Source: Chrysophaeum taylorii (lineage: Eukaryota; Sar; Pelagophyceae; Pelagomonadales; Pelagomonadaceae). Taken from it: a stretch of DNA of 64,000 bases. Below the pieces are notes generated by a model. That model saw only the letters and a program-made list of their open reading frames with translations. It was not told where the DNA came from and made no database searches. The stretch covers positions 62,001 through 126,000 of the forward strand of contig JAQMWT010000009.1 of the NCBI GenBank assembly GCA_029834535.1, given 5' to 3'. The position numbers were made by a program, and so were the translations under genes. Below are positions 1 to 64,000 of this stretch, in pieces (the stretch's first letter is position 1; each line of letters starts with the position of its first letter).

Positions 1-87
1 GTCGTCAAGTCGATCGAGAAAGTCGGCTCCGGTTCTGGAAAGACTTCCAAGGCTGTCGTCGTCGCCGACTGCGGCCAAATCGCCTAA
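1..87 (+). CDS. Cyclophilin-type peptidyl-prolyl isomerase, C-terminal end (partial)
   Basis: The window opens inside a reading frame that runs 28 codons to a TAA stop. The residues match the C-terminus of cytosolic cyclophilin A-type prolyl isomerases: a G-S-G-S-G-K-T-S-K stretch followed by V-V-V-A-D-C-G-Q, the last beta strand of the cyclophilin barrel. These enzymes catalyse cis-trans isomerisation of Xaa-Pro bonds during protein folding. The catalytic Arg/Phe/Trp residues lie upstream, outside the window, so activity cannot be judged. Upstream exons and start are not visible. A second, secreted cyclophilin lies at 52924-53496; the two differ clearly at the C-terminus. Confidence 0.85.
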   Translation, partial: VVKSIEKVGSGSGKTSKAVVVADCGQIA

Positions 88-456
88 GCTCCATTCTCTC
101 CTAGTCCGACATGCGCCTTCTTCGCGCTTCTTGGGTCCTTCTATCACACTCCTATGGGCCCCCCGGATTGCGTGCAGCCTCCCCCACCTTCGTGCCATTC
201 CACCACCTCAAGTGTCGCACGACGTCGTCGTCGTCGAGCAAGTCATCATCAGCAATGGCCACCACAACAAACGCGACTGGCGGCCCTGGCCAGCGCCGCT
301 CCCTTTTTTTCTTCTTACTTTCATCATGGTGCAACGGTTGCTTTCATCGAACTATGAACAACAGCGCCTATTTTCGTGATTGGTGCTGGTGGAAAGGCGA
401 TCTCGAACGGCAACATGTGTGCACTCGAGGGTTAGTTAGTTAGTTAGTTAGTTAGG
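88..456. other. Intergenic stretch with GTTA microsatellite
   Basis: Spacer between the cyclophilin tail and the DUF1499 gene. Short frames here overlap one another in several phases and show no family signature. It ends in six tandem GTTA units (431-455), directly in front of the downstream ATG. No TATA box is obvious. Confidence 0.5.
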
Positions 457-951
457 ATGATAGTTGCACCCGCGGCCCTAGCGCTCGCGCTCGTCGCGAC
501 ACCCCCCACGGCGATCCGGCCGTGTCTCTCCGAGCGCAACTGCATCAGCAGCCTGGGCCGCGAGAGCCCAAACCAGTTCAGCGCTCCCCTTTCGTACGCA
601 CCACGCCAAAAAAACCGTGCCTACGAGGAGCTCGAGGCCAAGCTGACTGTCGCCTGCACGGGCGTCGAGGCGGACCGGTTCTACATACGCGCGACCTGCG
701 GAGGGAACCTCGTCGAGTTCGACGTGCGTGACTCGATAGCTGCCTTTCGTCTCGCCGCTGTGGTCAAGTCGCCGACGCCTCCGTGGTGTATCGCGCCGGG
801 CTGCATCAACGGCCATATGCCCCAGCGCAACGCCCTTGCGAGGCTAGCAAAGGATCTCGGCTGGTCGCCCATCGACTCGACCCAGCTCGAGGACGACTCC
901 CGTTGGACGCCCATTTTTTTCAATGCGGACGCCGTCCCCCGCGACGAGTAG
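457..951 (+). CDS. DUF1499 family protein, probably plastid or lumen targeted
   Basis: A 164-residue protein. Residues 1-18 are Ala/Leu-rich and look like a signal or thylakoid-transfer segment. The body follows the DUF1499 pattern: an early Cys-x-Ser segment (C-L-S-E-R-N-C-I-S-S), then S-A-P-L-S-Y, a conserved A-Y-E-E-L pair of turns, and A-D-R-F-Y-I-R-A-T-C leading to V-E-F-D-V, the strands typical of the family. DUF1499 proteins occur in bacteria and plastids; their biochemical role is not established. A Cys pair near residues 111-115 in the C-terminal part is not a usual family feature. The start is the first ATG after the GTTA repeat and is the only one that retains the hydrophobic leader. 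Family assignment rests on pattern reading. Confidence 0.7.
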   Translation: MIVAPAALALALVATPPTAIRPCLSERNCISSLGRESPNQFSAPLSYAPRQKNRAYEELEAKLTVACTGVEADRFYIRATCGGNLVEFDVRDSIAAFRLAAVVKSPTPPWCIAPGCINGHMPQRNALARLAKDLGWSPIDSTQLEDDSRWTPIFFNADAVPRDE

Positions 952-1360
952 AGCGAACTCCCTCGGGTATGCGCGCGGGGGAGCTGGCTAGCTATATCGC
1001 GCGACACACTCCCCGACGACGACGACGACGACGACGACGACTAACAAGGCGGCGGAATATTACGGGGTGTGGTTTCTTTCTTTCTTTCTGTCAGTCATGG
1101 TTTTGTGACGCTTTATCATACGAAAACAGCAGCAGGCAGGCTCGCGCGCGTGTACAAGAGATAATCTTGGGGGGCTGCAGCAGGAAGTTAGTTATACTAC
1201 CACCAACCTTGGGAAAACAAAAGGGTCTTGGTCGATTGAAATTGATTGAATGCCCCGCGCCGCCCCTATGAACAAACAAACAAACAAACAAACAAACAAA
1301 CAAACAAATGTCGTCGTTTTTTTCGAAAATCAGGAAGCTCCCGGATGATTTTTTCCAGGG
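952..1360. other. Intergenic stretch with simple repeats
   Basis: Spacer between tail-to-tail genes. It holds a GAC/ACG triplet run near 1012-1041 and a perfect AAAC tetranucleotide run at about 1271-1308. The same tetranucleotide recurs elsewhere in the window, for example at 53510-53541 on the other strand and in the repeat island at 55.2-57.8 kb. No gene or RNA is recognisable. Confidence 0.5.
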
Positions 1361-3118
1361 TCACGCGGGGGCGAGGTCGGGGTAGAGCATAGCCATGCGG
1401 GAGAGGCCGGCGGCGGCGACCGCGACGTCGCGGGCCTTTGGGGGAGAGCCTCCCTTGCGCTTGGAGGAGGAGGAGGAGGAGGAGGTGCCGAAGGCGCGGG
1501 CGAGGGTGGCGAGCTCGGCAAGGAGTTTACGGCGGGCGGCGTCGGCGTCGGGCAGCGCGAGGCGGAGCTGGGCTCTCAAGACGGCGAGGTCGACGCAGGG
1601 CGAAAAGACGTCGGCCACGGTGTGGTCGGCGTGGTCTTGCGCAATTTTGGCAAAGCGCTCGACGGGACCCCAGCCGCCGGCGGCGGAAACGAGGGCTTGG
1701 AGGTCGGGAAAGTTAAGGAGGCGGTCGAGGAAGCGCGTAGCGCAGGCGGCGGCGAGCTCGGGGGCGATCGCGTCGAGCCTCGCGCGCGCCGCGTCGGCGT
1801 CGTCCCCCTCGACGTCGTCATCGGGGGTGCGGGCCGCCGCGATCTGGCCGAGGGCGCAGACGACCTGGCTCGCGAGAGCGCCGTCGACGCAGGCGGCGTC
1901 GAGCTGGTCGAGGCGAACGAGCTTGTGGACCTCGCTGCGGGACCAGTGGTAGGGGTTCTCGGGGTCGTCGTCGGAATCGTGTCTGGTCAGCGAGTCGCGG
2001 CGAGCCTTGGCCTTGGCAGCCGCTCTGGTGGTGCGGCGGTCGTTTTCGTCGAGGGGCGCGAGCGGGCGTCGGTTCGGTCGCTTGGCCGTAGGGAGAGGGG
2101 GCGCGTTGAGGAGGCGGCGGAGGTGGAAGCGCAGGACCGTCGAGACGAGGGCCGAGAGCTTGGCGCGGACGGGGCTCGGCCCCTCACCCAGAAGGGCATT
2201 CGCTTCGTCGGCCCAGAGGGCCGCGGCACCTCTGAGCTCGGCGACCTCGACGGGGATATCGGCTCGCGTATCTCGATCCGGGAGCAATCGGAGGCCCCGC
2301 TCGAGGGCTCGGAGGTCGTCGGGGGGCGCGGAGGCTTCGCGGACCGCGACCAGTCGGAGCACCACGGCCTCGGCCTCCTCGTGCGAGCCTTGGACCGTGT
2401 CGCTCGGGAGGCGGATACTCGAGAGATCGTATCGTCTGAAACGAACCAGCCCGTCGTTCGCGCCGACGCGCGCGAGATGCTCGGCCTCGCAGAGGGCCGC
2501 CGCGCGCATCCAGGGGGCGAGGCGCGCGACCGTTCCTCTCGGAAGGTCCCTCGAGGCGAGGGCCATGGCGTGCGCGGTCGCCGTCGCGTCGACGTCGGGC
2601 GACGCGTCGTCCAAGCCCTCGCGCAACGCTTCCCAAAAAAAATCCGGAGGCGACCCGCGGGGCGCCGCGAAGACCGTGTCGTGCGACCCTAGCCGCCCGA
2701 GGTCCTCGCCGTGGCCCTCGAGCTGGCTCGCGACGGGGTCCTCGCGGCCTCCGAGACGCCCGCAAAACGTGGGGAGCTTTGTCACGACGTAGGGCGACGG
2801 CGGTACGATCGCTGGCTCGAGACCTTCAAACTCGGCGAGCCGCCTGTGCGCCTGCGCGGCATCCAGCTCGAGGGCGTCGATGCGCCGCAGCGCCTCCGAG
2901 GCGGCGGCCTCGAGCTCGGCGACACGGTCCCGTGACGCGGCGAGCTCCGCCTGCAGCATCCCCCGCGCGCGCTCAGAGATCTCCAGCTCGAGCTTGGCCT
3001 GCCGTAGTTCCCGAGACGATGCCTTTTCTTTCGCCACCATCTCCTCCTCCTCCTCCTCCTCCTCGAGGGGGCCCAGCTCCAGCAACGGCCCGCCGAAGGA
3101 CCTGCGCCGCGTCCGCAT
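1361..3118 (-). CDS. Hypothetical coiled-coil protein
   Basis: A 585-residue frame starting with ATG at 3118. After a short Arg-rich start and a run of eight Glu (about residues 19-26), residues 27-100 are an Ala/Glu/Leu/Arg-rich heptad pattern without proline, a convincing coiled coil. The remainder is Ala/Leu/Arg-rich and predicted mostly helical, with a basic patch near residues 350-375, an acidic Asp patch, and a run of seven Ser near the C-terminus. I recognise no enzyme domain. The length, the single uninterrupted frame and the coherent coiled coil favour a real gene over the shorter antisense frames in this GC-rich region. It is convergent with the upstream DUF1499 gene. No function is proposed. 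Confidence 0.6.
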   Translation of the reverse strand: MRTRRRSFGGPLLELGPLEEEEEEEEMVAKEKASSRELRQAKLELEISERARGMLQAELAASRDRVAELEAAASEALRRIDALELDAAQAHRRLAEFEGLEPAIVPPSPYVVTKLPTFCGRLGGREDPVASQLEGHGEDLGRLGSHDTVFAAPRGSPPDFFWEALREGLDDASPDVDATATAHAMALASRDLPRGTVARLAPWMRAAALCEAEHLARVGANDGLVRFRRYDLSSIRLPSDTVQGSHEEAEAVVLRLVAVREASAPPDDLRALERGLRLLPDRDTRADIPVEVAELRGAAALWADEANALLGEGPSPVRAKLSALVSTVLRFHLRRLLNAPPLPTAKRPNRRPLAPLDENDRRTTRAAAKAKARRDSLTRHDSDDDPENPYHWSRSEVHKLVRLDQLDAACVDGALASQVVCALGQIAAARTPDDDVEGDDADAARARLDAIAPELAAACATRFLDRLLNFPDLQALVSAAGGWGPVERFAKIAQDHADHTVADVFSPCVDLAVLRAQLRLALPDADAARRKLLAELATLARAFGTSSSSSSSKRKGGSPPKARDVAVAAAGLSRMAMLYPDLAPA

Positions 3119-3642
3119 CGTTGTTGTTGTTGTTGTTGTTTCAACGATAATAAGCTCAAAACGTCAATTGTTTGCTCAAACGCCAACGAGATGAGGGTTT
3201 TTATTTAACCTTTCAGACGACGACGACAACAACAACAAGGGGGGAAAACGACAGCGGCTCTATGCCTGAGGTCGGCCGGCGGGGCGGAAGAAGGTCTGCG
3301 TGGCTTGGGATTATTTATTGAGAAAGATCGGCTGCTGCTGCTGCTGCTGCTGCTGAAGGGGAAAAAAGGTCGAGATGCGTGCGTGCAAGAGGGGGAAGGA
3401 ACCTTTGGGATGGTGGTTGCGCTCGCAGGAAGGGAAAGCCGACGACGCATAGTGCTCCTTATAAAAAAAAGGGCCATCTTCCCGGCTGAACTCTGGGCCG
3501 CTTTTACAAATCGATCGAAGGTAAAGAAGAAGATAAAAGCCGAGTAGGAGAAAGAAAATAGTGTATTATTAAACCAGGGAGGGGGGTGTCTCGTCTCGTC
3601 TCGTCTCGTTTAATAATCGTCTCGTTTAATAATCGTCTCAAG
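3119..3642. other. Intergenic stretch with several microsatellites
   Basis: Spacer between two minus-strand genes; it holds the promoter of the coiled-coil gene and the 3' region of the phosphatase gene. It contains a GTT run at about 3120-3139, a GCT run at about 3331-3355, and a GTCTC-type pentamer run with a repeated TTTAATAATC block at about 3588-3640. I see no gene. Confidence 0.5.
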
Positions 3643-6600
3643 TCAGGTCGCCGTGGAGCCCGAGTAGGTGCCGGCGGGGGGTCGGTAGCAGCGCGGGAGA
3701 GACTGGACCTGCATGGCGTTGAAGGCATACTTGTCCTGGCCGGTATTGGCGAGGACGTTGACTCGGCGGACGCCGTGTCGCCTCAAGAGGAGGCAGACGT
3801 GCCTCTCGTCGAAGACCCCGAAGACGGAGGCGAGAGTCCTGGTCTGCTCGAGGGTAACCGCCATGGCCGAGCGGTCCTTGCCCGACTTGCAGCAGATGCA
3901 GTGCGAGCCGACGAGGGCCCGGCAGAGGTCGGAGGTAGCGAGGAGGAGATGGACGTTTTTTGGGGTCGAGGTGTCGCGGACGGCGTCGTAGACGGAAGCG
4001 AGCAGGGCACGCCAATGCTTGGCGGCCCTGTCGCTTCGCGAGGCGCGGGGGAGGTCTCCCAAAGCGAGCTCGGCGGAGACGCGGTGGGCCCAGTCGACGT
4101 GGCGGGAGAGCGCGTCTCTCCCCGCGGCGTTGACCTCCGCCTGGAGACGCGCGGTGCCGAGGTTGTTGGCGACCGTTTGCCACTCGTTGATGCCCTGGGA
4201 GAAGAGGACGGCCTCGATCCGCGTTGCCCCTATCACGTCTTCTTCGTTCTGGTTTGGAAGTCCGGCGGCCGAGGCGCGTCGAATCTCGGCGACGACTCGA
4301 GGGTCGTCGACCCTCAAGTCGACGACGAGGGCTCCCGAAGAATCGGCGCGGCGCACGCGCCACCTCTGCTGGTCGTCCGAGGCTTCCAAAAAGCGGAACC
4401 GGAGGGTCGAGAGCCAGTCGGCGGCAACCACGAGGTCCTCGAGCATGCCGAGTTCGTCGTTGAGCGTCGAGAGGAGGCACTCGACGCCGAGGAGCAGACG
4501 GCCGGGGCCCGCCGAGGTGAAGGCGAAAGCGCGCGCGAAGACGTCCGGATCGCGGCGGCCGAGGACGGCCTCGACGTGTGCCCCCGCGAGGGCGAGGGCC
4601 TGGGCGACGACGACGTCGACGCGCTCGGCGAGGATCGCTCGGCGCGAGAAAGCTGCGAGCGCCGAACCGCTTTCGGGGGTCGCCGCTCGAGCTTTTCTTT
4701 CGACGGCCGACACCGTCGCCGCGTCGAGGCCTCCGAAAAGCTGGAGCGAGAGGCACCGCGCGACGCGACGACGCCTCTCCTCGCCCGGGATCGTCGAAAG
4801 GAGCCGGGAAAGATCCTCCTCCGAGCCGTCGTTCGACGATGATTTTGCGTCGGACAATTTGGCGACGAGGCGAGAAAGACCGCCATCCTTAAACCCCAAC
4901 CCCTTGGCGTGCGCGGCCGTGACGCCGAAGGTGAGGGTGCTGTGGACCACGACCTCCTCGTCCTCGTCGTCGGACGAGGAGGGGGGGTCGGCCGTCGACG
5001 TCGTATGTCGCGGGTCGAGGCCCGTCCACGAGGTCTCCGAGCACGCTTCGCCGAAGGATATCGACGTCGCGCGTCGCCGCGGGGGTTTCTCGCGACGCGA
5101 TCGTCGCGCCGCGAGCCTGTGCCAATTGAGATTCGTTGGCGCGAACTGGAGATCGCGGTCCTTTTTTGCCGTAGATCTTTTGAGTATAGCCGGTCTCGCG
5201 TCGGCGACGTGAACGTTGGAAAGGGCGACGGACGCGAACTCGTCGTCTGACGCGAGGACGTCCCGGGCGCGAGCGTAGACGTCGTCGAGCGTCGACCCCG
5301 CGTAGGATTCGATCCCGGCAGTCATCGCCTCGAGCTCCGCAGACAGCGTCTCGACGGCAGAAGCGCCCGCGTCCAGTTCGCCGAGGCGGTCGATCGCAGC
5401 CTCCTCGTCGAGCTTGGCCGTCTTGAGTCGTCGCGCGAGAGCGACCTCCTTGCCCGAGACGGGGAGAACTTGGTCGATCACACCATCCACGTGCCGGGCT
5501 GCCCTCGCGGCCGCGACGACGTTCTGCGCGTCGACGCGCTCGCGCGTCTTCTCGCCGACGACCAACGCCGCCTCTCGCGCCTTGCGCCTCAGTTCGGCGG
5601 CGAGGGTTCGGTTCCGCTCGGCCGCGCGTCGCGCCTCGTCGGCCAGCGATGCCGCGCGCTCGGTCCTCTCGTCCACGACCAAACCCACCAAAGCCGCCGG
5701 GAGCGCGGCGGTCGGCGCGCGCAGGCCTTCGGACGCGACGACGTGGCCGTACCGCGCGCGCCCGAGCCGGCTGCGCAACTGATAGTGTTGCCTCGCGTAC
5801 CATCCCTCCTTTTTTTTCGAGGAGGAGGAGGAGGAGGAGGAGTCCCCGTCGAACGCCTCGACGCCCACGAGTAGCACGCGGCCAAACGTGGTCGCGACGG
5901 GCTCCTCTTCCTTGGCATCTTCCTCGTCGTCCAAGGACCTCGACCGGCGGCGGCGGCGGCGGCGGCGGTAGAGGCGGTGGAATTTGGGCTCGGCGACGAG
6001 GCCGAGGTCGACGACGGCTTGACGCGCCGCGTCCGTCGCGACGCGGGATACTTTTTCTTTCGAAAGCTCGGCGATCATCGCGCGCGCGTGACGCCGCAGC
6101 GCGTCCCCCTCCCCGACGCGCCGGTACACCGCGATCAGCGCCGCGCCGCCGCCCCACGCGCCCGGCGGCGGCAACAGGACCGAAAACTGCCGCACGACGT
6201 CCAGGCCCCTCTGCTGCCCGGTCTCGCAGGCGAAGGCCCCGCTGTCCCCCGCCTTGACCACCTCCGTCCGCGCGACCTCGCGCCACCGCTTCGACCCGCA
6301 CTCGATGAGCGACGCCGGCGGCGTTTTCTCGTCGTCGTCGCCGCCGCTGCTGCTGCTCGCGAAAGGGTCTTCCCCCTTCTTCTTCTTCTTCTTCTTCTTC
6401 TTCTTCCTCAAAGGGGGCGCCAATAATCCTCTTACGCTCCTCCTCCTCCTCCTCCTCCTCCTCCTTGAAGACGACGACAAAAAGACCGTCCTGCGCGTCG
6501 TACGGGGCGCGCGTGAGGTGGAGGGTCACGTGGACCCCCACGGCCTCCTCCTCTTCCGAGGAAAAGGCCGTAGGCCGGGAAATTGGCGACTCGGCCGACC

Positions 6601-7087
6601 TAAGACACTCCTTGAGGGCGTGATCGATCGCGAGGCGGATCGCGCGCAGCCACCGGTCGCGGTCGGCGCTCGAGTCGGCGCGGAGCCGCAGCTCGCGGCC
6701 CGTCGCAGCACAACGGACCGCAAATCCCCCGCCCTGGCCCGTCGCCGGCTCGATGATCGCGACTTTGATCTCGCCGCCGCGACTCGCGTCGAAGAGCACG
6801 ACCTCCCCCAGCAGCTTGAGGGACCGCGGCGCGTCGTAGTACGACAGCCGGAACGCGTCGCGCCGCAGCACGAAGAACCGCTGCTTCCAGTTCTTCCGCC
6901 ACGAGCCCTCTTTCCACAACATCCCCTCGAGCCTGACGTCGAGACTCGTGAAGGTCTTGGTCGCCTGGGGGGCTTCGGGGGCGTGCCGGCGTCCCACGAC
7001 CCACCCCACCACGCTCGACGCCACGTGCGTGCGGTACACCCGGTGGTGTTCTTCGTCACCCCAGTCACCGTACTTGGACACGTTCAT
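3643..7087 (-). CDS. PH-domain inositol polyphosphate 4-phosphatase (INPP4-like)
   Basis: Predicted 1,125-residue protein from two exons: 7087-6436 and 6368-3643. The N-terminal part has a PH domain (roughly residues 45-165) with the usual start G-M-L-W-K-E-G, K-x-R-F-F-V-L and a final W-L-R-A-I. A short C2-like segment follows. Acidic and Glu-rich low-complexity sequence and a long helical region come next. The C-terminal catalytic domain carries the Cys-x5-Arg phosphatase loop C-K-S-G-K-D-R near residue 1045, in a context (S-A-M-A-V-T-L-E-Q) typical of type I/II inositol polyphosphate 4-phosphatases, which remove the 4-phosphate of PtdIns(3,4)P2. The two coding parts lie in different frames; a 67-bp GT–AG intron joins them in phase. 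The first in-frame ATG is at 7087. Confidence 0.8.
6369..6435 (-). other. Candidate 67-bp intron in the INPP4-like gene
   Basis: On the minus strand the sequence begins GTAAGAGG, a strong donor, and ends GGGGAAG, an acceptor. Removing 67 bases joins the two coding frames exactly and also removes most of a long GAA run. The alternative is a length error or change in the GAA/GGA repeats. Confidence 0.6.
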
Positions 7088-7153
7088 CGCATCTTTTTGC
7101 AATAATAAATAATGATGGAAGACTTCTTCTCGAAGAAGAGCTCCTCCTACTAG

Positions 7154-9087
7154 CTAGTCCTCCGTCGTCGAGTACAGAGGGTAGAGGAGAAGGGTCGAGG
7201 ATCGAGGCGAGAGGAGGTTTCCCGAGCTTCCCCCCGGCATGGTATGGTCGGCTGCGAAGTAAAAAACCTGGCCGCCGTAGGGGGCGTACCGGGCGCCCCC
7301 GAGGTTCTCGCAGGGCGCGATCCAGCAGTGGTGGGTCGCCGAGGTAGACCGGGCGAGATGTCCCTCGGGGAGAAGGCGCCACCGGTGGCGGAGGACGGCG
7401 GCCGCCGCCTGGGGGAGGGGTTCGGGCGGGTTGAACCGGAGCATGAGGCGGGTCGACTTATCGTTGGCGCAAAAGGCCATCACGCGGAGAATCGTGTGCT
7501 GGAGGTCGAGGTAGAAAAGCCCGCCGTTCGCCTCGAGCTGCTGCCGCGCCTCGTCGGCTCGGTCGTCGTCGGCTCGGTCGTCGAGGGGGTCGCAAAAGGC
7601 GAAGAAGACTGCGGAGGGAGGGACATCGGCGCGGCGGCGCACCGCCGATCCCCAGTTGAGGATGTGCGGAGCCGAGGCCATCGTGAACCGTTGGTCGGCG
7701 ATCTGCGCCGTCGCGAAAGGTTTAGCGAGACATTCGTCCTCGAGAGTACGCGCGCGAGGCTCGTAGTGGGTCGCCGTATCGAAACAGCGGCGCAGGCGGA
7801 GGGGCCCCCGTCGCTGCGGAAAATTCGCGAATTCGGCCTCGGGCTCCGAGTCGGCAAAGCACCTGCGTATGACGCTCATGTCGCCGCTACTATCGACGGT
7901 CTCGAAAGCGGCGAGGCGAGGCGGCTGGGCGTCTTCCTGATTCTCGATGCGGGCGAGGAAGTCGACGTAGGGCGTCAGGACGCGGAGGGATTCGGCCGTG
8001 GCTGCCATCGACTTGTGAAACAAATCCTTCGGCACCGCGCGGCCGGTCTTGGCGGCGCGCGTCCGGGTTCGGCGCCACGCGACCTCCGGACGCGCGTCGA
8101 CGTAGAAGATCGCGATACGGTACGCGGGATGGCGGAGCCGCAACTCCTGAAACACGGTCGTAAAGTAATCCGCGTTCCGGAGACTCCCGTCGACCCAGAC
8201 GTGCTGCCGCCGTTCCATCGCGACCTCCTGGGTAATCTCGGCCAGGTAGCCCGACTCGCGATGCGTGAGGCTGCCGGCCGAGTCCCTGTCGCGCGACACG
8301 TAGCCCGGCCACTCGGGCATCATCTCCTTGAACCGATCCGGGTCGATGTGCACGATGTCTTCGAGCGGAAAGTACCCGTGCTCGGACAACCAGTGCAGCG
8401 CGTACCCCTTGCCGGCGCCCATAGCCCCGCACGTGTAGACGAGCCACGGCGACGACTGCGCGTCGCTCCTGACCGCGACGCGTCGAATCACCTCGTCCTG
8501 CCACGATCGCCTGCGTTCGACGTACAAGGGGTGGTACTCGTAGTCGACCAGCTTCCGCTGCGCCGCGTATATCGAAGACCCTTCGACTTCCTGGCGCTCT
8601 TCGTCGCGTCGCCGCGACGAAGCGTACGCGACGCACGTCGGTAACGAGTAATCGTAATCGCTCTCGACGCGAAACCATTCCTCTTCAAGCGTGTCCTGCG
8701 TCAGGTACGCCGACACGATGCGCCGCAACAACCGCCGCCGCTGGATCGCCCACACGAATTGGTCGAACGATATGTATCCGCTATCCACCCAAAGTTGGTT
8801 CCATACCCGACCCGTCTCCACTTCCGACAGCCCGAGCTTGAGGGTTCCGCATAGGTGCACGAACTGCTCCTTGTTGATCCCCCCGCTCGCGCCCACCATC
8901 GCGTCAAACACCTTGCGCAGCAAATCCTCGCTGAAACACTCGTTGTTGTAGCACACCAGCTTCTTCATCTTATTGTTCTTGCTGGCGGTGATCATCTTCT
9001 TCTTCGGGACCACCGCCTCCCCCGACTCGTCGATCGTCCACCGCTCCAGCTCGCGACGCACCTCCTCGCTCTCCGTCTCCGCGAGCT

Positions 9088-9121
<34 letters not shown>

Positions 9122-9178
9122 ACACCCCTTCTTCTTTCTGTCACCACCACCGCCACCACCAACAACAAGCCGCCTCAT
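7154..9178 (-). CDS. EF-hand protein with zeta-type P-loop kinase domain
   Basis: About 674 residues from the ATG at 9178. The N-terminus has a Gly/Pro-rich low-complexity tract, then two EF-hand-like helices (around residues 85-155, with a degenerate loop G-A-S-G-G-I-N-K-E-Q-F). The centre is a P-loop nucleotide kinase fold of the zeta/AAA_33 type: Walker A G-A-M-G-A-G-K-G, then the family signature I-D-P-D-R-F-K-E-M-M-P-E-W about 30 residues on, and a T-x-H-R-E-S motif as in zeta-type kinases that contact the substrate. In eukaryotic protists such proteins are cellular kinases of unknown substrate; nothing here suggests a toxin–antitoxin unit. The C-terminal 200 residues are unassigned. The frame stays open upstream into the divergent neighbour, so the start at 9178 is a choice based on the next gene's position. 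Confidence 0.75.
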
Positions 9179-9244
9179 TGGGTAATCAATCAACAACAAT
9201 ACTTGTGGAAGTTCAAAGAAAAAAACCTTCACAAATCCCCACCA
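9179..9244. promoter_or_regulatory. 66-bp divergent promoter region
   Basis: The whole space between the start codons of the zeta-type kinase gene (-) and the TLDc gene (+). It is A-rich on the plus strand, unlike the flanking coding DNA, and has an ATTGG (reverse CCAAT) overlapping the minus-strand start. Both transcripts must have very short leaders, or their promoters extend into the opposite coding sequence. Confidence 0.45.
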
Positions 9245-10903
9245 ATGTCTGGGCGTTGGGTGGAGAAGGGGAGCGGCCCCTACCGCGAAGCGCTCGGGTC
9301 GCTCGAGCTGTCGCTGCGGGGCCTCGAGGTCGAGGAGCTTGCTGTCTGGAAGATCGACCTGCAAGAGTTCGGACCACCACCACCACCACCACAAACCGTC
9401 GTCGACTGCTGGGTCAAGGCCGAGACGTTAAGCGGCGAGAACTCGTTGTTCGAGGTGTGCCGGCGCGGGTTTACGATCCGCGAGTCAATCCTCACATTCA
9501 CGCACGGCACATTGGATGTGGGCGAGGGTACGCACCAGTGCGTTCTGTGCGCGATCCGAGTCGGTCGATCGTACCGGGTCGACGACGTTGCCGACCGTCG
9601 CGTTGTTCCGGCCGGCTACGACTCGCTCTTTCTCGCGTCCGAATCCTCGGACAACGACACCTTCCGGTACGGCATTTCGGACGCGCGAAAGGTGACGCCC
9701 AAGTACGTCGTGCGATTCTCGGTGGTTAATGGAGGCGTAGACGGCGTGGCCGTCCCGAGCGACGCCGAGGTTCAAGTAGAGGCGGAGCTCGCGCGCCACG
9801 ACGCCAAGGTGCGCGAGCTCAATTTGAATGTCGCCGACGTCGAGGAGAAGATCTACGCGACGCTCCAGGTGGCTCTCCTCGACCTCGAACGGAAGGCGGC
9901 GGCGCGAAGAGCAGCCCTCGACGCCGTCGAAGTCGATCTTCGGCGCCGTAGGGCCGATCTCGTCGCCGCGAGGCTTCGAGGCTGCTCGGTCCTTCTTCCA
10001 GACCCCTTGCCCTCGGTCTCAAAGCCCGACGACCTCTTTCTGGTCGGGACGGTGTCCGTCCTCCCAACGGACGACGACGACGGGGACGGGGACGGGGAGG
10101 GGGAGGGGGAGGGCCCGCCCGACCACCTCCGCGAGGCTCTCGAGCAGGGCCTCGCCGCGCTCAGACCAAAACGACGCAGACCCGAGATCCTCGCACAAAG
10201 ACACGCGAGCCACTCGCTCCAGGCGCTCTGCGCGCGCAAGACGCGTCAACTTCTTTGCGATATTTCCCAGGCTTCAAAATTTGAGGGCTCGCGCCTCTTG
10301 ACCGCAAACGACGCCCGTTGTCTCTACCTCGCGCTCCCCTTCACAGCCCGCCCACCCCTCACGAAAATCGTCTATTCCTCCGCGACTAAACCCAACACCG
10401 TCGCTGCCATCAACGATGCCCTCCTCCCCCGAGATGCTGCTGGTGCTGGTGCTGGTGCTGGTGCTGGTGCTGGTGCTGGTGATCCCCCCCCAGCGGTGGT
10501 TTTCGTCGCGCGTTCGGGCGACTTTCTTTTCGCGGCCTATTCCCCCGACCCGTGGCGCCTCGGGACCCCCTTCGGATCCCCCCGTGCCTTCCTCGCATCC
10601 CTTACCCTCGATCTCAAGCTCCCTTACCACGGCACCGCCTCCAAAAACGACGACGACGACCACACTCGCCACCGCCACGCCTGCATCACCGCTTCGGACG
10701 ACGCCATCGCCTTTGGCCGCGGCGACCTCGTCATCAAGTCGTCGTCGTCGAATAGTCGGGGGTTCGACGCATGCACCTCGTCTCTCGAGGCCTCCTTCGG
10801 CGTCGGCCTCCTCCCGGGCTCGGAGGAGGCGACCACGCTCCTCGCCGGCGCCCCGACCTTCAGGATCGACGACCTCGAGGTCTTCGCGACTTTTATTATT
10901 TAG
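9245..10903 (+). CDS. TLDc-domain protein with N-terminal PARP-like segment
   Basis: A 552-residue protein from the ATG at 9245. The C-terminal 170 residues read as a TLDc domain: F-V-A-R-S-G-D-F-L-F-A-A-Y, then D-P-W-R with F-G-S-P-R-A-F-L, and the closing F-G-x-G-D-L-V-I-K ... F-x-I-D-D-L-E-V-F, which is the conserved end of TLDc proteins (OXR1/NCOA7 class, linked to oxidative-stress protection and V-ATPase regulation). Residues near 110-160 (A-G-Y-D-S-L-F-L ... F-R-Y-G-I-S-D ... Y-V-V-R-F) resemble the end of PARP-like catalytic folds, but this part is weak. A Glu/Arg-rich helix lies in the middle, then a six-base repeat encoding alternating Ala-Gly (10437-10482). The stop codon overlaps that of the next gene. 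Confidence 0.7.
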   Translation: MSGRWVEKGSGPYREALGSLELSLRGLEVEELAVWKIDLQEFGPPPPPPQTVVDCWVKAETLSGENSLFEVCRRGFTIRESILTFTHGTLDVGEGTHQCVLCAIRVGRSYRVDDVADRRVVPAGYDSLFLASESSDNDTFRYGISDARKVTPKYVVRFSVVNGGVDGVAVPSDAEVQVEAELARHDAKVRELNLNVADVEEKIYATLQVALLDLERKAAARRAALDAVEVDLRRRRADLVAARLRGCSVLLPDPLPSVSKPDDLFLVGTVSVLPTDDDDGDGDGEGEGEGPPDHLREALEQGLAALRPKRRRPEILAQRHASHSLQALCARKTRQLLCDISQASKFEGSRLLTANDARCLYLALPFTARPPLTKIVYSSATKPNTVAAINDALLPRDAAGAGAGAGAGAGAGDPPPAVVFVARSGDFLFAAYSPDPWRLGTPFGSPRAFLASLTLDLKLPYHGTASKNDDDDHTRHRHACITASDDAIAFGRGDLVIKSSSSNSRGFDACTSSLEASFGVGLLPGSEEATTLLAGAPTFRIDDLEVFATFII

Positions 10904-11436
10904 GTGCAGTAGTCCGGCGCCTCGAAGTAGGATGGACTGGGGATTGTCGCGTTCGCAGCAAAATACATCGTGTCGAATCGTGCCTGCATCGAGTGAAAGT
11001 ACCAGCTGACTGGCGCACACGTCTCCGCGTCGGCATAGTAGTCGATGAAGTCGGCCTTGGTCCACACCAGCACCTCCTTCCCCAGGAAATTTTTCGCCCC
11101 CACGAACGTCGCGTTCGACAGCCAATCCGGGCGCAGGACGCCCACCGGAAATCGCATCTTCTGGCACTCTTTGGTCAAGGGATAGTAGTAGTACGAGTGC
11201 CCGCTGTTGAGCTCCAAATCCCACAACGGATTGCTTTCGTTCTTGTCATCGGTGATGACGATCAAGTTTGCAACTGGATACTCGTAATACGTCACCGCTG
11301 TCGAGTTTCCCTGGCTCTGGTCGTCGGGAACCTTACGTTGCACGAGCACCAGTCGCTCGGGCCACACGGGCGGCGACTCCGTCGGACACAACCCCGCGCC
11401 GATCTCCAAGATGATCGTCAACAACAAGATCGTCAT
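10900..11436 (-). CDS. Secreted At4g14100-like protein
   Basis: 178 residues from the ATG at 11436. Residues 1-17 form a strong signal peptide ending before L-C-P-T. The mature part matches a plant/algal family of secreted proteins similar to Arabidopsis At4g14100 (often annotated as putative glycosyl-group transferase, function unproven): V-W-P-E-R near the start, a Y-Y-Y/W-D-L-E aromatic stretch, G-V-L-R-P-D-W-L, the pair V-W-x-K-A-D-F-I-D-Y-Y-A-D, and P-V-S-W-Y-F, ending in A-P-D-Y-C. Two Cys pairs and several N-glycosylation sequons fit an extracellular or ER-lumen protein. The gene is convergent with the TLDc gene and shares 4 bp with it. Confidence 0.75.
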   Translation of the reverse strand: MTILLLTIILEIGAGLCPTESPPVWPERLVLVQRKVPDDQSQGNSTAVTYYEYPVANLIVITDDKNESNPLWDLELNSGHSYYYYPLTKECQKMRFPVGVLRPDWLSNATFVGAKNFLGKEVLVWTKADFIDYYADAETCAPVSWYFHSMQARFDTMYFAANATIPSPSYFEAPDYCT

Positions 11437-12860
11437 CACCACCCATTCAAGGGTTTCGAAAGGTCGACTGCTAAGAGGGGGTTTTAAGTTGGAGTGCGGA
11501 AATGCGGGGCAGGCGAAGAGAAGAGGGCGGGCCGCGCCCGTAGGTCATGCGCATCCTGCCGCCGGACGTATATGAGTGACGAAGTGTCACGTCCTGCTGG
11601 GCGCGGGCGGCCTGCTCGCGGTAGATGCTAACTAACTAACTAACTAGCTCACTAACTTACTAACTATCTGTAGGCCAGCCCAGTCCGTGGGGCGTATGCT
11701 GATCCCGACCACCACCGAAACCTCGTTAAAACGCTCCAGAGTCATTATGTCATTCGTGGTTCTGCCGACGACTGCCCCTCGACCGGGGTCCACCGGGCGT
11801 GGCGATATGGAAAGATGCTGAATGATGCTCCGCGAGCGGAGTACGCGGTGCTTCTAGAAGAAGAAGAAGAAGAAGAAGGATGCGTTCGAAGGAAGGGAGG
11901 GAAAACCCCTCTTGGCAGCGAATAAATGAACTCAAAACGCTTCGCACTTGCAGAGACTTTCTAACCAACTACTAGAGGTCGAACCAGTGCATAGGGCTCA
12001 ACCCAACGCCGAAGCGAAGCTTTTTTTTCGGACAGTCGAGGAGTTGATGGTCTGTCGCCAGTTTTTGCGGTCTTCTTGTGTGCGGAAGTGCCAGGTCTTC
12101 GTTGGTAAGTGGAATGCCTTGTTGAGAGAGAGAGACCCCGGCTTAAAATGAACGGACTGCGGGGACCCGAGAGGCGCACGCCGCGGGAGGAGAGCATCAC
12201 GAATCCGAGGGAGAGTCCCAGGGCGTGCGGGCAACGCGGCCAGCGGAGTTTTCGGCGAGATAGATATACACGAAAGTCTCCAACGTGCTGGGTTGAAGGT
12301 TTGATTTGATGTTAGCGCGCAAGACGTAGAGCGCGTCGAGCTTGAAAGGAGCATCCTAGACAACGTCGGCACCATGAATAATTCCGCGTCGTGGAGAAGG
12401 ATGGCGAGGATGAGACCGACGTGGACAGTTCGGCTCTCGGGCGGAGACGCGAAGCAGCAGTGAAACGGTTATACGTATGGATATGAGGACACTAGAGGTC
12501 TGCTGGTTTCCGGGTCACTTGCTTGCTGAGAGAATGCACACCGGTGGCGCTTGGGAGCAGAATCTCGGATCAACGCTATCACACCCTGCTTTGCAGGTCG
12601 CCAACCCTTCCCTTCATCTGCTTGATGAAACGCGGCGTCGACAACAACAACAACAACAACAACAACAACAGCAAGTCGAAGAAAGGAACAAACAAACAAC
12701 ATTCGGAGAGGTGGCTAACGGTTGTCGTGTCAAACGGCTTCGAACATTCTGGGAAAGCCTGGCGCGATGGGGAGGGTTGCCACAGTTTGTGGACGATTAC
12801 GGGTCGTGGTACCCCGTGTCAAATAGGCACGACGGAGAAGAGGGACCGAGAAGCCGGGTG
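11437..12860. other. Intergenic region upstream of the polycystin-like gene
   Basis: About 1.4 kb. A 19-bp sequence at 11463-11481 (GTCGACTGCTAAGAGGGGG) is identical to the core unit of the repeat island at 55.2-57.8 kb. Near 11631-11665 there is a CTAA-type repeat and around 11851-11878 a GAA run. The frame of the downstream gene is open from 12477 and includes a run of about 11 Gln codons (CAA, 12640-12670), but that part has no signal peptide and looks like leader sequence. Other short frames have no family signature. Confidence 0.5.
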
Positions 12861-15800
12861 ATGACGATAAGGTGGTTGGGCCTGTTGTGGTTGGGTGGTG
12901 TGTTGGGCGAGGAGTGCGGGCGGGACGAGTCGCTGTTTTGTTGCTCGGTGCCCTTTAGCTTGTTTGGGGGCCTCGCGTTCGAGTGGCACCTCGAGCCCGA
13001 CGCGTGCTGCAAGGGCCACTGCAGCTACGTCCACAACGAGGAGTACTATCTGATCTACTGGGAGGAAAATCCCGGGGAAGTGGGACAGTACTATCTGACG
13101 GAGAACCCCGCGTGCGATGCGACCTCTCTCACGGTGGCAGGGGGTCTTACGACGACGATCGATGCAATCCAGGCCGCGTGTCCGACGGAAGCGCCGACTA
13201 CCAAGCCGACGAATCCAACGTCGTTGCCGGTGCCGATGCCGTCGCTGCCCCCGAGTACGACTGCGCCGAGCTCGACACCGTCCCCCGCGCCCACGACGGC
13301 GATGCCGTCGCCTATCCCGACCACGCGACCGAGTTCGCCGATGCCGACGACGCCGGCGCCCACGGGCGCGTGCTTGATCGCGCCCCGCTTGAGTCGCGCG
13401 GTCGTTTCGGCCTCGGGGGCTACCGTCGAGCTCATGTTCGATCGCCCGACCGACCGCGCGGGGATAGGTGCTACGGAGTTTTTGTGTAGCGACGTAGGGT
13501 TCGAGTTCCGGCGAGGGAGTGCCGACCTCGGACGAGCCACCACGTGTCGGTTCGCGGACGACGACAGGGTCCAGGTGTTCACCACGACGCTCGTCCCCGG
13601 AGACGTGGTGGATTACTACGAGGGCGCGATCCAGCAAGCCGGAATGTCCGGGTGCGAGAGTGCCGAACAACAGCGTCTTCACTCCGCGAGCGTCGAACCG
13701 CCGATCGTTCCTCTCGTTCCGACCGTCGCTCTCGCCGTTCCCGAGAAATTTTCGACGTCGTGCTCGCGCGACGGCCTCGTCGTAGACGCCAAGAGCTCGA
13801 CGGGGGGTGGTGGGCGGACGCTCGAGTTTATGTGGAGTGTGGTTTCTGGCAACGCGACTCTATATTTTGGGGAGGGGGGCAACGCGCTCGTCGTCGATCT
13901 CGAGTTGCTCGAGCCGCTGGTGGACTCGACGGTTGTGATTTCCGTCACAGCCACGAACTTCCTCGGGTTCGAGAGTGCCACGGCGACGTCCACGGTTTTC
14001 GTGACGACCGCGCGCGTTCCCACGGTCGTTTTTTCGGGCGGCGTCGTGTTCGACGAAGACGACGGCGCGCCCACGATTACGACCAGAAGGTCAATCGCGA
14101 CCGACGTTAAGATCGACGCCGCGCTCTGCGGTGACGAAGACTGGGAGCTCGTGCCAACCGTCAACGGCACGCTGTCGTGCTCTTGGACGTTCGCACCCAT
14201 AGGCGGCGGCGGCGGCGGCGGCGGCGCCGCTTTTGATGGTGTGTTCGAGTCGACGTCCAAGGATCCGCGGCAGTTTTACTTGCCTCCGTACTCTTTGCCC
14301 GCCAACAGCTCGGCAATGTTGAGCGCGACGTGCGAAGACCTCGACACCGGCTTCGACGCGACCACCACGGCGCGCCTCGTCGTTGGGGTGTCGGCCCTCG
14401 CGGCGCAGTTTGAGGGGGGCAGCGCCCGCGTCGTCGGGTACGGCGAGGGCAGCGCGCTCGTCGACCTCGTCGTCGCGGCGACCGACCCAGACGACGACGA
14501 CGACGACGACGGTGATGCCGAGATGTTTTCTTACGCGTGGACGTGCGAGGCGTGTCCTGCGATGGTCAACATCTCGAACGGGGCGTCGACGGGGGCCTTG
14601 ACCACGGGCGACCTCGGTCTGGGTGAGTTCGTGTTTGGCGTGGTCGCGACGGCGAGCGACGGCAGGACCGCGACCGCGACCGCGACCGTTCGCGTCGTTC
14701 CCGCTGCCGTTCCTAAAGTCCAGCTCGCGTGCGCTTCGGCAGTGGCGGCCGCCGCCACCAAGGTCAGCCCCTCGGAGAAACTCGTGTGCATCGGGGCCGT
14801 CGACACCATCGAATCCTCGGGCGTCGACTACGCTTTCGCCGTTTCCTCGGGCGAGCTCGCGCTTCCGCTACGAGCGGCGTCGCTCACGGCGCTCGAGGGA
14901 TCGCTCAAGGCCGCCGACGCGACGCGAGCAGTGTATTTCGCGCTCCCCGCCAACGCGCTCCTCTCGGGAGCTTCCTACGTATTTTCCCTCAGAGCCCAGT
15001 TCTCGGCCTATTCTTCTTCTTACGCCGGCGATAATAATAATATTGCCTTCGCGAACGTCTCGGTGATCGTGAACCAAGCACCGACCTCGGGCACCCTCGC
15101 CGTGTCCCCCGAGGCCGGCGAGACCCCCGATACCTACTTCGACCTCGAGGCACCCGACTGGGTCGACGACCCCAACGACTTGCCGCTGGTCTACGCATTT
15201 TTTCACGCTGACGCGTTCGGGTCCGAGGAGGGACTCCTGTACCCGTTACGCGCGGCCGCGCGCGCGTCAACCTACGACGACGCGGTGCTCCCGCCGGGCA
15301 AGCAAATTTACAACCACACCGTTACCTTGGTGGTCCAAGTTTCGGACGTCTACGGCGCCCTCGCCACCTCCACGACGACCGCCGTCGTCACCAGCAAACC
15401 CATCAACGAGGCGGCCGACGACGCGGAGCAAAATGCACCGTCGTGGCTTCGCCGGGCGCTTGCCTCGTACGAATACGACCGCGCCCTGCAGGTCCTCGTC
15501 CTCGCGTCCGCATTCATCAACAACGGCGGCGTCAACTGCACCGCCGCAACCGACGACTACTGCGCCGAGCGCAACCGCTTCGCTTGCGGCGAGTACGGCG
15601 ACAACGCGTGCGGACCCTGTTTGGACGACTACCCAGTGTCGTCGTCGTCATCATCATCGTTTCGGAACGCCGCGTGCCGCGCGGTGACCGACGCGCACTG
15701 CGTCGACGGCGTACAAAATGCCGACGAGACCGACGTCGACTGCGGTGGGCTCGAGTGCGAGCCGTGCGCGGACGGGTTGGCGTGCCGCGTCGATTCTGAC

Positions 15801-18800
15801 TGTGCTTACGATCGGTGCGACGAATCATCTTTTTTCTGCGCGGCCGGGCCCAAGACCTGCCTCGGGGGGTGTTCGGAGGATGTGGACGCCTCGAGCACGT
15901 GCGTGTTCGTCGATCCCCTCACAAACCTCAAAATCTCTCGGTGCACGGTTGCCGCGGAAGACTCGGAGTGCGTCGCGCGGTGCGAGTGCGGTCTGCGTCG
16001 GTTCGGCCATCGGTGCGAATACTCCGAAAGCGAGTGGGAAGCGCGACTCCAGGTCCAGGCGACGCTCTTCTCGGGCCTCGGAACTGTCCTCGCAACCCAA
16101 GTCCCCACCACCGACACGACCTCTTCGCAGGCCTCGACCCTCGCGAGCCTCTGTAGCGGGAACGATGCTCTCCGAAACGACAACGCGACGCTTCTCGCGC
16201 TCGCGCGCGCCGTCGCTCTCTCGCAGACGGAAGCCTCGCCCTCTCCCACCTTCCCGTCGGCAATCGTTAATTCGTTGTCCTCGGTGCTCGGGCAGCGCGT
16301 CGACTCGAACGACACCAACGCCTCCGCGGTAATCGGCGAGCTCTTGGGAGAGTCGATCGACGCCCTAGCCGCCTTGGTTCTCAACGACGCGGTGCCCGGC
16401 GAGGCGAGCACGATTGTCTACGCGGCGAACTGCCAGCTCTCTTCGAGCGTGCTCTCCTCCGGCGACGACGATTTTATCCGCGGGGGCGGCGGCGGCGGCG
16501 GCGGCGGTACCGCCGCGACGGTCTCGCTTCCCGACCCGTCTAACCGCGTCGCGACGGGTCCCTCCGTGTCGATACCCGCGGCCTGCGCTGACCACGACGA
16601 CGAGGACTCTCTCGAAGCTGTCATCGCCGAGTACGGCGTCAACCCGTACTCGTCGCGAGCGCGGTCGCTCCGGTCGACGTCGACCGGAGCGAACGCGAGC
16701 GCGACGGTGTCGGAAGAATCCGCGTCCGAGGCCACCGTTGCTTCGTCCGTACTTCATTTCACGCTCAGCGCCACCCCAACGGCGGAACGTCGTCGAAGCC
16801 TGCTGCTGGAGAGGACCCATCGCCCTCGCAGCAGACGTCGACTCGACGCGCGCGATTGCGACGAGCAGTTCAACGTGACGATACCGACGACGAGAACGAC
16901 CCGAGCGACCTCGTCCGGAGGGAGCGTAACGTTGCGGTGCCTGGCCCACGTCGACTCAAACGGGACGACCTACACCGACACGCTCGATTGCGGCGGCACC
17001 GGCGGAGCTTCCCACCGAGAGGTCTCCCTCGCTTGCGACGGCACGAGTGACGAAACCCTCGTGGTGGACTGCGAGGCGGCCAGCGGCCCCGCGTGCGCGC
17101 GGTACGTCGGCGACGCCTGGAACGTCGAGGGCTGCATTTTGGTGGAGAATACGGCGACAAATGTGGTGTGTTCGTGCGACCCCGCGGCCGTTTTGGAAGA
17201 GGCGGACTACGCGGCTAGATCCAACGAAGAAATATACGCCAAGTACGTCAAGGAATCCTTCGACAGACCCCTCGACGACTCCTTGTATAAGAAAAATGCC
17301 CTTCTCCTGACCACGTTGGGCTCGGTGATCGGCTTCTTCGTGCTCGCGGCGCTCTTGGGTGTGTACCTCGACGAACGCGACTCTGCCAAGCGCCTCGCGC
17401 AACTCGTCGAAGAATTGGGGGGCAAGGGCGGCGAAGACCTCGACGCGGGCGGGGCGCCGCAGAGCGCCGAGGGCGCGGGTCCTCGCGGCGGCGACAACAA
17501 CAACAACAACAACAACAACAATCCACACGCGGTCGAGGGTGTCGTGAGTGAGGCGCAGCCGTCCGACGCCAAACACGACCCGGCAGCGGTGCTGTCCGTG
17601 TGGAAAGCCACCCAGCCGTCGTCGTCGTCGTCGTCGGGGTTGTTGCCAGACGCAACACGAAGCGCCCACGACGACGGCAGGCCCGCGCTGTCGGTCGGCG
17701 CTTCCAAGTGGAATGTCGCGCGGACAAAGATCAAGACGCTCGCGACGATCAAGGACGTCAAGGGAAACGCCGAGCGCAAGGAGCAGGAGCGCACAGCGCA
17801 CAACCCGCTGACGAGGGTACTCCCCTCGCACCACCGCGAACTCCTGGAACGGCTCGAGGCACAACTCCCCGCGGCCCCCGCGCTCGCCCAGGGGGCTCGT
17901 CTCCAAAAGCTCGAACGTCGTCTCAAGCGTACCAAGCAGCATCATCACGACGCGGATGTCGAGGGTCAAGAAGACGTCTCGGCGAGCTTCCTGCGCCACA
18001 AGCTGCTATTAGGGTCGGCGATGCCCGCGGGCGTCGAGACGAATCCCCTCGTCAAAAGCCGCTTCAAGGATGACCAGAAGCTGATGAACGCCTACATCAC
18101 GGCCCGCCACTCGGAACTGACGGAGTCTGATTCTTTCGAGAACGAGCTCACGCCCGTCCAAACCCCCACCACGCAGCGTCGATGGTTCCGCGGATGGTGG
18201 TCGACGGCCAAAGTCGCGTTCCGGACGGTCGCGAGCGACCACAGCCTTTTTTCGATCTTCTACGTCTACGACCCGCGGTCGCCGCGCGCCCTCCGCAGCT
18301 TCGTGGCCTGCATCATGGTCATCCAAATTCTGTTCGCGGAGACGGTCGCCTACTGGTACACCCAGCCCGTCGGCATCTGCGAGGACCAGAACGCCGAGGA
18401 CGACTGCGAGGAGATCATCTCGCCCACGGGCTTCATTTCGCACCGCAAGCTCTGCGTCTGGGACCCCTTCCAGGAAGACCACTGCCAGTTCCGTGATCCA
18501 TCGGCGGCCCAGGAGCATTCGGAGAACGCCTGGGAAGCGTTCATCTGCGTCATTGTCGCTTTGCCCATCATCGCGGCCTTCGAGTATCTCTGGACTAATT
18601 ACCTCGTAGCGCCCTACAGACTTGTGGACGACAACGACCAAGACGAGGACGACGATCAGGAAGAGGATTTTGACGCCTCCACCCATGCTTCTGAGCAGGC
18701 GATGCGCCTGCGTTACACCGAAAACGACATTGGTGGTGCCCCGCACGTGCCCGACCTCATCTACGACGACGACGCCGACGCCGACGACGACGACGACGCC

Positions 18801-21224
18801 GCCGAAGTGGACGCCGATGACGCCGAGGCTGCTGCCAATAAGGATGACGCCGAGGCTGCTGCCAATAAAAATGCTGCCGCCAAGCCCCCTTCCAAGTTGG
18901 CCGGATTGGTGGCCAAGAACCGCACGTCGCTCCACGACATGGTTAAGGCCGCTGCCGAGGAATGCAACGAAAAGCAAGAGGATGACTTAGAGCCGCCGCC
19001 TCCTCCGCCGGCCCCCGAGGATGACGACGAGATGGCAGTGGCACCAGAACACCACCACCGGCCGAAGCACCGCATCCAGCGCGAGCTCGGGCTCCTGCTT
19101 CTCCACAACTTGGGTGTTATCGACGACAGCGACACGGATCACTTTGGGGTGCGAGGCGAGCTTCTGGGCGTGGACGGACTACCGCTCGAACTCACGCGAG
19201 CAAAACTCCGGCTGCCGCACAAGGTCAAGTCGAGCGAGGCTCTGATCGATTGGTTCGCGCTCCGCGCGACGGGCGCGGCGATGCGCGCATTGCTGTATCG
19301 CCGTCAGGAATTCCTCGACGCGCTCGAGGACCTTTTGGAAGGCGGCGAGAGCGTCGGGAACACGTTCGCGACGATTCCGGAGACGGTCGACTTCCGGAAG
19401 CGCAAGGAGATCCTCAACAAGCTCATCAGGTCTATCGAAGTCAAGTGGTCTTGCCCGCCGCTCGACGCGACGCGGCCCGGCCGCGCGTGCCGCGCCGTCA
19501 CGGCCCTCGCTCAAAGGCGGACGAACGTCATCGCGGGCGCCAACAAGAAGGGCTCCGTCGGCAAGGCGAGGGCGAGGAATAGCGAGTACATGCACCGCCA
19601 GGCGAGCCGGTCGACGAAAGTCGTCTCCCCACCACCAAGGCCGTCGCTGAGTCCCTCGCCGAGTCCCAAGGAGCGGCGCAAGGTGGCGCAGCACTACAAG
19701 AAGTTTGCGAGGCGAACGTTCGAGAACCTCCGCGACAACCTGGCCGTCGCGTGTGATTTCCACACGCGCCACGACAACGCCGACCACGTCGTCGGCGCCT
19801 CGTCACTCTCGCGCGCTCGCACGCTCTACCAGCTCATGTTCCTCGAGTTCTTCGACCTGAGCGTCGAGCGCGCCGTGTACGCGCGGCTGTTGCAGATCGA
19901 CGACGAGCGCGAGCTCCGGCACCTTCCGCCGCCGGTGACGCGCGCGCACAAAGTTGTCGCTGGCTTTCTCGTCTTCCTGCTGATCGTCGGGCCCGTGTAC
20001 TTCATGCTCGTCTTCGGACGCCGGCTCGGCAAGGACGAGATGAAGGGCTGGTTCGGCACCGCGATGCTCGCCGGTTCCCTCATCGTCTTCCTCATCGAGC
20101 CGCTCCGCATCCTCTTCGTCAACCTGGTCCACCCCCAGCTCCTCGTCCCCAAGATGGAGCACTACCACGACCCCTGCCAGGTCGTCAACCCCTTCCGCAC
20201 CCCCCTTTCTGTTTCCCCCGCAGACCTCGTGCCCGACGCCGAGCTCGCCGAGGCCTTCACCGACTCCCGCGTCCAGATTCCGCGTCGCCTCGCTCTCGCT
20301 CCGGCTGCGCGGATCGAGGTAACGCGGCGGAACACCCATACTGACGACGACGACGACAACAAGATCTTCTCCGAGCCCCTCGTCAAGCACGAGATCAAGT
20401 ACAGAGTTAGCGGAAACTGGAAGCGCGAGAGAGAGATTTCTCGCGTTCTCGGCGAGGTTGCCGAGGTCAGCGCCAAGTGGCACAATCCGGATGTTCTGGA
20501 ACCCAGCCACCTCGAGACAAACCGCGAGTTCCGGAAGGCCAACGCCGCGCTTTGGAGCGACGCCTCCCTCGGCAAGCTCGAGCAAGATCTCGACTGGCAG
20601 CCCCCCGGAAGCTACGCCTTATCCATCGCTGTTTTTAGCGTCCTCACCTCCTTCAACTCAGAAATCGAGGAGATGATCCTCGAAGAGACCGTCAACCTCA
20701 TCATCGGCATCTCCTCGACGATCGCGGGCATCGTACTCGCGGCAGCGGGCGGCAACGCGGCGAGTTCGGGCGTCGTCGCGGCCCTCGTCGTCGGCTGCGT
20801 CTGCATAAGCATCGCTTTGGTCCTCTACGCCGTATTCTCCCTCGTCGCTCTTGTCGTCCGCTGCTTCGCCGACAACGGCGCCTCCAGACCTCTTACGCAG
20901 CAGCAGGAGGCGCCCAGCGCCTCCCGAGAGTCCGAGCTTCTCCTCCGCGCGTCCACCTACAGCCGACAACAATCCTTAGACACCACCATTTACGACGACA
21001 CGGACAACCTCATGGACAGCATCATGGCGGGCCAGAAGAGGCGCCGGGGCCGTCTAAAAAGCCTCGCCAAGACCCAAAGATCGAACGATACCTGCAGCAT
21101 TTCCTCCTCCATCGAGACCCACTCCTCGCTCGACGGCACCCACGAAGAATTCAAGGACGCCATCTTTCCTGGTTTTCCCCGCGACTACGACTCTGGAGGA
21201 GGCGGCGGCAGCAGCAGACTTTGA
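12861..21224 (+). CDS. Giant REJ/GPS polycystin-1-like membrane protein
   Basis: 2,787 residues in one exon from the ATG at 12861, chosen because it begins with a clean signal peptide (about 16 residues). Order: Cys-rich N-terminus; mucin-like Thr/Pro/Ser stretch (about 110-172); beta-rich extracellular region with repeated Ig/REJ-like strands (about 200-880); a Cys-rich module with C-V-D-G-V-Q-N-A-D-E-T-D-V-D-C-G-G (near 947), a motif common in algal surface proteins; an EGF-like C-E-C-G ... C-E-Y; a GPS-like site with C-I-L-V-E-N and C-S-C-D (near 1425); first membrane helix near 1480; then a long cytoplasmic stretch and further helices near 1810, 1893, 2363, 2398, 2609 and 2637. This fits the polycystin-1/REJ class of mechanosensory or surface receptors. 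Acidic Asp/Ala repeats occur near 1965-2010. I could not identify a PLAT domain or a channel pore with certainty. Confidence 0.7.
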   Translation: MTIRWLGLLWLGGVLGEECGRDESLFCCSVPFSLFGGLAFEWHLEPDACCKGHCSYVHNEEYYLIYWEENPGEVGQYYLTENPACDATSLTVAGGLTTTIDAIQAACPTEAPTTKPTNPTSLPVPMPSLPPSTTAPSSTPSPAPTTAMPSPIPTTRPSSPMPTTPAPTGACLIAPRLSRAVVSASGATVELMFDRPTDRAGIGATEFLCSDVGFEFRRGSADLGRATTCRFADDDRVQVFTTTLVPGDVVDYYEGAIQQAGMSGCESAEQQRLHSASVEPPIVPLVPTVALAVPEKFSTSCSRDGLVVDAKSSTGGGGRTLEFMWSVVSGNATLYFGEGGNALVVDLELLEPLVDSTVVISVTATNFLGFESATATSTVFVTTARVPTVVFSGGVVFDEDDGAPTITTRRSIATDVKIDAALCGDEDWELVPTVNGTLSCSWTFAPIGGGGGGGGAAFDGVFESTSKDPRQFYLPPYSLPANSSAMLSATCEDLDTGFDATTTARLVVGVSALAAQFEGGSARVVGYGEGSALVDLVVAATDPDDDDDDDGDAEMFSYAWTCEACPAMVNISNGASTGALTTGDLGLGEFVFGVVATASDGRTATATATVRVVPAAVPKVQLACASAVAAAATKVSPSEKLVCIGAVDTIESSGVDYAFAVSSGELALPLRAASLTALEGSLKAADATRAVYFALPANALLSGASYVFSLRAQFSAYSSSYAGDNNNIAFANVSVIVNQAPTSGTLAVSPEAGETPDTYFDLEAPDWVDDPNDLPLVYAFFHADAFGSEEGLLYPLRAAARASTYDDAVLPPGKQIYNHTVTLVVQVSDVYGALATSTTTAVVTSKPINEAADDAEQNAPSWLRRALASYEYDRALQVLVLASAFINNGGVNCTAATDDYCAERNRFACGEYGDNACGPCLDDYPVSSSSSSSFRNAACRAVTDAHCVDGVQNADETDVDCGGLECEPCADGLACRVDSDCAYDRCDESSFFCAAGPKTCLGGCSEDVDASSTCVFVDPLTNLKISRCTVAAEDSECVARCECGLRRFGHRCEYSESEWEARLQVQATLFSGLGTVLATQVPTTDTTSSQASTLASLCSGNDALRNDNATLLALARAVALSQTEASPSPTFPSAIVNSLSSVLGQRVDSNDTNASAVIGELLGESIDALAALVLNDAVPGEASTIVYAANCQLSSSVLSSGDDDFIRGGGGGGGGGTAATVSLPDPSNRVATGPSVSIPAACADHDDEDSLEAVIAEYGVNPYSSRARSLRSTSTGANASATVSEESASEATVASSVLHFTLSATPTAERRRSLLLERTHRPRSRRRLDARDCDEQFNVTIPTTRTTRATSSGGSVTLRCLAHVDSNGTTYTDTLDCGGTGGASHREVSLACDGTSDETLVVDCEAASGPACARYVGDAWNVEGCILVENTATNVVCSCDPAAVLEEADYAARSNEEIYAKYVKESFDRPLDDSLYKKNALLLTTLGSVIGFFVLAALLGVYLDERDSAKRLAQLVEELGGKGGEDLDAGGAPQSAEGAGPRGGDNNNNNNNNNPHAVEGVVSEAQPSDAKHDPAAVLSVWKATQPSSSSSSGLLPDATRSAHDDGRPALSVGASKWNVARTKIKTLATIKDVKGNAERKEQERTAHNPLTRVLPSHHRELLERLEAQLPAAPALAQGARLQKLERRLKRTKQHHHDADVEGQEDVSASFLRHKLLLGSAMPAGVETNPLVKSRFKDDQKLMNAYITARHSELTESDSFENELTPVQTPTTQRRWFRGWWSTAKVAFRTVASDHSLFSIFYVYDPRSPRALRSFVACIMVIQILFAETVAYWYTQPVGICEDQNAEDDCEEIISPTGFISHRKLCVWDPFQEDHCQFRDPSAAQEHSENAWEAFICVIVALPIIAAFEYLWTNYLVAPYRLVDDNDQDEDDDQEEDFDASTHASEQAMRLRYTENDIGGAPHVPDLIYDDDADADDDDDAAEVDADDAEAAANKDDAEAAANKNAAAKPPSKLAGLVAKNRTSLHDMVKAAAEECNEKQEDDLEPPPPPPAPEDDDEMAVAPEHHHRPKHRIQRELGLLLLHNLGVIDDSDTDHFGVRGELLGVDGLPLELTRAKLRLPHKVKSSEALIDWFALRATGAAMRALLYRRQEFLDALEDLLEGGESVGNTFATIPETVDFRKRKEILNKLIRSIEVKWSCPPLDATRPGRACRAVTALAQRRTNVIAGANKKGSVGKARARNSEYMHRQASRSTKVVSPPPRPSLSPSPSPKERRKVAQHYKKFARRTFENLRDNLAVACDFHTRHDNADHVVGASSLSRARTLYQLMFLEFFDLSVERAVYARLLQIDDERELRHLPPPVTRAHKVVAGFLVFLLIVGPVYFMLVFGRRLGKDEMKGWFGTAMLAGSLIVFLIEPLRILFVNLVHPQLLVPKMEHYHDPCQVVNPFRTPLSVSPADLVPDAELAEAFTDSRVQIPRRLALAPAARIEVTRRNTHTDDDDDNKIFSEPLVKHEIKYRVSGNWKREREISRVLGEVAEVSAKWHNPDVLEPSHLETNREFRKANAALWSDASLGKLEQDLDWQPPGSYALSIAVFSVLTSFNSEIEEMILEETVNLIIGISSTIAGIVLAAAGGNAASSGVVAALVVGCVCISIALVLYAVFSLVALVVRCFADNGASRPLTQQQEAPSASRESELLLRASTYSRQQSLDTTIYDDTDNLMDSIMAGQKRRRGRLKSLAKTQRSNDTCSISSSIETHSSLDGTHEEFKDAIFPGFPRDYDSGGGGGSSRL

Positions 21225-22159
21225 ATCACATTTTATGTCATGATGACACAACGTTCGCGAAAAAAAAAGTCGAAACGGCACCACCAAAATGTGCGTCCTC
21301 GACTTAGATATTTTAACGGAATTATTATTTGCTCTGCGGCTATGCCACGCCACGCGAAGGACCTCACGTCTCGAGCCTGCGGCCACCGCATTCGAGCTCG
21401 CTCTTCGACAAGACTTGATACTTGATACTTGATTTGATTTGAGCTCCCACAAGTTTTACCGAGACCCGCCCACATCAAAGGGTTCGACCCGCCGTCTCTC
21501 TTGCTGGCTGTGGTGAGCCGAGTGACTGACTCTCTCTCCCTCACCTCACCTCACCTCCGGGCGTATGTTCCCCCGTGTTGTAAATCCTATCAGTTCCATC
21601 TACTTATTAGTCACTTGGTGGCATTCGAGTCAACGTTTGCACACTCTAATCGACTCCGGTCGGTCAGGAGGCGCAGGAGAATGAATGTGCGGCCAGCAAG
21701 CGCGTGCGTGCCGAGATTCGAGCGCAATTGCGGGCCTTTTCCTTATCAACCACGTCCCAGGCGGCGCAGCCTCGACGGATCCTCGGCGTTGTCTTGGTGG
21801 CTAGGAAGTTAGGAGCCTCTCAGAACCACGGCGGCAGTGCAGCGTGCCCTCTGGCAGGCAGCCAGGCAGGCAGGTTGTGTGGCGAAAAGAGGCGAGCGAG
21901 AAGGGCGTTTCTCTGGTGTTCCAAGTGGTGTGAGCCGAAGTCATGAGGTCGCGTGCCCCCCCCCCCATTCGTTCTGGCAACCTACCTCACTGGCAGTGTT
22001 TGGGATCCGTGGAGGCTCGGGTTTCGTAGGCAACACTACACCGGAATCGTCGAGCGGTTTGTTTGCCATCGGGCGAAAGATCCCAGGGAGATATTCGGGC
22101 GGTTACGGCGGGGCAGCTTGCCTTCTGTCGAGGGCACATTTCGTCGTCAGGTGACCTGT
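21225..22159. other. Intergenic region left of the DNA transposon
   Basis: Holds the 3' region of the giant gene and flank up to the transposon target duplication. There is a run of CTCACCTCAC units near 21541-21557 and short C runs near 21957-21964. No gene is recognisable. Confidence 0.45.
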
Positions 22160-22180
22160 TCGAGGGTAGGGTCGGATAAG
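22160..22180 (+). repeat. Left target duplication (7 bp) and left TIR (14 bp)
   Basis: TCGAGGG at 22160-22166, then TAGGGTCGGATAAG at 22167-22180, followed by AAAGCTC. The MITE at 34.3 kb shares the next bases (AAAG on one end). Confidence 0.85.
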
Positions 22181-22306
22181 AAAGCTCAAAACTAGTTCCT
22201 AGCCTACATTTCGAACACCAAACGAGAAACCCTCATTCAAAAGTGGATTGTCTCAAGGCTATGTTTCAAACATAGCCTGCAAAATCACAAAATCGGCGTT
22301 CCGCCC

Positions 22307-25300
22307 ATGGAATCGGCCGAAACGAGCAAAGAGTCGGCCCCGGGTCCTTCTGTAACCCCTGTGGACCCTTCGGTCCCGGCTGAGTTGACGAAAGTGTCGA
22401 AAAAACCCGCTGCCAAACGTCAACGGCGAAAAAACCTCTTGAGGGGAGAGTGCGTGTGCTGCGTAGCGAGGCTCGACGCCGACGAGACGGCCAGGGGCCA
22501 GCCGCTCGACCTGGAGCGACTCCTGAATATCGAGGGCGAGCTGCCCGACAAGTTCTACGTGTGCTCGAAAATGTGCCGGGACGACTTCACCCCGAGCAAG
22601 CTACACACGACGAAGGGCGCGAAGGCTGTTCTCGCCCGGATCTCCGCGTCGCTAACTAGGACTCTCAAGACAACCATCCGCAGCGGGGACGAGGTCCTCA
22701 TCGAGCACGACTTCTCGGCGGGGCACAACATCCAGGGCGGCAACGGCGTTGTCCTGGGCCTAATCTACAACAACACTGTGTGTCGGGTCGAGTCATACGA
22801 CGTGAAAACGATTCAGCAGGGAGAGATCCGCGTCCCGTTCTCCCACGTCAAGGCCAAGCCCACAAGGAGAACGACACCCCCCCGATTCGGCGACTACCAC
22901 CCGGACGGCCAGCGCGTCCGACGCTTGGATCGAGTGGGTCATCGGTTATCTCCACACTGTCGTCGTCGTCGGACTCGAATGTGCGGATCTCGGAGCTCGA
23001 GAAGGAGGTGTCGAAACTCCGGAGCACGGTCGACAAGCTCACGGCGGCCAAGACGGCTCAGCACTCTCGCTCTGTCACCGCCGAACGCGAGACGAAAGAA
23101 GCCCACGCCGACGCCTTCGCCGCGGAAATGGCGGCCGCCAAGGCAGACGCGGCGCGTCTCGAGGTCAAGTGGAAGTACGAGGACGAGGTCCGGGATGCCG
23201 CACGTCGGGAGGCACGGCTCCAGGTCCGCATCGAACGCCACCAGGCCTCCAATGAGAAGCAGCGCAACCGCGATGCCGCGAGGCTGCAGCGAGCCATCGA
23301 CGAGCTCAACGCGACCAAGGCCCAGTCGAACGAGGCGGCGAGACAGGCTGCGGAGGCGGCCGAGTTTCGGGAGAGGAACCGACTGAAGAAATCGGACCCT
23401 CGGGCCATGCGACAACTCAAGAACAATTACGCCGCCCTCAACCAGGAAGCGAAGCAAATGGAGATAAAGCTCGCGGCTGCCGAGGACCGCGTCCAGGCCC
23501 GGGAGGAGGAGATCGAGCGGCTGCGGGAGCGGGTCGCGGTCCTCGAGAAGCAGAACGCCGAAGTGTGGGTACCGCGGAAGCCGTCCGGCAAGGGATCCGG
23601 CAAGGGCACTCCGTGGGACTCGAAGCTCAGGGTGCTGTGTATGAAACTGCTCGCCTCGCGGGTTGCGCCTGCGGAAATCCCCGAGGTCCTGGTCTCGGTC
23701 GTCGAGGCGGTCGTTGGCCCGGAGCGAGTGCGCGACATGGAGCTCCCGTCCGCACGCTTCATTCGCGACCTGCGCTCCGAGATGGGTGTCCTTCACGAGG
23801 CCGCCGTCGCCCTCGCCGTGGGATACGGTGACGTCGTCGACGCGGCGACGGACGCGTCGCCGCTCGACGGCAAGGAGATCGCGACTACCCAACTTCGCGT
23901 CACACGCGGCGGCGTGACGGAAAACTGGACGCTTGGCGCGAGCGAGATCTCCGACCAGAGCGCGCCTGGCGAGGCCAAGGCGATCAACGATCGGTTTGGT
24001 GACCTGAATCGAGCGCTCCAGCTCGTTAATCAAGTTTACCAGGAGCTCTACGGAGCCGACGCTGCTGCGGAGGCGCTCCCGGCCGCCGGCAGCTCCGGCG
24101 TGCAGAATCTCGCCGGCCGGGCCATCGTTACCGACAACGCCTCCGCCGCCATCGCATCGGTCCGCGAGCTCCAGGAGCATGTCCTCGCGGCGGTGCAGAA
24201 GGAGATCGGGGAAGAGCTGTGGAATTTGATGACGCAAGACGAGCGCGACGCGAAGACTCGTGTCTTTCACGGGAACTGCCAGCGACATCTCGGTACGTCG
24301 TGCCGTCCCACCAGCAATTTGTTGAGCAGGCAACACATGGCTCGACGGCGGCGCCGCCGAGGAGGCCAAGATGCTCGACACGCTGCTGAAGGATAGCATC
24401 GAGAGCTCGGAGGCGAAGCACCTGCGCCTCACCGGCGAGTTGAACAAGGTCATTCATGCCTTGTCCAAGTGTATCGGCGAGGGCGTGGATCGCTACGGGA
24501 AGGGCTTCGGGACCCCTCTCCGGGCATTCCTCGAGGAGAAGCACCCGTCGGAGCTCTACCTCACGCTCGGCCGCACGGACAAGGGGACGCGGCAGGACGC
24601 GTGCACCAACGCGGCCTGGGTCATCTTCCACAACCTCCCGTTTCTCGTCGAGTTCCTCGAGAACGCGAGCTACGCGCCGCAGAACATCCTCAGGAACAAC
24701 CTCTTCTCGACCTTGTCCTCGCAGGAGGTCGCCGGAGCCATTCGAGCCCGAGCGATCATCGACGACAAGCTCACGGTGCCTTTCCGATTTTTCGCCGCAT
24801 CGGACGCCCTCGAGGGTTGGTCGGTTCTCGACATGGCGGGCGTTCTCGAGCAAGTGCATGCCTTCTTCCAAGTCTGCCAGGATAATCCACAACTCGTTGC
24901 GACCGCCGGTTACGAGGCCTTCGACACTGAGATCGCCACCTACGCCCAGTTCCTCGAGACGCGGGCCGGGTCGGCGAAGCTGTCCGTCGACGGCCAGTCC
25001 ACGATCCGCGACGTCGCGGCCGTTCGGGCGCGGCTCTACGCTCCGACTGACACCAATGATCCAGAGGCCAAGACCATGCTCGACGCGCTCCGGGCCTGGG
25101 GCCGCGGCATGCGCCGCACGTTCGAGGGGGGCAGTCTATGCGCTACGTCGGCGACGGCGACCTCGCGGCGGTCAACCAGACGTCGGAGCTCCGGAGGGCC
25201 TTCGACGGCGCGCGGCGGAACTCGAACGAGGTCGAAGGCGAGTTTGGCGTATTGAAGTATTACAACGCCTCCTACGTCAACATGAGCGTCGTGAACTGCG

Positions 25301-26460
25301 TCGGGGTCGTCGCGTGCCAACGGGACCACATGTTCGACCGGGCCGCCACGAGTTTTACGACCAAGCGCCGGCGACGCGTCGCCGACGAGGTCGCTGGTCG
25401 AACGACGACGAAGGCTCGAATGCGCGATCGAGTTGGTGGAGGACGTCTCGCCACGCTCGGCGACGACTTTCGAGGAGTGTTGATGGAGGCGGCTCGTCGT
25501 GGTCGGCAGAACCACAAGGAGCAGGCTGCCGCGCGCGCGGAGGCGGCGAAGGAGCACCATCGCCGTCGCGCCGCCGCGTTCGTCGAGAAGGCCCTCGAGC
25601 GCCAGGTGAACGACTACGCCAAGGCCCAGGAGGCCATGAAAGTCAAGCCTGTCGTCGACGAGCAGGCCCTCGTCGGGAGGACCCTGCTCTCGACGGTCAA
25701 GAAGCGACTTGATGCGGCACTTGAGCAGATCTCGAGCGACGCTGCGCGGTCGAAGGTCCTCAAGGAGAACATCGACAGGTACGTCGTCGGCATGGGCATG
25801 GGCGACCTCAAACCCAAGTCCTACACCTCGGGCAAGGACCCGACGATCGGCTCGGCCGGTTCCAAGGCCAACATCGAATTCTTCACCGCGCACCTCGAGT
25901 ACGTCTACGAGCAGATCAAGACCAACTCCCGCGAGTTGGTCGCCGAGGCGGTAGTCCCGGGCGAGCGCCGACGGCAGCTGCCAGTGCTCGGGACCGCGAC
26001 GGCCCAGCGTCTCGAACTCGACGCGAGGCGGCACTTGAGCGTTGACGAGCTCAAGGCCAAGGTTGAGGAGTGCCTCGCCTTTCGCCATCCGAGGAAGCGG
26101 ACGCGGACAACGAGTGGCCGCTCGAAGCTACCGACGATTGACGTGGCGTTGGTCGGGTCACGCGTCGAGGTTCTCTGGGAGTTGTCGGGGCACCCGGGCT
26201 GCTACTGGATGCCCGGCACCATCGAGGCGGTATCCGACGAGAACTCCAAGGACGGTCGCAAGAAACTCGGGCTGGGTTGGATCTTCGTTTCCTATGACGA
26301 CGGTTTCAGCGGGTTGCTCCTCGCGAACCGCCCCACCTTCTTCAACGGCTCCAAGCCGGCTTCCTGGCGCTTCGTGTCCGAGGACAACGAATACGACGAC
26401 GACGACGACGACGAGGAGGAGGAGGACGCGATGGACGTCGACGACGACGACTACGCATAG
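22307..26460 (+). CDS. Transposase of the DNA transposon (four coding blocks)
   Basis: Coding blocks: 22307 to about 22876, about 22877-24292, 24330 to about 25130, and about 25131-26460. Order: basic N-terminus; Cys cluster (C-x-C-C ... C-x3-C, residues 49-90), probably zinc binding; coiled coil (23000-23560); RNase-H-like core with T-D-A-S near 23850, V-T-D-N-A-S near 24127 and F-H-G-N-C-Q-R-H near 24270; a helical block with H-N-L-P-F-L-V-E-F-L-E; and a C-terminal Tudor/agenet-like barrel (26150-26345, V-E-V-L-W ... Y-W-M-P-G-T-I ... V-S-Y-D-D-G) before an acidic tail. Blocks 2 and 3 are joined by a 37-bp intron. Blocks 1/2 and 3/4 differ by one base, each at a homopolymer (seven C near 22872, six G near 25126), so they may be sequencing errors rather than decay. 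Confidence 0.7.
24293..24329 (+). other. 37-bp GT–AG intron in the transposase gene
   Basis: Begins GTACGTCG and ends TTGAGCAG. Its removal restores H-L-G-N-T-W-L-D-G-G-A-A-E-E across the junction and links the two reading frames exactly, so this is a real intron of unusually small size. Confidence 0.75.
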
Positions 26461-26824
26461 CTGCGTTCGCGGGCCCCGACGCCGGTCTCCCGAGGACGCC
26501 CGGAAAGACGAGGACACTAGAACTGGCCCCAGCGAACAAAAGGCGCCGTCTAAACGCCCACACGACCCTCATTGGGCCTACGGACATTCCCGATGCGCCG
26601 GTTGTTGTATTTGGAGCCGATGGCGTCGTGCAGAGTAGAGCCACCTAGGCCCCCGCCTCCACCGAGGCGCCAAAATACCTCACTCCCAAGTAGATTCGCC
26701 AAATCGGCAGCTACGGACTTCGTTCCAAGATAAAACCGGCACCATTTTGGGTCAACTTGGCGACGGACAAAAAAGCCCGCCAATCCTTCGGGATTTTCGG
26801 CCCCGGCGCGGGACCCCCGAGATC

Positions 26825-26845
26825 CTTATCCGACCCTATCGAGGG
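26825..26845 (+). repeat. Right TIR (14 bp) and right target duplication (7 bp)
   Basis: CTTATCCGACCCTA at 26825-26838, the reverse complement of the left end, followed by TCGAGGG at 26839-26845. Confidence 0.85.
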
Positions 26846-27501
26846 GGAGACTCCTCGCCGAAGAAGAAATTGCCAAAGTCACGGTATGTACGCCTAAGTG
26901 CCTCGCCGAATTTTCCTGCCAGCCTCGTGTTGTGATTCTTCGGCCCTTCGTGCGGCGACCCCTTGACCCATCCAAGTACCGCCAGGACGGGCAAAGCCGC
27001 GGATAATAATTAGGTGGTGATATCTAGCGAGGGCGACGACTTCGGAGAGTGGGAACGAGTGATAACCGCACCATGTCCGAGTGCTAGAGAGGATCTAGCG
27101 CGGACGTCGTGGCATCGTAGACTTGTTGTTGTCTCGTTTCACCCCATTGGTACGAGCTCGACGGTTCGGCAAATGCCGGTTTTAATCGAGCAACCGCCGC
27201 ATAAAATATATTATGGCGATGCAAAATGGCCAGCCAGTCGAACGGTTATTATGGCTACACTTCTAGGCGTTATCGATTTTGCGCCCTGGTTTGGTTTGTA
27301 TCGCCGAACCGCAGGAAGCCGCTGCTCGAAGCGCAAGATAGAGAAATTCGCCCCGCCGTTCGTCTCAAACGCTGACATCGCTGTTTTTTCTGTTTCCGTT
27401 AGGAGACGTCCCGTAATTGCACCACAACCTTTCTCCAGTCAGTAGTAGTAGGTAGAAAAAAGCCGCCGCCAGTAGTTCGAAAATAGTTATCATCATCAGA
27501 G
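26846..27501. other. Intergenic region right of the transposon
   Basis: AT-richer than the host genes. It ends shortly before the EF-hand gene with TAG/TCA-rich sequence. I see no gene, RNA or further repeat. Confidence 0.45.
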
Positions 27502-28140
27502 ATGGACCCTCGTCGTCCAGCCGCGAGCCAACTTGCCGAGGCCGCAGAGAGGGCTTTGGGTGCCGCTGAGAAGGAGCTCAAGGCGAAGCAGAGAAAGCTG
27601 GAAAAGTTGGTGGCCAAGCACCGGAACGCTTTGACGCGATCGTCGTGGTTCAAGGGGGTGTGCAGCGAAACGTTCTCCAAGGTGGACATCAACAAGAACG
27701 CGAGGGTGGACATCACCGAGGCGTACGTCGCCGTGTTGCTGTTCTACTCGAAGATGTCGATGGTCGTAAAGGGCTTGACGCCGCCGACGATTGGTGATCT
27801 TCGGCACCTCGTCGAAAAAGTGAGCGAGGACGAGCAGATCGACGAGGTCGAGTTCGAGACGTTGTTGGTCCTGTTGTTTGAGCACCTCGTGGGTCGTGTG
27901 TTGTTGCAGTGCGGCATGGCGTTCGTGTTGCTGCCGATCCTCGCCACCTATCTCTGGGACCTCTATGCCCACTTCTACCTCAGAAACAGCAACAGCTGGA
28001 TCGTCGTCGTCGTGCCTCGGCCCATCGGAGTCAACCTGGTCAACACGCTCCTGATCGTGGCCGTCGTCCCGGTCGTCCTCGCCCGTTACGAGGCACGCCG
28101 CGCGGCAATGAAGCACGTCGCCTTGTCGTCGTCGTCGTAA
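27502..28140 (+). CDS. EF-hand protein with two C-terminal membrane helices
   Basis: 212 residues. Residues 10-45 are a Lys/Ala/Glu-rich helix. One canonical EF-hand loop is visible near residues 61-72: D-I-N-K-N-A-R-V-D-I-T-E, with Asp, Asn, Asn, Asp and Glu at the calcium positions. A second, weaker helix-loop-helix follows (S-E-D-E-Q-I-D-E-V-E-F). Residues about 131-152 and 168-190 are hydrophobic membrane helices, followed by a short basic tail. It is probably a calcium-sensing membrane protein; no specific family is recognised. The gene ends 85 bp before the PFKFB start and is on the same strand. Confidence 0.75.
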   Translation: MDPRRPAASQLAEAAERALGAAEKELKAKQRKLEKLVAKHRNALTRSSWFKGVCSETFSKVDINKNARVDITEAYVAVLLFYSKMSMVVKGLTPPTIGDLRHLVEKVSEDEQIDEVEFETLLVLLFEHLVGRVLLQCGMAFVLLPILATYLWDLYAHFYLRNSNSWIVVVVPRPIGVNLVNTLLIVAVVPVVLARYEARRAAMKHVALSSSS

Positions 28141-28225
28141 TTAATACCCTCGCAGTAGAATACGAAGGGTTTAGGAGGCCGGCCGGTTGGGTGATTCTCA
28201 GCTGTGTTCGTTCTGTCGGCGTGAT

Positions 28226-30000
28226 ATGGAGGCTCGCAAGGTCGCGTCGCCGGTGCAGCTCAAGTCTGAGAAGCGGCGCATCGCGGACTTCCGCAAGCTT
28301 TCGCGGAAGAGTATCGAGCAGCAGATGATCAGCGTTGACAACCCCGAGCCGCAGATGCCCCCCGGTGGGACGAGTCCCCGCGACAATCCTGTGTTGTTGG
28401 ACGTGGCCGAATCGAACGAATTTTCGACGGCGAGCGACAAGCTGGTGATCATCATGGTCGGGCTGCCGGCTCGCGGGAAGACCTTCATCGCGCGCAAGCT
28501 GCTCCAGTATTTAGGATTTTTCCACGCGGTCAACGCGCGCGTCTTCAACATGGCCGACTACCGGCGTCGTATGCACGGCGCGTACCGCGAGGCGTCGTGG
28601 TTCAACCCCGAGTGTTCGGAGGGCGCGGTGGCGCGGCAGCAGTGCCACGACGCGGCGCTCGACGACTTGTCCGAGTGGCTCGAGGCGGGGAACGACGGTC
28701 GCATCGCGATTCTAGACGGGACTCACGCGACGCTCGACAAGCGCGAGTACGCGGTGCAGCGGCTCGCGCCGCTCGAATGCAAGGTGCGGCGCCCCACCCT
28801 ACGCCTTTTTTTTATGTGGTAGTAAAGATGGTTGTCCGAGCCGAGTTCTTCGGCTCGGACTCCCTTTCTAGGGGGGGGGTCGGCCGCCGACAGCGAGACG
28901 CCCGCCCATAGTACCGCCGCGAGGCGGCCTCCGGGTCAGTCGACATACCGCCCCCGCCGCAGGTGATCATGATCGAGTCGATCTGCTCCGACGACACGGT
29001 GATCGAGCGGAACATCAAGAGCACGGGACTCAAAGCGTCGGATTACGCGGGCAAGCCGGCCGAGGAAGCGATTCGCGACTTTCGCGAGCGCGTCGGCCAC
29101 TACGAAGCCCAGTACGAGACGTTGGATGGGCCCGCATCGGGCGGCCGCGAGCGCGACCGGTCTTGGATGAAGATCGTCGACAGCCGGAGGTTCGTCATCA
29201 ACAACATCCGCGGCTACACGCCCTCGAGGATCATCCAGTTCGTCAGCAATCTCCACCAGGTTCCGCACGTTTTTTACCTGTGTCGCCACGGCCAGTCCGA
29301 GTACAACGTCCTCGGGAAGATCGGGGGGGACAGCGGCCTGTCTCCCGAGGGCGACCGCTTCGCGCGGGCCCTCGCGCGCTTCGCCGAAACGGAGATCTGC
29401 GTCGACGGCAACGGACTCTTCGGCGCCCCGAATAGCGTCGTTCCCGCGCGGCTCTGGACCTCGACGCTCAAGCGCACGCGGGACACGGCCCAGTACATCC
29501 AACACCCAAAAATCGAGATCGCCTACAAGGGCGACGATATCGATGGCCGGCCCCAGACCTGGGTCCAGATGCGTCCCCGTCCTTGGTCGAACCTCGACGA
29601 ACTCTTCGCCGGCATCTGCGACGGCATGACCTACGACGAAATCAAAGAACACTATCCCGACGAGTTTGCGAGACGACAGCGGAACAAGCTCGCCTACCGC
29701 TATCCCCGCGGCGAGTCTTACCTCGACATGATACACCGACTCGACCCCATGATTCTCGAGATGGAGCGCCATCGAGAACCGCTTCTCATCATCGCGCACC
29801 AGGGCGTCCTCAGGCTCATCTACGCCTACTACCTCGGCCTCCCTCGCGAAAGTGCGCCCTACGTCTCCATTCCTATTCACACCGTCATCAAGCTCACCCC
29901 CCTCGTCTACGAGTGCCGCGAGGAGAGATTCGAGCTCCTCAAAACCCTCGATGACGACGGCCAGGCAGAGCCGACCGACTTGGATCCGCCCTCGCACTGA
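28226..30000 (+). CDS. PFKFB: 6-phosphofructo-2-kinase/fructose-2,6-bisphosphatase
   Basis: Bifunctional enzyme that makes and degrades fructose 2,6-bisphosphate, the main allosteric signal for glycolytic flux in the cytosol. Two exons: 28226-28783 and 28963-30000, giving 531 residues. The kinase half has Walker A G-L-P-A-R-G-K-T, then N-M-A-D-Y-R-R-R (equivalent of the N-x-G-x-Y-R-R substrate loop) and I-A-I-L-D-G-T-H-A-T. The phosphatase half has the phosphohistidine motif C-R-H-G-Q-S-E-Y-N, followed by S-T-L-K-R-T-R-D-T-A, the acid G-x-C-D-G-M-T-Y-D-E-I and the second His in I-A-H-Q-G-V-L-R. All key residues for both activities are present. The start is the first ATG in frame; an open frame extends only 13 codons further upstream, without an ATG. 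Confidence 0.92.
28784..28962 (+). other. 179-bp intron in PFKFB
   Basis: Begins GTGCGG after an AAG codon and ends CCGCAG before GTG. Removal joins L-E-C-K to V-I-M-I-E-S-I-C-S-D-D, the conserved run in the kinase domain. The retained intron would stop translation after 12 codons. Confidence 0.85.
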
Positions 30001-30553
30001 CAAGGCGGCCGCCGACTTGGATCGACATCTTAATTATTCATGAACGATATATCCTTTCTCTCTCTCTCGACAAGAGGCAAGACAAGATAACCTCGGATTG
30101 TTGTTGTTTTTCTTTCTACTGGGATCGGATGATCCTGCCTGCCCTGCCTGGCGTCGGTCGGTCGGTCGCTCGGTCGGTCGGTCGGTCGGTCGGTGGTGCT
30201 GACCAGTCGTTGGGTGAGGCGCTATTGCATGCAGGACACGCGAGGAGAGTGCTGCGATGTTATTACCCCGATCTCGTTTGTTTTTTGGAGCGGAGCCGGA
30301 GGGGCGGAGGGTCGACTGCTATAAATTGGGGGGGGGTTGTGACAACTTGTGTGTGTGCGCGACGAAAGGAGGGAAGGTCGACACTACGTCTAAGACGGGT
30401 GCGACGACAGGGTGTGTGCGGAGGCGTGCTCGCTCGCTCTCTCGCTCAAGGATTGTTGTTGTTGTTGTTGTTGCCATGAGTATTTTGTCCGACGTGTACC
30501 GGCGGCGGCGGCGGCGCGAAGCACGCACTTGCAGATTTTATTGCGTAATGAAA
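30001..30553. other. Intergenic region with GGTC repeat
   Basis: Space between convergent PFKFB and the IQ-like gene. It holds a GGTC tetranucleotide run at about 30154-30195 and a GTT run at about 30450-30474. A GTCGACTGCT decamer at 30311-30320 partly matches the repeat-island core. No gene is recognisable. Confidence 0.45.
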
Positions 30554-32107
30554 TTAGGAGGGGGAAATCCTCGAGGACGACGAGGGTCTCGTGCGCACGG
30601 TGTCCGCCGCCGCGAAGGAGCCGTGGACGAAGCGGCGGATCTCGGAGAGGGCTCCGTCGGGGGGCGTGAGGAGCAAAAAGGGGTCGTAGAGGCCGAGCTC
30701 GGGCGGGACGCAGACGAGGAAGTCGGTGGTGGGTTGTTCGCCGAAGAAGAGGCGCTTCACGTCGTCGACCCCGGCCCTGAAGTGGCGAGCCTCGATCCGG
30801 CGATCCTCGATGCGCTCGCGGTAGAGGCGGCGCTGGGCGCAGAGAAGGGCGTCCAGAAAGGCGCGGCGGTGGGGCGCGGGAAACGGCGCGTAGATGCTGT
30901 CGACGCAGAGGCTGGGGGAGCGCGTGTGGAGCGTATTGTTGTCGTCGTCGTCGTCGTCGTCGTCGTCGCGGAGTTGTGATGGCGGCTTCGCCGCGTAGAG
31001 TTTGGTCGTGCGGAGTCTGAGTCGTCTCGCCAGTCGCGAGGTTCCCTCGAGCGAGAGGAGAGCGCGGAGCTTGGCGCTGGCGTCGAAGAGTCTGGCAGCT
31101 CGCGGTCCGAATACGGGATCGGTCTTTGTGCGCTCGAGGGCGAGGCGCTGGTCGCGGCGCCTGTCCTCGACCAGCCTGTCGCGCCGTGCGCGCTCCTCGC
31201 GGACGAAGGCCTTCTCGAGCAAACCGAGGCGCGCGAGGCGACAGCGCGACGACGCGCGAATCGTATTCTGGACGCGGCGGACGGCGCGCGCGAGGCGGTG
31301 GACGGCGAACCGCGCGCTCCGGCGTCCCGCGTCGAGGAATTTAACGATCACAACCACGCTTCGCTCGCGCTGCTTTCGGCGACAACGGGTTCCGGCCGCC
31401 CGAGCGAACGGCTCGAGCGCTCGCGGCACCCAAGTTCGAGCTGCAAAAACGCGCGAAACCTTGCGCGCCGCGTACCATCGTTGGATGTTGGTGGCCGCAT
31501 TGACGTAGACGGCGCGGCGGCGCGGCCTTTTTTTCGGGACGAGGCTGACGAAGGACGCGGGCGTCGGCCGCTCGGTCCACGCTCGCGACCGGTCGCGCTC
31601 GATTTCCCGGCGTAGGACGGCCGCGATGCGACCAATTGCGACTGTCTCGAGGAGGAGTCGCTGGAGGGAGAGGCGGGCTCTTCGTGCGGCCCGCGCCTCG
31701 GGCCGCCCCAACACTTCAATAGCGCGCTCGAGCCGGGCCGCCTCGGCGCGCTCTCGTTTCCGTCGCGCGCGCGCCGACCGCGCCGACCACGGTTCGAGGG
31801 CGAACTGGGGTCGGCAGCTCCGCGGCGCTTCGGGGATAATCTTATGGTGGTGGTGGTGGTGCGACCAGGGGTACCTCACCAGGACGGGGGTCGGCGCCGA
31901 GCGGGGTCTCAATAATTTTGACGGCACTGGTTCGAGTTCCTGGTGGTGGAAGAGCATAGGGCGGCGGCGGCGGCGGCGGCGGCTACTGCTCCGTGCCGCG
32001 GCGGGCTCGTAGGAGGTGGTGGTAGTGGTGAGCCAGGACTCGTGGCCCATCGGGACGTTGACCTGCAAGAGGGCATCGCGCACCGACATCGGCGGAGGAG
32101 GAAGCAT
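30554..32107 (-). CDS. Hypothetical Arg-rich protein with an IQ-like motif
   Basis: 517 residues from the ATG at 32107. The protein is very rich in Arg and Ala. Near residue 205 it has an IQ-like calmodulin-binding sequence (A-A-T-N-I-Q-R-W-Y-A-A-R-K-V) followed by further aromatic/basic helices, in the style of cytoskeletal or flagellar IQ proteins. A run of Asp interrupts the frame near residue 385. The last 130 residues are less biased (S-I-Y-A-P-F-P-A-P-H-R-R-A-F-L-D-A-L-L, then F-L-V-C-V-P-P-E-L-G-L-Y-D-P-F) and may be a folded domain that I do not recognise. It shares a 178-bp promoter with the RING gene. Strong base bias means the frame could be partly fortuitous, but length and context favour a gene. 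Confidence 0.55.
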   Translation of the reverse strand: MLPPPPMSVRDALLQVNVPMGHESWLTTTTTSYEPAAARSSSRRRRRRRPMLFHHQELEPVPSKLLRPRSAPTPVLVRYPWSHHHHHHKIIPEAPRSCRPQFALEPWSARSARARRKRERAEAARLERAIEVLGRPEARAARRARLSLQRLLLETVAIGRIAAVLRREIERDRSRAWTERPTPASFVSLVPKKRPRRRAVYVNAATNIQRWYAARKVSRVFAARTWVPRALEPFARAAGTRCRRKQRERSVVVIVKFLDAGRRSARFAVHRLARAVRRVQNTIRASSRCRLARLGLLEKAFVREERARRDRLVEDRRRDQRLALERTKTDPVFGPRAARLFDASAKLRALLSLEGTSRLARRLRLRTTKLYAAKPPSQLRDDDDDDDDDNNTLHTRSPSLCVDSIYAPFPAPHRRAFLDALLCAQRRLYRERIEDRRIEARHFRAGVDDVKRLFFGEQPTTDFLVCVPPELGLYDPFLLLTPPDGALSEIRRFVHGSFAAADTVRTRPSSSSRISPS

Positions 32108-32285
32108 GATATCATCGGATACGGTCGTCCTGTGACGTCACACAGCGGAAAGGGAAACCACTTGCTCAAAGAAGTTGACGCGGGTTTGTTTCATTTTATC
32201 AGTCTCCTCCTTTTTCTGCCAGGCTCCTCCTACCGGCCAGGCGAGGAGGAGTTCGTATATAGGAGGGGCATTTGTTCTTCCCGTC
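32108..32285. promoter_or_regulatory. Bidirectional promoter with CRE palindrome and TATA-like box
   Basis: Divergent starts lie 178 bp apart. TGACGTCA, the full CRE/bZIP palindrome, is at 32133-32140, 26 bp from the minus-strand ATG. A TATATA at 32256-32261 lies 25 bp before the plus-strand ATG, which would imply a very short leader for the RING gene. Binding is not shown, only sequence. Confidence 0.45.
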
Positions 32286-33029
32286 ATGGGAAACGTGAAC
32301 GCCATTGGGCACGCCCGGAACCCCCAGAGGAAGAGCGACGTCTCCGGGGGCTGGGATGAAGCCTGCATTCAGAGGCTGCTGTGCGAAGGCAAAGTCGCAC
32401 CCAGGGGCCTCGGCGCGGCCGAAGGAAAGGGCGTGGAATGCCCTATCTGTTTCTTGTTCTACGGTGCTGTGAATTATTCGACCTGCTGCCACCAGCCAAT
32501 CTGCACCGAGTGTTACCTCCAAGTGCGCCCCTTGCGAAGGGGTCCCGTATGTTGCCCGTTTTGCGGCAAGGACAGATTCCAGGCGTTCGCCTGCCGCGAC
32601 GAGCTCGAGGAAGCCCCCCCCGCCAAGTCCTCCTCCGCCTCGGCGAGCACGAGCCCGACCACAAAAGCCGAGCCCAAACTCGCCAAAGTAGCGGATCGCC
32701 TGCGGATCGAGGACCAAATGCGCGCGCAGCTCGAGGAGTCGAGGAGGAGGGGTGACTCGGCAGCGCCCCTTCCCGCCCCCCCCGCCCCCGCGCCCGCGCC
32801 GCGCCGCATCGGGGGCCTCGGTATGATGCTCCGCGGCCGGCGTGACGCAAATCTGGCGCTCGAAGACCTCCACGCCCTCCTCCACTCGCTTCCGACCGAC
32901 TTGCACCACGTCGAGGAGCTGATGGTGCTCGAGGCGATGCAGGCGTCTCTCGAAGACGAGGAGCGCCGCCAGCGCACCGCCGCCGCCGAGGCAGCACCCG
33001 CGCCGACCGACCCCGAGGCCGACCGATAG
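32286..33029 (+). CDS. Sip5-like RING finger protein, probably N-myristoylated
   Basis: 247 residues starting M-G-N-V-N-A, a good N-myristoylation context. The RING near residues 51-96 reads E-C-P-I-C-F-L-F-Y, then C-C-H-Q-P-I-C-T-E-C-Y and C-C-P-F-C, the Cys/His spacing of the fungal Sip5 and plant Sip5-like RING proteins (SNF1-interacting protein 5 type; some act as E3 ligases). A Ser/Ala/Pro-rich linker with an acidic/basic helix follows; residues near 200-232 (H-H-V-E-E-L-M-V-L-E-A-M-Q-A-S-L) match the second conserved helix of Sip5 proteins, which resembles a ubiquitin-interacting motif. That agreement at both ends makes the assignment firm. Confidence 0.82.
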   Translation: MGNVNAIGHARNPQRKSDVSGGWDEACIQRLLCEGKVAPRGLGAAEGKGVECPICFLFYGAVNYSTCCHQPICTECYLQVRPLRRGPVCCPFCGKDRFQAFACRDELEEAPPAKSSSASASTSPTTKAEPKLAKVADRLRIEDQMRAQLEESRRRGDSAAPLPAPPAPAPAPRRIGGLGMMLRGRRDANLALEDLHALLHSLPTDLHHVEELMVLEAMQASLEDEERRQRTAAAEAAPAPTDPEADR

Positions 33030-33349
33030 GCTCGTCGTTTAAGGCCTTCTTCTCGAGGTAGGTCCCCCACGATGTTTTTCGCGCCGGGATCCACATCACC
33101 AAGCAACTTCTAAGCTTTCTTTTTCTATTTCTTTCTTGTTGAAGGTCCTCTCCTCCTCCCTCCTCCTCCTCCTCCTCATCCCGGCTGCACACACCCTCCT
33201 TCGCTAAGCACCCCTCCGGCGCCTTTTTTTCCCGCCGCGGGACCCCCACCCCACCCAACTGCACAGATCAACGACCAGCGCCGCCGCCGCCTGACGCCAT
33301 AACATAATACCCCCTCCACCGAGACTAAGAAGAAGACGCCAGTCATCAC
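33030..33349. other. Intergenic region between convergent genes
   Basis: Pyrimidine-rich on the plus strand with CTCCTC runs near 33150-33178. No gene is recognisable. Confidence 0.45.
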
Positions 33350-34270
33350 TCAGTCGGCCTCCTTTCGTCGGTCGAAGACGAAGTTCGAACCACGGAAGAG
33401 CGAGGAGGACGAGGACGACGCGCGTACACCCTCCTCCTCTGCGAGCCAGCGCTCGTAACCGACGACGCCGTGCTTGAGGCGGTGGACGTTGGTAAAGCCG
33501 AGCTTCTGGCGCACGTAGGCGCCGCCCTTGACGCAGCGGATGCCGCCCGTGCAAAACATGAGGATTTTTGTGTCGGAGGGCTTGTCTCGTAGAAGGTCGT
33601 CTAATCGATGCCACGACCGCGCGAAGGAGTCGGTGTTGAGAAGCGTCGCGTTTTCGAAGGATCCCAACGCACTTTCGTAGCCGTTCCGGACGTCGAGGAC
33701 CACCGCCTCCCCGGAGGAAAGAGCCTCGTGCCACGCCGCCGGCTCGAGCTCCGAGCCACAAACCGACCAATCTAACTCCTCGGCCAGACCGTCTTCGAGG
33801 ATCTTTGGTTTCGAACGAACGCGAAGGTGGAGGAAGGGCGAGGCGCGCGTCGCCGGTGCCCAATTCAACTCGACGTCGAATCCAAGGCTCTCCGCGAGCA
33901 CCGTTTCGAGCTCGAACTCGATTCCCGCGGGGACCGCGAGCGCGCCGTTGACGCCCTCGCGCGACACCGTCACCGACCCCAGCACCACGCCGAGCGCCTC
34001 GAGCGCAGCGCTCAAGCGCACCCGGCACGTCTCGGGATCCAACTCGAGGAACCGGTAAAACGTCGCGACCCGGACCTCGCTTGGTTGCGGGGTCGCGCGC
34101 CGCAGCGCGTTGAGCCGCTTCCGAAGCTCCCGAACGCGCGCTTTGTTTTCCCGCTCCTCTTCCATCTCGTGCTCCAGCCGGATGATTTCGAGCCGCCGCG
34201 CCGCCGCCGCTGGCACCGACGACAACCCTCGACTTTGAGCGACGGCCAACGCACATACCACCATCCTCAT
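33350..34270 (-). CDS. TrhO/UPF0176-type rhodanese, putative tRNA U34 hydroxylase
   Basis: 306 residues from the ATG at 34270. The first 20 residues are hydrophobic and Ala-rich, then comes a charged helix (30-55). Residues 65-160 match the N-terminal acylphosphatase-like domain of the TrhO/YceA family (F-Y-R-F-L-E-L, then V-S-R-E-G-V-N-G). The rhodanese domain (about 180-285) has V-V-L-D-V-R-N-G-Y-E and the catalytic loop C-T-G-G-I-R-C, followed by Y-V-R-Q-K-L-G-F-T-N-V-H-R-L and the closing G-S-N-F-V-F-D-R-R. Bacterial TrhO hydroxylates wobble uridine to ho5U; eukaryotic relatives include TSTD2 and plastid copies. The N-terminal leader suggests an organelle, possibly the plastid. Catalytic Cys is present. 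Confidence 0.85.
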   Translation of the reverse strand: MRMVVCALAVAQSRGLSSVPAAAARRLEIIRLEHEMEEERENKARVRELRKRLNALRRATPQPSEVRVATFYRFLELDPETCRVRLSAALEALGVVLGSVTVSREGVNGALAVPAGIEFELETVLAESLGFDVELNWAPATRASPFLHLRVRSKPKILEDGLAEELDWSVCGSELEPAAWHEALSSGEAVVLDVRNGYESALGSFENATLLNTDSFARSWHRLDDLLRDKPSDTKILMFCTGGIRCVKGGAYVRQKLGFTNVHRLKHGVVGYERWLAEEEGVRASSSSSSLFRGSNFVFDRRKEAD

Positions 34271-34328
34271 GTTGCTAAGTTACGGTCCGTTCCTTATTCA
34301 CAATCTCGGTGGGGACCTAATAATGTAT

Positions 34329-34601
34329 AGGGTCGGATAAGAAAACGAGACTAGCCCGCGCCGCAACGACGGGTCCTACAACGCGTGGGCTTTTTCCTTT
34401 TTTTGCGTGAGGGGACGAAAGGATGCCGACTTCACTATGGGGACTAGTTCCATCGCGACGATCTCGCGGCGTGGCGGCACATACTGCTTGAGTACAAATG
34501 AACATAGCTCAGCGATCCGTTGAGTATGTCTTAGTACAAACTGAAACATAGTTAACGTGAAACATAGTTAACGGCTCGTACGAACTTTCTTATCCGACCC
34601 T
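34329..34601. mobile_element. 273-bp MITE with the same ends as the 22.2-kb transposon
   Basis: Left end AGGGTCGGATAAGAAA (34329-34344) and right end TTTCTTATCCGACCCT (34586-34601) are perfect 16-bp inverted repeats. Thirteen outer bases are identical to the ends of the autonomous element at 22167-26838, and the left end shares its leading T. The interior has no coding frame; it has two direct repeats of about 16 bp around GAAACATAGTTAACG (34540-34573), with similar AACATAG words just inside the big element's left end. No clear target duplication was found. Confidence 0.75.
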
Positions 34602-34772
34602 GCCGTGGGGCAGCATTTTCGTGTTTGCGGCAAATTTTTGCAGCCTACAACAACAACACAAAAGAGCCTGCCGCGCGCGTCGTCCTCCTCGCTCGACGCG
34701 GGTTTTGCCTCCTCCTTCTTCTTCGGATTCTTCGGACATCGACCGGCCGACCGAGCTGAGGAGCGCGGGGGG

Positions 34773-34802
34773 GATATGATATGATATGATATGATATGAT
34801 AT
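34773..34802 (+). repeat. GATAT pentanucleotide microsatellite
   Basis: Six perfect GATAT units directly before the 3' end of the downstream minus-strand gene. Confidence 0.8.
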
Positions 34803-34827
34803 GTAAAATTTTCGCGCTCCAAGTGTT

Positions 34828-35916
34828 TCAGGAGGGGCAGGGTCGGTCGTCGCAGCTGGGGTGGCGTTCAGGATCGTCGGGGTCGGGCCGGAAGAACTCG
34901 TCCTTGAGGACGCGGGAAAAGCGGAGGCGGCAGTGCGCGCAGTAGAGGGCCTGGCGATCTCGGCAGGAGGCGGGCCAGCACCTCGGATACTTGCCGAGCT
35001 TGAGCTTGTAGAAGAGCACGCAGGTCGCGTTGGTCTCCGGATCGACGCGCGACGTGTAGACCGGAATGCGATCGACGTTCGCTTTGACGACGGGGACGTC
35101 GTGCTTGTCGAGGACGCGGCGCAGAAGGTGCTCGGGGTTTCCGTGGGTAACGCCGAGGGAGGAATAATTAAACAAGTAGTCGACGATGGGCTGCGTGAAA
35201 AAGACCCGGGCGACATCGGCGTGGACGATCGCCACCTTGTCGTTGTAGCCCGAGAAGTTCTGGCAGTCGGGGACGACCACGGATCCGTTGAGGGGCTCGA
35301 CTACAAAGTCGCGGAAGACGAGGGCATCGTCCCTGAGGCGGACGAACGCAGCGTATCTTGATGGGTCGCCGGCGGCGCATCTGTCGCCCTCGAGCTTCGC
35401 GAAGTGGCCGTAGCATTCGAACAGCGCTTTCCACTGTCTCGCGTGCGCCCTCGCGCGGTCGTCGCCGAGCTGCGGTTTGTCGCTTAGCGCGGCGTACTCG
35501 CGCACCACGTACGGGGAGACCTCCTGCGGCCGATCGTCAAACACGAGCGAGCCCGCGGCGCCAAATCTGTTTAGGTCGCTCGCGTTCGTTCTGCCCCCGA
35601 CGGTCTCCTTGTTGACGAAGGTCGGCGGCTCGCGCGCGGTCACGAGCGCGACGTCGACCGCGTACCGGCGCGACGCGGGTTCGATCAAGTGCCGGAGCTT
35701 GGACTCGGTCTCGAGGCGCCAGAGTTGCCCGGTGACGCATATCCCTAGACGGTCGCGTCGCCCAAAAGACATGTTGCACGCTCCCAACGCCCGTCGCTGC
35801 GCCGCGAGTCCTTCGAGCACCTCGTTCTGTTGTCGCCGGAGCTCGTGTTCTTCTGCGCGTCCGACGCGCAACAGCGACCACCACACAACAACAATACGCG
35901 CGACGGCGCCGGCCAT
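34828..35916 (-). CDS. Possible Golgi/ER glycosyltransferase-like protein
   Basis: 362 residues from the ATG at 35916; the frame is open 25 codons further upstream, but this start gives a type II signal anchor (residues 3-19). The luminal part opens with L-G-I-C-V-T-G-Q-L-W-R, similar to the first strand of poorly characterised Golgi glycosyltransferases, followed by V-D-V-A-L-V-T-A-R-E-P-P-T-F. A-A-F-V-R-L-R-D-D-A-L-V-F resembles the acidic R-x-R-x-D region of such enzymes. Several N-x-S/T sites and a Cys-rich end (C-W-P-A-S-C ... C-A-H-C) fit a secretory protein. The enzyme class is inferred from these features only; another secreted family is possible. Confidence 0.6.
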   Translation of the reverse strand: MAGAVARIVVVWWSLLRVGRAEEHELRRQQNEVLEGLAAQRRALGACNMSFGRRDRLGICVTGQLWRLETESKLRHLIEPASRRYAVDVALVTAREPPTFVNKETVGGRTNASDLNRFGAAGSLVFDDRPQEVSPYVVREYAALSDKPQLGDDRARAHARQWKALFECYGHFAKLEGDRCAAGDPSRYAAFVRLRDDALVFRDFVVEPLNGSVVVPDCQNFSGYNDKVAIVHADVARVFFTQPIVDYLFNYSSLGVTHGNPEHLLRRVLDKHDVPVVKANVDRIPVYTSRVDPETNATCVLFYKLKLGKYPRCWPASCRDRQALYCAHCRLRFSRVLKDEFFRPDPDDPERHPSCDDRPCPS

Positions 35917-36110
35917 AATAATATAGTAGTTGTTTTTTCCAACATTTCGAGAGTCCGTCGTCGTCGTCGTCCGTTGAGACTCCCATTTCACATGGGGGGG
36001 GTAAGCAGCTTGGTCCTAGAAGGAAGGGAGAAGCCAGACGAGAAGGACAAGAGCCGGGCGGGATGCAGAAAAGGAACCCAACTTGACGACGACCAGGCGA
36101 CATAAGTTTA

Positions 36111-37077
36111 CTAGCGTGCGTGATCGAGGGTGCGGTTGAGGAAGGCGACGAGGGGCTCGAGGGGGCCGGGGGTGTGGCCACCTGCGCGGACTCGGTGAGG
36201 CAGACCACAAAAGCGACGCACCGTCGTGGGGGACGTAGGTGAGGTCGACGCCGGCCTTTTCGAAGAGGGATTTAGTCCAGCCGGAGACCGCGAAGGGAAG
36301 GACGAAGTCAGATCGACCGTGGGAAAGGTAGACTTTAAGCGAGGGAGCGCGGGTCTCGAGAGCCGCGGACCACGTGTCGACGACGATGGGGGCGCCGGAT
36401 ATGTGGCAGACGGCGTCGACGGTTCCGGGGGGGACGCTGAGGGCGATGTCGGTAGAGGTCATGGCGCCCTGGGAAAAGCCGCCGAGGGCTATTTTTGCCC
36501 TAGGACCCGCGCGGCGGCGGACGTCTTCCAGCAATTCGGCACCCTTGACGCGACAATCCGCCAAGCCCGGGAACTCGGTGCGGATCATTTTGGCCAGCGA
36601 AGCCTCGCCGGCCATGGCCTGCATCATCCACTGCGCAGGATCGAGAGGCCACCACGACGAGTTTGGAGCGCCCGGAAAGACGAAGAGGCACTTGGCGTCG
36701 AGGCCCGGCGCGAGGGCCGAGGCCAGGGGGACGAGGTCGTCGGGGGAAGCCCCGATCCCGTGGAGCAACACGACGGCGAGATCGACGTCGTTTTCGCCGC
36801 CGCCGTTCCAATATTCGAACTGAGTGGCCCACGACGCGACCACGCGGCTGTCCTTCGTCGGTTGGCGGCTTGCGAGCCGCGCCGCTGCCTCCCGCGCGCG
36901 GTCCCGGAGCTCGGACTTCTCCGAACACCCGGCGAACGACAGCCCGGCGCTCGTTATGAGCGCCTTGAGCTCCTTGATGCTCATCGCCTCGATCGACGTC
37001 ATACCCAGAGAGTCTGTCTGTAAAGGGGAAAATCCCCCTCCCCGCTCCCCGTCACTTCTTCTTCCCCGCGACGACAT
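36111..37077 (-). CDS. Acyl-protein thioesterase / carboxylesterase with SAP-like N-terminus
   Basis: Two exons: 37077-36222 and 36181-36111, 308 residues. An alpha/beta hydrolase of the APT1/phospholipase-carboxylesterase family, whose members remove palmitate from proteins or hydrolyse lysophospholipids. Oxyanion strand V-V-L-L-H-G-I-G, catalytic Ser in G-G-F-S-Q-G-A-M, Asp in S-H-G-R-S-D-F-V-L-P-F, and His in G-G-H-T-P-G. The His is only reached when a 40-bp intron is removed; the unspliced frame reads into low-complexity sequence. The N-terminus has a SAP-like helix pair (M-S-I-K-E-L-K-A-L-I-T-S-A-G-L) fused to the hydrolase. Three ATGs (37140, 37077 and one near 36999) are in frame; 37077 was chosen, and the choice is uncertain. 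Confidence 0.85.
36182..36221 (-). other. 40-bp intron in the thioesterase gene
   Basis: On the minus strand it begins GTGCGTCG and ends CGCGCAG. Removal supplies the catalytic His motif G-G-H-T-P-G-P-L-E-P and a natural family C-terminus with a TAG stop. Confidence 0.85.
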
Positions 37078-37402
37078 ACTATTATAACATAGGTCGTGGT
37101 GAAGAACGGTTATGGGTGAACCTGCGTCTTGCGAGGGCATTGGTCCTCCCGGCGCGGCTTGGGACTTGTTCGCCTCCCGGGCTGGTCGATTGGCAGCCGG
37201 AGAACGTGAGCAGCGTGACGGGGTATGGCCGGGGGACGCAGATGGAAACGCCTATGACGAGATCGTTTTCAGTCAAATCGCCGTCTAAGAAAACGTGGCG
37301 AAGACGGAAGAGGTGGTGTCGAATTTGCGGAGGCGACGTACGTATGCGGGCATGTACGAGGAAATCTTTTTTCTTTACGGAGTCAGCCGTTGAAGGAAGC
37401 GT
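37078..37402. other. Flank between the thioesterase gene and the retroelement
   Basis: Promoter side of the thioesterase gene and left flank of the retroelement. No gene is recognisable, and no copia coding sequence is seen here. Confidence 0.45.
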
Positions 37403-37721
37403 AGAGAAATCTGCTGCCTCTTACCCTTATCCGTCCGTCCGTTGAGAACGTGATCTCTTCCTTACCCTTCTTCTTCCTTTCTACACAGTCAATTAGTACT
37501 CTGATGATTTGTGCTCAAGCTCATCATCATGGTCTAGCGCGTCCCGAGGTATGTAGCACTATACACTTAACCTTTCTTTTCTAGTTCTAGATGCCGCCTG
37601 TCGTGTTCCGAGGATATAGGGAACATACCTTTTCATTCCCCGAATTAATTACTTCCAGACGTTCATGATGAGACGGGCTGGTTTCCCAGGTGACTTACCA
37701 TTGCTTGCTAAATTCTTTGCA
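37403..37721 (+). repeat. 5' LTR of the copia element
   Basis: Matches 48591-48902 along its length. The exact left border is uncertain by about ten bases: homology begins at AGAGAAATC, with a TG two bases later. It ends in CA directly before the primer site. Confidence 0.75.
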
Positions 37722-37735
37722 GGTTATGGGCCCAG
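37722..37735 (+). other. Primer-binding site, half-tRNA-iMet type
   Basis: GGTTATGGGCCCAG directly after the 5' LTR. It is complementary to the anticodon stem-loop region of eukaryotic initiator tRNA-Met, not to its 3' end. Drosophila copia is known to use this same internal site, with a cleaved half tRNA as primer. Confidence 0.7.
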
Positions 37736-38911
37736 GCGGGTCCCCGAGAAACCATGTGTTAACGCGCGCACGTAACCTATGGGGTTTGGACTGTTACCGC
37801 GCCGGTCCAGCCTCGACATGTAGACACACCTGTCAATATAACGCCATTACCATTGGGCTGTATATAGCATATTTTGAACACGTGATCGTGTAACCTTGTG
37901 TGCACCTGCTCATCGTATCGTATTGTCATGTCAATGTTGATGTGCGTGTAAGTTGGCTAACCTGTACTCTTGCACACATGTTATGGAATATTTTGGGTAC
38001 GTCCACTCGTACATTCCATGGCAATGCACTTACCAAGCTCCTTGAGAGCACCAAAATTAACCAGCTGCCATGAGTGACTACGCTTAGCGGCACTACTCTG
38101 GACTCACAGCTTGCACAGTTGTCAAATAGGCTGCTTTTTCCATCGATAACGCATGAGTGTACATAGACACCGATAGACAGACCCCCTTAGAATGTCTAGA
38201 CAGTGTCAACTGCGTGACTGAACCCACAGGTTACCCGTCAACTGCTGTGGCAGAACACGCATCACGAGCCGCACCCAAGGCGATCACAGGTGCGGACATA
38301 TTGAAGCTCGAAGCTCCTGTAGTTGAGTTTCTCAACGAAGGAAATCGATTTCAGCTTCAGACCCGCAAGGTATCCTTGCAATTAAGCATATCCAACAATT
38401 ATTACGGTCCAGTCATGCCGATGCCTTCCTCGAGTACGACTAGTACGAAGCATACACTCGGTCATGCAAGGACTTCGAGGTCCTCCGGAATCAAATTCTC
38501 GGTCGCGTTTTCCTGGAATGGAAGACCAATAGAGCTGCTGATCTCCATTTAGCTGTTGATGAATTGCCCCCTGAGTATCAGGAATGGCACTTCACCAATG
38601 AAGCTTTCCCCAACTTACCTGAAGCAGAAGTAGCTCAGCTAGCTACTGTCTGTTACGACAATGAAGTCAAGGCACATTACGCCCTGAAATCAATCCCCGT
38701 TTCTTAGAAGTGGAACGAATCTTAAATCGCGCGCACTCGAGAGCATTAGCTTTTGACACCCGTGTTCGTGCCACTGTTACCATGTTTTCGTTAACTAATA
38801 CTGACCAACACGCTGGATTTATCAGACAAAAGTCTGACTCAAACTGCAAACGCACTCGCTTCCATTAATTCTTCTCAAACTGGAACATCCTCCACGTTTA
38901 ACGCTAGACGC
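37736..38911 (+). other. Leader and gag-like region of the copia element
   Basis: About 1.2 kb between primer site and first long frame. From about 38157 the sequence codes, in more than one phase, for helical gag-like protein (for example around 38230-38390 and 38400-38700). It is degraded; no capsid motif is sharp enough to name. Confidence 0.5.
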
Positions 38912-40096
38912 TTGCGTAACTCTAACGATGCTCGCCAGCCTTTCTCTCGCAGCGACCTATCGTATTATCGTTCTGGTGATTCTTACGTCACCAAGAAAAC
39001 TGCTGGACAGTCCCATGACCGTCCAATTTACCCTCGCACTTTCGACAGGTCCTCTCGATCTAACATGAAATTATTAGACCGAACGAAGCGCACCTTAAAT
39101 ACACTGCAAGAGCAGTGTAGTGAACTTACGAAGCATGTGACAGATAATGATATCACGGCTCAGCTACAACAGAACATCACCAAGTTATTTGAGACTCTGT
39201 TGCAATCCGCTGATATTCTGTCAACGACATCTACTGAGGACAATAGTGACTTACTTCGCCTAAATGAACTACTCATGTTCGCAGAAGACATCATTTATGA
39301 TGTAGACGTTCATCTATCCTCGACCGAAAAGTCGTTAAACTACGTGGAGCCACAACATCATACTGTTGCTACTGCTCCCACCCCAACGGCAAATCTTCCT
39401 ACTACAAATACCAAGAATGCCTCCAACACACAGGGTAACCCCACTGATATAGTGCCTAACTTCTTTACTGCTACCGCCATCTCGGCGTTACCACCAGCGT
39501 TACTGTCCTCGCTATCTTCACAGGTCCAATCAGCCATCACCCAACCATCACAAGCCGAAACCACAAGGGATGTCGATCAGACCTTGCTATCATCATTTGA
39601 TGAGAAGCACGGCATGGCTGATGAGGCTGACGAACCATCACCACCTTTTCGACCGATTATCATTCCAACTCACCTGATATTTCTGGAGAACTCCTTCACT
39701 GCCAGCCTCTCCACTACTTGCCCGCGTTCGGAAAATGCACTTCTAACGAAATATATGAAGGTAAACAGTGTCCCCCAAAATTGTTCCTTTTTATATTTTG
39801 ACTCTTGTGCTACCATATCATTAATGTCCACATGCGATTTTGCAATACCAAATCATATTATTCCACCGGATTCCGAATACGCGCCGATTATTATACAAAC
39901 TGCCACTGGACAACAACGTGCCTCACATATGATGCTAACACGTAATATAGTTGTTCCCCTACCAGATCATCCACAAATCGGTTACTTAAAGATTGACTTC
40001 GCTTTATGTCTTCAGCCAGTGCACAACCGACATCTCGCCATCTTGAGCATGCTCGAGTGGAACCAGACGAACTTGACCACTGTGTTCATTGATTGA
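38912..40096 (+). CDS. Copia gag C-terminus and aspartic protease region
   Basis: 394 codons. The first 140 residues are a helical, Ser/Arg-containing gag-like end. An S-L-N-Y motif lies at codons 141-144 (39332-39343). After a Thr/Pro/Ala-rich linker comes the retropepsin-like domain: Y-F-D-S-C-A-T-I near 39800 is the active-site Asp motif, and later strands (N-R-H-L-A-I-L-S-M-L-E-W) match copia proteases. Part of a broken retroelement; it is followed by a short gap before the methyltransferase-like frame. Confidence 0.7.
   Translation: MRNSNDARQPFSRSDLSYYRSGDSYVTKKTAGQSHDRPIYPRTFDRSSRSNMKLLDRTKRTLNTLQEQCSELTKHVTDNDITAQLQQNITKLFETLLQSADILSTTSTEDNSDLLRLNELLMFAEDIIYDVDVHLSSTEKSLNYVEPQHHTVATAPTPTANLPTTNTKNASNTQGNPTDIVPNFFTATAISALPPALLSSLSSQVQSAITQPSQAETTRDVDQTLLSSFDEKHGMADEADEPSPPFRPIIIPTHLIFLENSFTASLSTTCPRSENALLTKYMKVNSVPQNCSFLYFDSCATISLMSTCDFAIPNHIIPPDSEYAPIIIQTATGQQRASHMMLTRNIVVPLPDHPQIGYLKIDFALCLQPVHNRHLAILSMLEWNQTNLTTVFID
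39322..39343 (+). repeat. S-L-N-Y boundary motif, site 1 (gag / protease)
   Basis: GACCG followed by GTCGTTAAACTA (39331-39342), in frame as T-E-K-S-L-N-Y. It lies between the gag-like end and the protease linker. Confidence 0.7.
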
Positions 40097-40417
40097 TCTG
40101 AGCCAAAGCTCAGCGCTGGCACAAGCCGCATAGACAAAGATGTGCGTATTCCCATACATTACTTAGCAGCTAATTTGCCTGCTCTCCCCTGTCTCACCTA
40201 CAACAGCGCTCGCGACAAGCAACTCGAACTACGCTCCCTCGCATTTCCGCTCAAGCGATACCACGAAAACAGGGATCTACTGGCATATTACAACTATCTC
40301 CTCAAGAGAGTTTTACCAGATCGCCCGTGGATTCGCCCTTTGGTTCTTAATCTTCGGAAACAGAACAAGTTCGTCCAGCAAAACACTCCGCCATTAACAT
40401 GAATACTTTCTCGCCCA

Positions 40418-42742
40418 GTGTTTCTCTCACAAGAGCCCAATCTTCGCAAACCCTCTGTCATGTTATTCTGTTCTGGTTTGTCAACCCCAGCGTCCCTGTC
40501 TCAAGCCACTAGTGACCTAGGCTTAAATATCAATGTAAAAGTTGTTGTTGAGTCTGATGATACGCTGGTGCGCATGTTACGCCACCGTTTCGCTACAGTA
40601 TTATTATTTGAATCTTTACCCGCCTTTATCAACCATCTTCACCTAATCTCACCAGAGGAAAGGCGCAAATTTTATTGCGATATTATTGAGATCACTCCTC
40701 CCTGCACCAACAGGAATCTACTAAAGCAGCATAAGACCGAAGACTTACACAGCCTGCTCGACGACTCTCTGTTCGACAGCATGCTGTCTGTCATCAAACT
40801 TCTCCAACCCTTGGTACTACTGGCTGAGATGACACCACCCCACAAGTATTGTCATCAAGACCACATAAATGTCGCCAATCTCATCCATGCCACACTCGAT
40901 TACTGTGTCGATGTTGTTGACAGGTTCCCGACCTACCTCTGTGGCGACTACCAATCTAGGGAAAGATGGACCTGCATCGCACGCAGGTATTCAACCGGAC
41001 CAATCAACATACTGTCATGGCCTATCCACCACCCACGCCCCTTCTTTAAGATCGTGGATGACATACAAGCCATTCCTAAACGACTTTGGCTATCCAATGA
41101 TATCTCCAAAGATTGGATCCGGGTGTTCCCCGATCCTCCATATGTCCCCGTTCCTAAAACGTTTGCACCCTACTCTCGCACAGGTTCTGTTCAGCTTACT
41201 ATGACTGACCTTGAAACACTCAATATGTTATTTTTGCGCCTTCACTCACAACAGGCTCACGAGCAACGCACGCACTCTGTTCAATCCGAGTGTACTTATC
41301 ATCAGCTGTGTTTCAAACGCTCCTCCATGGATCCACTGCCTCATGCAACTAATCCATTGCATGTTAAGGCTTTTACCACCCTCTATAACGTGTTTGCCAG
41401 ATTGCACACTGACTCACCCACTCCTGTGTCCTATAACATAACCGTTTTTGAAACTGACCAACCGTCACATAGGTTACTACTTACAACCTCATCAACATCC
41501 CTCAATACCTACTTCCTAACCGGCGGCCACAATTCTGACGGCAACCTCACCACAGAAAACGCCGCCATCAAATATCATGCTTCCATTGACGCGTTTGGAA
41601 GCACGTATACGTTTACTGCCTCCAACGTCCCCCGCGACAGAGACAGGTCTATATATTTGGAGCCGTTTGTGGGTTACTTGTGGATCATCCAAGCCCTTCC
41701 TCAAGTTGGCTCCGCTGCCGCCTATGGCACCGCCATACAAAAGCTCTTGTCCAGATGCTCTCTTGTGATGCCTGGCTGCCTTACCTACAAGGCCACCGAC
41801 AATTCTTTCGACTACAAGGATTCTCATTTTGCTCTGGAAGATCACCACTTATCTCATAGTCGCTATATAGGGTATCTTCGTGGAAGTGACCGCAAACTCG
41901 GCTCTAAAATCCACTCCATGCTTGCTCCATTGCCCACCGTCCGAGGGTATGCAAACATTATCTTACTCGACCCTCGCAACGGGAAATTACGCTATCCTAC
42001 TCGACCGGAGTTGATTCGTGCTAACAACCACACCAAACAACAGGAATCTTTCCTCTTGTCTCTTCGCCACGACCTTTGCTGCGACATGCTCAGCAATGCT
42101 CTGCCTGCCGGTACGTACAGCACACTGTACAAGCACCTTTCGCTCCTCGTTGCCGATATTAAATCTCTTATGTTGGACCCTACCTTCCAACATACTGCTG
42201 CCGTGACGAAGAAATCCTATGTATCCAACTTCATGACCTTTGATCCGGCCTCCACCACGTGCAGCACAGATACCTTGTCTTTGGCACAAGCCTTCATGAC
42301 TTCTATCTCCAGCAACTGCTTGACCGAAATGTCGTTAAACTATATATCTTCGTCCTACGAAGATACTCTCGCTACTTGTGATGATGAGGATGCACCTCCA
42401 AGTGACCCTGCTGCGCACCAGGATGACGACGCACCGCCTCCTCCTGCCTTGGACACCGAACTCAAGTTCGATGTTCGGCGCAAACGTCATATCCCCGCTC
42501 ATCCCATTCCTCGCAAATCCTTCGCACACGGATCTGCTGAATACCTCAACGCCAAAGAACGTGCCAATCGCTTCCACCGGGTGCACCACTGCCCCGACAA
42601 CGTTGCTGCCAAGGCCCCCAACGTACTGGCTCGCCCTGGCTTCTCTGCCTCAGATGTACCGTATCGCGGCTTATGCACCGACTGCATCGCACATAACAAG
42701 CGCCACCCGCACAAGCACTTCAATCCGACCAAGCCCTCTTAG
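40418..42742 (+). CDS. C5 cytosine methyltransferase-like domain plus integrase zinc-binding region
   Basis: 774 codons between protease and integrase core. The first part follows the ordered motifs of C5 DNA methyltransferases: motif I-like V-M-L-F-C-S-G-L; motif IV-like I-T-P-P-C-T-N with the Pro-Cys pair at residues 95-96; motif VI-like region near residue 135; motif VIII-like D-Y-Q-S-R-E-R-W near 178-184; a long insert of about 340 residues where a target-recognition region would sit; then motif IX-like R-Y-P-T-R-P-E-L-I (near 524) and motif X-like L-S-N-A-L-P-A-G-T (near 558). S-L-N-Y follows at 42332-42343. The end holds the integrase HHCC zinc-binding region (H-R-V-H-H-C ... C-T-D-C). 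Activity cannot be inferred; the element as a whole is broken. Confidence 0.65.
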   Translation: MFLSQEPNLRKPSVMLFCSGLSTPASLSQATSDLGLNINVKVVVESDDTLVRMLRHRFATVLLFESLPAFINHLHLISPEERRKFYCDIIEITPPCTNRNLLKQHKTEDLHSLLDDSLFDSMLSVIKLLQPLVLLAEMTPPHKYCHQDHINVANLIHATLDYCVDVVDRFPTYLCGDYQSRERWTCIARRYSTGPINILSWPIHHPRPFFKIVDDIQAIPKRLWLSNDISKDWIRVFPDPPYVPVPKTFAPYSRTGSVQLTMTDLETLNMLFLRLHSQQAHEQRTHSVQSECTYHQLCFKRSSMDPLPHATNPLHVKAFTTLYNVFARLHTDSPTPVSYNITVFETDQPSHRLLLTTSSTSLNTYFLTGGHNSDGNLTTENAAIKYHASIDAFGSTYTFTASNVPRDRDRSIYLEPFVGYLWIIQALPQVGSAAAYGTAIQKLLSRCSLVMPGCLTYKATDNSFDYKDSHFALEDHHLSHSRYIGYLRGSDRKLGSKIHSMLAPLPTVRGYANIILLDPRNGKLRYPTRPELIRANNHTKQQESFLLSLRHDLCCDMLSNALPAGTYSTLYKHLSLLVADIKSLMLDPTFQHTAAVTKKSYVSNFMTFDPASTTCSTDTLSLAQAFMTSISSNCLTEMSLNYISSSYEDTLATCDDEDAPPSDPAAHQDDDAPPPPALDTELKFDVRRKRHIPAHPIPRKSFAHGSAEYLNAKERANRFHRVHHCPDNVAAKAPNVLARPGFSASDVPYRGLCTDCIAHNKRHPHKHFNPTKPS
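42322..42343 (+). repeat. S-L-N-Y boundary motif, site 2 (methyltransferase-like / integrase)
   Basis: Same nucleotide core (42331-42342), in frame as T-E-M-S-L-N-Y. It lies after the motif X-like region and before the integrase zinc-binding region. Confidence 0.7.
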
Positions 42743-42789
42743 GGAAAACTCACAAAGCCGGCGAAATCTGGGCGTGCGACGGCGGCTAT

Positions 42790-45700
42790 GTGACAATTCC
42801 GTCAGAATGGGGGGGCTTCACACATATCATTGTGTTCAAAGAACTTATCTCGAAGTTTCTCTTGGTGTACTTTACACGCACCACCAACGCCACGGAGTTC
42901 ACTCAAGCTCTGGACTTTGTGTATGACTTTTGTCGTACACAACTCAACGTGCACATGCGCACCCTCTACTCTGATGCCTTCAAGCCCTACTTTAGCCAGC
43001 ACATTACCGCCCCGTACCGCGTCGATAAGGGCATTCAGCTCATCGCTTTCCCGCCGTACATGCACCACTTTAACTTTGAAGTTGAGTCAGCCATCGGCTT
43101 CATCGCCTCCGCCTCCTCAACTCGCCTTCGTTCTCTCCTTAATGCTCATTATCGTGGCTCAAAGATCGTGGAACCAGCCATCATGTTTCCCTGGGCGGTA
43201 ATACACACCATCCAAAGCTACAACCTTCTCCCGAACGCCACGCTCGAGCGCATTCACCATGCTATCCTGAGTCCGCAACAGCTACTCTACAATCAACTGA
43301 GCACCCCACAGCATGACATGCTCAAGATCTTCGGCGCTGAATGCTACCTTCTATTGGAACCCCACGAGCACCACAAGTGGGAACCGTGCCGCCGCAAATA
43401 CTTATATCTATGTTGCGCCAACGCGCAAAACCCGCTCGTCTCCCCACGTGTTGACCATATTGCCGACGTCGTCCTCAACCCTGAAAACGGACAAATCCGT
43501 GTTTCGTCCAAGCTGCAATTCCTCTACATGCTCCAGCATCCTACTCCTGATCCTGAACTTGCTCCTCCGCCTCACGCTCCTCCCGCGCCTTTCTCGCTCA
43601 CACCCCACGCTGCTATCCAAGACCATCTCATTCAGAGGGGGGCACGGACACTTCATCCTCAGAGGGGGCACTCTCCACCTCCCTCAGCTCCTTCTTCGTC
43701 CCCTGCTCCTGCTTCTCCTCCCTCTTCCGACGCTCCCGTCGACGATTCTGGCTCTATGCCACCGCCGCCCTTGCTTCCTTCTTACAAAGACCTTTTTGCA
43801 CAAGATGACCTCATTCTTGTCCCAGGTTCCAAACAACCTAACACCCGCAAGGCAACCTCCATGAAAAATATCCAAGCCCGGCTGCAAGCGTCTACTATTG
43901 GTGCTTACAAAGCCGCTGGTGGCAAACTCGCCGATTTCCGCTGGGATCTTCGCCACCACTTTCTTACGTTCAAGTCTCCCGCCCTCTCCGCCCTTCATAT
44001 CAATGGTGGTATCCTCTGGTCTGCTATCTGCTCAGAGGGGGAACATGCGTTGTTAGCTCGTCTTCTTCTCCCGTTGCGCACTGACTTACTTGCCCGTTAC
44101 CCTCACGTCGATGGTTACTTCGCCCACGCTAAGTGCGCATCCAGCATCCCAGCCGCAACCTTTCTAACTGCTGATGGTTCACCTACGTGCCCCATTCCTC
44201 AGCCTCTTTTAGCTGCGTTCACTGAGCACGCTGCTGCCTTTGGCATCTCTTCCTTACAGTATGCACTTACGTATCTGGCGCCGACCAGCTTTATCGATCA
44301 CAACTCCTCCGAGTTTGGCGCTAATTCTGCATCTCTGTCTGACTTGGAGGAATACCTTCTGGTCTCTACAGAGTATATCACCCAGGTCTTACATGCCGAC
44401 CCTACTATCCATATTCAACTGGAATCTGCTTCTTCTACCCCTCCTACTGACGCTGTTTCCGCTTATCCCGAAGTCGCGCACACTGCCTCGACCGCAACGT
44501 CGTTAAACTATAGTTCACCAGCCACTGTTGGTCCTGACGAATATAAGGTCCAAGAAGCGGACGTTTCCATCGACGAATATAAACTTAAGTGCCTCCACGG
44601 TATGTCGCCTGAAGACAGGCACGCCTACCTCAAGGCCATCGCCAAGGAACTCCACGACATTATCCGCTTTGGCTGCTTCAAACTTTCTTTACCCGACGGT
44701 GTCTCTCGCCCTATTGACAGCAGGATGGTGCTGAAGATTAAAACAGACTCTGCAGGCAAATACGTTAAGCACAAGGCTCGCCTCGTGCTACGTGGCTTCC
44801 TAGCATCCCTTGGCGCCGATTTCTTTGGCACCTTCAGCCCAATGGCCACAATGACCGCAATCCGGGTACTACTGGCTATTGCAGCATACAAGCAATTGCC
44901 TGTCTACCACGCAGACGTCCCGAACGCCTTCGTTCAGTCTGACATTGATGCCAACGTCTATGTTCAGTTACCAGACGGCATCAAGCTTATCGACCCCGAT
45001 GACGCTAAGTACAAGGGCCGACGCCTACCAAAACTGCTGAAGTCACTTTATGGAATTCGTCAATCGCCATCTCTTTGGAACAAAGAGATAGACGGCTTCT
45101 TCCGTAGCCTTGGCTACAAGCGCCTGTATTCGGACTCTTGCCTATATGCTCGAGTATCCGCACATGCTAAGTTCGTCGTATGCAGTCTGTCTGTAGACGA
45201 CATTGTTATTGTGTCCAATGATGACACTCTTCGTACTGAGTTACAGGATGCCCTTCACAAACGGTATGCTGTAGAGCAGTTTGAACCTGTCCATACCCTC
45301 CTAGGCATGCGTGTGTGTCGCACATCTGATGGATCCATTTCTCTGGATGTGCAAGCCAAGCTTGATGATCTCTTCGCTGATCACCCTGTCTTGCCGCAAC
45401 TGACTCCGCTTAAATATCCTATGTCATCGTCCTTCAAGTATAAAGATGGCACTCCCAGCTCTGAAACAGAGTTGTACGTCAATTCGCACTTTGCCACCCT
45501 CCTTGGCATGCTGGTGTTCATGCACGTGGCCTGCAGACCTGACTTCTCGCAAGCCTTGGGCAGATGTTCGCGTGGTATGCATGCACCCACGTATGTTCAC
45601 GTCCAAATGCTAGAGCACTTGCTTCGCTACCTCAAGAAACCGGAAAACCGCTCACTTCGCCTCTGGTTCCATCCTAAAGGTAATGCTATTGAAGCTCACC

Positions 45701-46275
45701 TTCGCACTTTCTCCGCTAATCGAATTGATCTTTCCACTGTGGTTGACTACCAACCGCAGGATGTATCCACTGGACAGTTTGATCCCTTAGTCGCCATGGT
45801 TGACGCAGACAATGCCCCTTCCTTAGCAAAGGAAGATAGGAAATCTACCACCGGGTTTGTCTTCTATCTTTTCAACTGCCTTATTGGTTGGAAAAGCGAG
45901 CTTCAACCGATTGTCTCCTGCTCAACTCACGAAGCTGAGTTGATTGCCCTCAGTATTTGTGCTGATGAAGCTGTTTGGCTACGCAAGCTGTTGTTGGAAC
46001 TCTCCTTTGTCGTCAACCCCACCTTCTACGTCAACAATGTTAATGGTGAGAACACCGCTAATCCTGTTGATTTCGATGACAATGACAACCCAATTCTGAA
46101 GATATGCGCTTCATCAGAAGACTACCCCTCTTGTCTGACAATGCTGCTGCTGTTCACACCTCTAATAACCCAGATGGATCCTCTCGATCCAAGGCACTGT
46201 CGACCAGATGGTTTAAGATCCGTGAGTACATCTCGCTACAGAAAATTCGAGTCCATCATGTTCCCGGCAAGCTAA
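42790..46275 (+). CDS. Copia integrase core, reverse transcriptase and RNase H region
   Basis: 1,161 codons. The integrase catalytic core comes first (43000-43400 region, with L-Y-S-D-A-F-K-P). A Pro-rich stretch follows, then S-L-N-Y at 44500-44511. The reverse transcriptase is of the RVT_2 copia type: R-P-I-D-S-R-M-V-L-K, K-A-R-L-V-L-R-G-F, the F-S-P-M-A-T and H-A-D-V-P-N-A-F motifs, L-Y-G-I-R-Q-S-P and the catalytic V-D-D-I-V near 45195. RNase H has V-D-A-D-N-A-P, R-K-S-T-T-G-F and S-T-H-E-A-E-L-I-A-L, continuing a little past this frame to about 46378. Part of a broken element. Confidence 0.85.
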   Translation: MTIPSEWGGFTHIIVFKELISKFLLVYFTRTTNATEFTQALDFVYDFCRTQLNVHMRTLYSDAFKPYFSQHITAPYRVDKGIQLIAFPPYMHHFNFEVESAIGFIASASSTRLRSLLNAHYRGSKIVEPAIMFPWAVIHTIQSYNLLPNATLERIHHAILSPQQLLYNQLSTPQHDMLKIFGAECYLLLEPHEHHKWEPCRRKYLYLCCANAQNPLVSPRVDHIADVVLNPENGQIRVSSKLQFLYMLQHPTPDPELAPPPHAPPAPFSLTPHAAIQDHLIQRGARTLHPQRGHSPPPSAPSSSPAPASPPSSDAPVDDSGSMPPPPLLPSYKDLFAQDDLILVPGSKQPNTRKATSMKNIQARLQASTIGAYKAAGGKLADFRWDLRHHFLTFKSPALSALHINGGILWSAICSEGEHALLARLLLPLRTDLLARYPHVDGYFAHAKCASSIPAATFLTADGSPTCPIPQPLLAAFTEHAAAFGISSLQYALTYLAPTSFIDHNSSEFGANSASLSDLEEYLLVSTEYITQVLHADPTIHIQLESASSTPPTDAVSAYPEVAHTASTATSLNYSSPATVGPDEYKVQEADVSIDEYKLKCLHGMSPEDRHAYLKAIAKELHDIIRFGCFKLSLPDGVSRPIDSRMVLKIKTDSAGKYVKHKARLVLRGFLASLGADFFGTFSPMATMTAIRVLLAIAAYKQLPVYHADVPNAFVQSDIDANVYVQLPDGIKLIDPDDAKYKGRRLPKLLKSLYGIRQSPSLWNKEIDGFFRSLGYKRLYSDSCLYARVSAHAKFVVCSLSVDDIVIVSNDDTLRTELQDALHKRYAVEQFEPVHTLLGMRVCRTSDGSISLDVQAKLDDLFADHPVLPQLTPLKYPMSSSFKYKDGTPSSETELYVNSHFATLLGMLVFMHVACRPDFSQALGRCSRGMHAPTYVHVQMLEHLLRYLKKPENRSLRLWFHPKGNAIEAHLRTFSANRIDLSTVVDYQPQDVSTGQFDPLVAMVDADNAPSLAKEDRKSTTGFVFYLFNCLIGWKSELQPIVSCSTHEAELIALSICADEAVWLRKLLLELSFVVNPTFYVNNVNGENTANPVDFDDNDNPILKICASSEDYPSCLTMLLLFTPLITQMDPLDPRHCRPDGLRSVSTSRYRKFESIMFPAS
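44490..44511 (+). repeat. S-L-N-Y boundary motif, site 3 (integrase / reverse transcriptase)
   Basis: Same nucleotide core (44499-44510), in frame as T-A-T-S-L-N-Y. It lies between the Pro-rich integrase tail and reverse transcriptase. Confidence 0.7.
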
Positions 46276-46396
46276 ACGTGGCTGATGGTTTTACAAAGCC
46301 ACTTGCTGCTGAGTTCTCCACTTTTCGTTCTCTACTCGGCATGCATCGTGCCTCTGACGACAAGCCTTTACAGGATTGAAGATGCCTAACCCTCGT

Positions 46397-46417
46397 GACC
46401 GCAACGTCGTTAAACTA
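46397..46417 (+). repeat. Boundary motif, site 4 (after RNase H)
   Basis: The nucleotide core GTCGTTAAACTA at 46406-46417 recurs with the same GACCG lead, between RNase H and the extra frame. A diverged version (ATTAAACTA, 50071-50079) sits at the equivalent place in the second copia fragment. Confidence 0.65.
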
Positions 46418-46562
46418 ACCCTGGCTCTTTTGCCACATTTTTTTTGTACACGTGTGAGTGTCGCTCATGTCCTTTTCTTGGTACTCCCGTGGCCGCGGCA
46501 TCTGCCCAATCGTTTGAAGGACAGTCCCACGCTCGCTCTCCACGGCCGAACCTTCTCCCAGG

Positions 46563-48443
46563 TTGTCGCAAAAGCAACAACCCATGACCGCTGTTACTGC
46601 TACCCCACAGGCCGCTGGTGTTGCACCGACACCAGCCGAACATATCTTACCTCAATCACTAACGCTCCAGGACGGCCTCAGCATGGACTATGCTTTATAC
46701 GAACCAGGAATCTCTCTCCTTGAGAACTTCCGTGTCCCTGTCACCCCATTTCTCTCTTCTTTTATGCGAGTGGAACTCATCACTGCCCTACACTCGGTCT
46801 ATGAGTCTACTGACTTTTCATTGTTTGTGGAACTGACCACATTCATATCCATGCGCTTACCCATTACTATACCTTGGGAAGCTGCTCCTGCTATTGCTTC
46901 TATTGGCTGCTACAGAGGCCCCAAACGCGAACGTTTCATTTTGTCGTCCTTTTGTACGCAATGCCTCAATGATCTTGGACAACCGACTTTCCTCGTCTCA
47001 ACCACGTACAGTTCCAAGGCACAAACACCTCGTGAACTCCCCACTGAAGTGCTGAGTCACCTCAACACGGACGACCATAAGAAGAATGGTCACATCCCCA
47101 TCTCTGCTATTACTATGGGGGTGTGCTTTGCTTGTCACAATACTGATCAGGTGCCCATACAACCTACCGTATGTGCTCGCAATGATACTTCCTTCCAATT
47201 CCCTTGTGATGCGCGCTCAGCTGGTCATATACGCGCTACCCTCATACGCATCTATCATTTGTCAAGGGAGTTATATACTCTTTTGATAAGCATACTAGCA
47301 CAACACCCGTCACTTGTTAACTTGGTCTTATCTGAATCCTCTCTGGCCACAACAGATTCTCCTACACAGTGGCCATTCGCACTGGATCTTCGGCTTATAA
47401 CACAGATGCACCTTGAGCATCTTAAATTCCTTGTGACCCTTGTTCGAACACAGAGTCGCAAAGCTCAGGCTATGTTCAAGCCCCCCAAATTCCAACCTGT
47501 GGTTACCACAGTTGCCCAATCGTGGGTACAACATCTTGACGACTACGTATCATCTTCAGATGATACAAAACCGCCGTCACTCCTGGATGTAATGTTCGGC
47601 CCCGCTTATACTCAGGCAGAACACCAAGACTTTCTGCGCTTTTTAAACGCGAAACACCCCCTACTCGCACAGCACGTGTTGACCGAAGCGTCGTTAAACT
47701 ACCCACTCTCCACATCAGACCCTACTCTGGAGATGTCTTCGCCATCGACACACCCTGCGCCTTCTGCCTCGCTTGATGATGTCGATGCCTTGCGTCAACA
47801 AGTCGAGCAACTCCAGGAAACTCTTCAACTACACATTCGCAAGGTCAACACTCTCGGTGCTGAGAATCTATCTCTACGCACAGATCTACAGGCTGCCATT
47901 GCTTCAATCACCTCCCTGGAAAACCGGCTCTTTACTCCTACAGCCAACGCACACGTGTTACTTATAACACTGTACAAGATCACAGAGCTGTTGTCTCGCT
48001 TAACTCTTACCGCTCATGACCAATATGCCGCCAACCACTCCTCCCCGGACGATCGCCTCCTTCATCTGCGTGACAAGTTGCTCTCGTGTATCCAGAGCAT
48101 TCCGCTCGCATGTGAATCGGAAGACTCTTCTATCTTCTCGGATCCGTTCGCTGAGTCCAGCTTCTTGGAAAACCAACTGGACACCCTACAACTTGACTCG
48201 CTGGTGCCATCCATACTGAATGCTTTACTTGCACTCACGTTTCGTATGGTACCACACCATTCTGCTATTGGTGTTCACCACCTTACAGCAGAAGCCGACG
48301 ACGACGATACCGATACTCTTGAACCAGTAACGATGTCCACCACCTCAGATAGCCCTAACACACTGTCTGTCGTACCTGTGTTTCGTAAAGCTCTGTTCAA
48401 AGGCGCCAAGTCGACTCTCAGCTCCACCAAGTCCAAGCCCTAA
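46563..48443 (+). CDS. Extra reading frame downstream of RNase H in the copia element
   Basis: A 626-codon frame between RNase H and the 3' LTR, a position where standard copia elements have nothing. Residues 1-375 are a mixed alpha/beta sequence with several Cys and His; an S-L-N-Y motif sits at 47691-47702 (codons 377-380). After it comes a Pro/Ser linker and a clear coiled coil (L-R-Q-Q-V-E-Q-L-Q-E-T-L-Q-L-H), a Leu-rich region and an acidic patch. I see no signal peptide, membrane helix or known domain, so an envelope is not supported. A structural or gag-like protein is possible. Function unknown. Confidence 0.6.
   Translation: MSQKQQPMTAVTATPQAAGVAPTPAEHILPQSLTLQDGLSMDYALYEPGISLLENFRVPVTPFLSSFMRVELITALHSVYESTDFSLFVELTTFISMRLPITIPWEAAPAIASIGCYRGPKRERFILSSFCTQCLNDLGQPTFLVSTTYSSKAQTPRELPTEVLSHLNTDDHKKNGHIPISAITMGVCFACHNTDQVPIQPTVCARNDTSFQFPCDARSAGHIRATLIRIYHLSRELYTLLISILAQHPSLVNLVLSESSLATTDSPTQWPFALDLRLITQMHLEHLKFLVTLVRTQSRKAQAMFKPPKFQPVVTTVAQSWVQHLDDYVSSSDDTKPPSLLDVMFGPAYTQAEHQDFLRFLNAKHPLLAQHVLTEASLNYPLSTSDPTLEMSSPSTHPAPSASLDDVDALRQQVEQLQETLQLHIRKVNTLGAENLSLRTDLQAAIASITSLENRLFTPTANAHVLLITLYKITELLSRLTLTAHDQYAANHSSPDDRLLHLRDKLLSCIQSIPLACESEDSSIFSDPFAESSFLENQLDTLQLDSLVPSILNALLALTFRMVPHHSAIGVHHLTAEADDDDTDTLEPVTMSTTSDSPNTLSVVPVFRKALFKGAKSTLSSTKSKP
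47681..47702 (+). repeat. S-L-N-Y boundary motif, site 5 (inside the extra frame)
   Basis: Same nucleotide core (47690-47701), in frame as T-E-A-S-L-N-Y-P. It separates the globular part of the extra frame from its coiled-coil part. Confidence 0.7.
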
Positions 48444-48590
48444 GACACCCTGCTATACTCTTGATGCTTCGTATGTGACCTTTGCGACCATCAAGACTGT
48501 ATTCTCCTTTTTTTTCTTTCCTTCATCATCATCTTTCTCAAGAGAGGTTCTATAGTCGCACCTTGCGCTTAAGACATCTCGAGGGCGTAC

Positions 48591-48902
48591 AGAGAAATCT
48601 GCTGCCTCTTACCCTTATCCGTCCGTTGAGAACGTGATCACTTCCTTACCCTTCTTCTTCCGTTTTACACAGTCAATTAGTCCTCTGATTTGTTGCTCAA
48701 GCTCATCATCATGGTCTAGCGCGCCCCGAGGTATGTAGCACTATACACTTAACCTTTCTCGTGTAGTTCTAGATGCCGCCTGTCGTGTTCTGAGGATATA
48801 GGGAACATACCTTTCATTCCCCAAATTAAGTACTTCCAGACGTTCATGATGAGACGGGATGGTATCCCAGGTGACTTACCACTGCATGCCAAATGCTCTG
48901 CA
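48591..48902 (+). repeat. 3' LTR-type copy
   Basis: Homologous to 37403-37721 throughout. It could be the 3' LTR of the large element or the 5' LTR of the fragment that follows; no primer site lies after it. Confidence 0.75.
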
Positions 48903-50061
48903 GAAAGAATACTCTGTTGAAGACATTGAAGAAGTTCATACTCTCCTAGGCATGCGAGTTACACGCACTCCCGATGGTTCTATCTCACTTGATTGCCAAG
49001 CTAAGGTTGATGCATTGTTTGAAGAGTATCCCGTCTTAACGCAGTTACGTCCCACATCAACCCCTATGTCTCCTTCAACTATATATAAAACTGAAGAGCC
49101 ATCCTCTGATACAGACAAGTTCATCCAACACACCTTCTCCACCCTACTTGGCAAGATCACTTTTGTACAGTTGGCCTGTCGCCCTGACTTATCGCAAAGC
49201 CTTAGTCGCTGCTCCCGTGGAATGCACAATCCAGCATATCTGCACGTCCAGGTATTAACAGGAGTACTTCGCTACTTGCGCAAACCAGAAAATCGCAATC
49301 TTCGATTATGATACTACTCTGGTTCTTTTGCTCTAATGGAACGTCTCAGATCTATTATCGGCAATCGTACTGATATGGCCACTATGTTAGACTATACTAA
49401 AGAACAAGTGGATTCAGGTAGTTTTGATCCACTGGTTGCGTTCGTTGACGCCGATAACGCACCCTCTTACGAACAAGACCGCAAATCTACGACTGGTTAT
49501 GCTGTTTTTGTGTTTGGTTCCCTTGTCACTTGGAAGTCCAAACTGCGACCTATAACAGCCACTTCCACGCACTAGAGTGAGCTTATTGCTCTAAATATGT
49601 GTGCTGATGATATGGTCTGGCTACGTAAACTGCTGACGGAAATGGCTTTTGCTATAAATCCGCGATACTATCTTCGCCAACCTCCAGGGAAAGATCTGCT
49701 ACTAGACTACTATGCTCATGACAATCCTCTCCCGTCTGACATGTCATTCATACGTAACAGTCCTATACTCGGAGATTCAGCTTCTGCCATCCACTTGTCG
49801 AATAATCCTGATAGTGCAACCAAAGCCAGAGCCGTCAGCACACGTTGGTTTCGTGTTCGTGATTATATTCACCTAAGACGTATTCGCTTGCACCATGTTT
49901 CTTGCACTCAGAATATTGCTGATGGATTCACAAAGCCCTTCGGTGCTCCTTTCTTTGCTAAATTTCGCACGTTACTTGGTCTACAACAACCCATAGCCCT
50001 ACGAGACACTTAATCATTACCCTTATCACTATGTCCATCATTACCCTTATCACTATGTCCA
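48903..50061 (+). mobile_element. Second Ty1/copia fragment (reverse transcriptase end and RNase H)
   Basis: Starts inside the late reverse transcriptase (H-T-L-L-G-M-R-V, homologous to 45290-45320), continues through S-R-C-S-R-G-M-H and RNase H (V-D-A-D-N-A-P, D-R-K-S-T-T-G-Y), and ends with the family's typical I-A-D-G-F-T-K-P. Protein similarity to the neighbouring element is clear but well short of identity, so it is another member of the lineage. It is a fossil with few visible breaks. No right LTR follows. Confidence 0.8.
50014..50061 (+). repeat. 24-bp tandem duplication
   Basis: Two perfect copies (50014-50037, 50038-50061) beginning TCATTACCC and ending TATGTCCA, just after the RNase H frame of the second copia fragment. 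Confidence 0.85.
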
Positions 50062-51185
50062 CGGAATGACATTAAACTAGCCCTCACAGAAACGCAATTG
50101 CTTCTCGCAAAAAAAAAAAAAAAAACATAATGTGTGATCTCCATAATAGGACCATATATGTTCTAACTAACTAACTTCAGACCTCTCCCGAGCATGGGAG
50201 CCAGGCCGGACCGACAGGAGCCAGTCCGGAATCACGGGCCTGTAGACGAGGAGCGCCGAAAGGTCGGTCGGCGGAGAGTGACCATCAAGCTTGTCGCCAT
50301 GCGACGAGGAGACCGCGATGTGACTGACAACCAACTCGTCGATAACCTTCCGTCTTCATATATGTTCACGAAAGATGCACCCCCCCAATTCCCCCCCCCT
50401 GTTAGTAACCCCCGAGCCGACGCCCAAGTACGAGGATTGAGGTGGTCTCGCAGACTGTGATCTCGTTGGTCGTGGACTTAAGTTTGGCGACGGCATTTTG
50501 GGTCGAATAGAGTGGCCTTAGCAAAGCAAGGTCCCAGTCTCGATTAAGCCGAGTAGTCCTTCGTATAAATAAATAAATTAGCGTTTGACGGGGCGTTTTC
50601 AGTCGTAGTAGAGTGATCCCGGAATAAGGAACTAGTTGTGGAAGGACAGGGAAATGGACTGTCGCTTACCCGTCCTTGACCTCGACAGTCGAGGAGAATG
50701 ACGCCGATCGGCGAGTGGAGAGCCTTCGGACACCACCACCACCACCACCAAGCTCTCCGGGCCACTAATACGCCAAGTTCGGACACAGATTGTGTTAATG
50801 GTAGGTCGAATGATAATGCAACACCTGTCGGAGATCGCCGCGGAGGCGCACGAGAAGAGCCACCCGAAGGTCTCCGAAGAGCGCCTAGCGATTTAAGCAC
50901 ATAACGTCGTCCGTGCCCAGTCCACGACGTTGCCGTGCGGATGTGCACGGCAAGTGCACGTCGCTAGAGCGCTTAGTAAAAGTTCTTGAAGCATTAATTA
51001 GACTTAGACACTATTTGGATCAAACTAGGTCAAGATCGACGGTGGTGGTTCTCAAATTACGATTCCCCAGCCACAATAATTTATTTCCCCGGAAGGGAAG
51101 GGAAGGGAAGGGAAGGGGAGGGAAGGGAAAGGAGAAGGCCCAGACGCAGACCAAGGAACAAAGGAGTGGGCAGAGTGTCAAGGGG
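50062..51185. other. Intergenic region with A-tract and simple repeats
   Basis: Contains a diverged boundary motif at 50071-50079 and an uninterrupted run of about 17 A starting near 50109. It also has a CAC run at 50731-50750, a GGGAA run at 51095-51130 and C-rich tracts near 50383-50400. No gene is recognisable; the sequence near the start of the next gene is purine-rich. Confidence 0.45.
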
Positions 51186-52802
51186 ATGGGTGAGTTCGTG
51201 GAGGAGGAGGAGGAGAAGATGTGCCGGTACTGCTTCGAGGGGGCCGAGGCGGGCGAGTTGATCAACCCGTGCGAGTGCAAGGGCGGCCAGCGATGGGTTC
51301 ACCTCGAGTGCCTGCGGCGGTGGCAGCGGATGGTGCTGGTGTCGCAGCCGACTCACCCAATGTTCCACGGCGACGAGCTGCGGCACCAGAGCTGCGGTAT
51401 TTGCAAGACGGAGTTCACGTGCCGGCCCCCGACGCGGCACGAGTTGATGACGTCGTTCACCGGCCCGGAAATCGCGGCGTTGATCGACGTCGGGTGCGTC
51501 ATTGGGGCGGGCGAGGAGTTTAGCGTGGAGCTCGAGGCGCAGCTGGGGGCGATGCCGGCGGCCATCCGCGCCGCCTCGAGCTACGACCATTGGCTGCGGA
51601 GCGCGTACCTGATCACGGACGTCGAGGACGACGACGGGCTCGTTTCTCTCGACGCCGACTCGGAAGACGAGCTGTCGCGGCTGCGGGAGGCCGTCGACCG
51701 CGAGAGCCTCCTCCTCGCGCTGCGCGGGAAGCGGCTCCAGCTGATCGCGCGGGGCGCACTCGCGAATTCGGGCGAGGACCTCGCGACGGCCTTCTTCGAA
51801 GAAATTAGGGCTCCGGCGACTTTTTTTTTCCAGCTTGTCGACGAGAGAGGGCGGCCGGCGCCTCGGACGTGCGGGGACGACCACGTCGCTGCCGTTAACC
51901 TGTGCCGGCCCCTGCCGCGCGCCTGGGACTCGGTGCGGGCCAGGCGCGTTCTCGCCAGAGCCTACGACGCGATCGAGAAGGGGCGCGGCAAGGCGTGGGC
52001 TGCGAGGTGCCGGTCGGTCGAGGTCGTGCATCACCTCGGAGGTCCGTGCGACGAGCGCGAGGTGGTCAAGTGCCTCGTCCTCGGGGCCACCAAGCGCGGC
52101 TACAAGATCATCAAGGACCTCGGGGAGGCCGTGTTCCTCGCGGCGCGCCTGGCGATCGCCAAGGAGGACTCCCCCAAGCGCAAGATGGGCGAAGAGGATC
52201 CGAGGGACGACCGGATTGGTCCCGGTCAGCGCGTCAAGCTCCGCAACCTCACAAAGAACCCAGACTTGAACGACCGCACGGCGATCGTCGTGCGGCGCCA
52301 GGCTCAGCGTTGGCTCGTCCGCGTCGCCGAATCCGAGGATCTCAGGCTCGTAGCCGCCCGACCCGAGAACCTCCTAGTCGACGACCATCCCCGCGCCTGG
52401 TATCCCGAAAAAGACGACGACGACGACGACGACCAAGAAGATGTCGTGATGACTAGGCCCTTCCGCGGCCGCGTCTACGCCTTTTGGGGGGACGCGCGTT
52501 GGAGCCGCACCCAGCTCCTGGGTGAGATCGCGCGCGGCCACTGGGGCATGTGCCGCGAGTCCTTGGCCGAGATCATCGCGCCCCCCGCGGCCCGCCGCGA
52601 CGCCCTCGACGACCGCCTCATATTCGCGCCCCTCTCGGCGATGACCGAGGACTCCATCGCGCGCGCCCGAACCCAGATGCTGCCCCTTCGCGAGCAGGCC
52701 CGCCTCGCCGCGGCCGCCGTCCGCCGAGACGCCTCCGAAGACTATGACACCCCCGACGCCCGACCAGCGTCCTCCGAATCGGCGCCATCGGATGGCAACT
52801 AA
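51186..52802 (+). CDS. RING-CH (RINGv) protein with AlgH/UPF0301-like region
   Basis: 538 residues from the ATG at 51186. After a short acidic start, residues 11-75 form a RING-CH domain: C-R-Y-C-F-E, then N-P-C-E-C-K-G ... W-V-H-L-E-C-L-R-R-W and C-G-I-C-K-T-E-F, the C4HC3 arrangement of MARCH-type E3 ligases. Unlike MARCH proteins there are no membrane helices. The C-terminal half has segments that recall the UPF0301/AlgH fold (S-V-E-V-V-H-H-L-G-G-P, a V-K-C-L-V-L-G strand, and G-D-A-R-W-S-R-T-Q-L-L-G-E-I-A-R-G-H-W matching the family's G-W-x-x-x-Q-L-E-x-E-I). An SH3-like strand set (G-Q-R-V-K-L-R-N-L ... D-R-T-A-I-V-V) sits between these. RING-CH is secure; AlgH is likely. Confidence 0.78.
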   Translation: MGEFVEEEEEKMCRYCFEGAEAGELINPCECKGGQRWVHLECLRRWQRMVLVSQPTHPMFHGDELRHQSCGICKTEFTCRPPTRHELMTSFTGPEIAALIDVGCVIGAGEEFSVELEAQLGAMPAAIRAASSYDHWLRSAYLITDVEDDDGLVSLDADSEDELSRLREAVDRESLLLALRGKRLQLIARGALANSGEDLATAFFEEIRAPATFFFQLVDERGRPAPRTCGDDHVAAVNLCRPLPRAWDSVRARRVLARAYDAIEKGRGKAWAARCRSVEVVHHLGGPCDEREVVKCLVLGATKRGYKIIKDLGEAVFLAARLAIAKEDSPKRKMGEEDPRDDRIGPGQRVKLRNLTKNPDLNDRTAIVVRRQAQRWLVRVAESEDLRLVAARPENLLVDDHPRAWYPEKDDDDDDDQEDVVMTRPFRGRVYAFWGDARWSRTQLLGEIARGHWGMCRESLAEIIAPPAARRDALDDRLIFAPLSAMTEDSIARARTQMLPLREQARLAAAAVRRDASEDYDTPDARPASSESAPSDGN

Positions 52803-52923
52803 TCCTCCTCCCTTTTTTCTTTTCTAGACACGCACGCACCGCACGCACACCAGCGCCCTTTTTTTCTTATTCTTTTTTTTTTTATTACACAAGAAACTTC
52901 TTCTTCTTCTTCTTCTTCTTCTT

Positions 52924-53496
52924 CTAAGGTTCTTCCGCGGGCGAGCCGTCGAGCCTCGCCACCTCGGCAACGTAGGAGAGGTTGGGAAACTGTTTTTTGA
53001 GATAGGCGTTGCCCTCTTCCCGGATCCGTGCTTGCTGGGGCTTCTCGCCGTATCCCGAATAAATGGCGTCGACGACCTCCGAGCCGCTTATGACTTTACC
53101 AAAGGGCGCGAAGCTCATCGCGTCGAGGCGCGAATTGTCGGCGAGATTTACAAAAATTTGCGTTGTTCGAGAGTCCGGACCGCTCGTCGCGAAGGTCACA
53201 GTGTATTTTGCGTTCGTTTCCACCACCGGATCGTCGGGGATGGGCTCCCAAGCCGCCCCCCCGGGCTTGCCGCTAATGCCGAACTGCGCCACGAAGTTCT
53301 CGACAACGCGGAAGAACCGGCATCCCGAAAAGAAGTTCGCGTCGACGAGCTCGGCGAATCGCGCGGCGCCGAGGGGTGCCCACGACGGGTGCACCTCCAC
53401 CACGAAATCTCGCAGATCACCCTTTCTCACCTGCACCGAAAACTTCACATGGTAAACATCGGCGGCGGCAAGGCAGCAGAACAACAAAGTGAACAT
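52924..53496 (-). CDS. Secreted cyclophilin-type prolyl isomerase
   Basis: 190 residues from the ATG at 53496, chosen because it begins with a signal peptide (residues 1-12, F-T-L-L-F-C-C-L-A-A-A). The cyclophilin barrel follows: F-V-V-E-V-H-P-x-W-A-P-L-G-A-A-R-F-A-E-L-V, then F-F-S-G-C-R-F-F-R-V-V-E-N-F-V-A-Q-F-G-I-S-G (normally F-H-R-V ... Q-G-G-D), and T-T-Q-I-F-V-N-L with F-A-P-F-G-K-V-I. The Arg of F-F-R-V-V and the Q-I-F-V-N-L segment are kept. This divergent type is common in algae and stramenopiles as an ER/secretory foldase. The shortened loop after F-G-I-S-G and the lost first Gly differ from cyclophilin A, so activity may be reduced. Confidence 0.85.
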   Translation of the reverse strand: MFTLLFCCLAAADVYHVKFSVQVRKGDLRDFVVEVHPSWAPLGAARFAELVDANFFSGCRFFRVVENFVAQFGISGKPGGAAWEPIPDDPVVETNAKYTVTFATSGPDSRTTQIFVNLADNSRLDAMSFAPFGKVISGSEVVDAIYSGYGEKPQQARIREEGNAYLKKQFPNLSYVAEVARLDGSPAEEP

Positions 53497-53566
53497 TCTT
53501 CCGGTTTTGTTTGTTTGTTTGTTTGTTTGTTTGTTTGTTTGTACCGGTCGTAGTTGAAGCAGCCGA
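53497..53566. promoter_or_regulatory. 70-bp divergent promoter region with TTTG repeat
   Basis: Separates the cyclophilin (-) and AspRS (+) start codons. More than a third is a GTTT tetranucleotide run (about 53508-53541). No TATA box or other known site is seen. Confidence 0.4.
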
Positions 53567-55177
53567 ATGCGGGCCGCCAGCCTCGTGATGATGCGGCCGA
53601 CTTGGGCGTTCATGATGGCATGGCGCGGCGGGCGGCGCGCGGTGCTTATGTCAACGACGTCCTCGTTTGTCGCCGAGGGCCCCGTCGAGTTCAGCGCCGT
53701 CGGGGACGCCCGCGTCGGGGAGTACGCTGTGCCGATGTCTCAGAGCCGCGGGACGAGGCGGTACGCCGGCGTCGAGAGCCTCGGCACGAGGGCAACGCCG
53801 GCGCCGCAGGAGGACGTGTGGGTCCGCGGTCGCGTCGCGACCATCCGCGCCAAAGGGAACTCGTGCTTCATCGTCGTGAGGTCGCTCGGCGACCCTACGG
53901 AGACGGTGCAGGCGTGCTACTTCAAGGACAAGCAAGACAGGGAGCGGTCGACGGAGATGATCAAGTGGCTCGGACGTCTCGCGGTCGAGAGCGTTGTGGA
54001 CGTCGCGGGAACCTTGGTAGAAGCGGAGGTCAAGTCTTGCTCGCGATCCAACGTCGAGATTCTCGTGGACAGAGTTTTCGTCGTCTCGCCGGCGCCGCGG
54101 CAGCTACCTTTCCTCGTCGAGGACGCCGCCCGGACGCGCGCCGAGATCGAGGCCTCGATGGGAAGCGACCGACCCTTCGCGGCCGTCGGCCAGGAGGCGC
54201 GCCTCGATTACCGATGGCTCGACCTCCGCACGCCCGCGACGGCCGCGACCGCCAAGCTTCAGGCGGCCGTCTGCAGGCTCTTCCGCCGGACCCTCGAGGA
54301 CGAGGGATTTGTGGAGATCCACACCCCAAAGCTCGTGGGCGGCGAGTCCGAGAGCGGCGCGGGGGTCTTCACGACGGACTACTTTGGCCAGAAAGCCTGC
54401 CTCGCGCAGTCGCCGCAGCTCTACAAACAACTCGCGGTGGCCGGAGACCTCGGCCGCGTCTTCGAGGTCGGACCCGTGTTTCGCGCGGAAAATTCGAATA
54501 CCCGACGACATCTCTGCGAATTCACGGGCCTCGACTTCGAGATGGCGATCGACGAACACTACCTCGAGGCGGTCGAGGTGGGTTACGCAGTTTTTAAACG
54601 TATATTCGACGGTCTAGAAAGAGAGAAAGGCAAGGAGCTCGCCGCCGTCCGCGCCCACACCCACGCCCCCCCCGTCGAGGCCCCCGACACCCCCGTGGTC
54701 ATCCACTTCCAGGACGCCGTCGCCATGCTCGAGGCGGCGGGCGACCGCGTCGACGGCGACCTCTCGGGCGCGAACGAGCGCAACCTCGGGGAGATAGTCA
54801 AGGCCCGCTTTGGCGCCGACCTCTTCGTCGTCGACAGGTACCCCGCTGCCCTCCGCCCCTTCTACACGATGCCCTGCCCCGACGATCCGACCTACTCCAA
54901 CTCATACGACTTTTTCCTCCGCGGCCAGGAAATCTGCTCGGGGGCCCAAAGATGCCACGACCCCCAAATCCTCCGCGACCGCCTCAAACAGGCCAACATC
55001 GACCTCGACGACCTCTCGCCCTCCCTCACTTCCTACATCCTCGCCTTCGACCACGGCGCCCCCCCCCACGCGGGCTGCGGCTTTGGCCTCGAGCGCGTCC
55101 TCTTCCTTTTCCTCGACCTCGACAACATTCGCCAGGCCTCGCTTTTCCCCCGCGACCCCCGCCGCTGCGCCCCCTAA
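53567..55177 (+). CDS. Aspartyl-tRNA synthetase, eukaryotic/archaeal type
   Basis: 536 residues from the ATG at 53567. Class II synthetase that charges tRNA-Asp. The N-terminal OB-fold anticodon domain (about 85-190) has W-V-R-G-R-V-A-T-I-R and F-I-V-V-R. Motif 1 and nearby: Y-R-W-L-D-L-R-T-P, then F-V-E-I-H-T-P-K-L. The Q-S-P-Q-L-Y-K-Q amino-acid loop is present. Motif 2 is F-R-A-E-N-S-N-T-R-R-H-L-C-E-F-T-G-L-D. Motif 3 is G-C-G-F-G-L-E-R-V-L-F, ending N-I-R-Q-A-S-L-F-P-R-D-P. It lacks the bacterial GAD insert, so it is the cytosolic/archaeal class. The first 45 residues are hydrophobic and Arg/Met-rich and might add an organelle-targeting form; an internal Met at residue 28 could start the cytosolic form. 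Confidence 0.92.
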   Translation: MRAASLVMMRPTWAFMMAWRGGRRAVLMSTTSSFVAEGPVEFSAVGDARVGEYAVPMSQSRGTRRYAGVESLGTRATPAPQEDVWVRGRVATIRAKGNSCFIVVRSLGDPTETVQACYFKDKQDRERSTEMIKWLGRLAVESVVDVAGTLVEAEVKSCSRSNVEILVDRVFVVSPAPRQLPFLVEDAARTRAEIEASMGSDRPFAAVGQEARLDYRWLDLRTPATAATAKLQAAVCRLFRRTLEDEGFVEIHTPKLVGGESESGAGVFTTDYFGQKACLAQSPQLYKQLAVAGDLGRVFEVGPVFRAENSNTRRHLCEFTGLDFEMAIDEHYLEAVEVGYAVFKRIFDGLEREKGKELAAVRAHTHAPPVEAPDTPVVIHFQDAVAMLEAAGDRVDGDLSGANERNLGEIVKARFGADLFVVDRYPAALRPFYTMPCPDDPTYSNSYDFFLRGQEICSGAQRCHDPQILRDRLKQANIDLDDLSPSLTSYILAFDHGAPPHAGCGFGLERVLFLFLDLDNIRQASLFPRDPRRCAP

Positions 55178-55534
55178 TTATAATTATAATTAATCCTTAC
55201 TACTAATCGACAGATGTTTCTCTGTCTGTCTGTCTGTCTGTCTGTTTGTTTGTCTTTAAATGTCGACTGCTAAGAGGGGGGTGTGTGTGGGGAGCATGAA
55301 GGATGTGGGTGGGTTTGTTTGTCTTTAAATGTCGACTGCTAAGAGGGGGGGGTGTGTGTGGGTTTGTTTGTCTTTAAATGTCGACTGCTAAGAGGGGTGT
55401 GTGTGTGGGGAGCATGAAGGATGTTTGTCTGTCTGTTTGTCTTTAAATGTCGACTGCTAAGAGGGGGGTGTGTGTGGGGAGCATGAAGGATGTGGGTCTG
55501 TCTGTTTGTCTTTAAATGTCGACAAGTGCAGGCC

Positions 55535-55860
55535 AGTAAGTTCACCTAGTCCCAATCTCCAACTCCAGTAGTTCACCTGGTCAGTAAGTTCACCTAGTCC
55601 AAATCTCTAACCCCAGTAAGTCCGGCGTAAACCCACTCGTGCTCACACCACTCCTTCGACCTCGTCGCTCTCGCCTCCGCCAATCTAGGCTGCTTTGATC
55701 CGCACACGCCGCTAACCTTTGAGTTTACTCTAATAGTAAAACCCCCAGTAAGTTCACCTGGTCTCAATAAGTTCACCTGGTCACTATATTCACCTAGTCC
55801 CAATCTCAAACCCCAGTAAGTTCACCAGGTCCCAGTAAGTTCACCTACAGTGCGCGTGTA
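55535..55860 (+). repeat. Interspersed AGTAAGTTCACCTGGTC-type repeats
   Basis: About eight near-copies of AGTAAGTTCACCTRGTC (R = A or G) in 300 bp, some arranged in pairs with CCCAATCTC between them. Unknown role; they lie next to the 3' end of the Helitron helicase remnant. Confidence 0.7.
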
Positions 55861-55876
55861 GATGCTGGGAGGGGGC

Positions 55877-56140
55877 TTATCGGTATTGCGCAGCACGTGT
55901 GGGGTAGGGTGGAGTCGTCGACCCAGATGAATATATCCTCGGGGATGCCGATCGACAGAGAGCCACGTAGAGCTGGACGTGGCAGAAGACGGGCTTGGGA
56001 AAGAGGACGCCGACCTCGCGGGGCGTCTGGCCCTGGCTCTTGTTGATCGTTTGGCGTAGGCGGGCCTTAAGCGATACAGGTTGGAGGAGCCTCGGTGACA
56101 ACGACATGATCGATCATGTATCTGGTACCGTTGCAGTGGC
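55877..56140 (-). pseudogene. Helitron/PIF1-type helicase fragment
   Basis: The minus strand carries the C-terminal helicase motifs: C-N-G-T-R-Y-M-I-D-H-V-V-V-T-E-A in one phase (about 56080-56140) and then, in another phase, T-I-N-K-S-Q-G-Q-T ... V-G-V-L-F-P-K-P-V-F-C-H-V-Q-L-Y-V-A-L-C-R (55920-56060), matching the family's T-I-N-K-S-Q-G-Q-T and H-G-Q-L-Y-V-A-L-S-R. The phase change and the Ser-to-Cys and Gly-to-Val differences mark it as decayed. Spacing and sequence are of the Helitron RepHel type rather than cellular PIF1, though this is not certain. No Rep domain is seen in the window. Confidence 0.7.
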
Positions 56141-56411
56141 CGTGCGACGGGTCGAGGTTTCGAAGACTTTAAGCTCGCGATCAAAGTCAGCATGCCGTTG
56201 GTTGTCAGGGAGTTGAAAACTCTACTGTAAAGAGCGAGGCGTCGTCTTCCGACCCAGCCTAGTCAGCCGAAAAGAACTCCGACGCCTCGTCTCCGGGAAA
56301 AAAAGGCCGCGGTCATGCGCGCGTTGTCAGCATCGACAACATCGTTTCGACGGGGCGTGAGAATGGCGCGCTGAAAGAGCCGCCGCGGGTCGTGGAAATA
56401 GTCTGCGAGGT

Positions 56412-56810
56412 CGCCGTAGACGGCTTGGAGGATCACTGTCTGGCTCTCGCGCCTACCTGATCCTTACTCTCGCGCCTACCTGATCCTTACCCTAAATCGA
56501 GGGACAAACAAACAAACAGACAAACAGACAAACATCTGTCGATTCGCCGTAGACGGTTTGGAGGATCACTGTCTGGCTCTCGCGCCTACCTGATCCTTAC
56601 TCTCGCGCCTACCTGATCCTTACCCTAAATCGAGGGACAAACAAACAAACAAACAGACAGACAAACATCTGTCGATTCGCCGTAGACGGTTTGGAGGATC
56701 ACTGTCTGGCTCTCGCGCCTACCTGATCCTTACTCTCGCGTCTACCTGATCCTTACCCTAAATCGAGGGACAGACAAACAAACAGACAGACAGACAGACA
56801 AACGTCTGTC
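56412..56810 (+). repeat. 133-bp unit in three tandem copies
   Basis: Copies start at about 56412, 56545 and 56678, each with CGCCGTAGACGG, GGATCACTGTCTGGCTC, two CGCCTACCTGATCCTTAC boxes and an ACAAACAGAC-type run ending CATCTGTCGATT. The unit end is the same sequence found in the island's terminal repeats. Copies differ at only a few sites. Confidence 0.85.
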
Positions 56811-56909
56811 GATTAGTAGTTAGGACAGACAAACTCCGAATACCTCGCTCACGCCCGCGGCATCGACGCCATCATCCCCCAGCCGGGTACAGCACCACCG
56901 CCTGGCTTC

Positions 56910-57320
56910 TTGGGCCCTGTCGAACAGCGGCTACGTAGCTACGGCACCGTCGCCGGCCTCGTCTTTGGTGCCTTCGGTGAGGCCAGCGCGGCGTGCCACG
57001 CTCTCGCCCAAACACGCGCAGAGCGCATCGCTGCGCGAACCTGGGTGACAAGCGGCTGCGCCAACTTCACAGAGGCAAAGGCGGCCCAAACTCGCCGCAT
57101 CTACCGTGAGTGGGGGATCGCCAACGCATTAGGCCGGGCTCGCTGTGCCCTCACCGCCCTCACCCATGTCGCCGCCTCGGGGAACCCCGCCCAGGCCGCC
57201 CGATCCCAGCAGGACGTCACCCTTCGTCGCACATACGTCCGGCGGCAGCATGCGTACGACCTACGGGCGGGGCCCGTCCTCTCTTCGCCTGCCCCACGCC
57301 TCGGCGATGACCCCGACTAG
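56910..57320 (+). CDS. Uncharacterised 136-codon frame inside the repeat island
   Basis: Ala/Arg-rich protein with the segment V-A-G-L-V-F-G-A-F-G-E-A-S followed by an Ala-rich helix and W-V-T-S-G. It has host-like high GC. I have the impression that similar V-F-G-A-F-G-E-A-S segments recur in algal repeat-borne proteins, but cannot confirm it. It is probably a remnant of a mobile element gene captured in the island. Low confidence that it is expressed. Confidence 0.3.
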   Translation: MGPVEQRLRSYGTVAGLVFGAFGEASAACHALAQTRAERIAARTWVTSGCANFTEAKAAQTRRIYREWGIANALGRARCALTALTHVAASGNPAQAARSQQDVTLRRTYVRRQHAYDLRAGPVLSSPAPRLGDDPD

Positions 57321-57944
57321 GTCCCGCGTACTTATCTCCGCCCGTCAGGCACATCCCTCATACCCCACAAACCCACCCACATCCTTCATGCTCCCCACAC
57401 GCACCCCCCCCTCTTAGCAGTCGACATTTAAAGACAGACAGACAAACAAACAGACAAACAAACATCTGTCGATTAGTAGTTAGGAAGACAGACAGACAGC
57501 CACACACACCCCCCTCTTAGCAGTCGACATTTAAAGACAGACAGACAAACAGACAAACATCTCCGCCCGTCAGGCACATCCCTCATACCCCACAAACCCA
57601 CCCACATCCTTCATGCTTCCCACACACACCCCCCTCTTAGCAGTCGACATTTAAAGACAGACAGACAAACAAATACCCACATCCTTCATGCTCCCCACAC
57701 CCCGCCCCCCCCTCTTAGCAGTCGACATTTAAAGACAGACAGACAAACATCTCTTAGCAGTCGACATTTAAAGACAGACAAACATCTGTCGATTAGTAGT
57801 TAAGATGTCGATTAGTAGTAAGGATTTTAGTAGCTTGGTGGTGTCGAACTCAACGGACGTAACCGTAAAGCTCTTATAGTGTGGTGGTGACGCAAGCAGA
57901 CATACAACAAATACAAACCAAACCAAACCCGGCCAGGAGGGGAT

Positions 57945-58850
57945 ATGACGGAGGCCCTCCGTGCCGCCGAGGAGGGCGTCGAGCACGTGCTGGCGCTCCT
58001 CAAGGGCGGCCGCCTCGACGCCGTCGAGGCCCGGGAACCATTGGTCCGCCTGCTGGGGCTCTGCGACGCCGTCCGCGCGCAGCTCGACCGGCCCGCGGCC
58101 GTCACCGAGGACGAGGAAGATACGACCATCGCCGCGCTGCTGCTCGACGACGACGACGACGACGAGAGCGAACCGAAGCGGCGCCGGAGCGACGGTGTCG
58201 TCACTCCCGTGCAGCCCATCCCGCGCAAGCGCACGGGCGGTTTTTCCGAAGACGAAGCCGTCGCTCAGATAAAGAAGATGTGCGTGAGTCGCGAGGCGAA
58301 ACGCCGCCGCGGTCGCGACGACGAGCCCGTCGGCAAGTGCCAGAAGCTCCCGGAGGAGGACACCGACGACGAACGAAGGCAAGACGACCAGAAGCGACCC
58401 CCGCGACGCCTCGACAGCGACGAAACCGCCCCTCGCGACGCCGACTCGGACGACGACGACTCGGAAGCGGAAGCGGAAGACGAGACCACCGAATCATCGC
58501 CTGCACCTCCCAAGCCTTCTTCTTCCTCGAGGGCCTTCGGCGCGCTCTCGCTGCTTCCCGCCGAAGTCACCCTCTCCGTACTCTCCAAGCTGAACGGCGC
58601 CGAGCTCGGCCGCCTCGAATGCAGCTGCCGCGCGGCCCGCGGCTCGCCAGGTCTCGTCGAGATTGCGGTCCTCCACGTCAAGCGCCACCAGTACGGCGTC
58701 CAAAACCTTCCCCTCCTGAGGCGAGAGAACTGGCCCTTCCTCGTCAATCGCTGGGAATGGACGCGAAGCTCGAAGTCCGTCTCCACGCGCACCGACGAGG
58801 TCGCCGCGGCACTCCAGAGCCTCGACATATTCAACTACCGCTCGCCCTGA
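57945..58850 (+). CDS. F-box-like protein with acidic low-complexity region
   Basis: 301 residues from the ATG at 57945. Residues 1-60 are a helical Leu/Ala/Arg domain. Residues 60-195 are mostly acidic or basic low complexity (Asp runs, K-R-R-R). The C-terminal part has an F-box-like helix set: L-S-L-L-P-A-E-V-T-L-S-V-L-S-K-L-N-G-A-E-L-G-R-L (near 205-228), then C-S-C-R-A-A-R, similar to the F-box pattern L-P-x-E-L-x-x-x-I-L-x-x-L ... L-x-x-x-x-x-V-C-x-x-W. Such proteins are usually substrate receptors of SCF ubiquitin ligases. The final part (W-P-F-L-V-N-R-W-E-W) is unassigned. A Lys/Arg-rich stretch could be a nuclear signal. Confidence 0.65.
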   Translation: MTEALRAAEEGVEHVLALLKGGRLDAVEAREPLVRLLGLCDAVRAQLDRPAAVTEDEEDTTIAALLLDDDDDDESEPKRRRSDGVVTPVQPIPRKRTGGFSEDEAVAQIKKMCVSREAKRRRGRDDEPVGKCQKLPEEDTDDERRQDDQKRPPRRLDSDETAPRDADSDDDDSEAEAEDETTESSPAPPKPSSSSRAFGALSLLPAEVTLSVLSKLNGAELGRLECSCRAARGSPGLVEIAVLHVKRHQYGVQNLPLLRRENWPFLVNRWEWTRSSKSVSTRTDEVAAALQSLDIFNYRSP

Positions 58851-59059
58851 ACCTTTCCTCATTCTATCTCGCCGCCGCCGCCGCCGCCGCAGAAACCACG
58901 TAAGACCCGTTCTGCCGAATGAACTCCGTCGTCGTCGAGTCCCCTCCGTTGCGCCCCTTTGCTCTCTTCTTCCTCGATCGCACGCGCGTCTTCACCCTGC
59001 TTCCTTATTATTCTTAAATTCTCTTCTCCCCCCCAAGTCCGCGAGACTCATCACCATCC
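58851..59059. other. Intergenic region between convergent genes
   Basis: Pyrimidine-rich spacer with a CGC run near 58872-58889. No gene is recognisable. Confidence 0.45.
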
Positions 59060-60154
59060 TCAGGTCGCCGCCGGCTTCTTGGTAGCGCGGAACATGCCGT
59101 ACTCCATGAGGCCGCGCTTGAAGGCGCGATGCATGCGCTCGAGGCAGATGCCGTCGCGGAGACACTTCCACCACATCCGCGGCCCGGCGCGAATAACGGG
59201 CCAGGGGTCGAAGACGCCGACCCAGATGGAGTGGCGCCAGGAGGCGATGGTGTTGGTGGTCCAGTCGTCCGTCTCGACGGTGGCGTACTGGGAAGTGTCC
59301 CGGATGATCCGGTCGTAGTCTTGGATGGAGATGAAGTAGGGGTGCGTCCACTCAGAGTACAAAAAGTCTAGGGCCTGCTCCTCCTCGGCCGTGAAGGACT
59401 GCGTCGCGTTGTCGCGCTGGCACCAGGTCGCCACCACGAGCTTGCCATTTGGCTTGAGAACCCGCGTCATTTCGCGAACGTACTCGCCCTTGTCGGGCAT
59501 GTGCTCGCCGCTCTCGCACCCCCAGACCACGTCAAAACTGTTGTCAGGAAAGTCCATGCGGAGCGCGTCCATCACCTGAAACTTGGCGTTGGGAATCTCG
59601 CGGGCCTTGGCGAGGGCCGTCGCGCGACCGACTTGCTCGCTCGAGAGCGTGATCCCCGTCACGTCTGCTTCCGGCAGCTTCGACGCCATATACCGGGTGG
59701 TCCCGCCGATCCCACACCCTACGTCCAGGATCTTGAGAGGTCCCTCCAGGTCGTTGATGCCCCCCCACTCCATCATGCGCTCGGTGAAGTTGTACTTCGC
59801 CTCGACGAAGTTCTTCAACAAGTATCCGCGACGCATCTCCTCGTCCGTGTAGTAACCCAGGTGGATGTGCTCGCCCCAGTAGTGTTCAAGAATCCCTTCG
59901 CGCGTCCACGCGTCGTACTCGCGTCCGACAGAGTTGGCGGCGCGGTCGTACGGCCTCGACGGCCTGTCGAGCCGCTTTTTCAGCACGACCCCACCTACGA
60001 CGGCAGCAGCGACGGGCGCCACCCATCGCACAGCCGCGGCCGCGGCCAACGCGGTCGAAGCGCGGGGAGCCTCGCGAGACGCCCTCACCCGAACGCGACC
60101 AGGCACCTGCGGCACGAGCGCGCCAGCAACACCCAACAAAAGCCACCACCGCAT
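59060..60154 (-). CDS. Tocopherol O-methyltransferase-like SAM enzyme, plastid targeted
   Basis: 364 residues from the ATG at 60154. Residues 1-16 are a hydrophobic signal (M-R-W-W-L-L-L-G-V-A-G-A-L-V), followed by an Arg/Ala/Ser-rich stretch, as in bipartite plastid leaders of secondary algae, and a membrane-like segment near 50-65. The body is a class I methyltransferase: Y-W-G-E-H-I-H-L-G-Y-Y, SAM motif I I-L-D-V-G-C-G-I-G-G-T-T-R-Y, G-I-T-L-S, then C-E-S-G-E-H-M-P-D-K and V-V-A-T-W-C-Q-R-D. These match gamma-tocopherol methyltransferase (VTE4 class), which makes alpha-tocopherol, and related quinone methyltransferases. Substrate is inferred; MPBQ- or dimethylglycine-type activity is possible. 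An ATG 56 codons upstream (60322) is also in frame but gives a worse leader. Confidence 0.82.
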   Translation of the reverse strand: MRWWLLLGVAGALVPQVPGRVRVRASREAPRASTALAAAAAVRWVAPVAAAVVGGVVLKKRLDRPSRPYDRAANSVGREYDAWTREGILEHYWGEHIHLGYYTDEEMRRGYLLKNFVEAKYNFTERMMEWGGINDLEGPLKILDVGCGIGGTTRYMASKLPEADVTGITLSSEQVGRATALAKAREIPNAKFQVMDALRMDFPDNSFDVVWGCESGEHMPDKGEYVREMTRVLKPNGKLVVATWCQRDNATQSFTAEEEQALDFLYSEWTHPYFISIQDYDRIIRDTSQYATVETDDWTTNTIASWRHSIWVGVFDPWPVIRAGPRMWWKCLRDGICLERMHRAFKRGLMEYGMFRATKKPAAT

Positions 60155-62012
60155 CTCGCGACCCTGACGTGGCTGATTGACAATCAGGGTTTCTTTCTTT
60201 CTTTCTTTCCCACAAACCTGAGAAGGAGGACTGGGGGGGGAGATCGGGGGGTACGACACGAAATCCCGTGTACCAGAGCTAGAATAATTGGTTGGAAAAT
60301 ACGTACGAAACACGTGCATCATCGTGCTGATAAAGACAAGACTTGTTTACCCTAGACACGGCTCTGCTGCTGCTGGAGATACCTAGAGCGTACTGGCAGA
60401 GTCGCGCAGTTGAATGTACTCGAAGCGCAAAGCTCCAACGACTTGGTGCACATACTGCTTCGTACTTCGACTCGCAGTCTCGTCTCGCGGATTGACCTTA
60501 AGGGCTGTTGGGACTCGACGGCGCCGGTGCCGGGCGTCGGCCTCGGGCCTTCTCTAACCATTACTTCCTGGAGTATTTTAAGTAGCCGAGCCCGAAATCG
60601 GTGGCGTCGCTTTTGGCGTCGTTCGGAGTCTGCCCGTCGATGAGGTCGTAGTGTCATGGGTTGCTTCTCTCTGGCATTGGCAGCAGACTGCCATTGCACT
60701 TTTTTTGTCGCACCAGGACCCCCGTCTTTCACGCGCGAGGGCGTAGACGAGGGACTTGAAAACTCGCCACGCACGACAGTCGCTGCGTTTAGTGATGTTC
60801 GGTGCTTCGTAGTGCTCGGTGCTCCGGGGATATTCGAGCGCGCCGCAGTTGAAGGAGACGCAGAATGGCTTCGCCCGGATAGTTCCGCGATTTTCGTCCA
60901 GCCATGGCGATCGATGCGGCTTTGATGATGAGCGTCAAGGTTAAGACGAGTATCGTGGTTGGCGTCGACGAGGTCGCGCGAGAGGCCGCCGTGCTCTGTT
61001 TTTTTCCTAGACTGTGTGATGCGAAGTAGCCCGACCTAGCGTCCTCGACGGAAAGTGCGTGACGACGAGATCGTTGCGATGATGGAATAGGTCGACGGTC
61101 TTTGAAGAGACTGGTTACAATTTGATGTTGCCGCAAGGACGTAGGCGAGCGTCGGCGTCGTTGTCTCCCGCAAAATCCTGTCGAGTACCGAGAAGGAGGG
61201 ATGCGGTTTCGTCCCTTCGCATATACGAAGTGCTTGGCCCACGTAGTACTTGAGATTGTAGAGCACAGTTTGTTTGTTGGAACGCCGCACGTCTCCGATG
61301 GCGAGCGAATACGGTAGGAAGGCGCGTCGGAAAGCTCCGTTTGGTGCATGCACACTTGAGCGCCGGAAAATTTGAGGTCCTTGGTCGGAGCGATACGCGA
61401 CCGTCGTGCACGACGGTTTGCATAGGTCCGTGCTCGCACTCGCGCAGATCTGTCCAGAAGTCGTAGTTGAGACACGGCGGCTGACAGCAGCAGAGCGCGC
61501 GCCTGGGGACTGGCTTGGAGCGTTATGGGCACTGTAACGACGGCAGGCTGAGGCACTCTGGCTGGCTCGGAGCGTTTTTTCCAGCGCGGGAGGGAACACC
61601 GTTCAAAAACTCGTATTACGGCTGAGGCATTTCGCATGGAAGTTGGAGGGCTGCCCCATTTATTATGTCTTCCTTCCTTGTGAACGACTTCGAGAACCTT
61701 GTCTCCGGCCGAATGTACTCTTTTCACGTGCTGCAGAAGCAGCAGATATGATACTCTACCGCGGCGCGCCGCCGCGAGAATCTCCGCATCAGCGCTCGTG
61801 GTCGTTCGCGACGCGCGGCGCATCAATTGCTGCGAGTTTGTTGATGATGATGATGTAACGTTTGCGCCACTACCACGACTCGCGTTATTGAGATGCTCTC
61901 TCCTGACAAGGCGCGCGTTTAAAGAGACTCTCTCTGCCTAGTGATACGCCCGGAGAGTGTGCTACTGCGCCATTAGTGTGTGAACACGGCGACAAAGGAA
62001 TTAATTCCCCCT

Positions 62013-62047
<35 letters not shown>

Positions 62048-62115
62048 TCGTGGTGAATTTCATATGCGTACGTACGCTCGACCCCGTCGGGGCATCGCAG
62101 ACGACGACGAGGAAA
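60155..62115. other. Two-kilobase stretch with no supportable gene
   Basis: Several frames of 100-345 codons are open on both strands, but they overlap each other and show no motif; their amino-acid pattern is that of random GC-rich sequence. Near 60194-60209 there is a TTTC run and near 62018-62044 a GGC run directly before the next gene's stop. I see no tRNA-like structure. Confidence 0.45.
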
Positions 62116-62718
62116 TCATGGTTGATCGAGGACGGCGCGGCGCGAGCGGTGGAGAATTGCCTCGAGGTCTCGGTCGTTCGTATCGAGGCGCGCCTCGAAG
62201 TCGTCGTAGATGGCATCCACGTTGAGCTTTGGGGCGACGACCTCGAGCTTCCTCCGTAGCTTTGCCGGCGATGGGATTTGCCTCGCCAAGGGAGAATGTG
62301 GAGCCGTGTCGAGCGAGGGCGGCGGCGGTGGCGGGGGTTCCACCAAGCTGGAGTGGTGTTGTTCGAGGCAGGCGCGCGCGAGACCGCCGATGGAATCGTC
62401 GTCGCGCTCGGGGGTGACCCCGACCTCGTTGAGCCAGGCGCGCGCCCACAAGCTGGCGTCCTCGTCCTGCATAAACTTGCGGTCGTAGTACTCGGGCGGG
62501 TTCGTTGTCGTTTTGAGGGGAGGGAGGACGGAGAGCGCGTCGGAGAGATCGGTTGGGTCGTTGTTGCCGAGCACGGCGACCATCGCAACGTCCGCAGCGA
62601 CAGAAAAAGTCGTCGTGCGTCTCGCGAGCGGCTCCTCAGGTTGTTGTGGCTCTTCGTCGGATGACGTCAGAGCCTTTTCGAGGTCTGGCGCCGCCTCTTC
62701 TGAGACCACTGCCGCCAT
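62116..62718 (-). CDS. Hypothetical protein, 200 residues
   Basis: Starts at the ATG at 62718. It begins acidic (S-E-E-A-A-P-D-L), has a Pro run of seven to eight (near residue 135) and a C-terminal helical part (L-N-V-D-A-I-Y-D-D-F-E-A-R-L-D-T-N-D-R-D-L-E-A-I-L-H-R). The W-A-R-A-W-L-N-E-V-G-V segment and the final helix look like real secondary structure. No family is recognised. The open frame extends upstream, antisense to the BTB-like gene, but that part is a by-product of base bias. It is divergent from that gene, 108 bp away. Confidence 0.55.
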   Translation of the reverse strand: MAAVVSEEAAPDLEKALTSSDEEPQQPEEPLARRTTTFSVAADVAMVAVLGNNDPTDLSDALSVLPPLKTTTNPPEYYDRKFMQDEDASLWARAWLNEVGVTPERDDDSIGGLARACLEQHHSSLVEPPPPPPPSLDTAPHSPLARQIPSPAKLRRKLEVVAPKLNVDAIYDDFEARLDTNDRDLEAILHRSRRAVLDQP

Positions 62719-62826
62719 GATGTAACGACCGTCGGTGATCCTCCTTACCCTTTGTACTTGGAAAAAAAGACCCTTCTTTGTTGTTGGATTAGTTTTTTCT
62801 TTCAAAAAATTCTTCTTTCGGTCGTC
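62719..62826. promoter_or_regulatory. 108-bp divergent promoter region
   Basis: AT-rich spacer between the hypothetical protein (-) and BTB-like gene (+), with T-rich and A-rich tracts near 62760-62815. No specific site is recognised. Confidence 0.4.
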
Positions 62827-63915
62827 ATGAAGGATCTCAAGGCGGTGATGGTGTCGTTTCCTCGCGGCGACCTCAACCTCCAAATGCTCGCGACATTCAG
62901 CGAGAAGCCGTTGCCCGACGACGTATCGGTCGTGCGACGGCGCGAAGTCGCGGTCGAGGCGTCGCAGACGCCCAAGTCGTTCGTTGCAGCTATGAAGGTA
63001 CACTTCGGCATTGTCGTGACGGACTTGTGGGACGAAGATTTTTTTGCGAGCGGGCGGTACGCGCTGCGGCACGCGATCGCGTCCCAAGACTACTCGCAGC
63101 AATTTTCGACCTTGCTGCTGGGACGTTGCTTTCTGTGCGCCGACGTCGACCTCTCCGCGTCGACCGCGTACCGCCGCGAGCACACCATAAGCCGCTGGAA
63201 GGGGAGCACCAAGATCGTCACTACGGATGGCGCGAGGCTGCGCGTGCCATCGAGCATATTTCAAGACATGGATTTTTTTCGCGGCGTTCCAGACCCCGAC
63301 GACGAAATTCCGATTCTTGCCGATCTCGCCCAGGTCGACCTTCTCCTCCGGCTTCTTCACCCCAGCTTCCCCACGCGGGTCGACGCGGCCGTGGTGACTG
63401 CCGTCGCCCGCCTCGCCCACATGCTCCACATCCCCAAGATCCTCGACCGGTGCATCGAGTGGGGTATCTTCGTGCTTCCCACGCTGCTCCTCGGTGACGC
63501 CTTGAGCGCAGACCTCAAGGCCGACGCCCTCGACGCCCTCGTCCTCCTCGACGAGCTCCGCCCTGCGGCCAAGTGTCCTTGGCACGACAAGGTCCTTTCT
63601 GCCCTCATGGAGCACGTGGTCTCCTACGACGACGGCCTCCCGACGACGAGGAGGACGACGGTTGTCGGGGACCGAGGCGGCGATGAGGAGGAGGAGGAGG
63701 AGGAGGAGGACCCCGTTGACACGGAGGGCCTGCGCGCGCACCTCCGGCGCGGCGGCGGCGCGGTCTCGAATGTCGGCCTCGACGGCGGGCGCGTCGTGGT
63801 CCGCGAAGAGCGGTTCGCGCGCCTCAAGTGCACCACGGTCGTCCGCATGCTGGAGAATCTCCGACAAGGGGACGTCCCGCGAAGGTGCTTTGGTTTGATT
63901 GCCCCCTCGAGCTAA
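62827..63915 (+). CDS. BTB/POZ-like protein
   Basis: 362 residues from the ATG at 62827. Residues about 135-215 fit a BTB fold: V-T-T-D-G-A-R-L-R-V-P-S-S-I-F (first strand and helix), D-D-E-I-P-I-L-A-D-L (the usual I-x-L ... D strand), then L-L-L-R-L-L-H-P-S and A-V-A-R-L-A-H-M-L-H-I-P-K-I-L-D-R-C-I-E (the helices that pair). The N-terminal 120 residues are an unassigned alpha/beta region, and after the BTB part comes a helical stretch (A-L-D-A-L-V-L-L-D-E-L), then a Glu run and a basic end. BTB proteins often act as cullin-3 adaptors or scaffolds. The BTB assignment is moderate. Confidence 0.65.
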   Translation: MKDLKAVMVSFPRGDLNLQMLATFSEKPLPDDVSVVRRREVAVEASQTPKSFVAAMKVHFGIVVTDLWDEDFFASGRYALRHAIASQDYSQQFSTLLLGRCFLCADVDLSASTAYRREHTISRWKGSTKIVTTDGARLRVPSSIFQDMDFFRGVPDPDDEIPILADLAQVDLLLRLLHPSFPTRVDAAVVTAVARLAHMLHIPKILDRCIEWGIFVLPTLLLGDALSADLKADALDALVLLDELRPAAKCPWHDKVLSALMEHVVSYDDGLPTTRRTTVVGDRGGDEEEEEEEEDPVDTEGLRAHLRRGGGAVSNVGLDGGRVVVREERFARLKCTTVVRMLENLRQGDVPRRCFGLIAPSS

Positions 63916-64000
63916 AAAAATGGCAATGAGATCCTTTTCCTTATTTATTACAGTAGGAAACCCTCGTTTTGTTATTTTTTTTTTTTTTTGCCAAGATGGG
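63916..64000. other. Window end: T-rich spacer and possible next start
   Basis: A run of 17 T (about 63974-63990) precedes CCAAGATGGG; the ATG at 63996 could open the next plus-strand gene, but nothing beyond is visible. Confidence 0.3.

Follow-up and report, generated by a model that had tools for sequence, protein, structure and literature searches.

Retrotransposons are the usual targets of cytosine methylation. The locus described here raises the question whether such an element can also encode a cytosine methyltransferase of its own. It lies in a 64,000-nucleotide stretch of the genome of the marine pelagophyte alga Chrysophaeum taylorii (G000:C9:62001-126000; hereafter, the window), for which an earlier note, made from the sequence alone, had claimed that a long frame between the protease and the integrase of a copia polyprotein carries the ordered motifs of C5 DNA methyltransferases. 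Copies were sought throughout the C. taylorii assembly (70.8 Mb, 697 contigs). Taking all the evidence together, it is likely that this frame contains a fast-evolved, functionally constrained C5-cytosine methyltransferase domain, now located between a copia protease and integrase.

The window element is an LTR-bounded Ty1/copia retrotransposon (37400-48902) with a GC content of 46-54%, against 57-69% elsewhere in the window (2-kb bins). From left to right, it consists of the following parts:

37400..37721, forward strand: 5' LTR of 322 bp, 91.6% identical to the 3' LTR and followed by the PBS-like sequence GGTTATGGGCCCAG
38795..40096, forward strand: gag/protease frame with YFDSCATI at 39794-39817; the D-S-C motif and the position are the sole basis for naming a protease, with no Pfam match in the window frame
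40400..40402, forward strand: in-frame TGA, conserved in 18 of 22 copies, separating gag-protease from methyltransferase-integrase-RT
40418..42340, forward strand: putative divergent C5-cytosine-methyltransferase domain of 641 aa, with a motifs I-VIII half, a long middle, and motifs IX-X
42575..43101, forward strand: integrase zinc finger and D...D...E core, from motifs; rve E=0.0052, 17.5 bits, under the cut-off
44689..45333, forward strand: reverse transcriptase, RVT_2 (Pfam E=1.2e-41)
45790-45954, forward strand: RNase H, by motif only
46518..48443, forward strand: extra frame of 641 aa between RNase H and the 3' LTR, from the ORF list
48588..48902, forward strand: 3' LTR of 315 bp, from the LTR comparison

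The integrase precedes an RVT_2-type reverse transcriptase, as in Ty1/copia elements, and the sub-threshold rve match lies in the frame of RVT_2. A copy on contig C127 has identical LTR edges, an LTR pair of 97.1% identity, and the TG...CA ends and 5-bp flanking repeat (CTGAG/CTGAG) of this class. In the window copy, the LTR starts are mutated, to CG and TA, and the flanks read GGAAG/GAAAG. The PBS, GGTTATGGGCCCAG, is presumably the complement of the initiator-tRNA anticodon arm, reminiscent of the half-tRNA priming of copia-type elements. The matching anticodon arm is present at six genomic sites, and ARAGORN called no tRNA at the one of them that was retrieved.

The putative methyltransferase domain is contained in a stop-to-stop frame of 779 codons (40403-42742), with the protease upstream and the integrase downstream. 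In this frame, the following motifs were found:

40460-40483, forward strand: motif I, MLFCSGLS (same frame)
40541-40561, forward strand: motif II, VVVESDD (same frame)
40691..40711, forward strand: motif IV, ITPPCTN, with the candidate catalytic cysteine; P-P-C shows no variation across all 13 aligned copies
40817..40843, forward strand: motif VI, LLAEMTPPH, in which the E is retained and the N of E-N-V is replaced by M (13-copy alignment)
40949..40981, forward strand: motif VIII, YQSRERWTCIA (Q-x-R-x-R; 13-copy alignment)
41990-42019, forward strand: motif IX, RYPTRPELIR (frame and alignments)
42089-42112, forward strand: motif X, LSNALPAG (frame and alignments)

Thus, the motifs occur in the claimed order, and they are located, as claimed, between YFDSCATI upstream and the zinc and core motifs of the integrase, which begin at 42575. 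The distance from motif VIII to motif IX is large, i.e., ~1000 bp. Three features do not vary among the 13 aligned copies of this family, further called family A: the motif IV cysteine, the motif VI E, and R-x-R in motif VIII. A search by regular expression in any of the three frames recovered TPPC in 19 of 20 loci; such counts are too permissive in the case of motif I and Q-x-R-x-R, and the 13-row alignment is preferred for these. The F-x-G-x-G of motif I, which is involved in binding SAM, is not matched, since family A has SGLS and a second family, family B (see below), has AGGLH at this position. The loss of the second glycine of motif I and of the N of motif VI may have changed catalysis or the binding of SAM.

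The in-frame TGA immediately upstream of the frame is a regular feature of the family. It was surveyed in 23 loci, one of which (L071) ends upstream of the site. Among the remaining 22, TGA was found in 18 and TGG in two, which are near-identical and located on two contigs, whilst the site was rearranged or deleted in the other two. When stops were counted at fixed positions, a procedure in which indels may mask shared stops, the TGA was common to 13 of 20 loci and other in-frame stops (positions 1000-3500) were each found in three loci at most. Because the TGA is conserved, the stop at 40400-40402 does not represent decay, and the protease and the methyltransferase-like domain occupy successive frames of the same phase. 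The sequence contexts of the TGA are chiefly ACA-TGA-ATG and ACC/ACT-TGA-CTA. The conservation of this codon ahead of the domain suggests stop-codon readthrough, which fits better than a restart of translation since the copies with ACC/ACT-TGA-CTA have no in-frame ATG ahead of motif I. No special fold was detected in the RNA downstream of the TGA (z -0.33, -0.05, and -0.44). The window copy itself has decayed. It contains a stop at 40094-40096 that is absent at this position from all other 14 loci listed, and its frame breaks near 42700, a place at which the integrase frame continues in four of the other copies (L009, L013, L019, and L020). A further copy, L002, is open to the end of the locus but partly out of the integrase frame, and was not counted as intact there.

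At least 73 genomic matches to the family A domain were found, fragments included, and the full-length ones are 75-100% identical. Pooled over 15 stop-free copies, two of which are partial, dN/dS was 0.197 for the whole domain, with 0.105 for motifs I-VIII, 0.253 for the middle, 0.185 for motifs IX-X, and 0.295 for residues 601-641. In the four copies with an open integrase, dN/dS was 0.128 over residues 1-200 vs. 0.124 over the integrase; hence, the catalytic half is under a constraint equal to that on the integrase. Over the final 250 codons upstream of the TGA, the value was 0.079 (8 copies). Together, the number of genomic matches and the low dN/dS indicate that the motif series is not a product of chance. 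The higher variability of the middle is consistent with a role as target-recognition region. It was considered whether reverse transcriptase copies often lack the domain, as at least 150 reverse transcriptase matches were found against at least 73 for the domain, both tallies representing the best-scored candidates; yet, two out of two additional copies, a small sample taken from beyond the tally for the domain, carried it, and this idea was dropped. Two near-identical copies, L014 on contig C10 and L015 on contig C297, have matching positions on similar contigs, as expected for uncollapsed haplotypes, and copy counts may therefore be slightly inflated.

Searches with family A alone gave little. 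As to whether the domain of the window protein is a METHYLTRANSFERASE, the domain used on its own had no match in Pfam, NCBIfam, PHROGs, or the PDB. In particular, the profile search that the earlier note had proposed as a check, PF00145 against the window translation, gave no match at E<=10, an outcome that would, on the terms of that note, speak against the claim. Among 13 family A copies, PF00145 matched one (E=0.029). A profile of these 13 copies aligned its columns 13-194 with motifs I-VIII of a methyltransferase alignment in the correct order, but its score of 27.3, of which 26.8 for the N part, compares with a mean of 15.9 and a maximum of 26.9 for 100 shuffles of the N part. No homologues of family A or B were found at E<=1 among 5.8 billion proteins, where candidates sharing short words were scored, and none of the 56 and 15 pattern matches for A and B, respectively, in IMG/VR was confirmed.

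The link to known methyltransferases is provided by family B, a second Ty1/copia family in the same genome (L051; G000:C96:62000-69999, frame 1097-6955). Its frame of 1952 aa contains, in this order, PF00145 (E 1.1e-7), rve (under the cut-off), and RVT_2. The domain is located between a protease-like motif and the integrase, and the protease-like motif and the domain are in a single frame with no intervening stop. A search of the genome for copia copies with the same domain order, as suggested in the earlier note, yielded the copies of family A and, with a protease-like motif, PF00145, and integrase, family B as well. The family B domain has 94 genomic matches at E<=1. PF00145 matched all 15 aligned members with a best E of 5.1e-12; as the members were originally found by PF00145, only their E-values count and not the proportion. 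L-P-C-Q is present in all of these 15 members and E-N-V in all but one.

Families A and B are 39.5% identical in the reverse transcriptase and ~19% in the methyltransferase domain. In Smith-Waterman alignment, the two domains scored at z 7.6, with none of 1000 shuffles as good, and the halves scored separately at z 6.9 (N; 0 of 1000) and z 5.9 (C; 1 of 1000). The similarity is collinear over motifs IV-X, and the columns that the two families share hold PC (motif IV), E (VI), the last R (VIII), E (IX), and NA (X). Simpler comparisons of A with B gave weaker results: phmmer was not significant over the whole sequence (E 1), hhalign with separate profiles gave a probability of 1% and E 0.05 for a stretch covering motifs IV-VIII, and blastp found no match between the C parts alone. 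A blastp match at 4.4e-5 takes in the zinc region of the integrase. A single acquisition, in an ancestor shared by the two copia families, is the probable origin of the domain.

A joint A+B profile was compared with relatives of a host methyltransferase gene (C634, CTAYLR_008533), of which 120 were listed and 96 aligned as the reference set. The match was significant (E 2.1e-6, calculated for a single comparison; N part, 6.1e-7; score, 53.4 as against a maximum of 25.3 for shuffles). Other regions of the same proteins had shuffle-like scores (middle, 13.3; integrase, 23.6; gag-protease, 17.4; reverse transcriptase, 20.1), and motifs IX-X by themselves did not reach significance in the comparison with this set (E 0.044). 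In a blind hmmsearch of 177,635 PDB sequences with the A+B profile, five of the nine matches at E<=10 were C5-methyltransferases, including the top three, i.e., 8yf3 (1.4e-4, significant), 3g7u (0.066), and M.HaeIII (0.14), whilst the remaining four were one unrelated protein, CDC23. Family B alone gave one PDB match, to an uncharacterized protein (E 0.24) outside motifs I-VIII. Structure prediction, a check proposed in the earlier note, gave divergent results. One model, built with 35 reference methyltransferases as a guide and not independent as these true methyltransferases were included in its alignment, adopted the class I fold of C5-methyltransferases with the expected strand-helix order over residues 8-195; in the fold alignments listed, its identity to solved structures was 11-18%. 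Unguided AF2 prediction from the 13 family A copies, on the other hand, failed (pLDDT 29). Homology to the PF00145 family can be derived from the collinearity of A with B, the match of B above the cut-off, and the A+B profile, together with the blind PDB search and the guided model. In this respect, the claim of a C5-methyltransferase is supported, and the window domain is very probably a homologue of these enzymes.

Several other explanations have to be weighed against this evidence. That motifs were over-read in an unrelated copia region, such as an expanded spacer, would account for the empty profile searches with single sequences, the failure of unguided AF2, and the lack of overall significance in phmmer between A and B. 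It is very improbable, however, given that the collinearity of A and B surpasses 1000 shuffles, that the B domain matches PF00145 significantly, and that the other regions of the same proteins do not score above shuffles. A homologue that is no longer a methyltransferase but a structural or nucleic-acid-binding remnant, which spaces integrase and protease, binds RNA, or targets integration, is a more serious alternative, although still unlikely. It would agree with the altered motifs I and VI and with the large distance of the window family from PF00145. It would also agree with the pattern of C/T differences among copies, which, per C-bearing site pair, amount to 0.112 for CG, 0.099 for CHH, and 0.067 for CHG, and thus show little CG bias and no clear trace of CG methylation. 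The CpG observed/expected ratio is 0.90 in the element vs. 1.34 and 1.25 in the flanks, a difference which composition alone may explain. However, a remnant would not be expected to keep the motif IV cysteine, the motif VI E, and the motif VIII R-x-R invariant in 13 copies, or to have its lowest dN/dS in the motifs I-VIII half, and L-P-C-Q and E-N-V are maintained in family B.

The enzyme might also methylate RNA instead of DNA, in the manner of DNMT2, with the genomic RNA of the element or its initiator-tRNA primer as the substrate. The reference set that was matched is DNMT2-like, the L-R-Y-x-T-x-x-E of motif IX resembles that of DNMT2-like proteins, and the PBS, as noted above, would pair with the initiator-tRNA anticodon arm. 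Yet, the reference set was chosen by its query and is not neutral, the blind PDB search was led by the DNA C5-carboxymethyltransferase 8yf3 and two bacterial DNA methyltransferases, with DNMT2 at E 0.78, and the long middle, which occupies the position of target recognition, falls in gaps of the DNMT2-like rows. An RNA target is therefore improbable, more so than a remnant.

The preferred reading is that of a DNA methyltransferase. The domain is probably catalytically active, and it is plausible, if rather less certain, that it acts on the DNA of the element itself, as the earlier note had suggested; the C/T differences among copies show no clear sign of this. Ribosomes would then mostly stop at the TGA and produce Gag-protease, and occasional readthrough would yield a long protein with methyltransferase, integrase, reverse transcriptase, and RNase H. 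The protease might release the domain, or the domain might stay joined to the integrase within the particle, where it would methylate cytosines in the cDNA of the element or in fresh insertions. New copies could thus arrive premarked, and be tolerated or silenced on the terms of the element.

A third family, family C, is a Ty3/gypsy element (L052; G000:C235:19000-26504) with PF00145 at residues 725-781 of frame 1-3333 (22.2 bits; cut-off, 22), followed by RVT_1, RNase H, and the integrase zinc domain. It has at least 150 genomic matches, some of them in frames of >3000 aa (C5). Its domain reaches E 4.9e-10 in the profile comparison and contains the motifs FSGAGG and SPPC, and motifs VI and VIII are poor as judged by eye. 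No similarity was found between A and C; B and C matched with E no better than 0.08, and the parts aligned were not the methyltransferase motifs of the two. As the C domain has no above-chance similarity to A or B, a separate capture is suggested. One may tentatively propose, although as a whole it is rather doubtful, that methyltransferases were captured upstream of integrase or reverse transcriptase in at least two separate lineages, once in the ancestor of A and B and once in the gypsy family C, and that in A the supply of the enzyme is metered by UGA readthrough. If so, a particle-borne methyltransferase would be a recurrent, selected part of LTR elements, and cDNA could be marked before or at integration, with insertions arriving pre-silenced or self-regulated. 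Elements that keep a methyltransferase of their own raise the question whether selfish DNA can determine the epigenetic state it is in. Three families for comparison are available in a single genome, of an alga that can be cultured. The genome also encodes host proteins of this type, including a DNMT2-like gene (L021) and, in an open frame of 2086 aa, a PF00145 protein whose motif IV reads T-S-C and which appears DNMT5-like by eye (L022, G000:C621).

Retrotransposons with DNMT domains from a charophyte and dinoflagellates, to which the earlier note had alluded, have indeed been reported: in the portions available, PMC5890265 (de Mendoza et al. 2018) describes such domains in LINE, DIRS, and Gypsy elements (SymbioLINE-Dnmt, SymbioDIRS-Dnmt3, and KnitGypsy-Dnmt3), whilst the abundant Copia elements of Symbiodinium are said there to be without any DNMT domain. 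Family A resembles these elements, as far as they are described there, in carrying a C5-methyltransferase-type domain with retained key residues in the coding region of a high-copy algal retrotransposon, and in the purifying selection on this domain across copies, with dN/dS of 0.1-0.3 by region vs. Ka/Ks <0.2 in KnitGypsy-Dnmt3. However, the reported elements are Gypsy, DIRS, or LINE elements with domains of the DNMT3 or an orphan type that were counted by PF00145, whereas family A is a Ty1/copia element of a stramenopile, has its domain between protease and integrase, and is missed by PF00145. One sentence in the accessible text of PMC12344493, on streptophytes and dinoflagellates, assigns DNMT3 to "LTR Copia and DIRS" elements. 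This claim agrees with ours in that a DNMT is found within an LTR Copia element, but it cites the 2018 paper, in which the streptophyte element is a Gypsy element, and concerns other lineages and the DNMT3 type, and an architecture is absent from that text. In the open-licence PMC literature, to the extent of its accessible text, no description was seen of a Ty1/copia DNMT architecture, of stramenopile cases, or of a preceding TGA, and the text examined of the C. taylorii genome paper (PMC10366177) contains no word starting with "transpos." Thus, DNMT domains in LINE, DIRS, and Gypsy elements were known, and the Ty1/copia placement, the occurrence in a stramenopile, and the TGA ahead of the domain appear to be new. 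With the PF00145 enzymes M.HhaI, M.HaeIII, DNMT1, DNMT2, and 8yf3, family A shares the motif order I, IV, VI, VIII, IX, X, the variable middle, the catalytic P-C, and, in the guided model, the class I fold; it differs from them in the altered motifs I and VI and in the ~1000 bp that separate motif VIII from motif IX. Standard annotation does not pick up so divergent a domain, and similar captures may therefore go unseen elsewhere.

Some further features of the locus are noted here. The 641-aa frame at 46518-48443 showed no Pfam match at E<=0.001 and no similarity to gag (best E 4.4). It occupies the position where an env gene would be, and recurs in the C127 copy as three pieces of 81, 93, and 90% identity. 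Abutting the 3' LTR on the right, a fragment with reverse transcriptase and RNase H from a different copia relative (48903-50013) has ~66% DNA identity to the reverse transcriptase of the element over the matching parts. Further downstream, a cluster of direct and inverted repeats (55194-57806) also matches an insertion within the C127 copy of the element.
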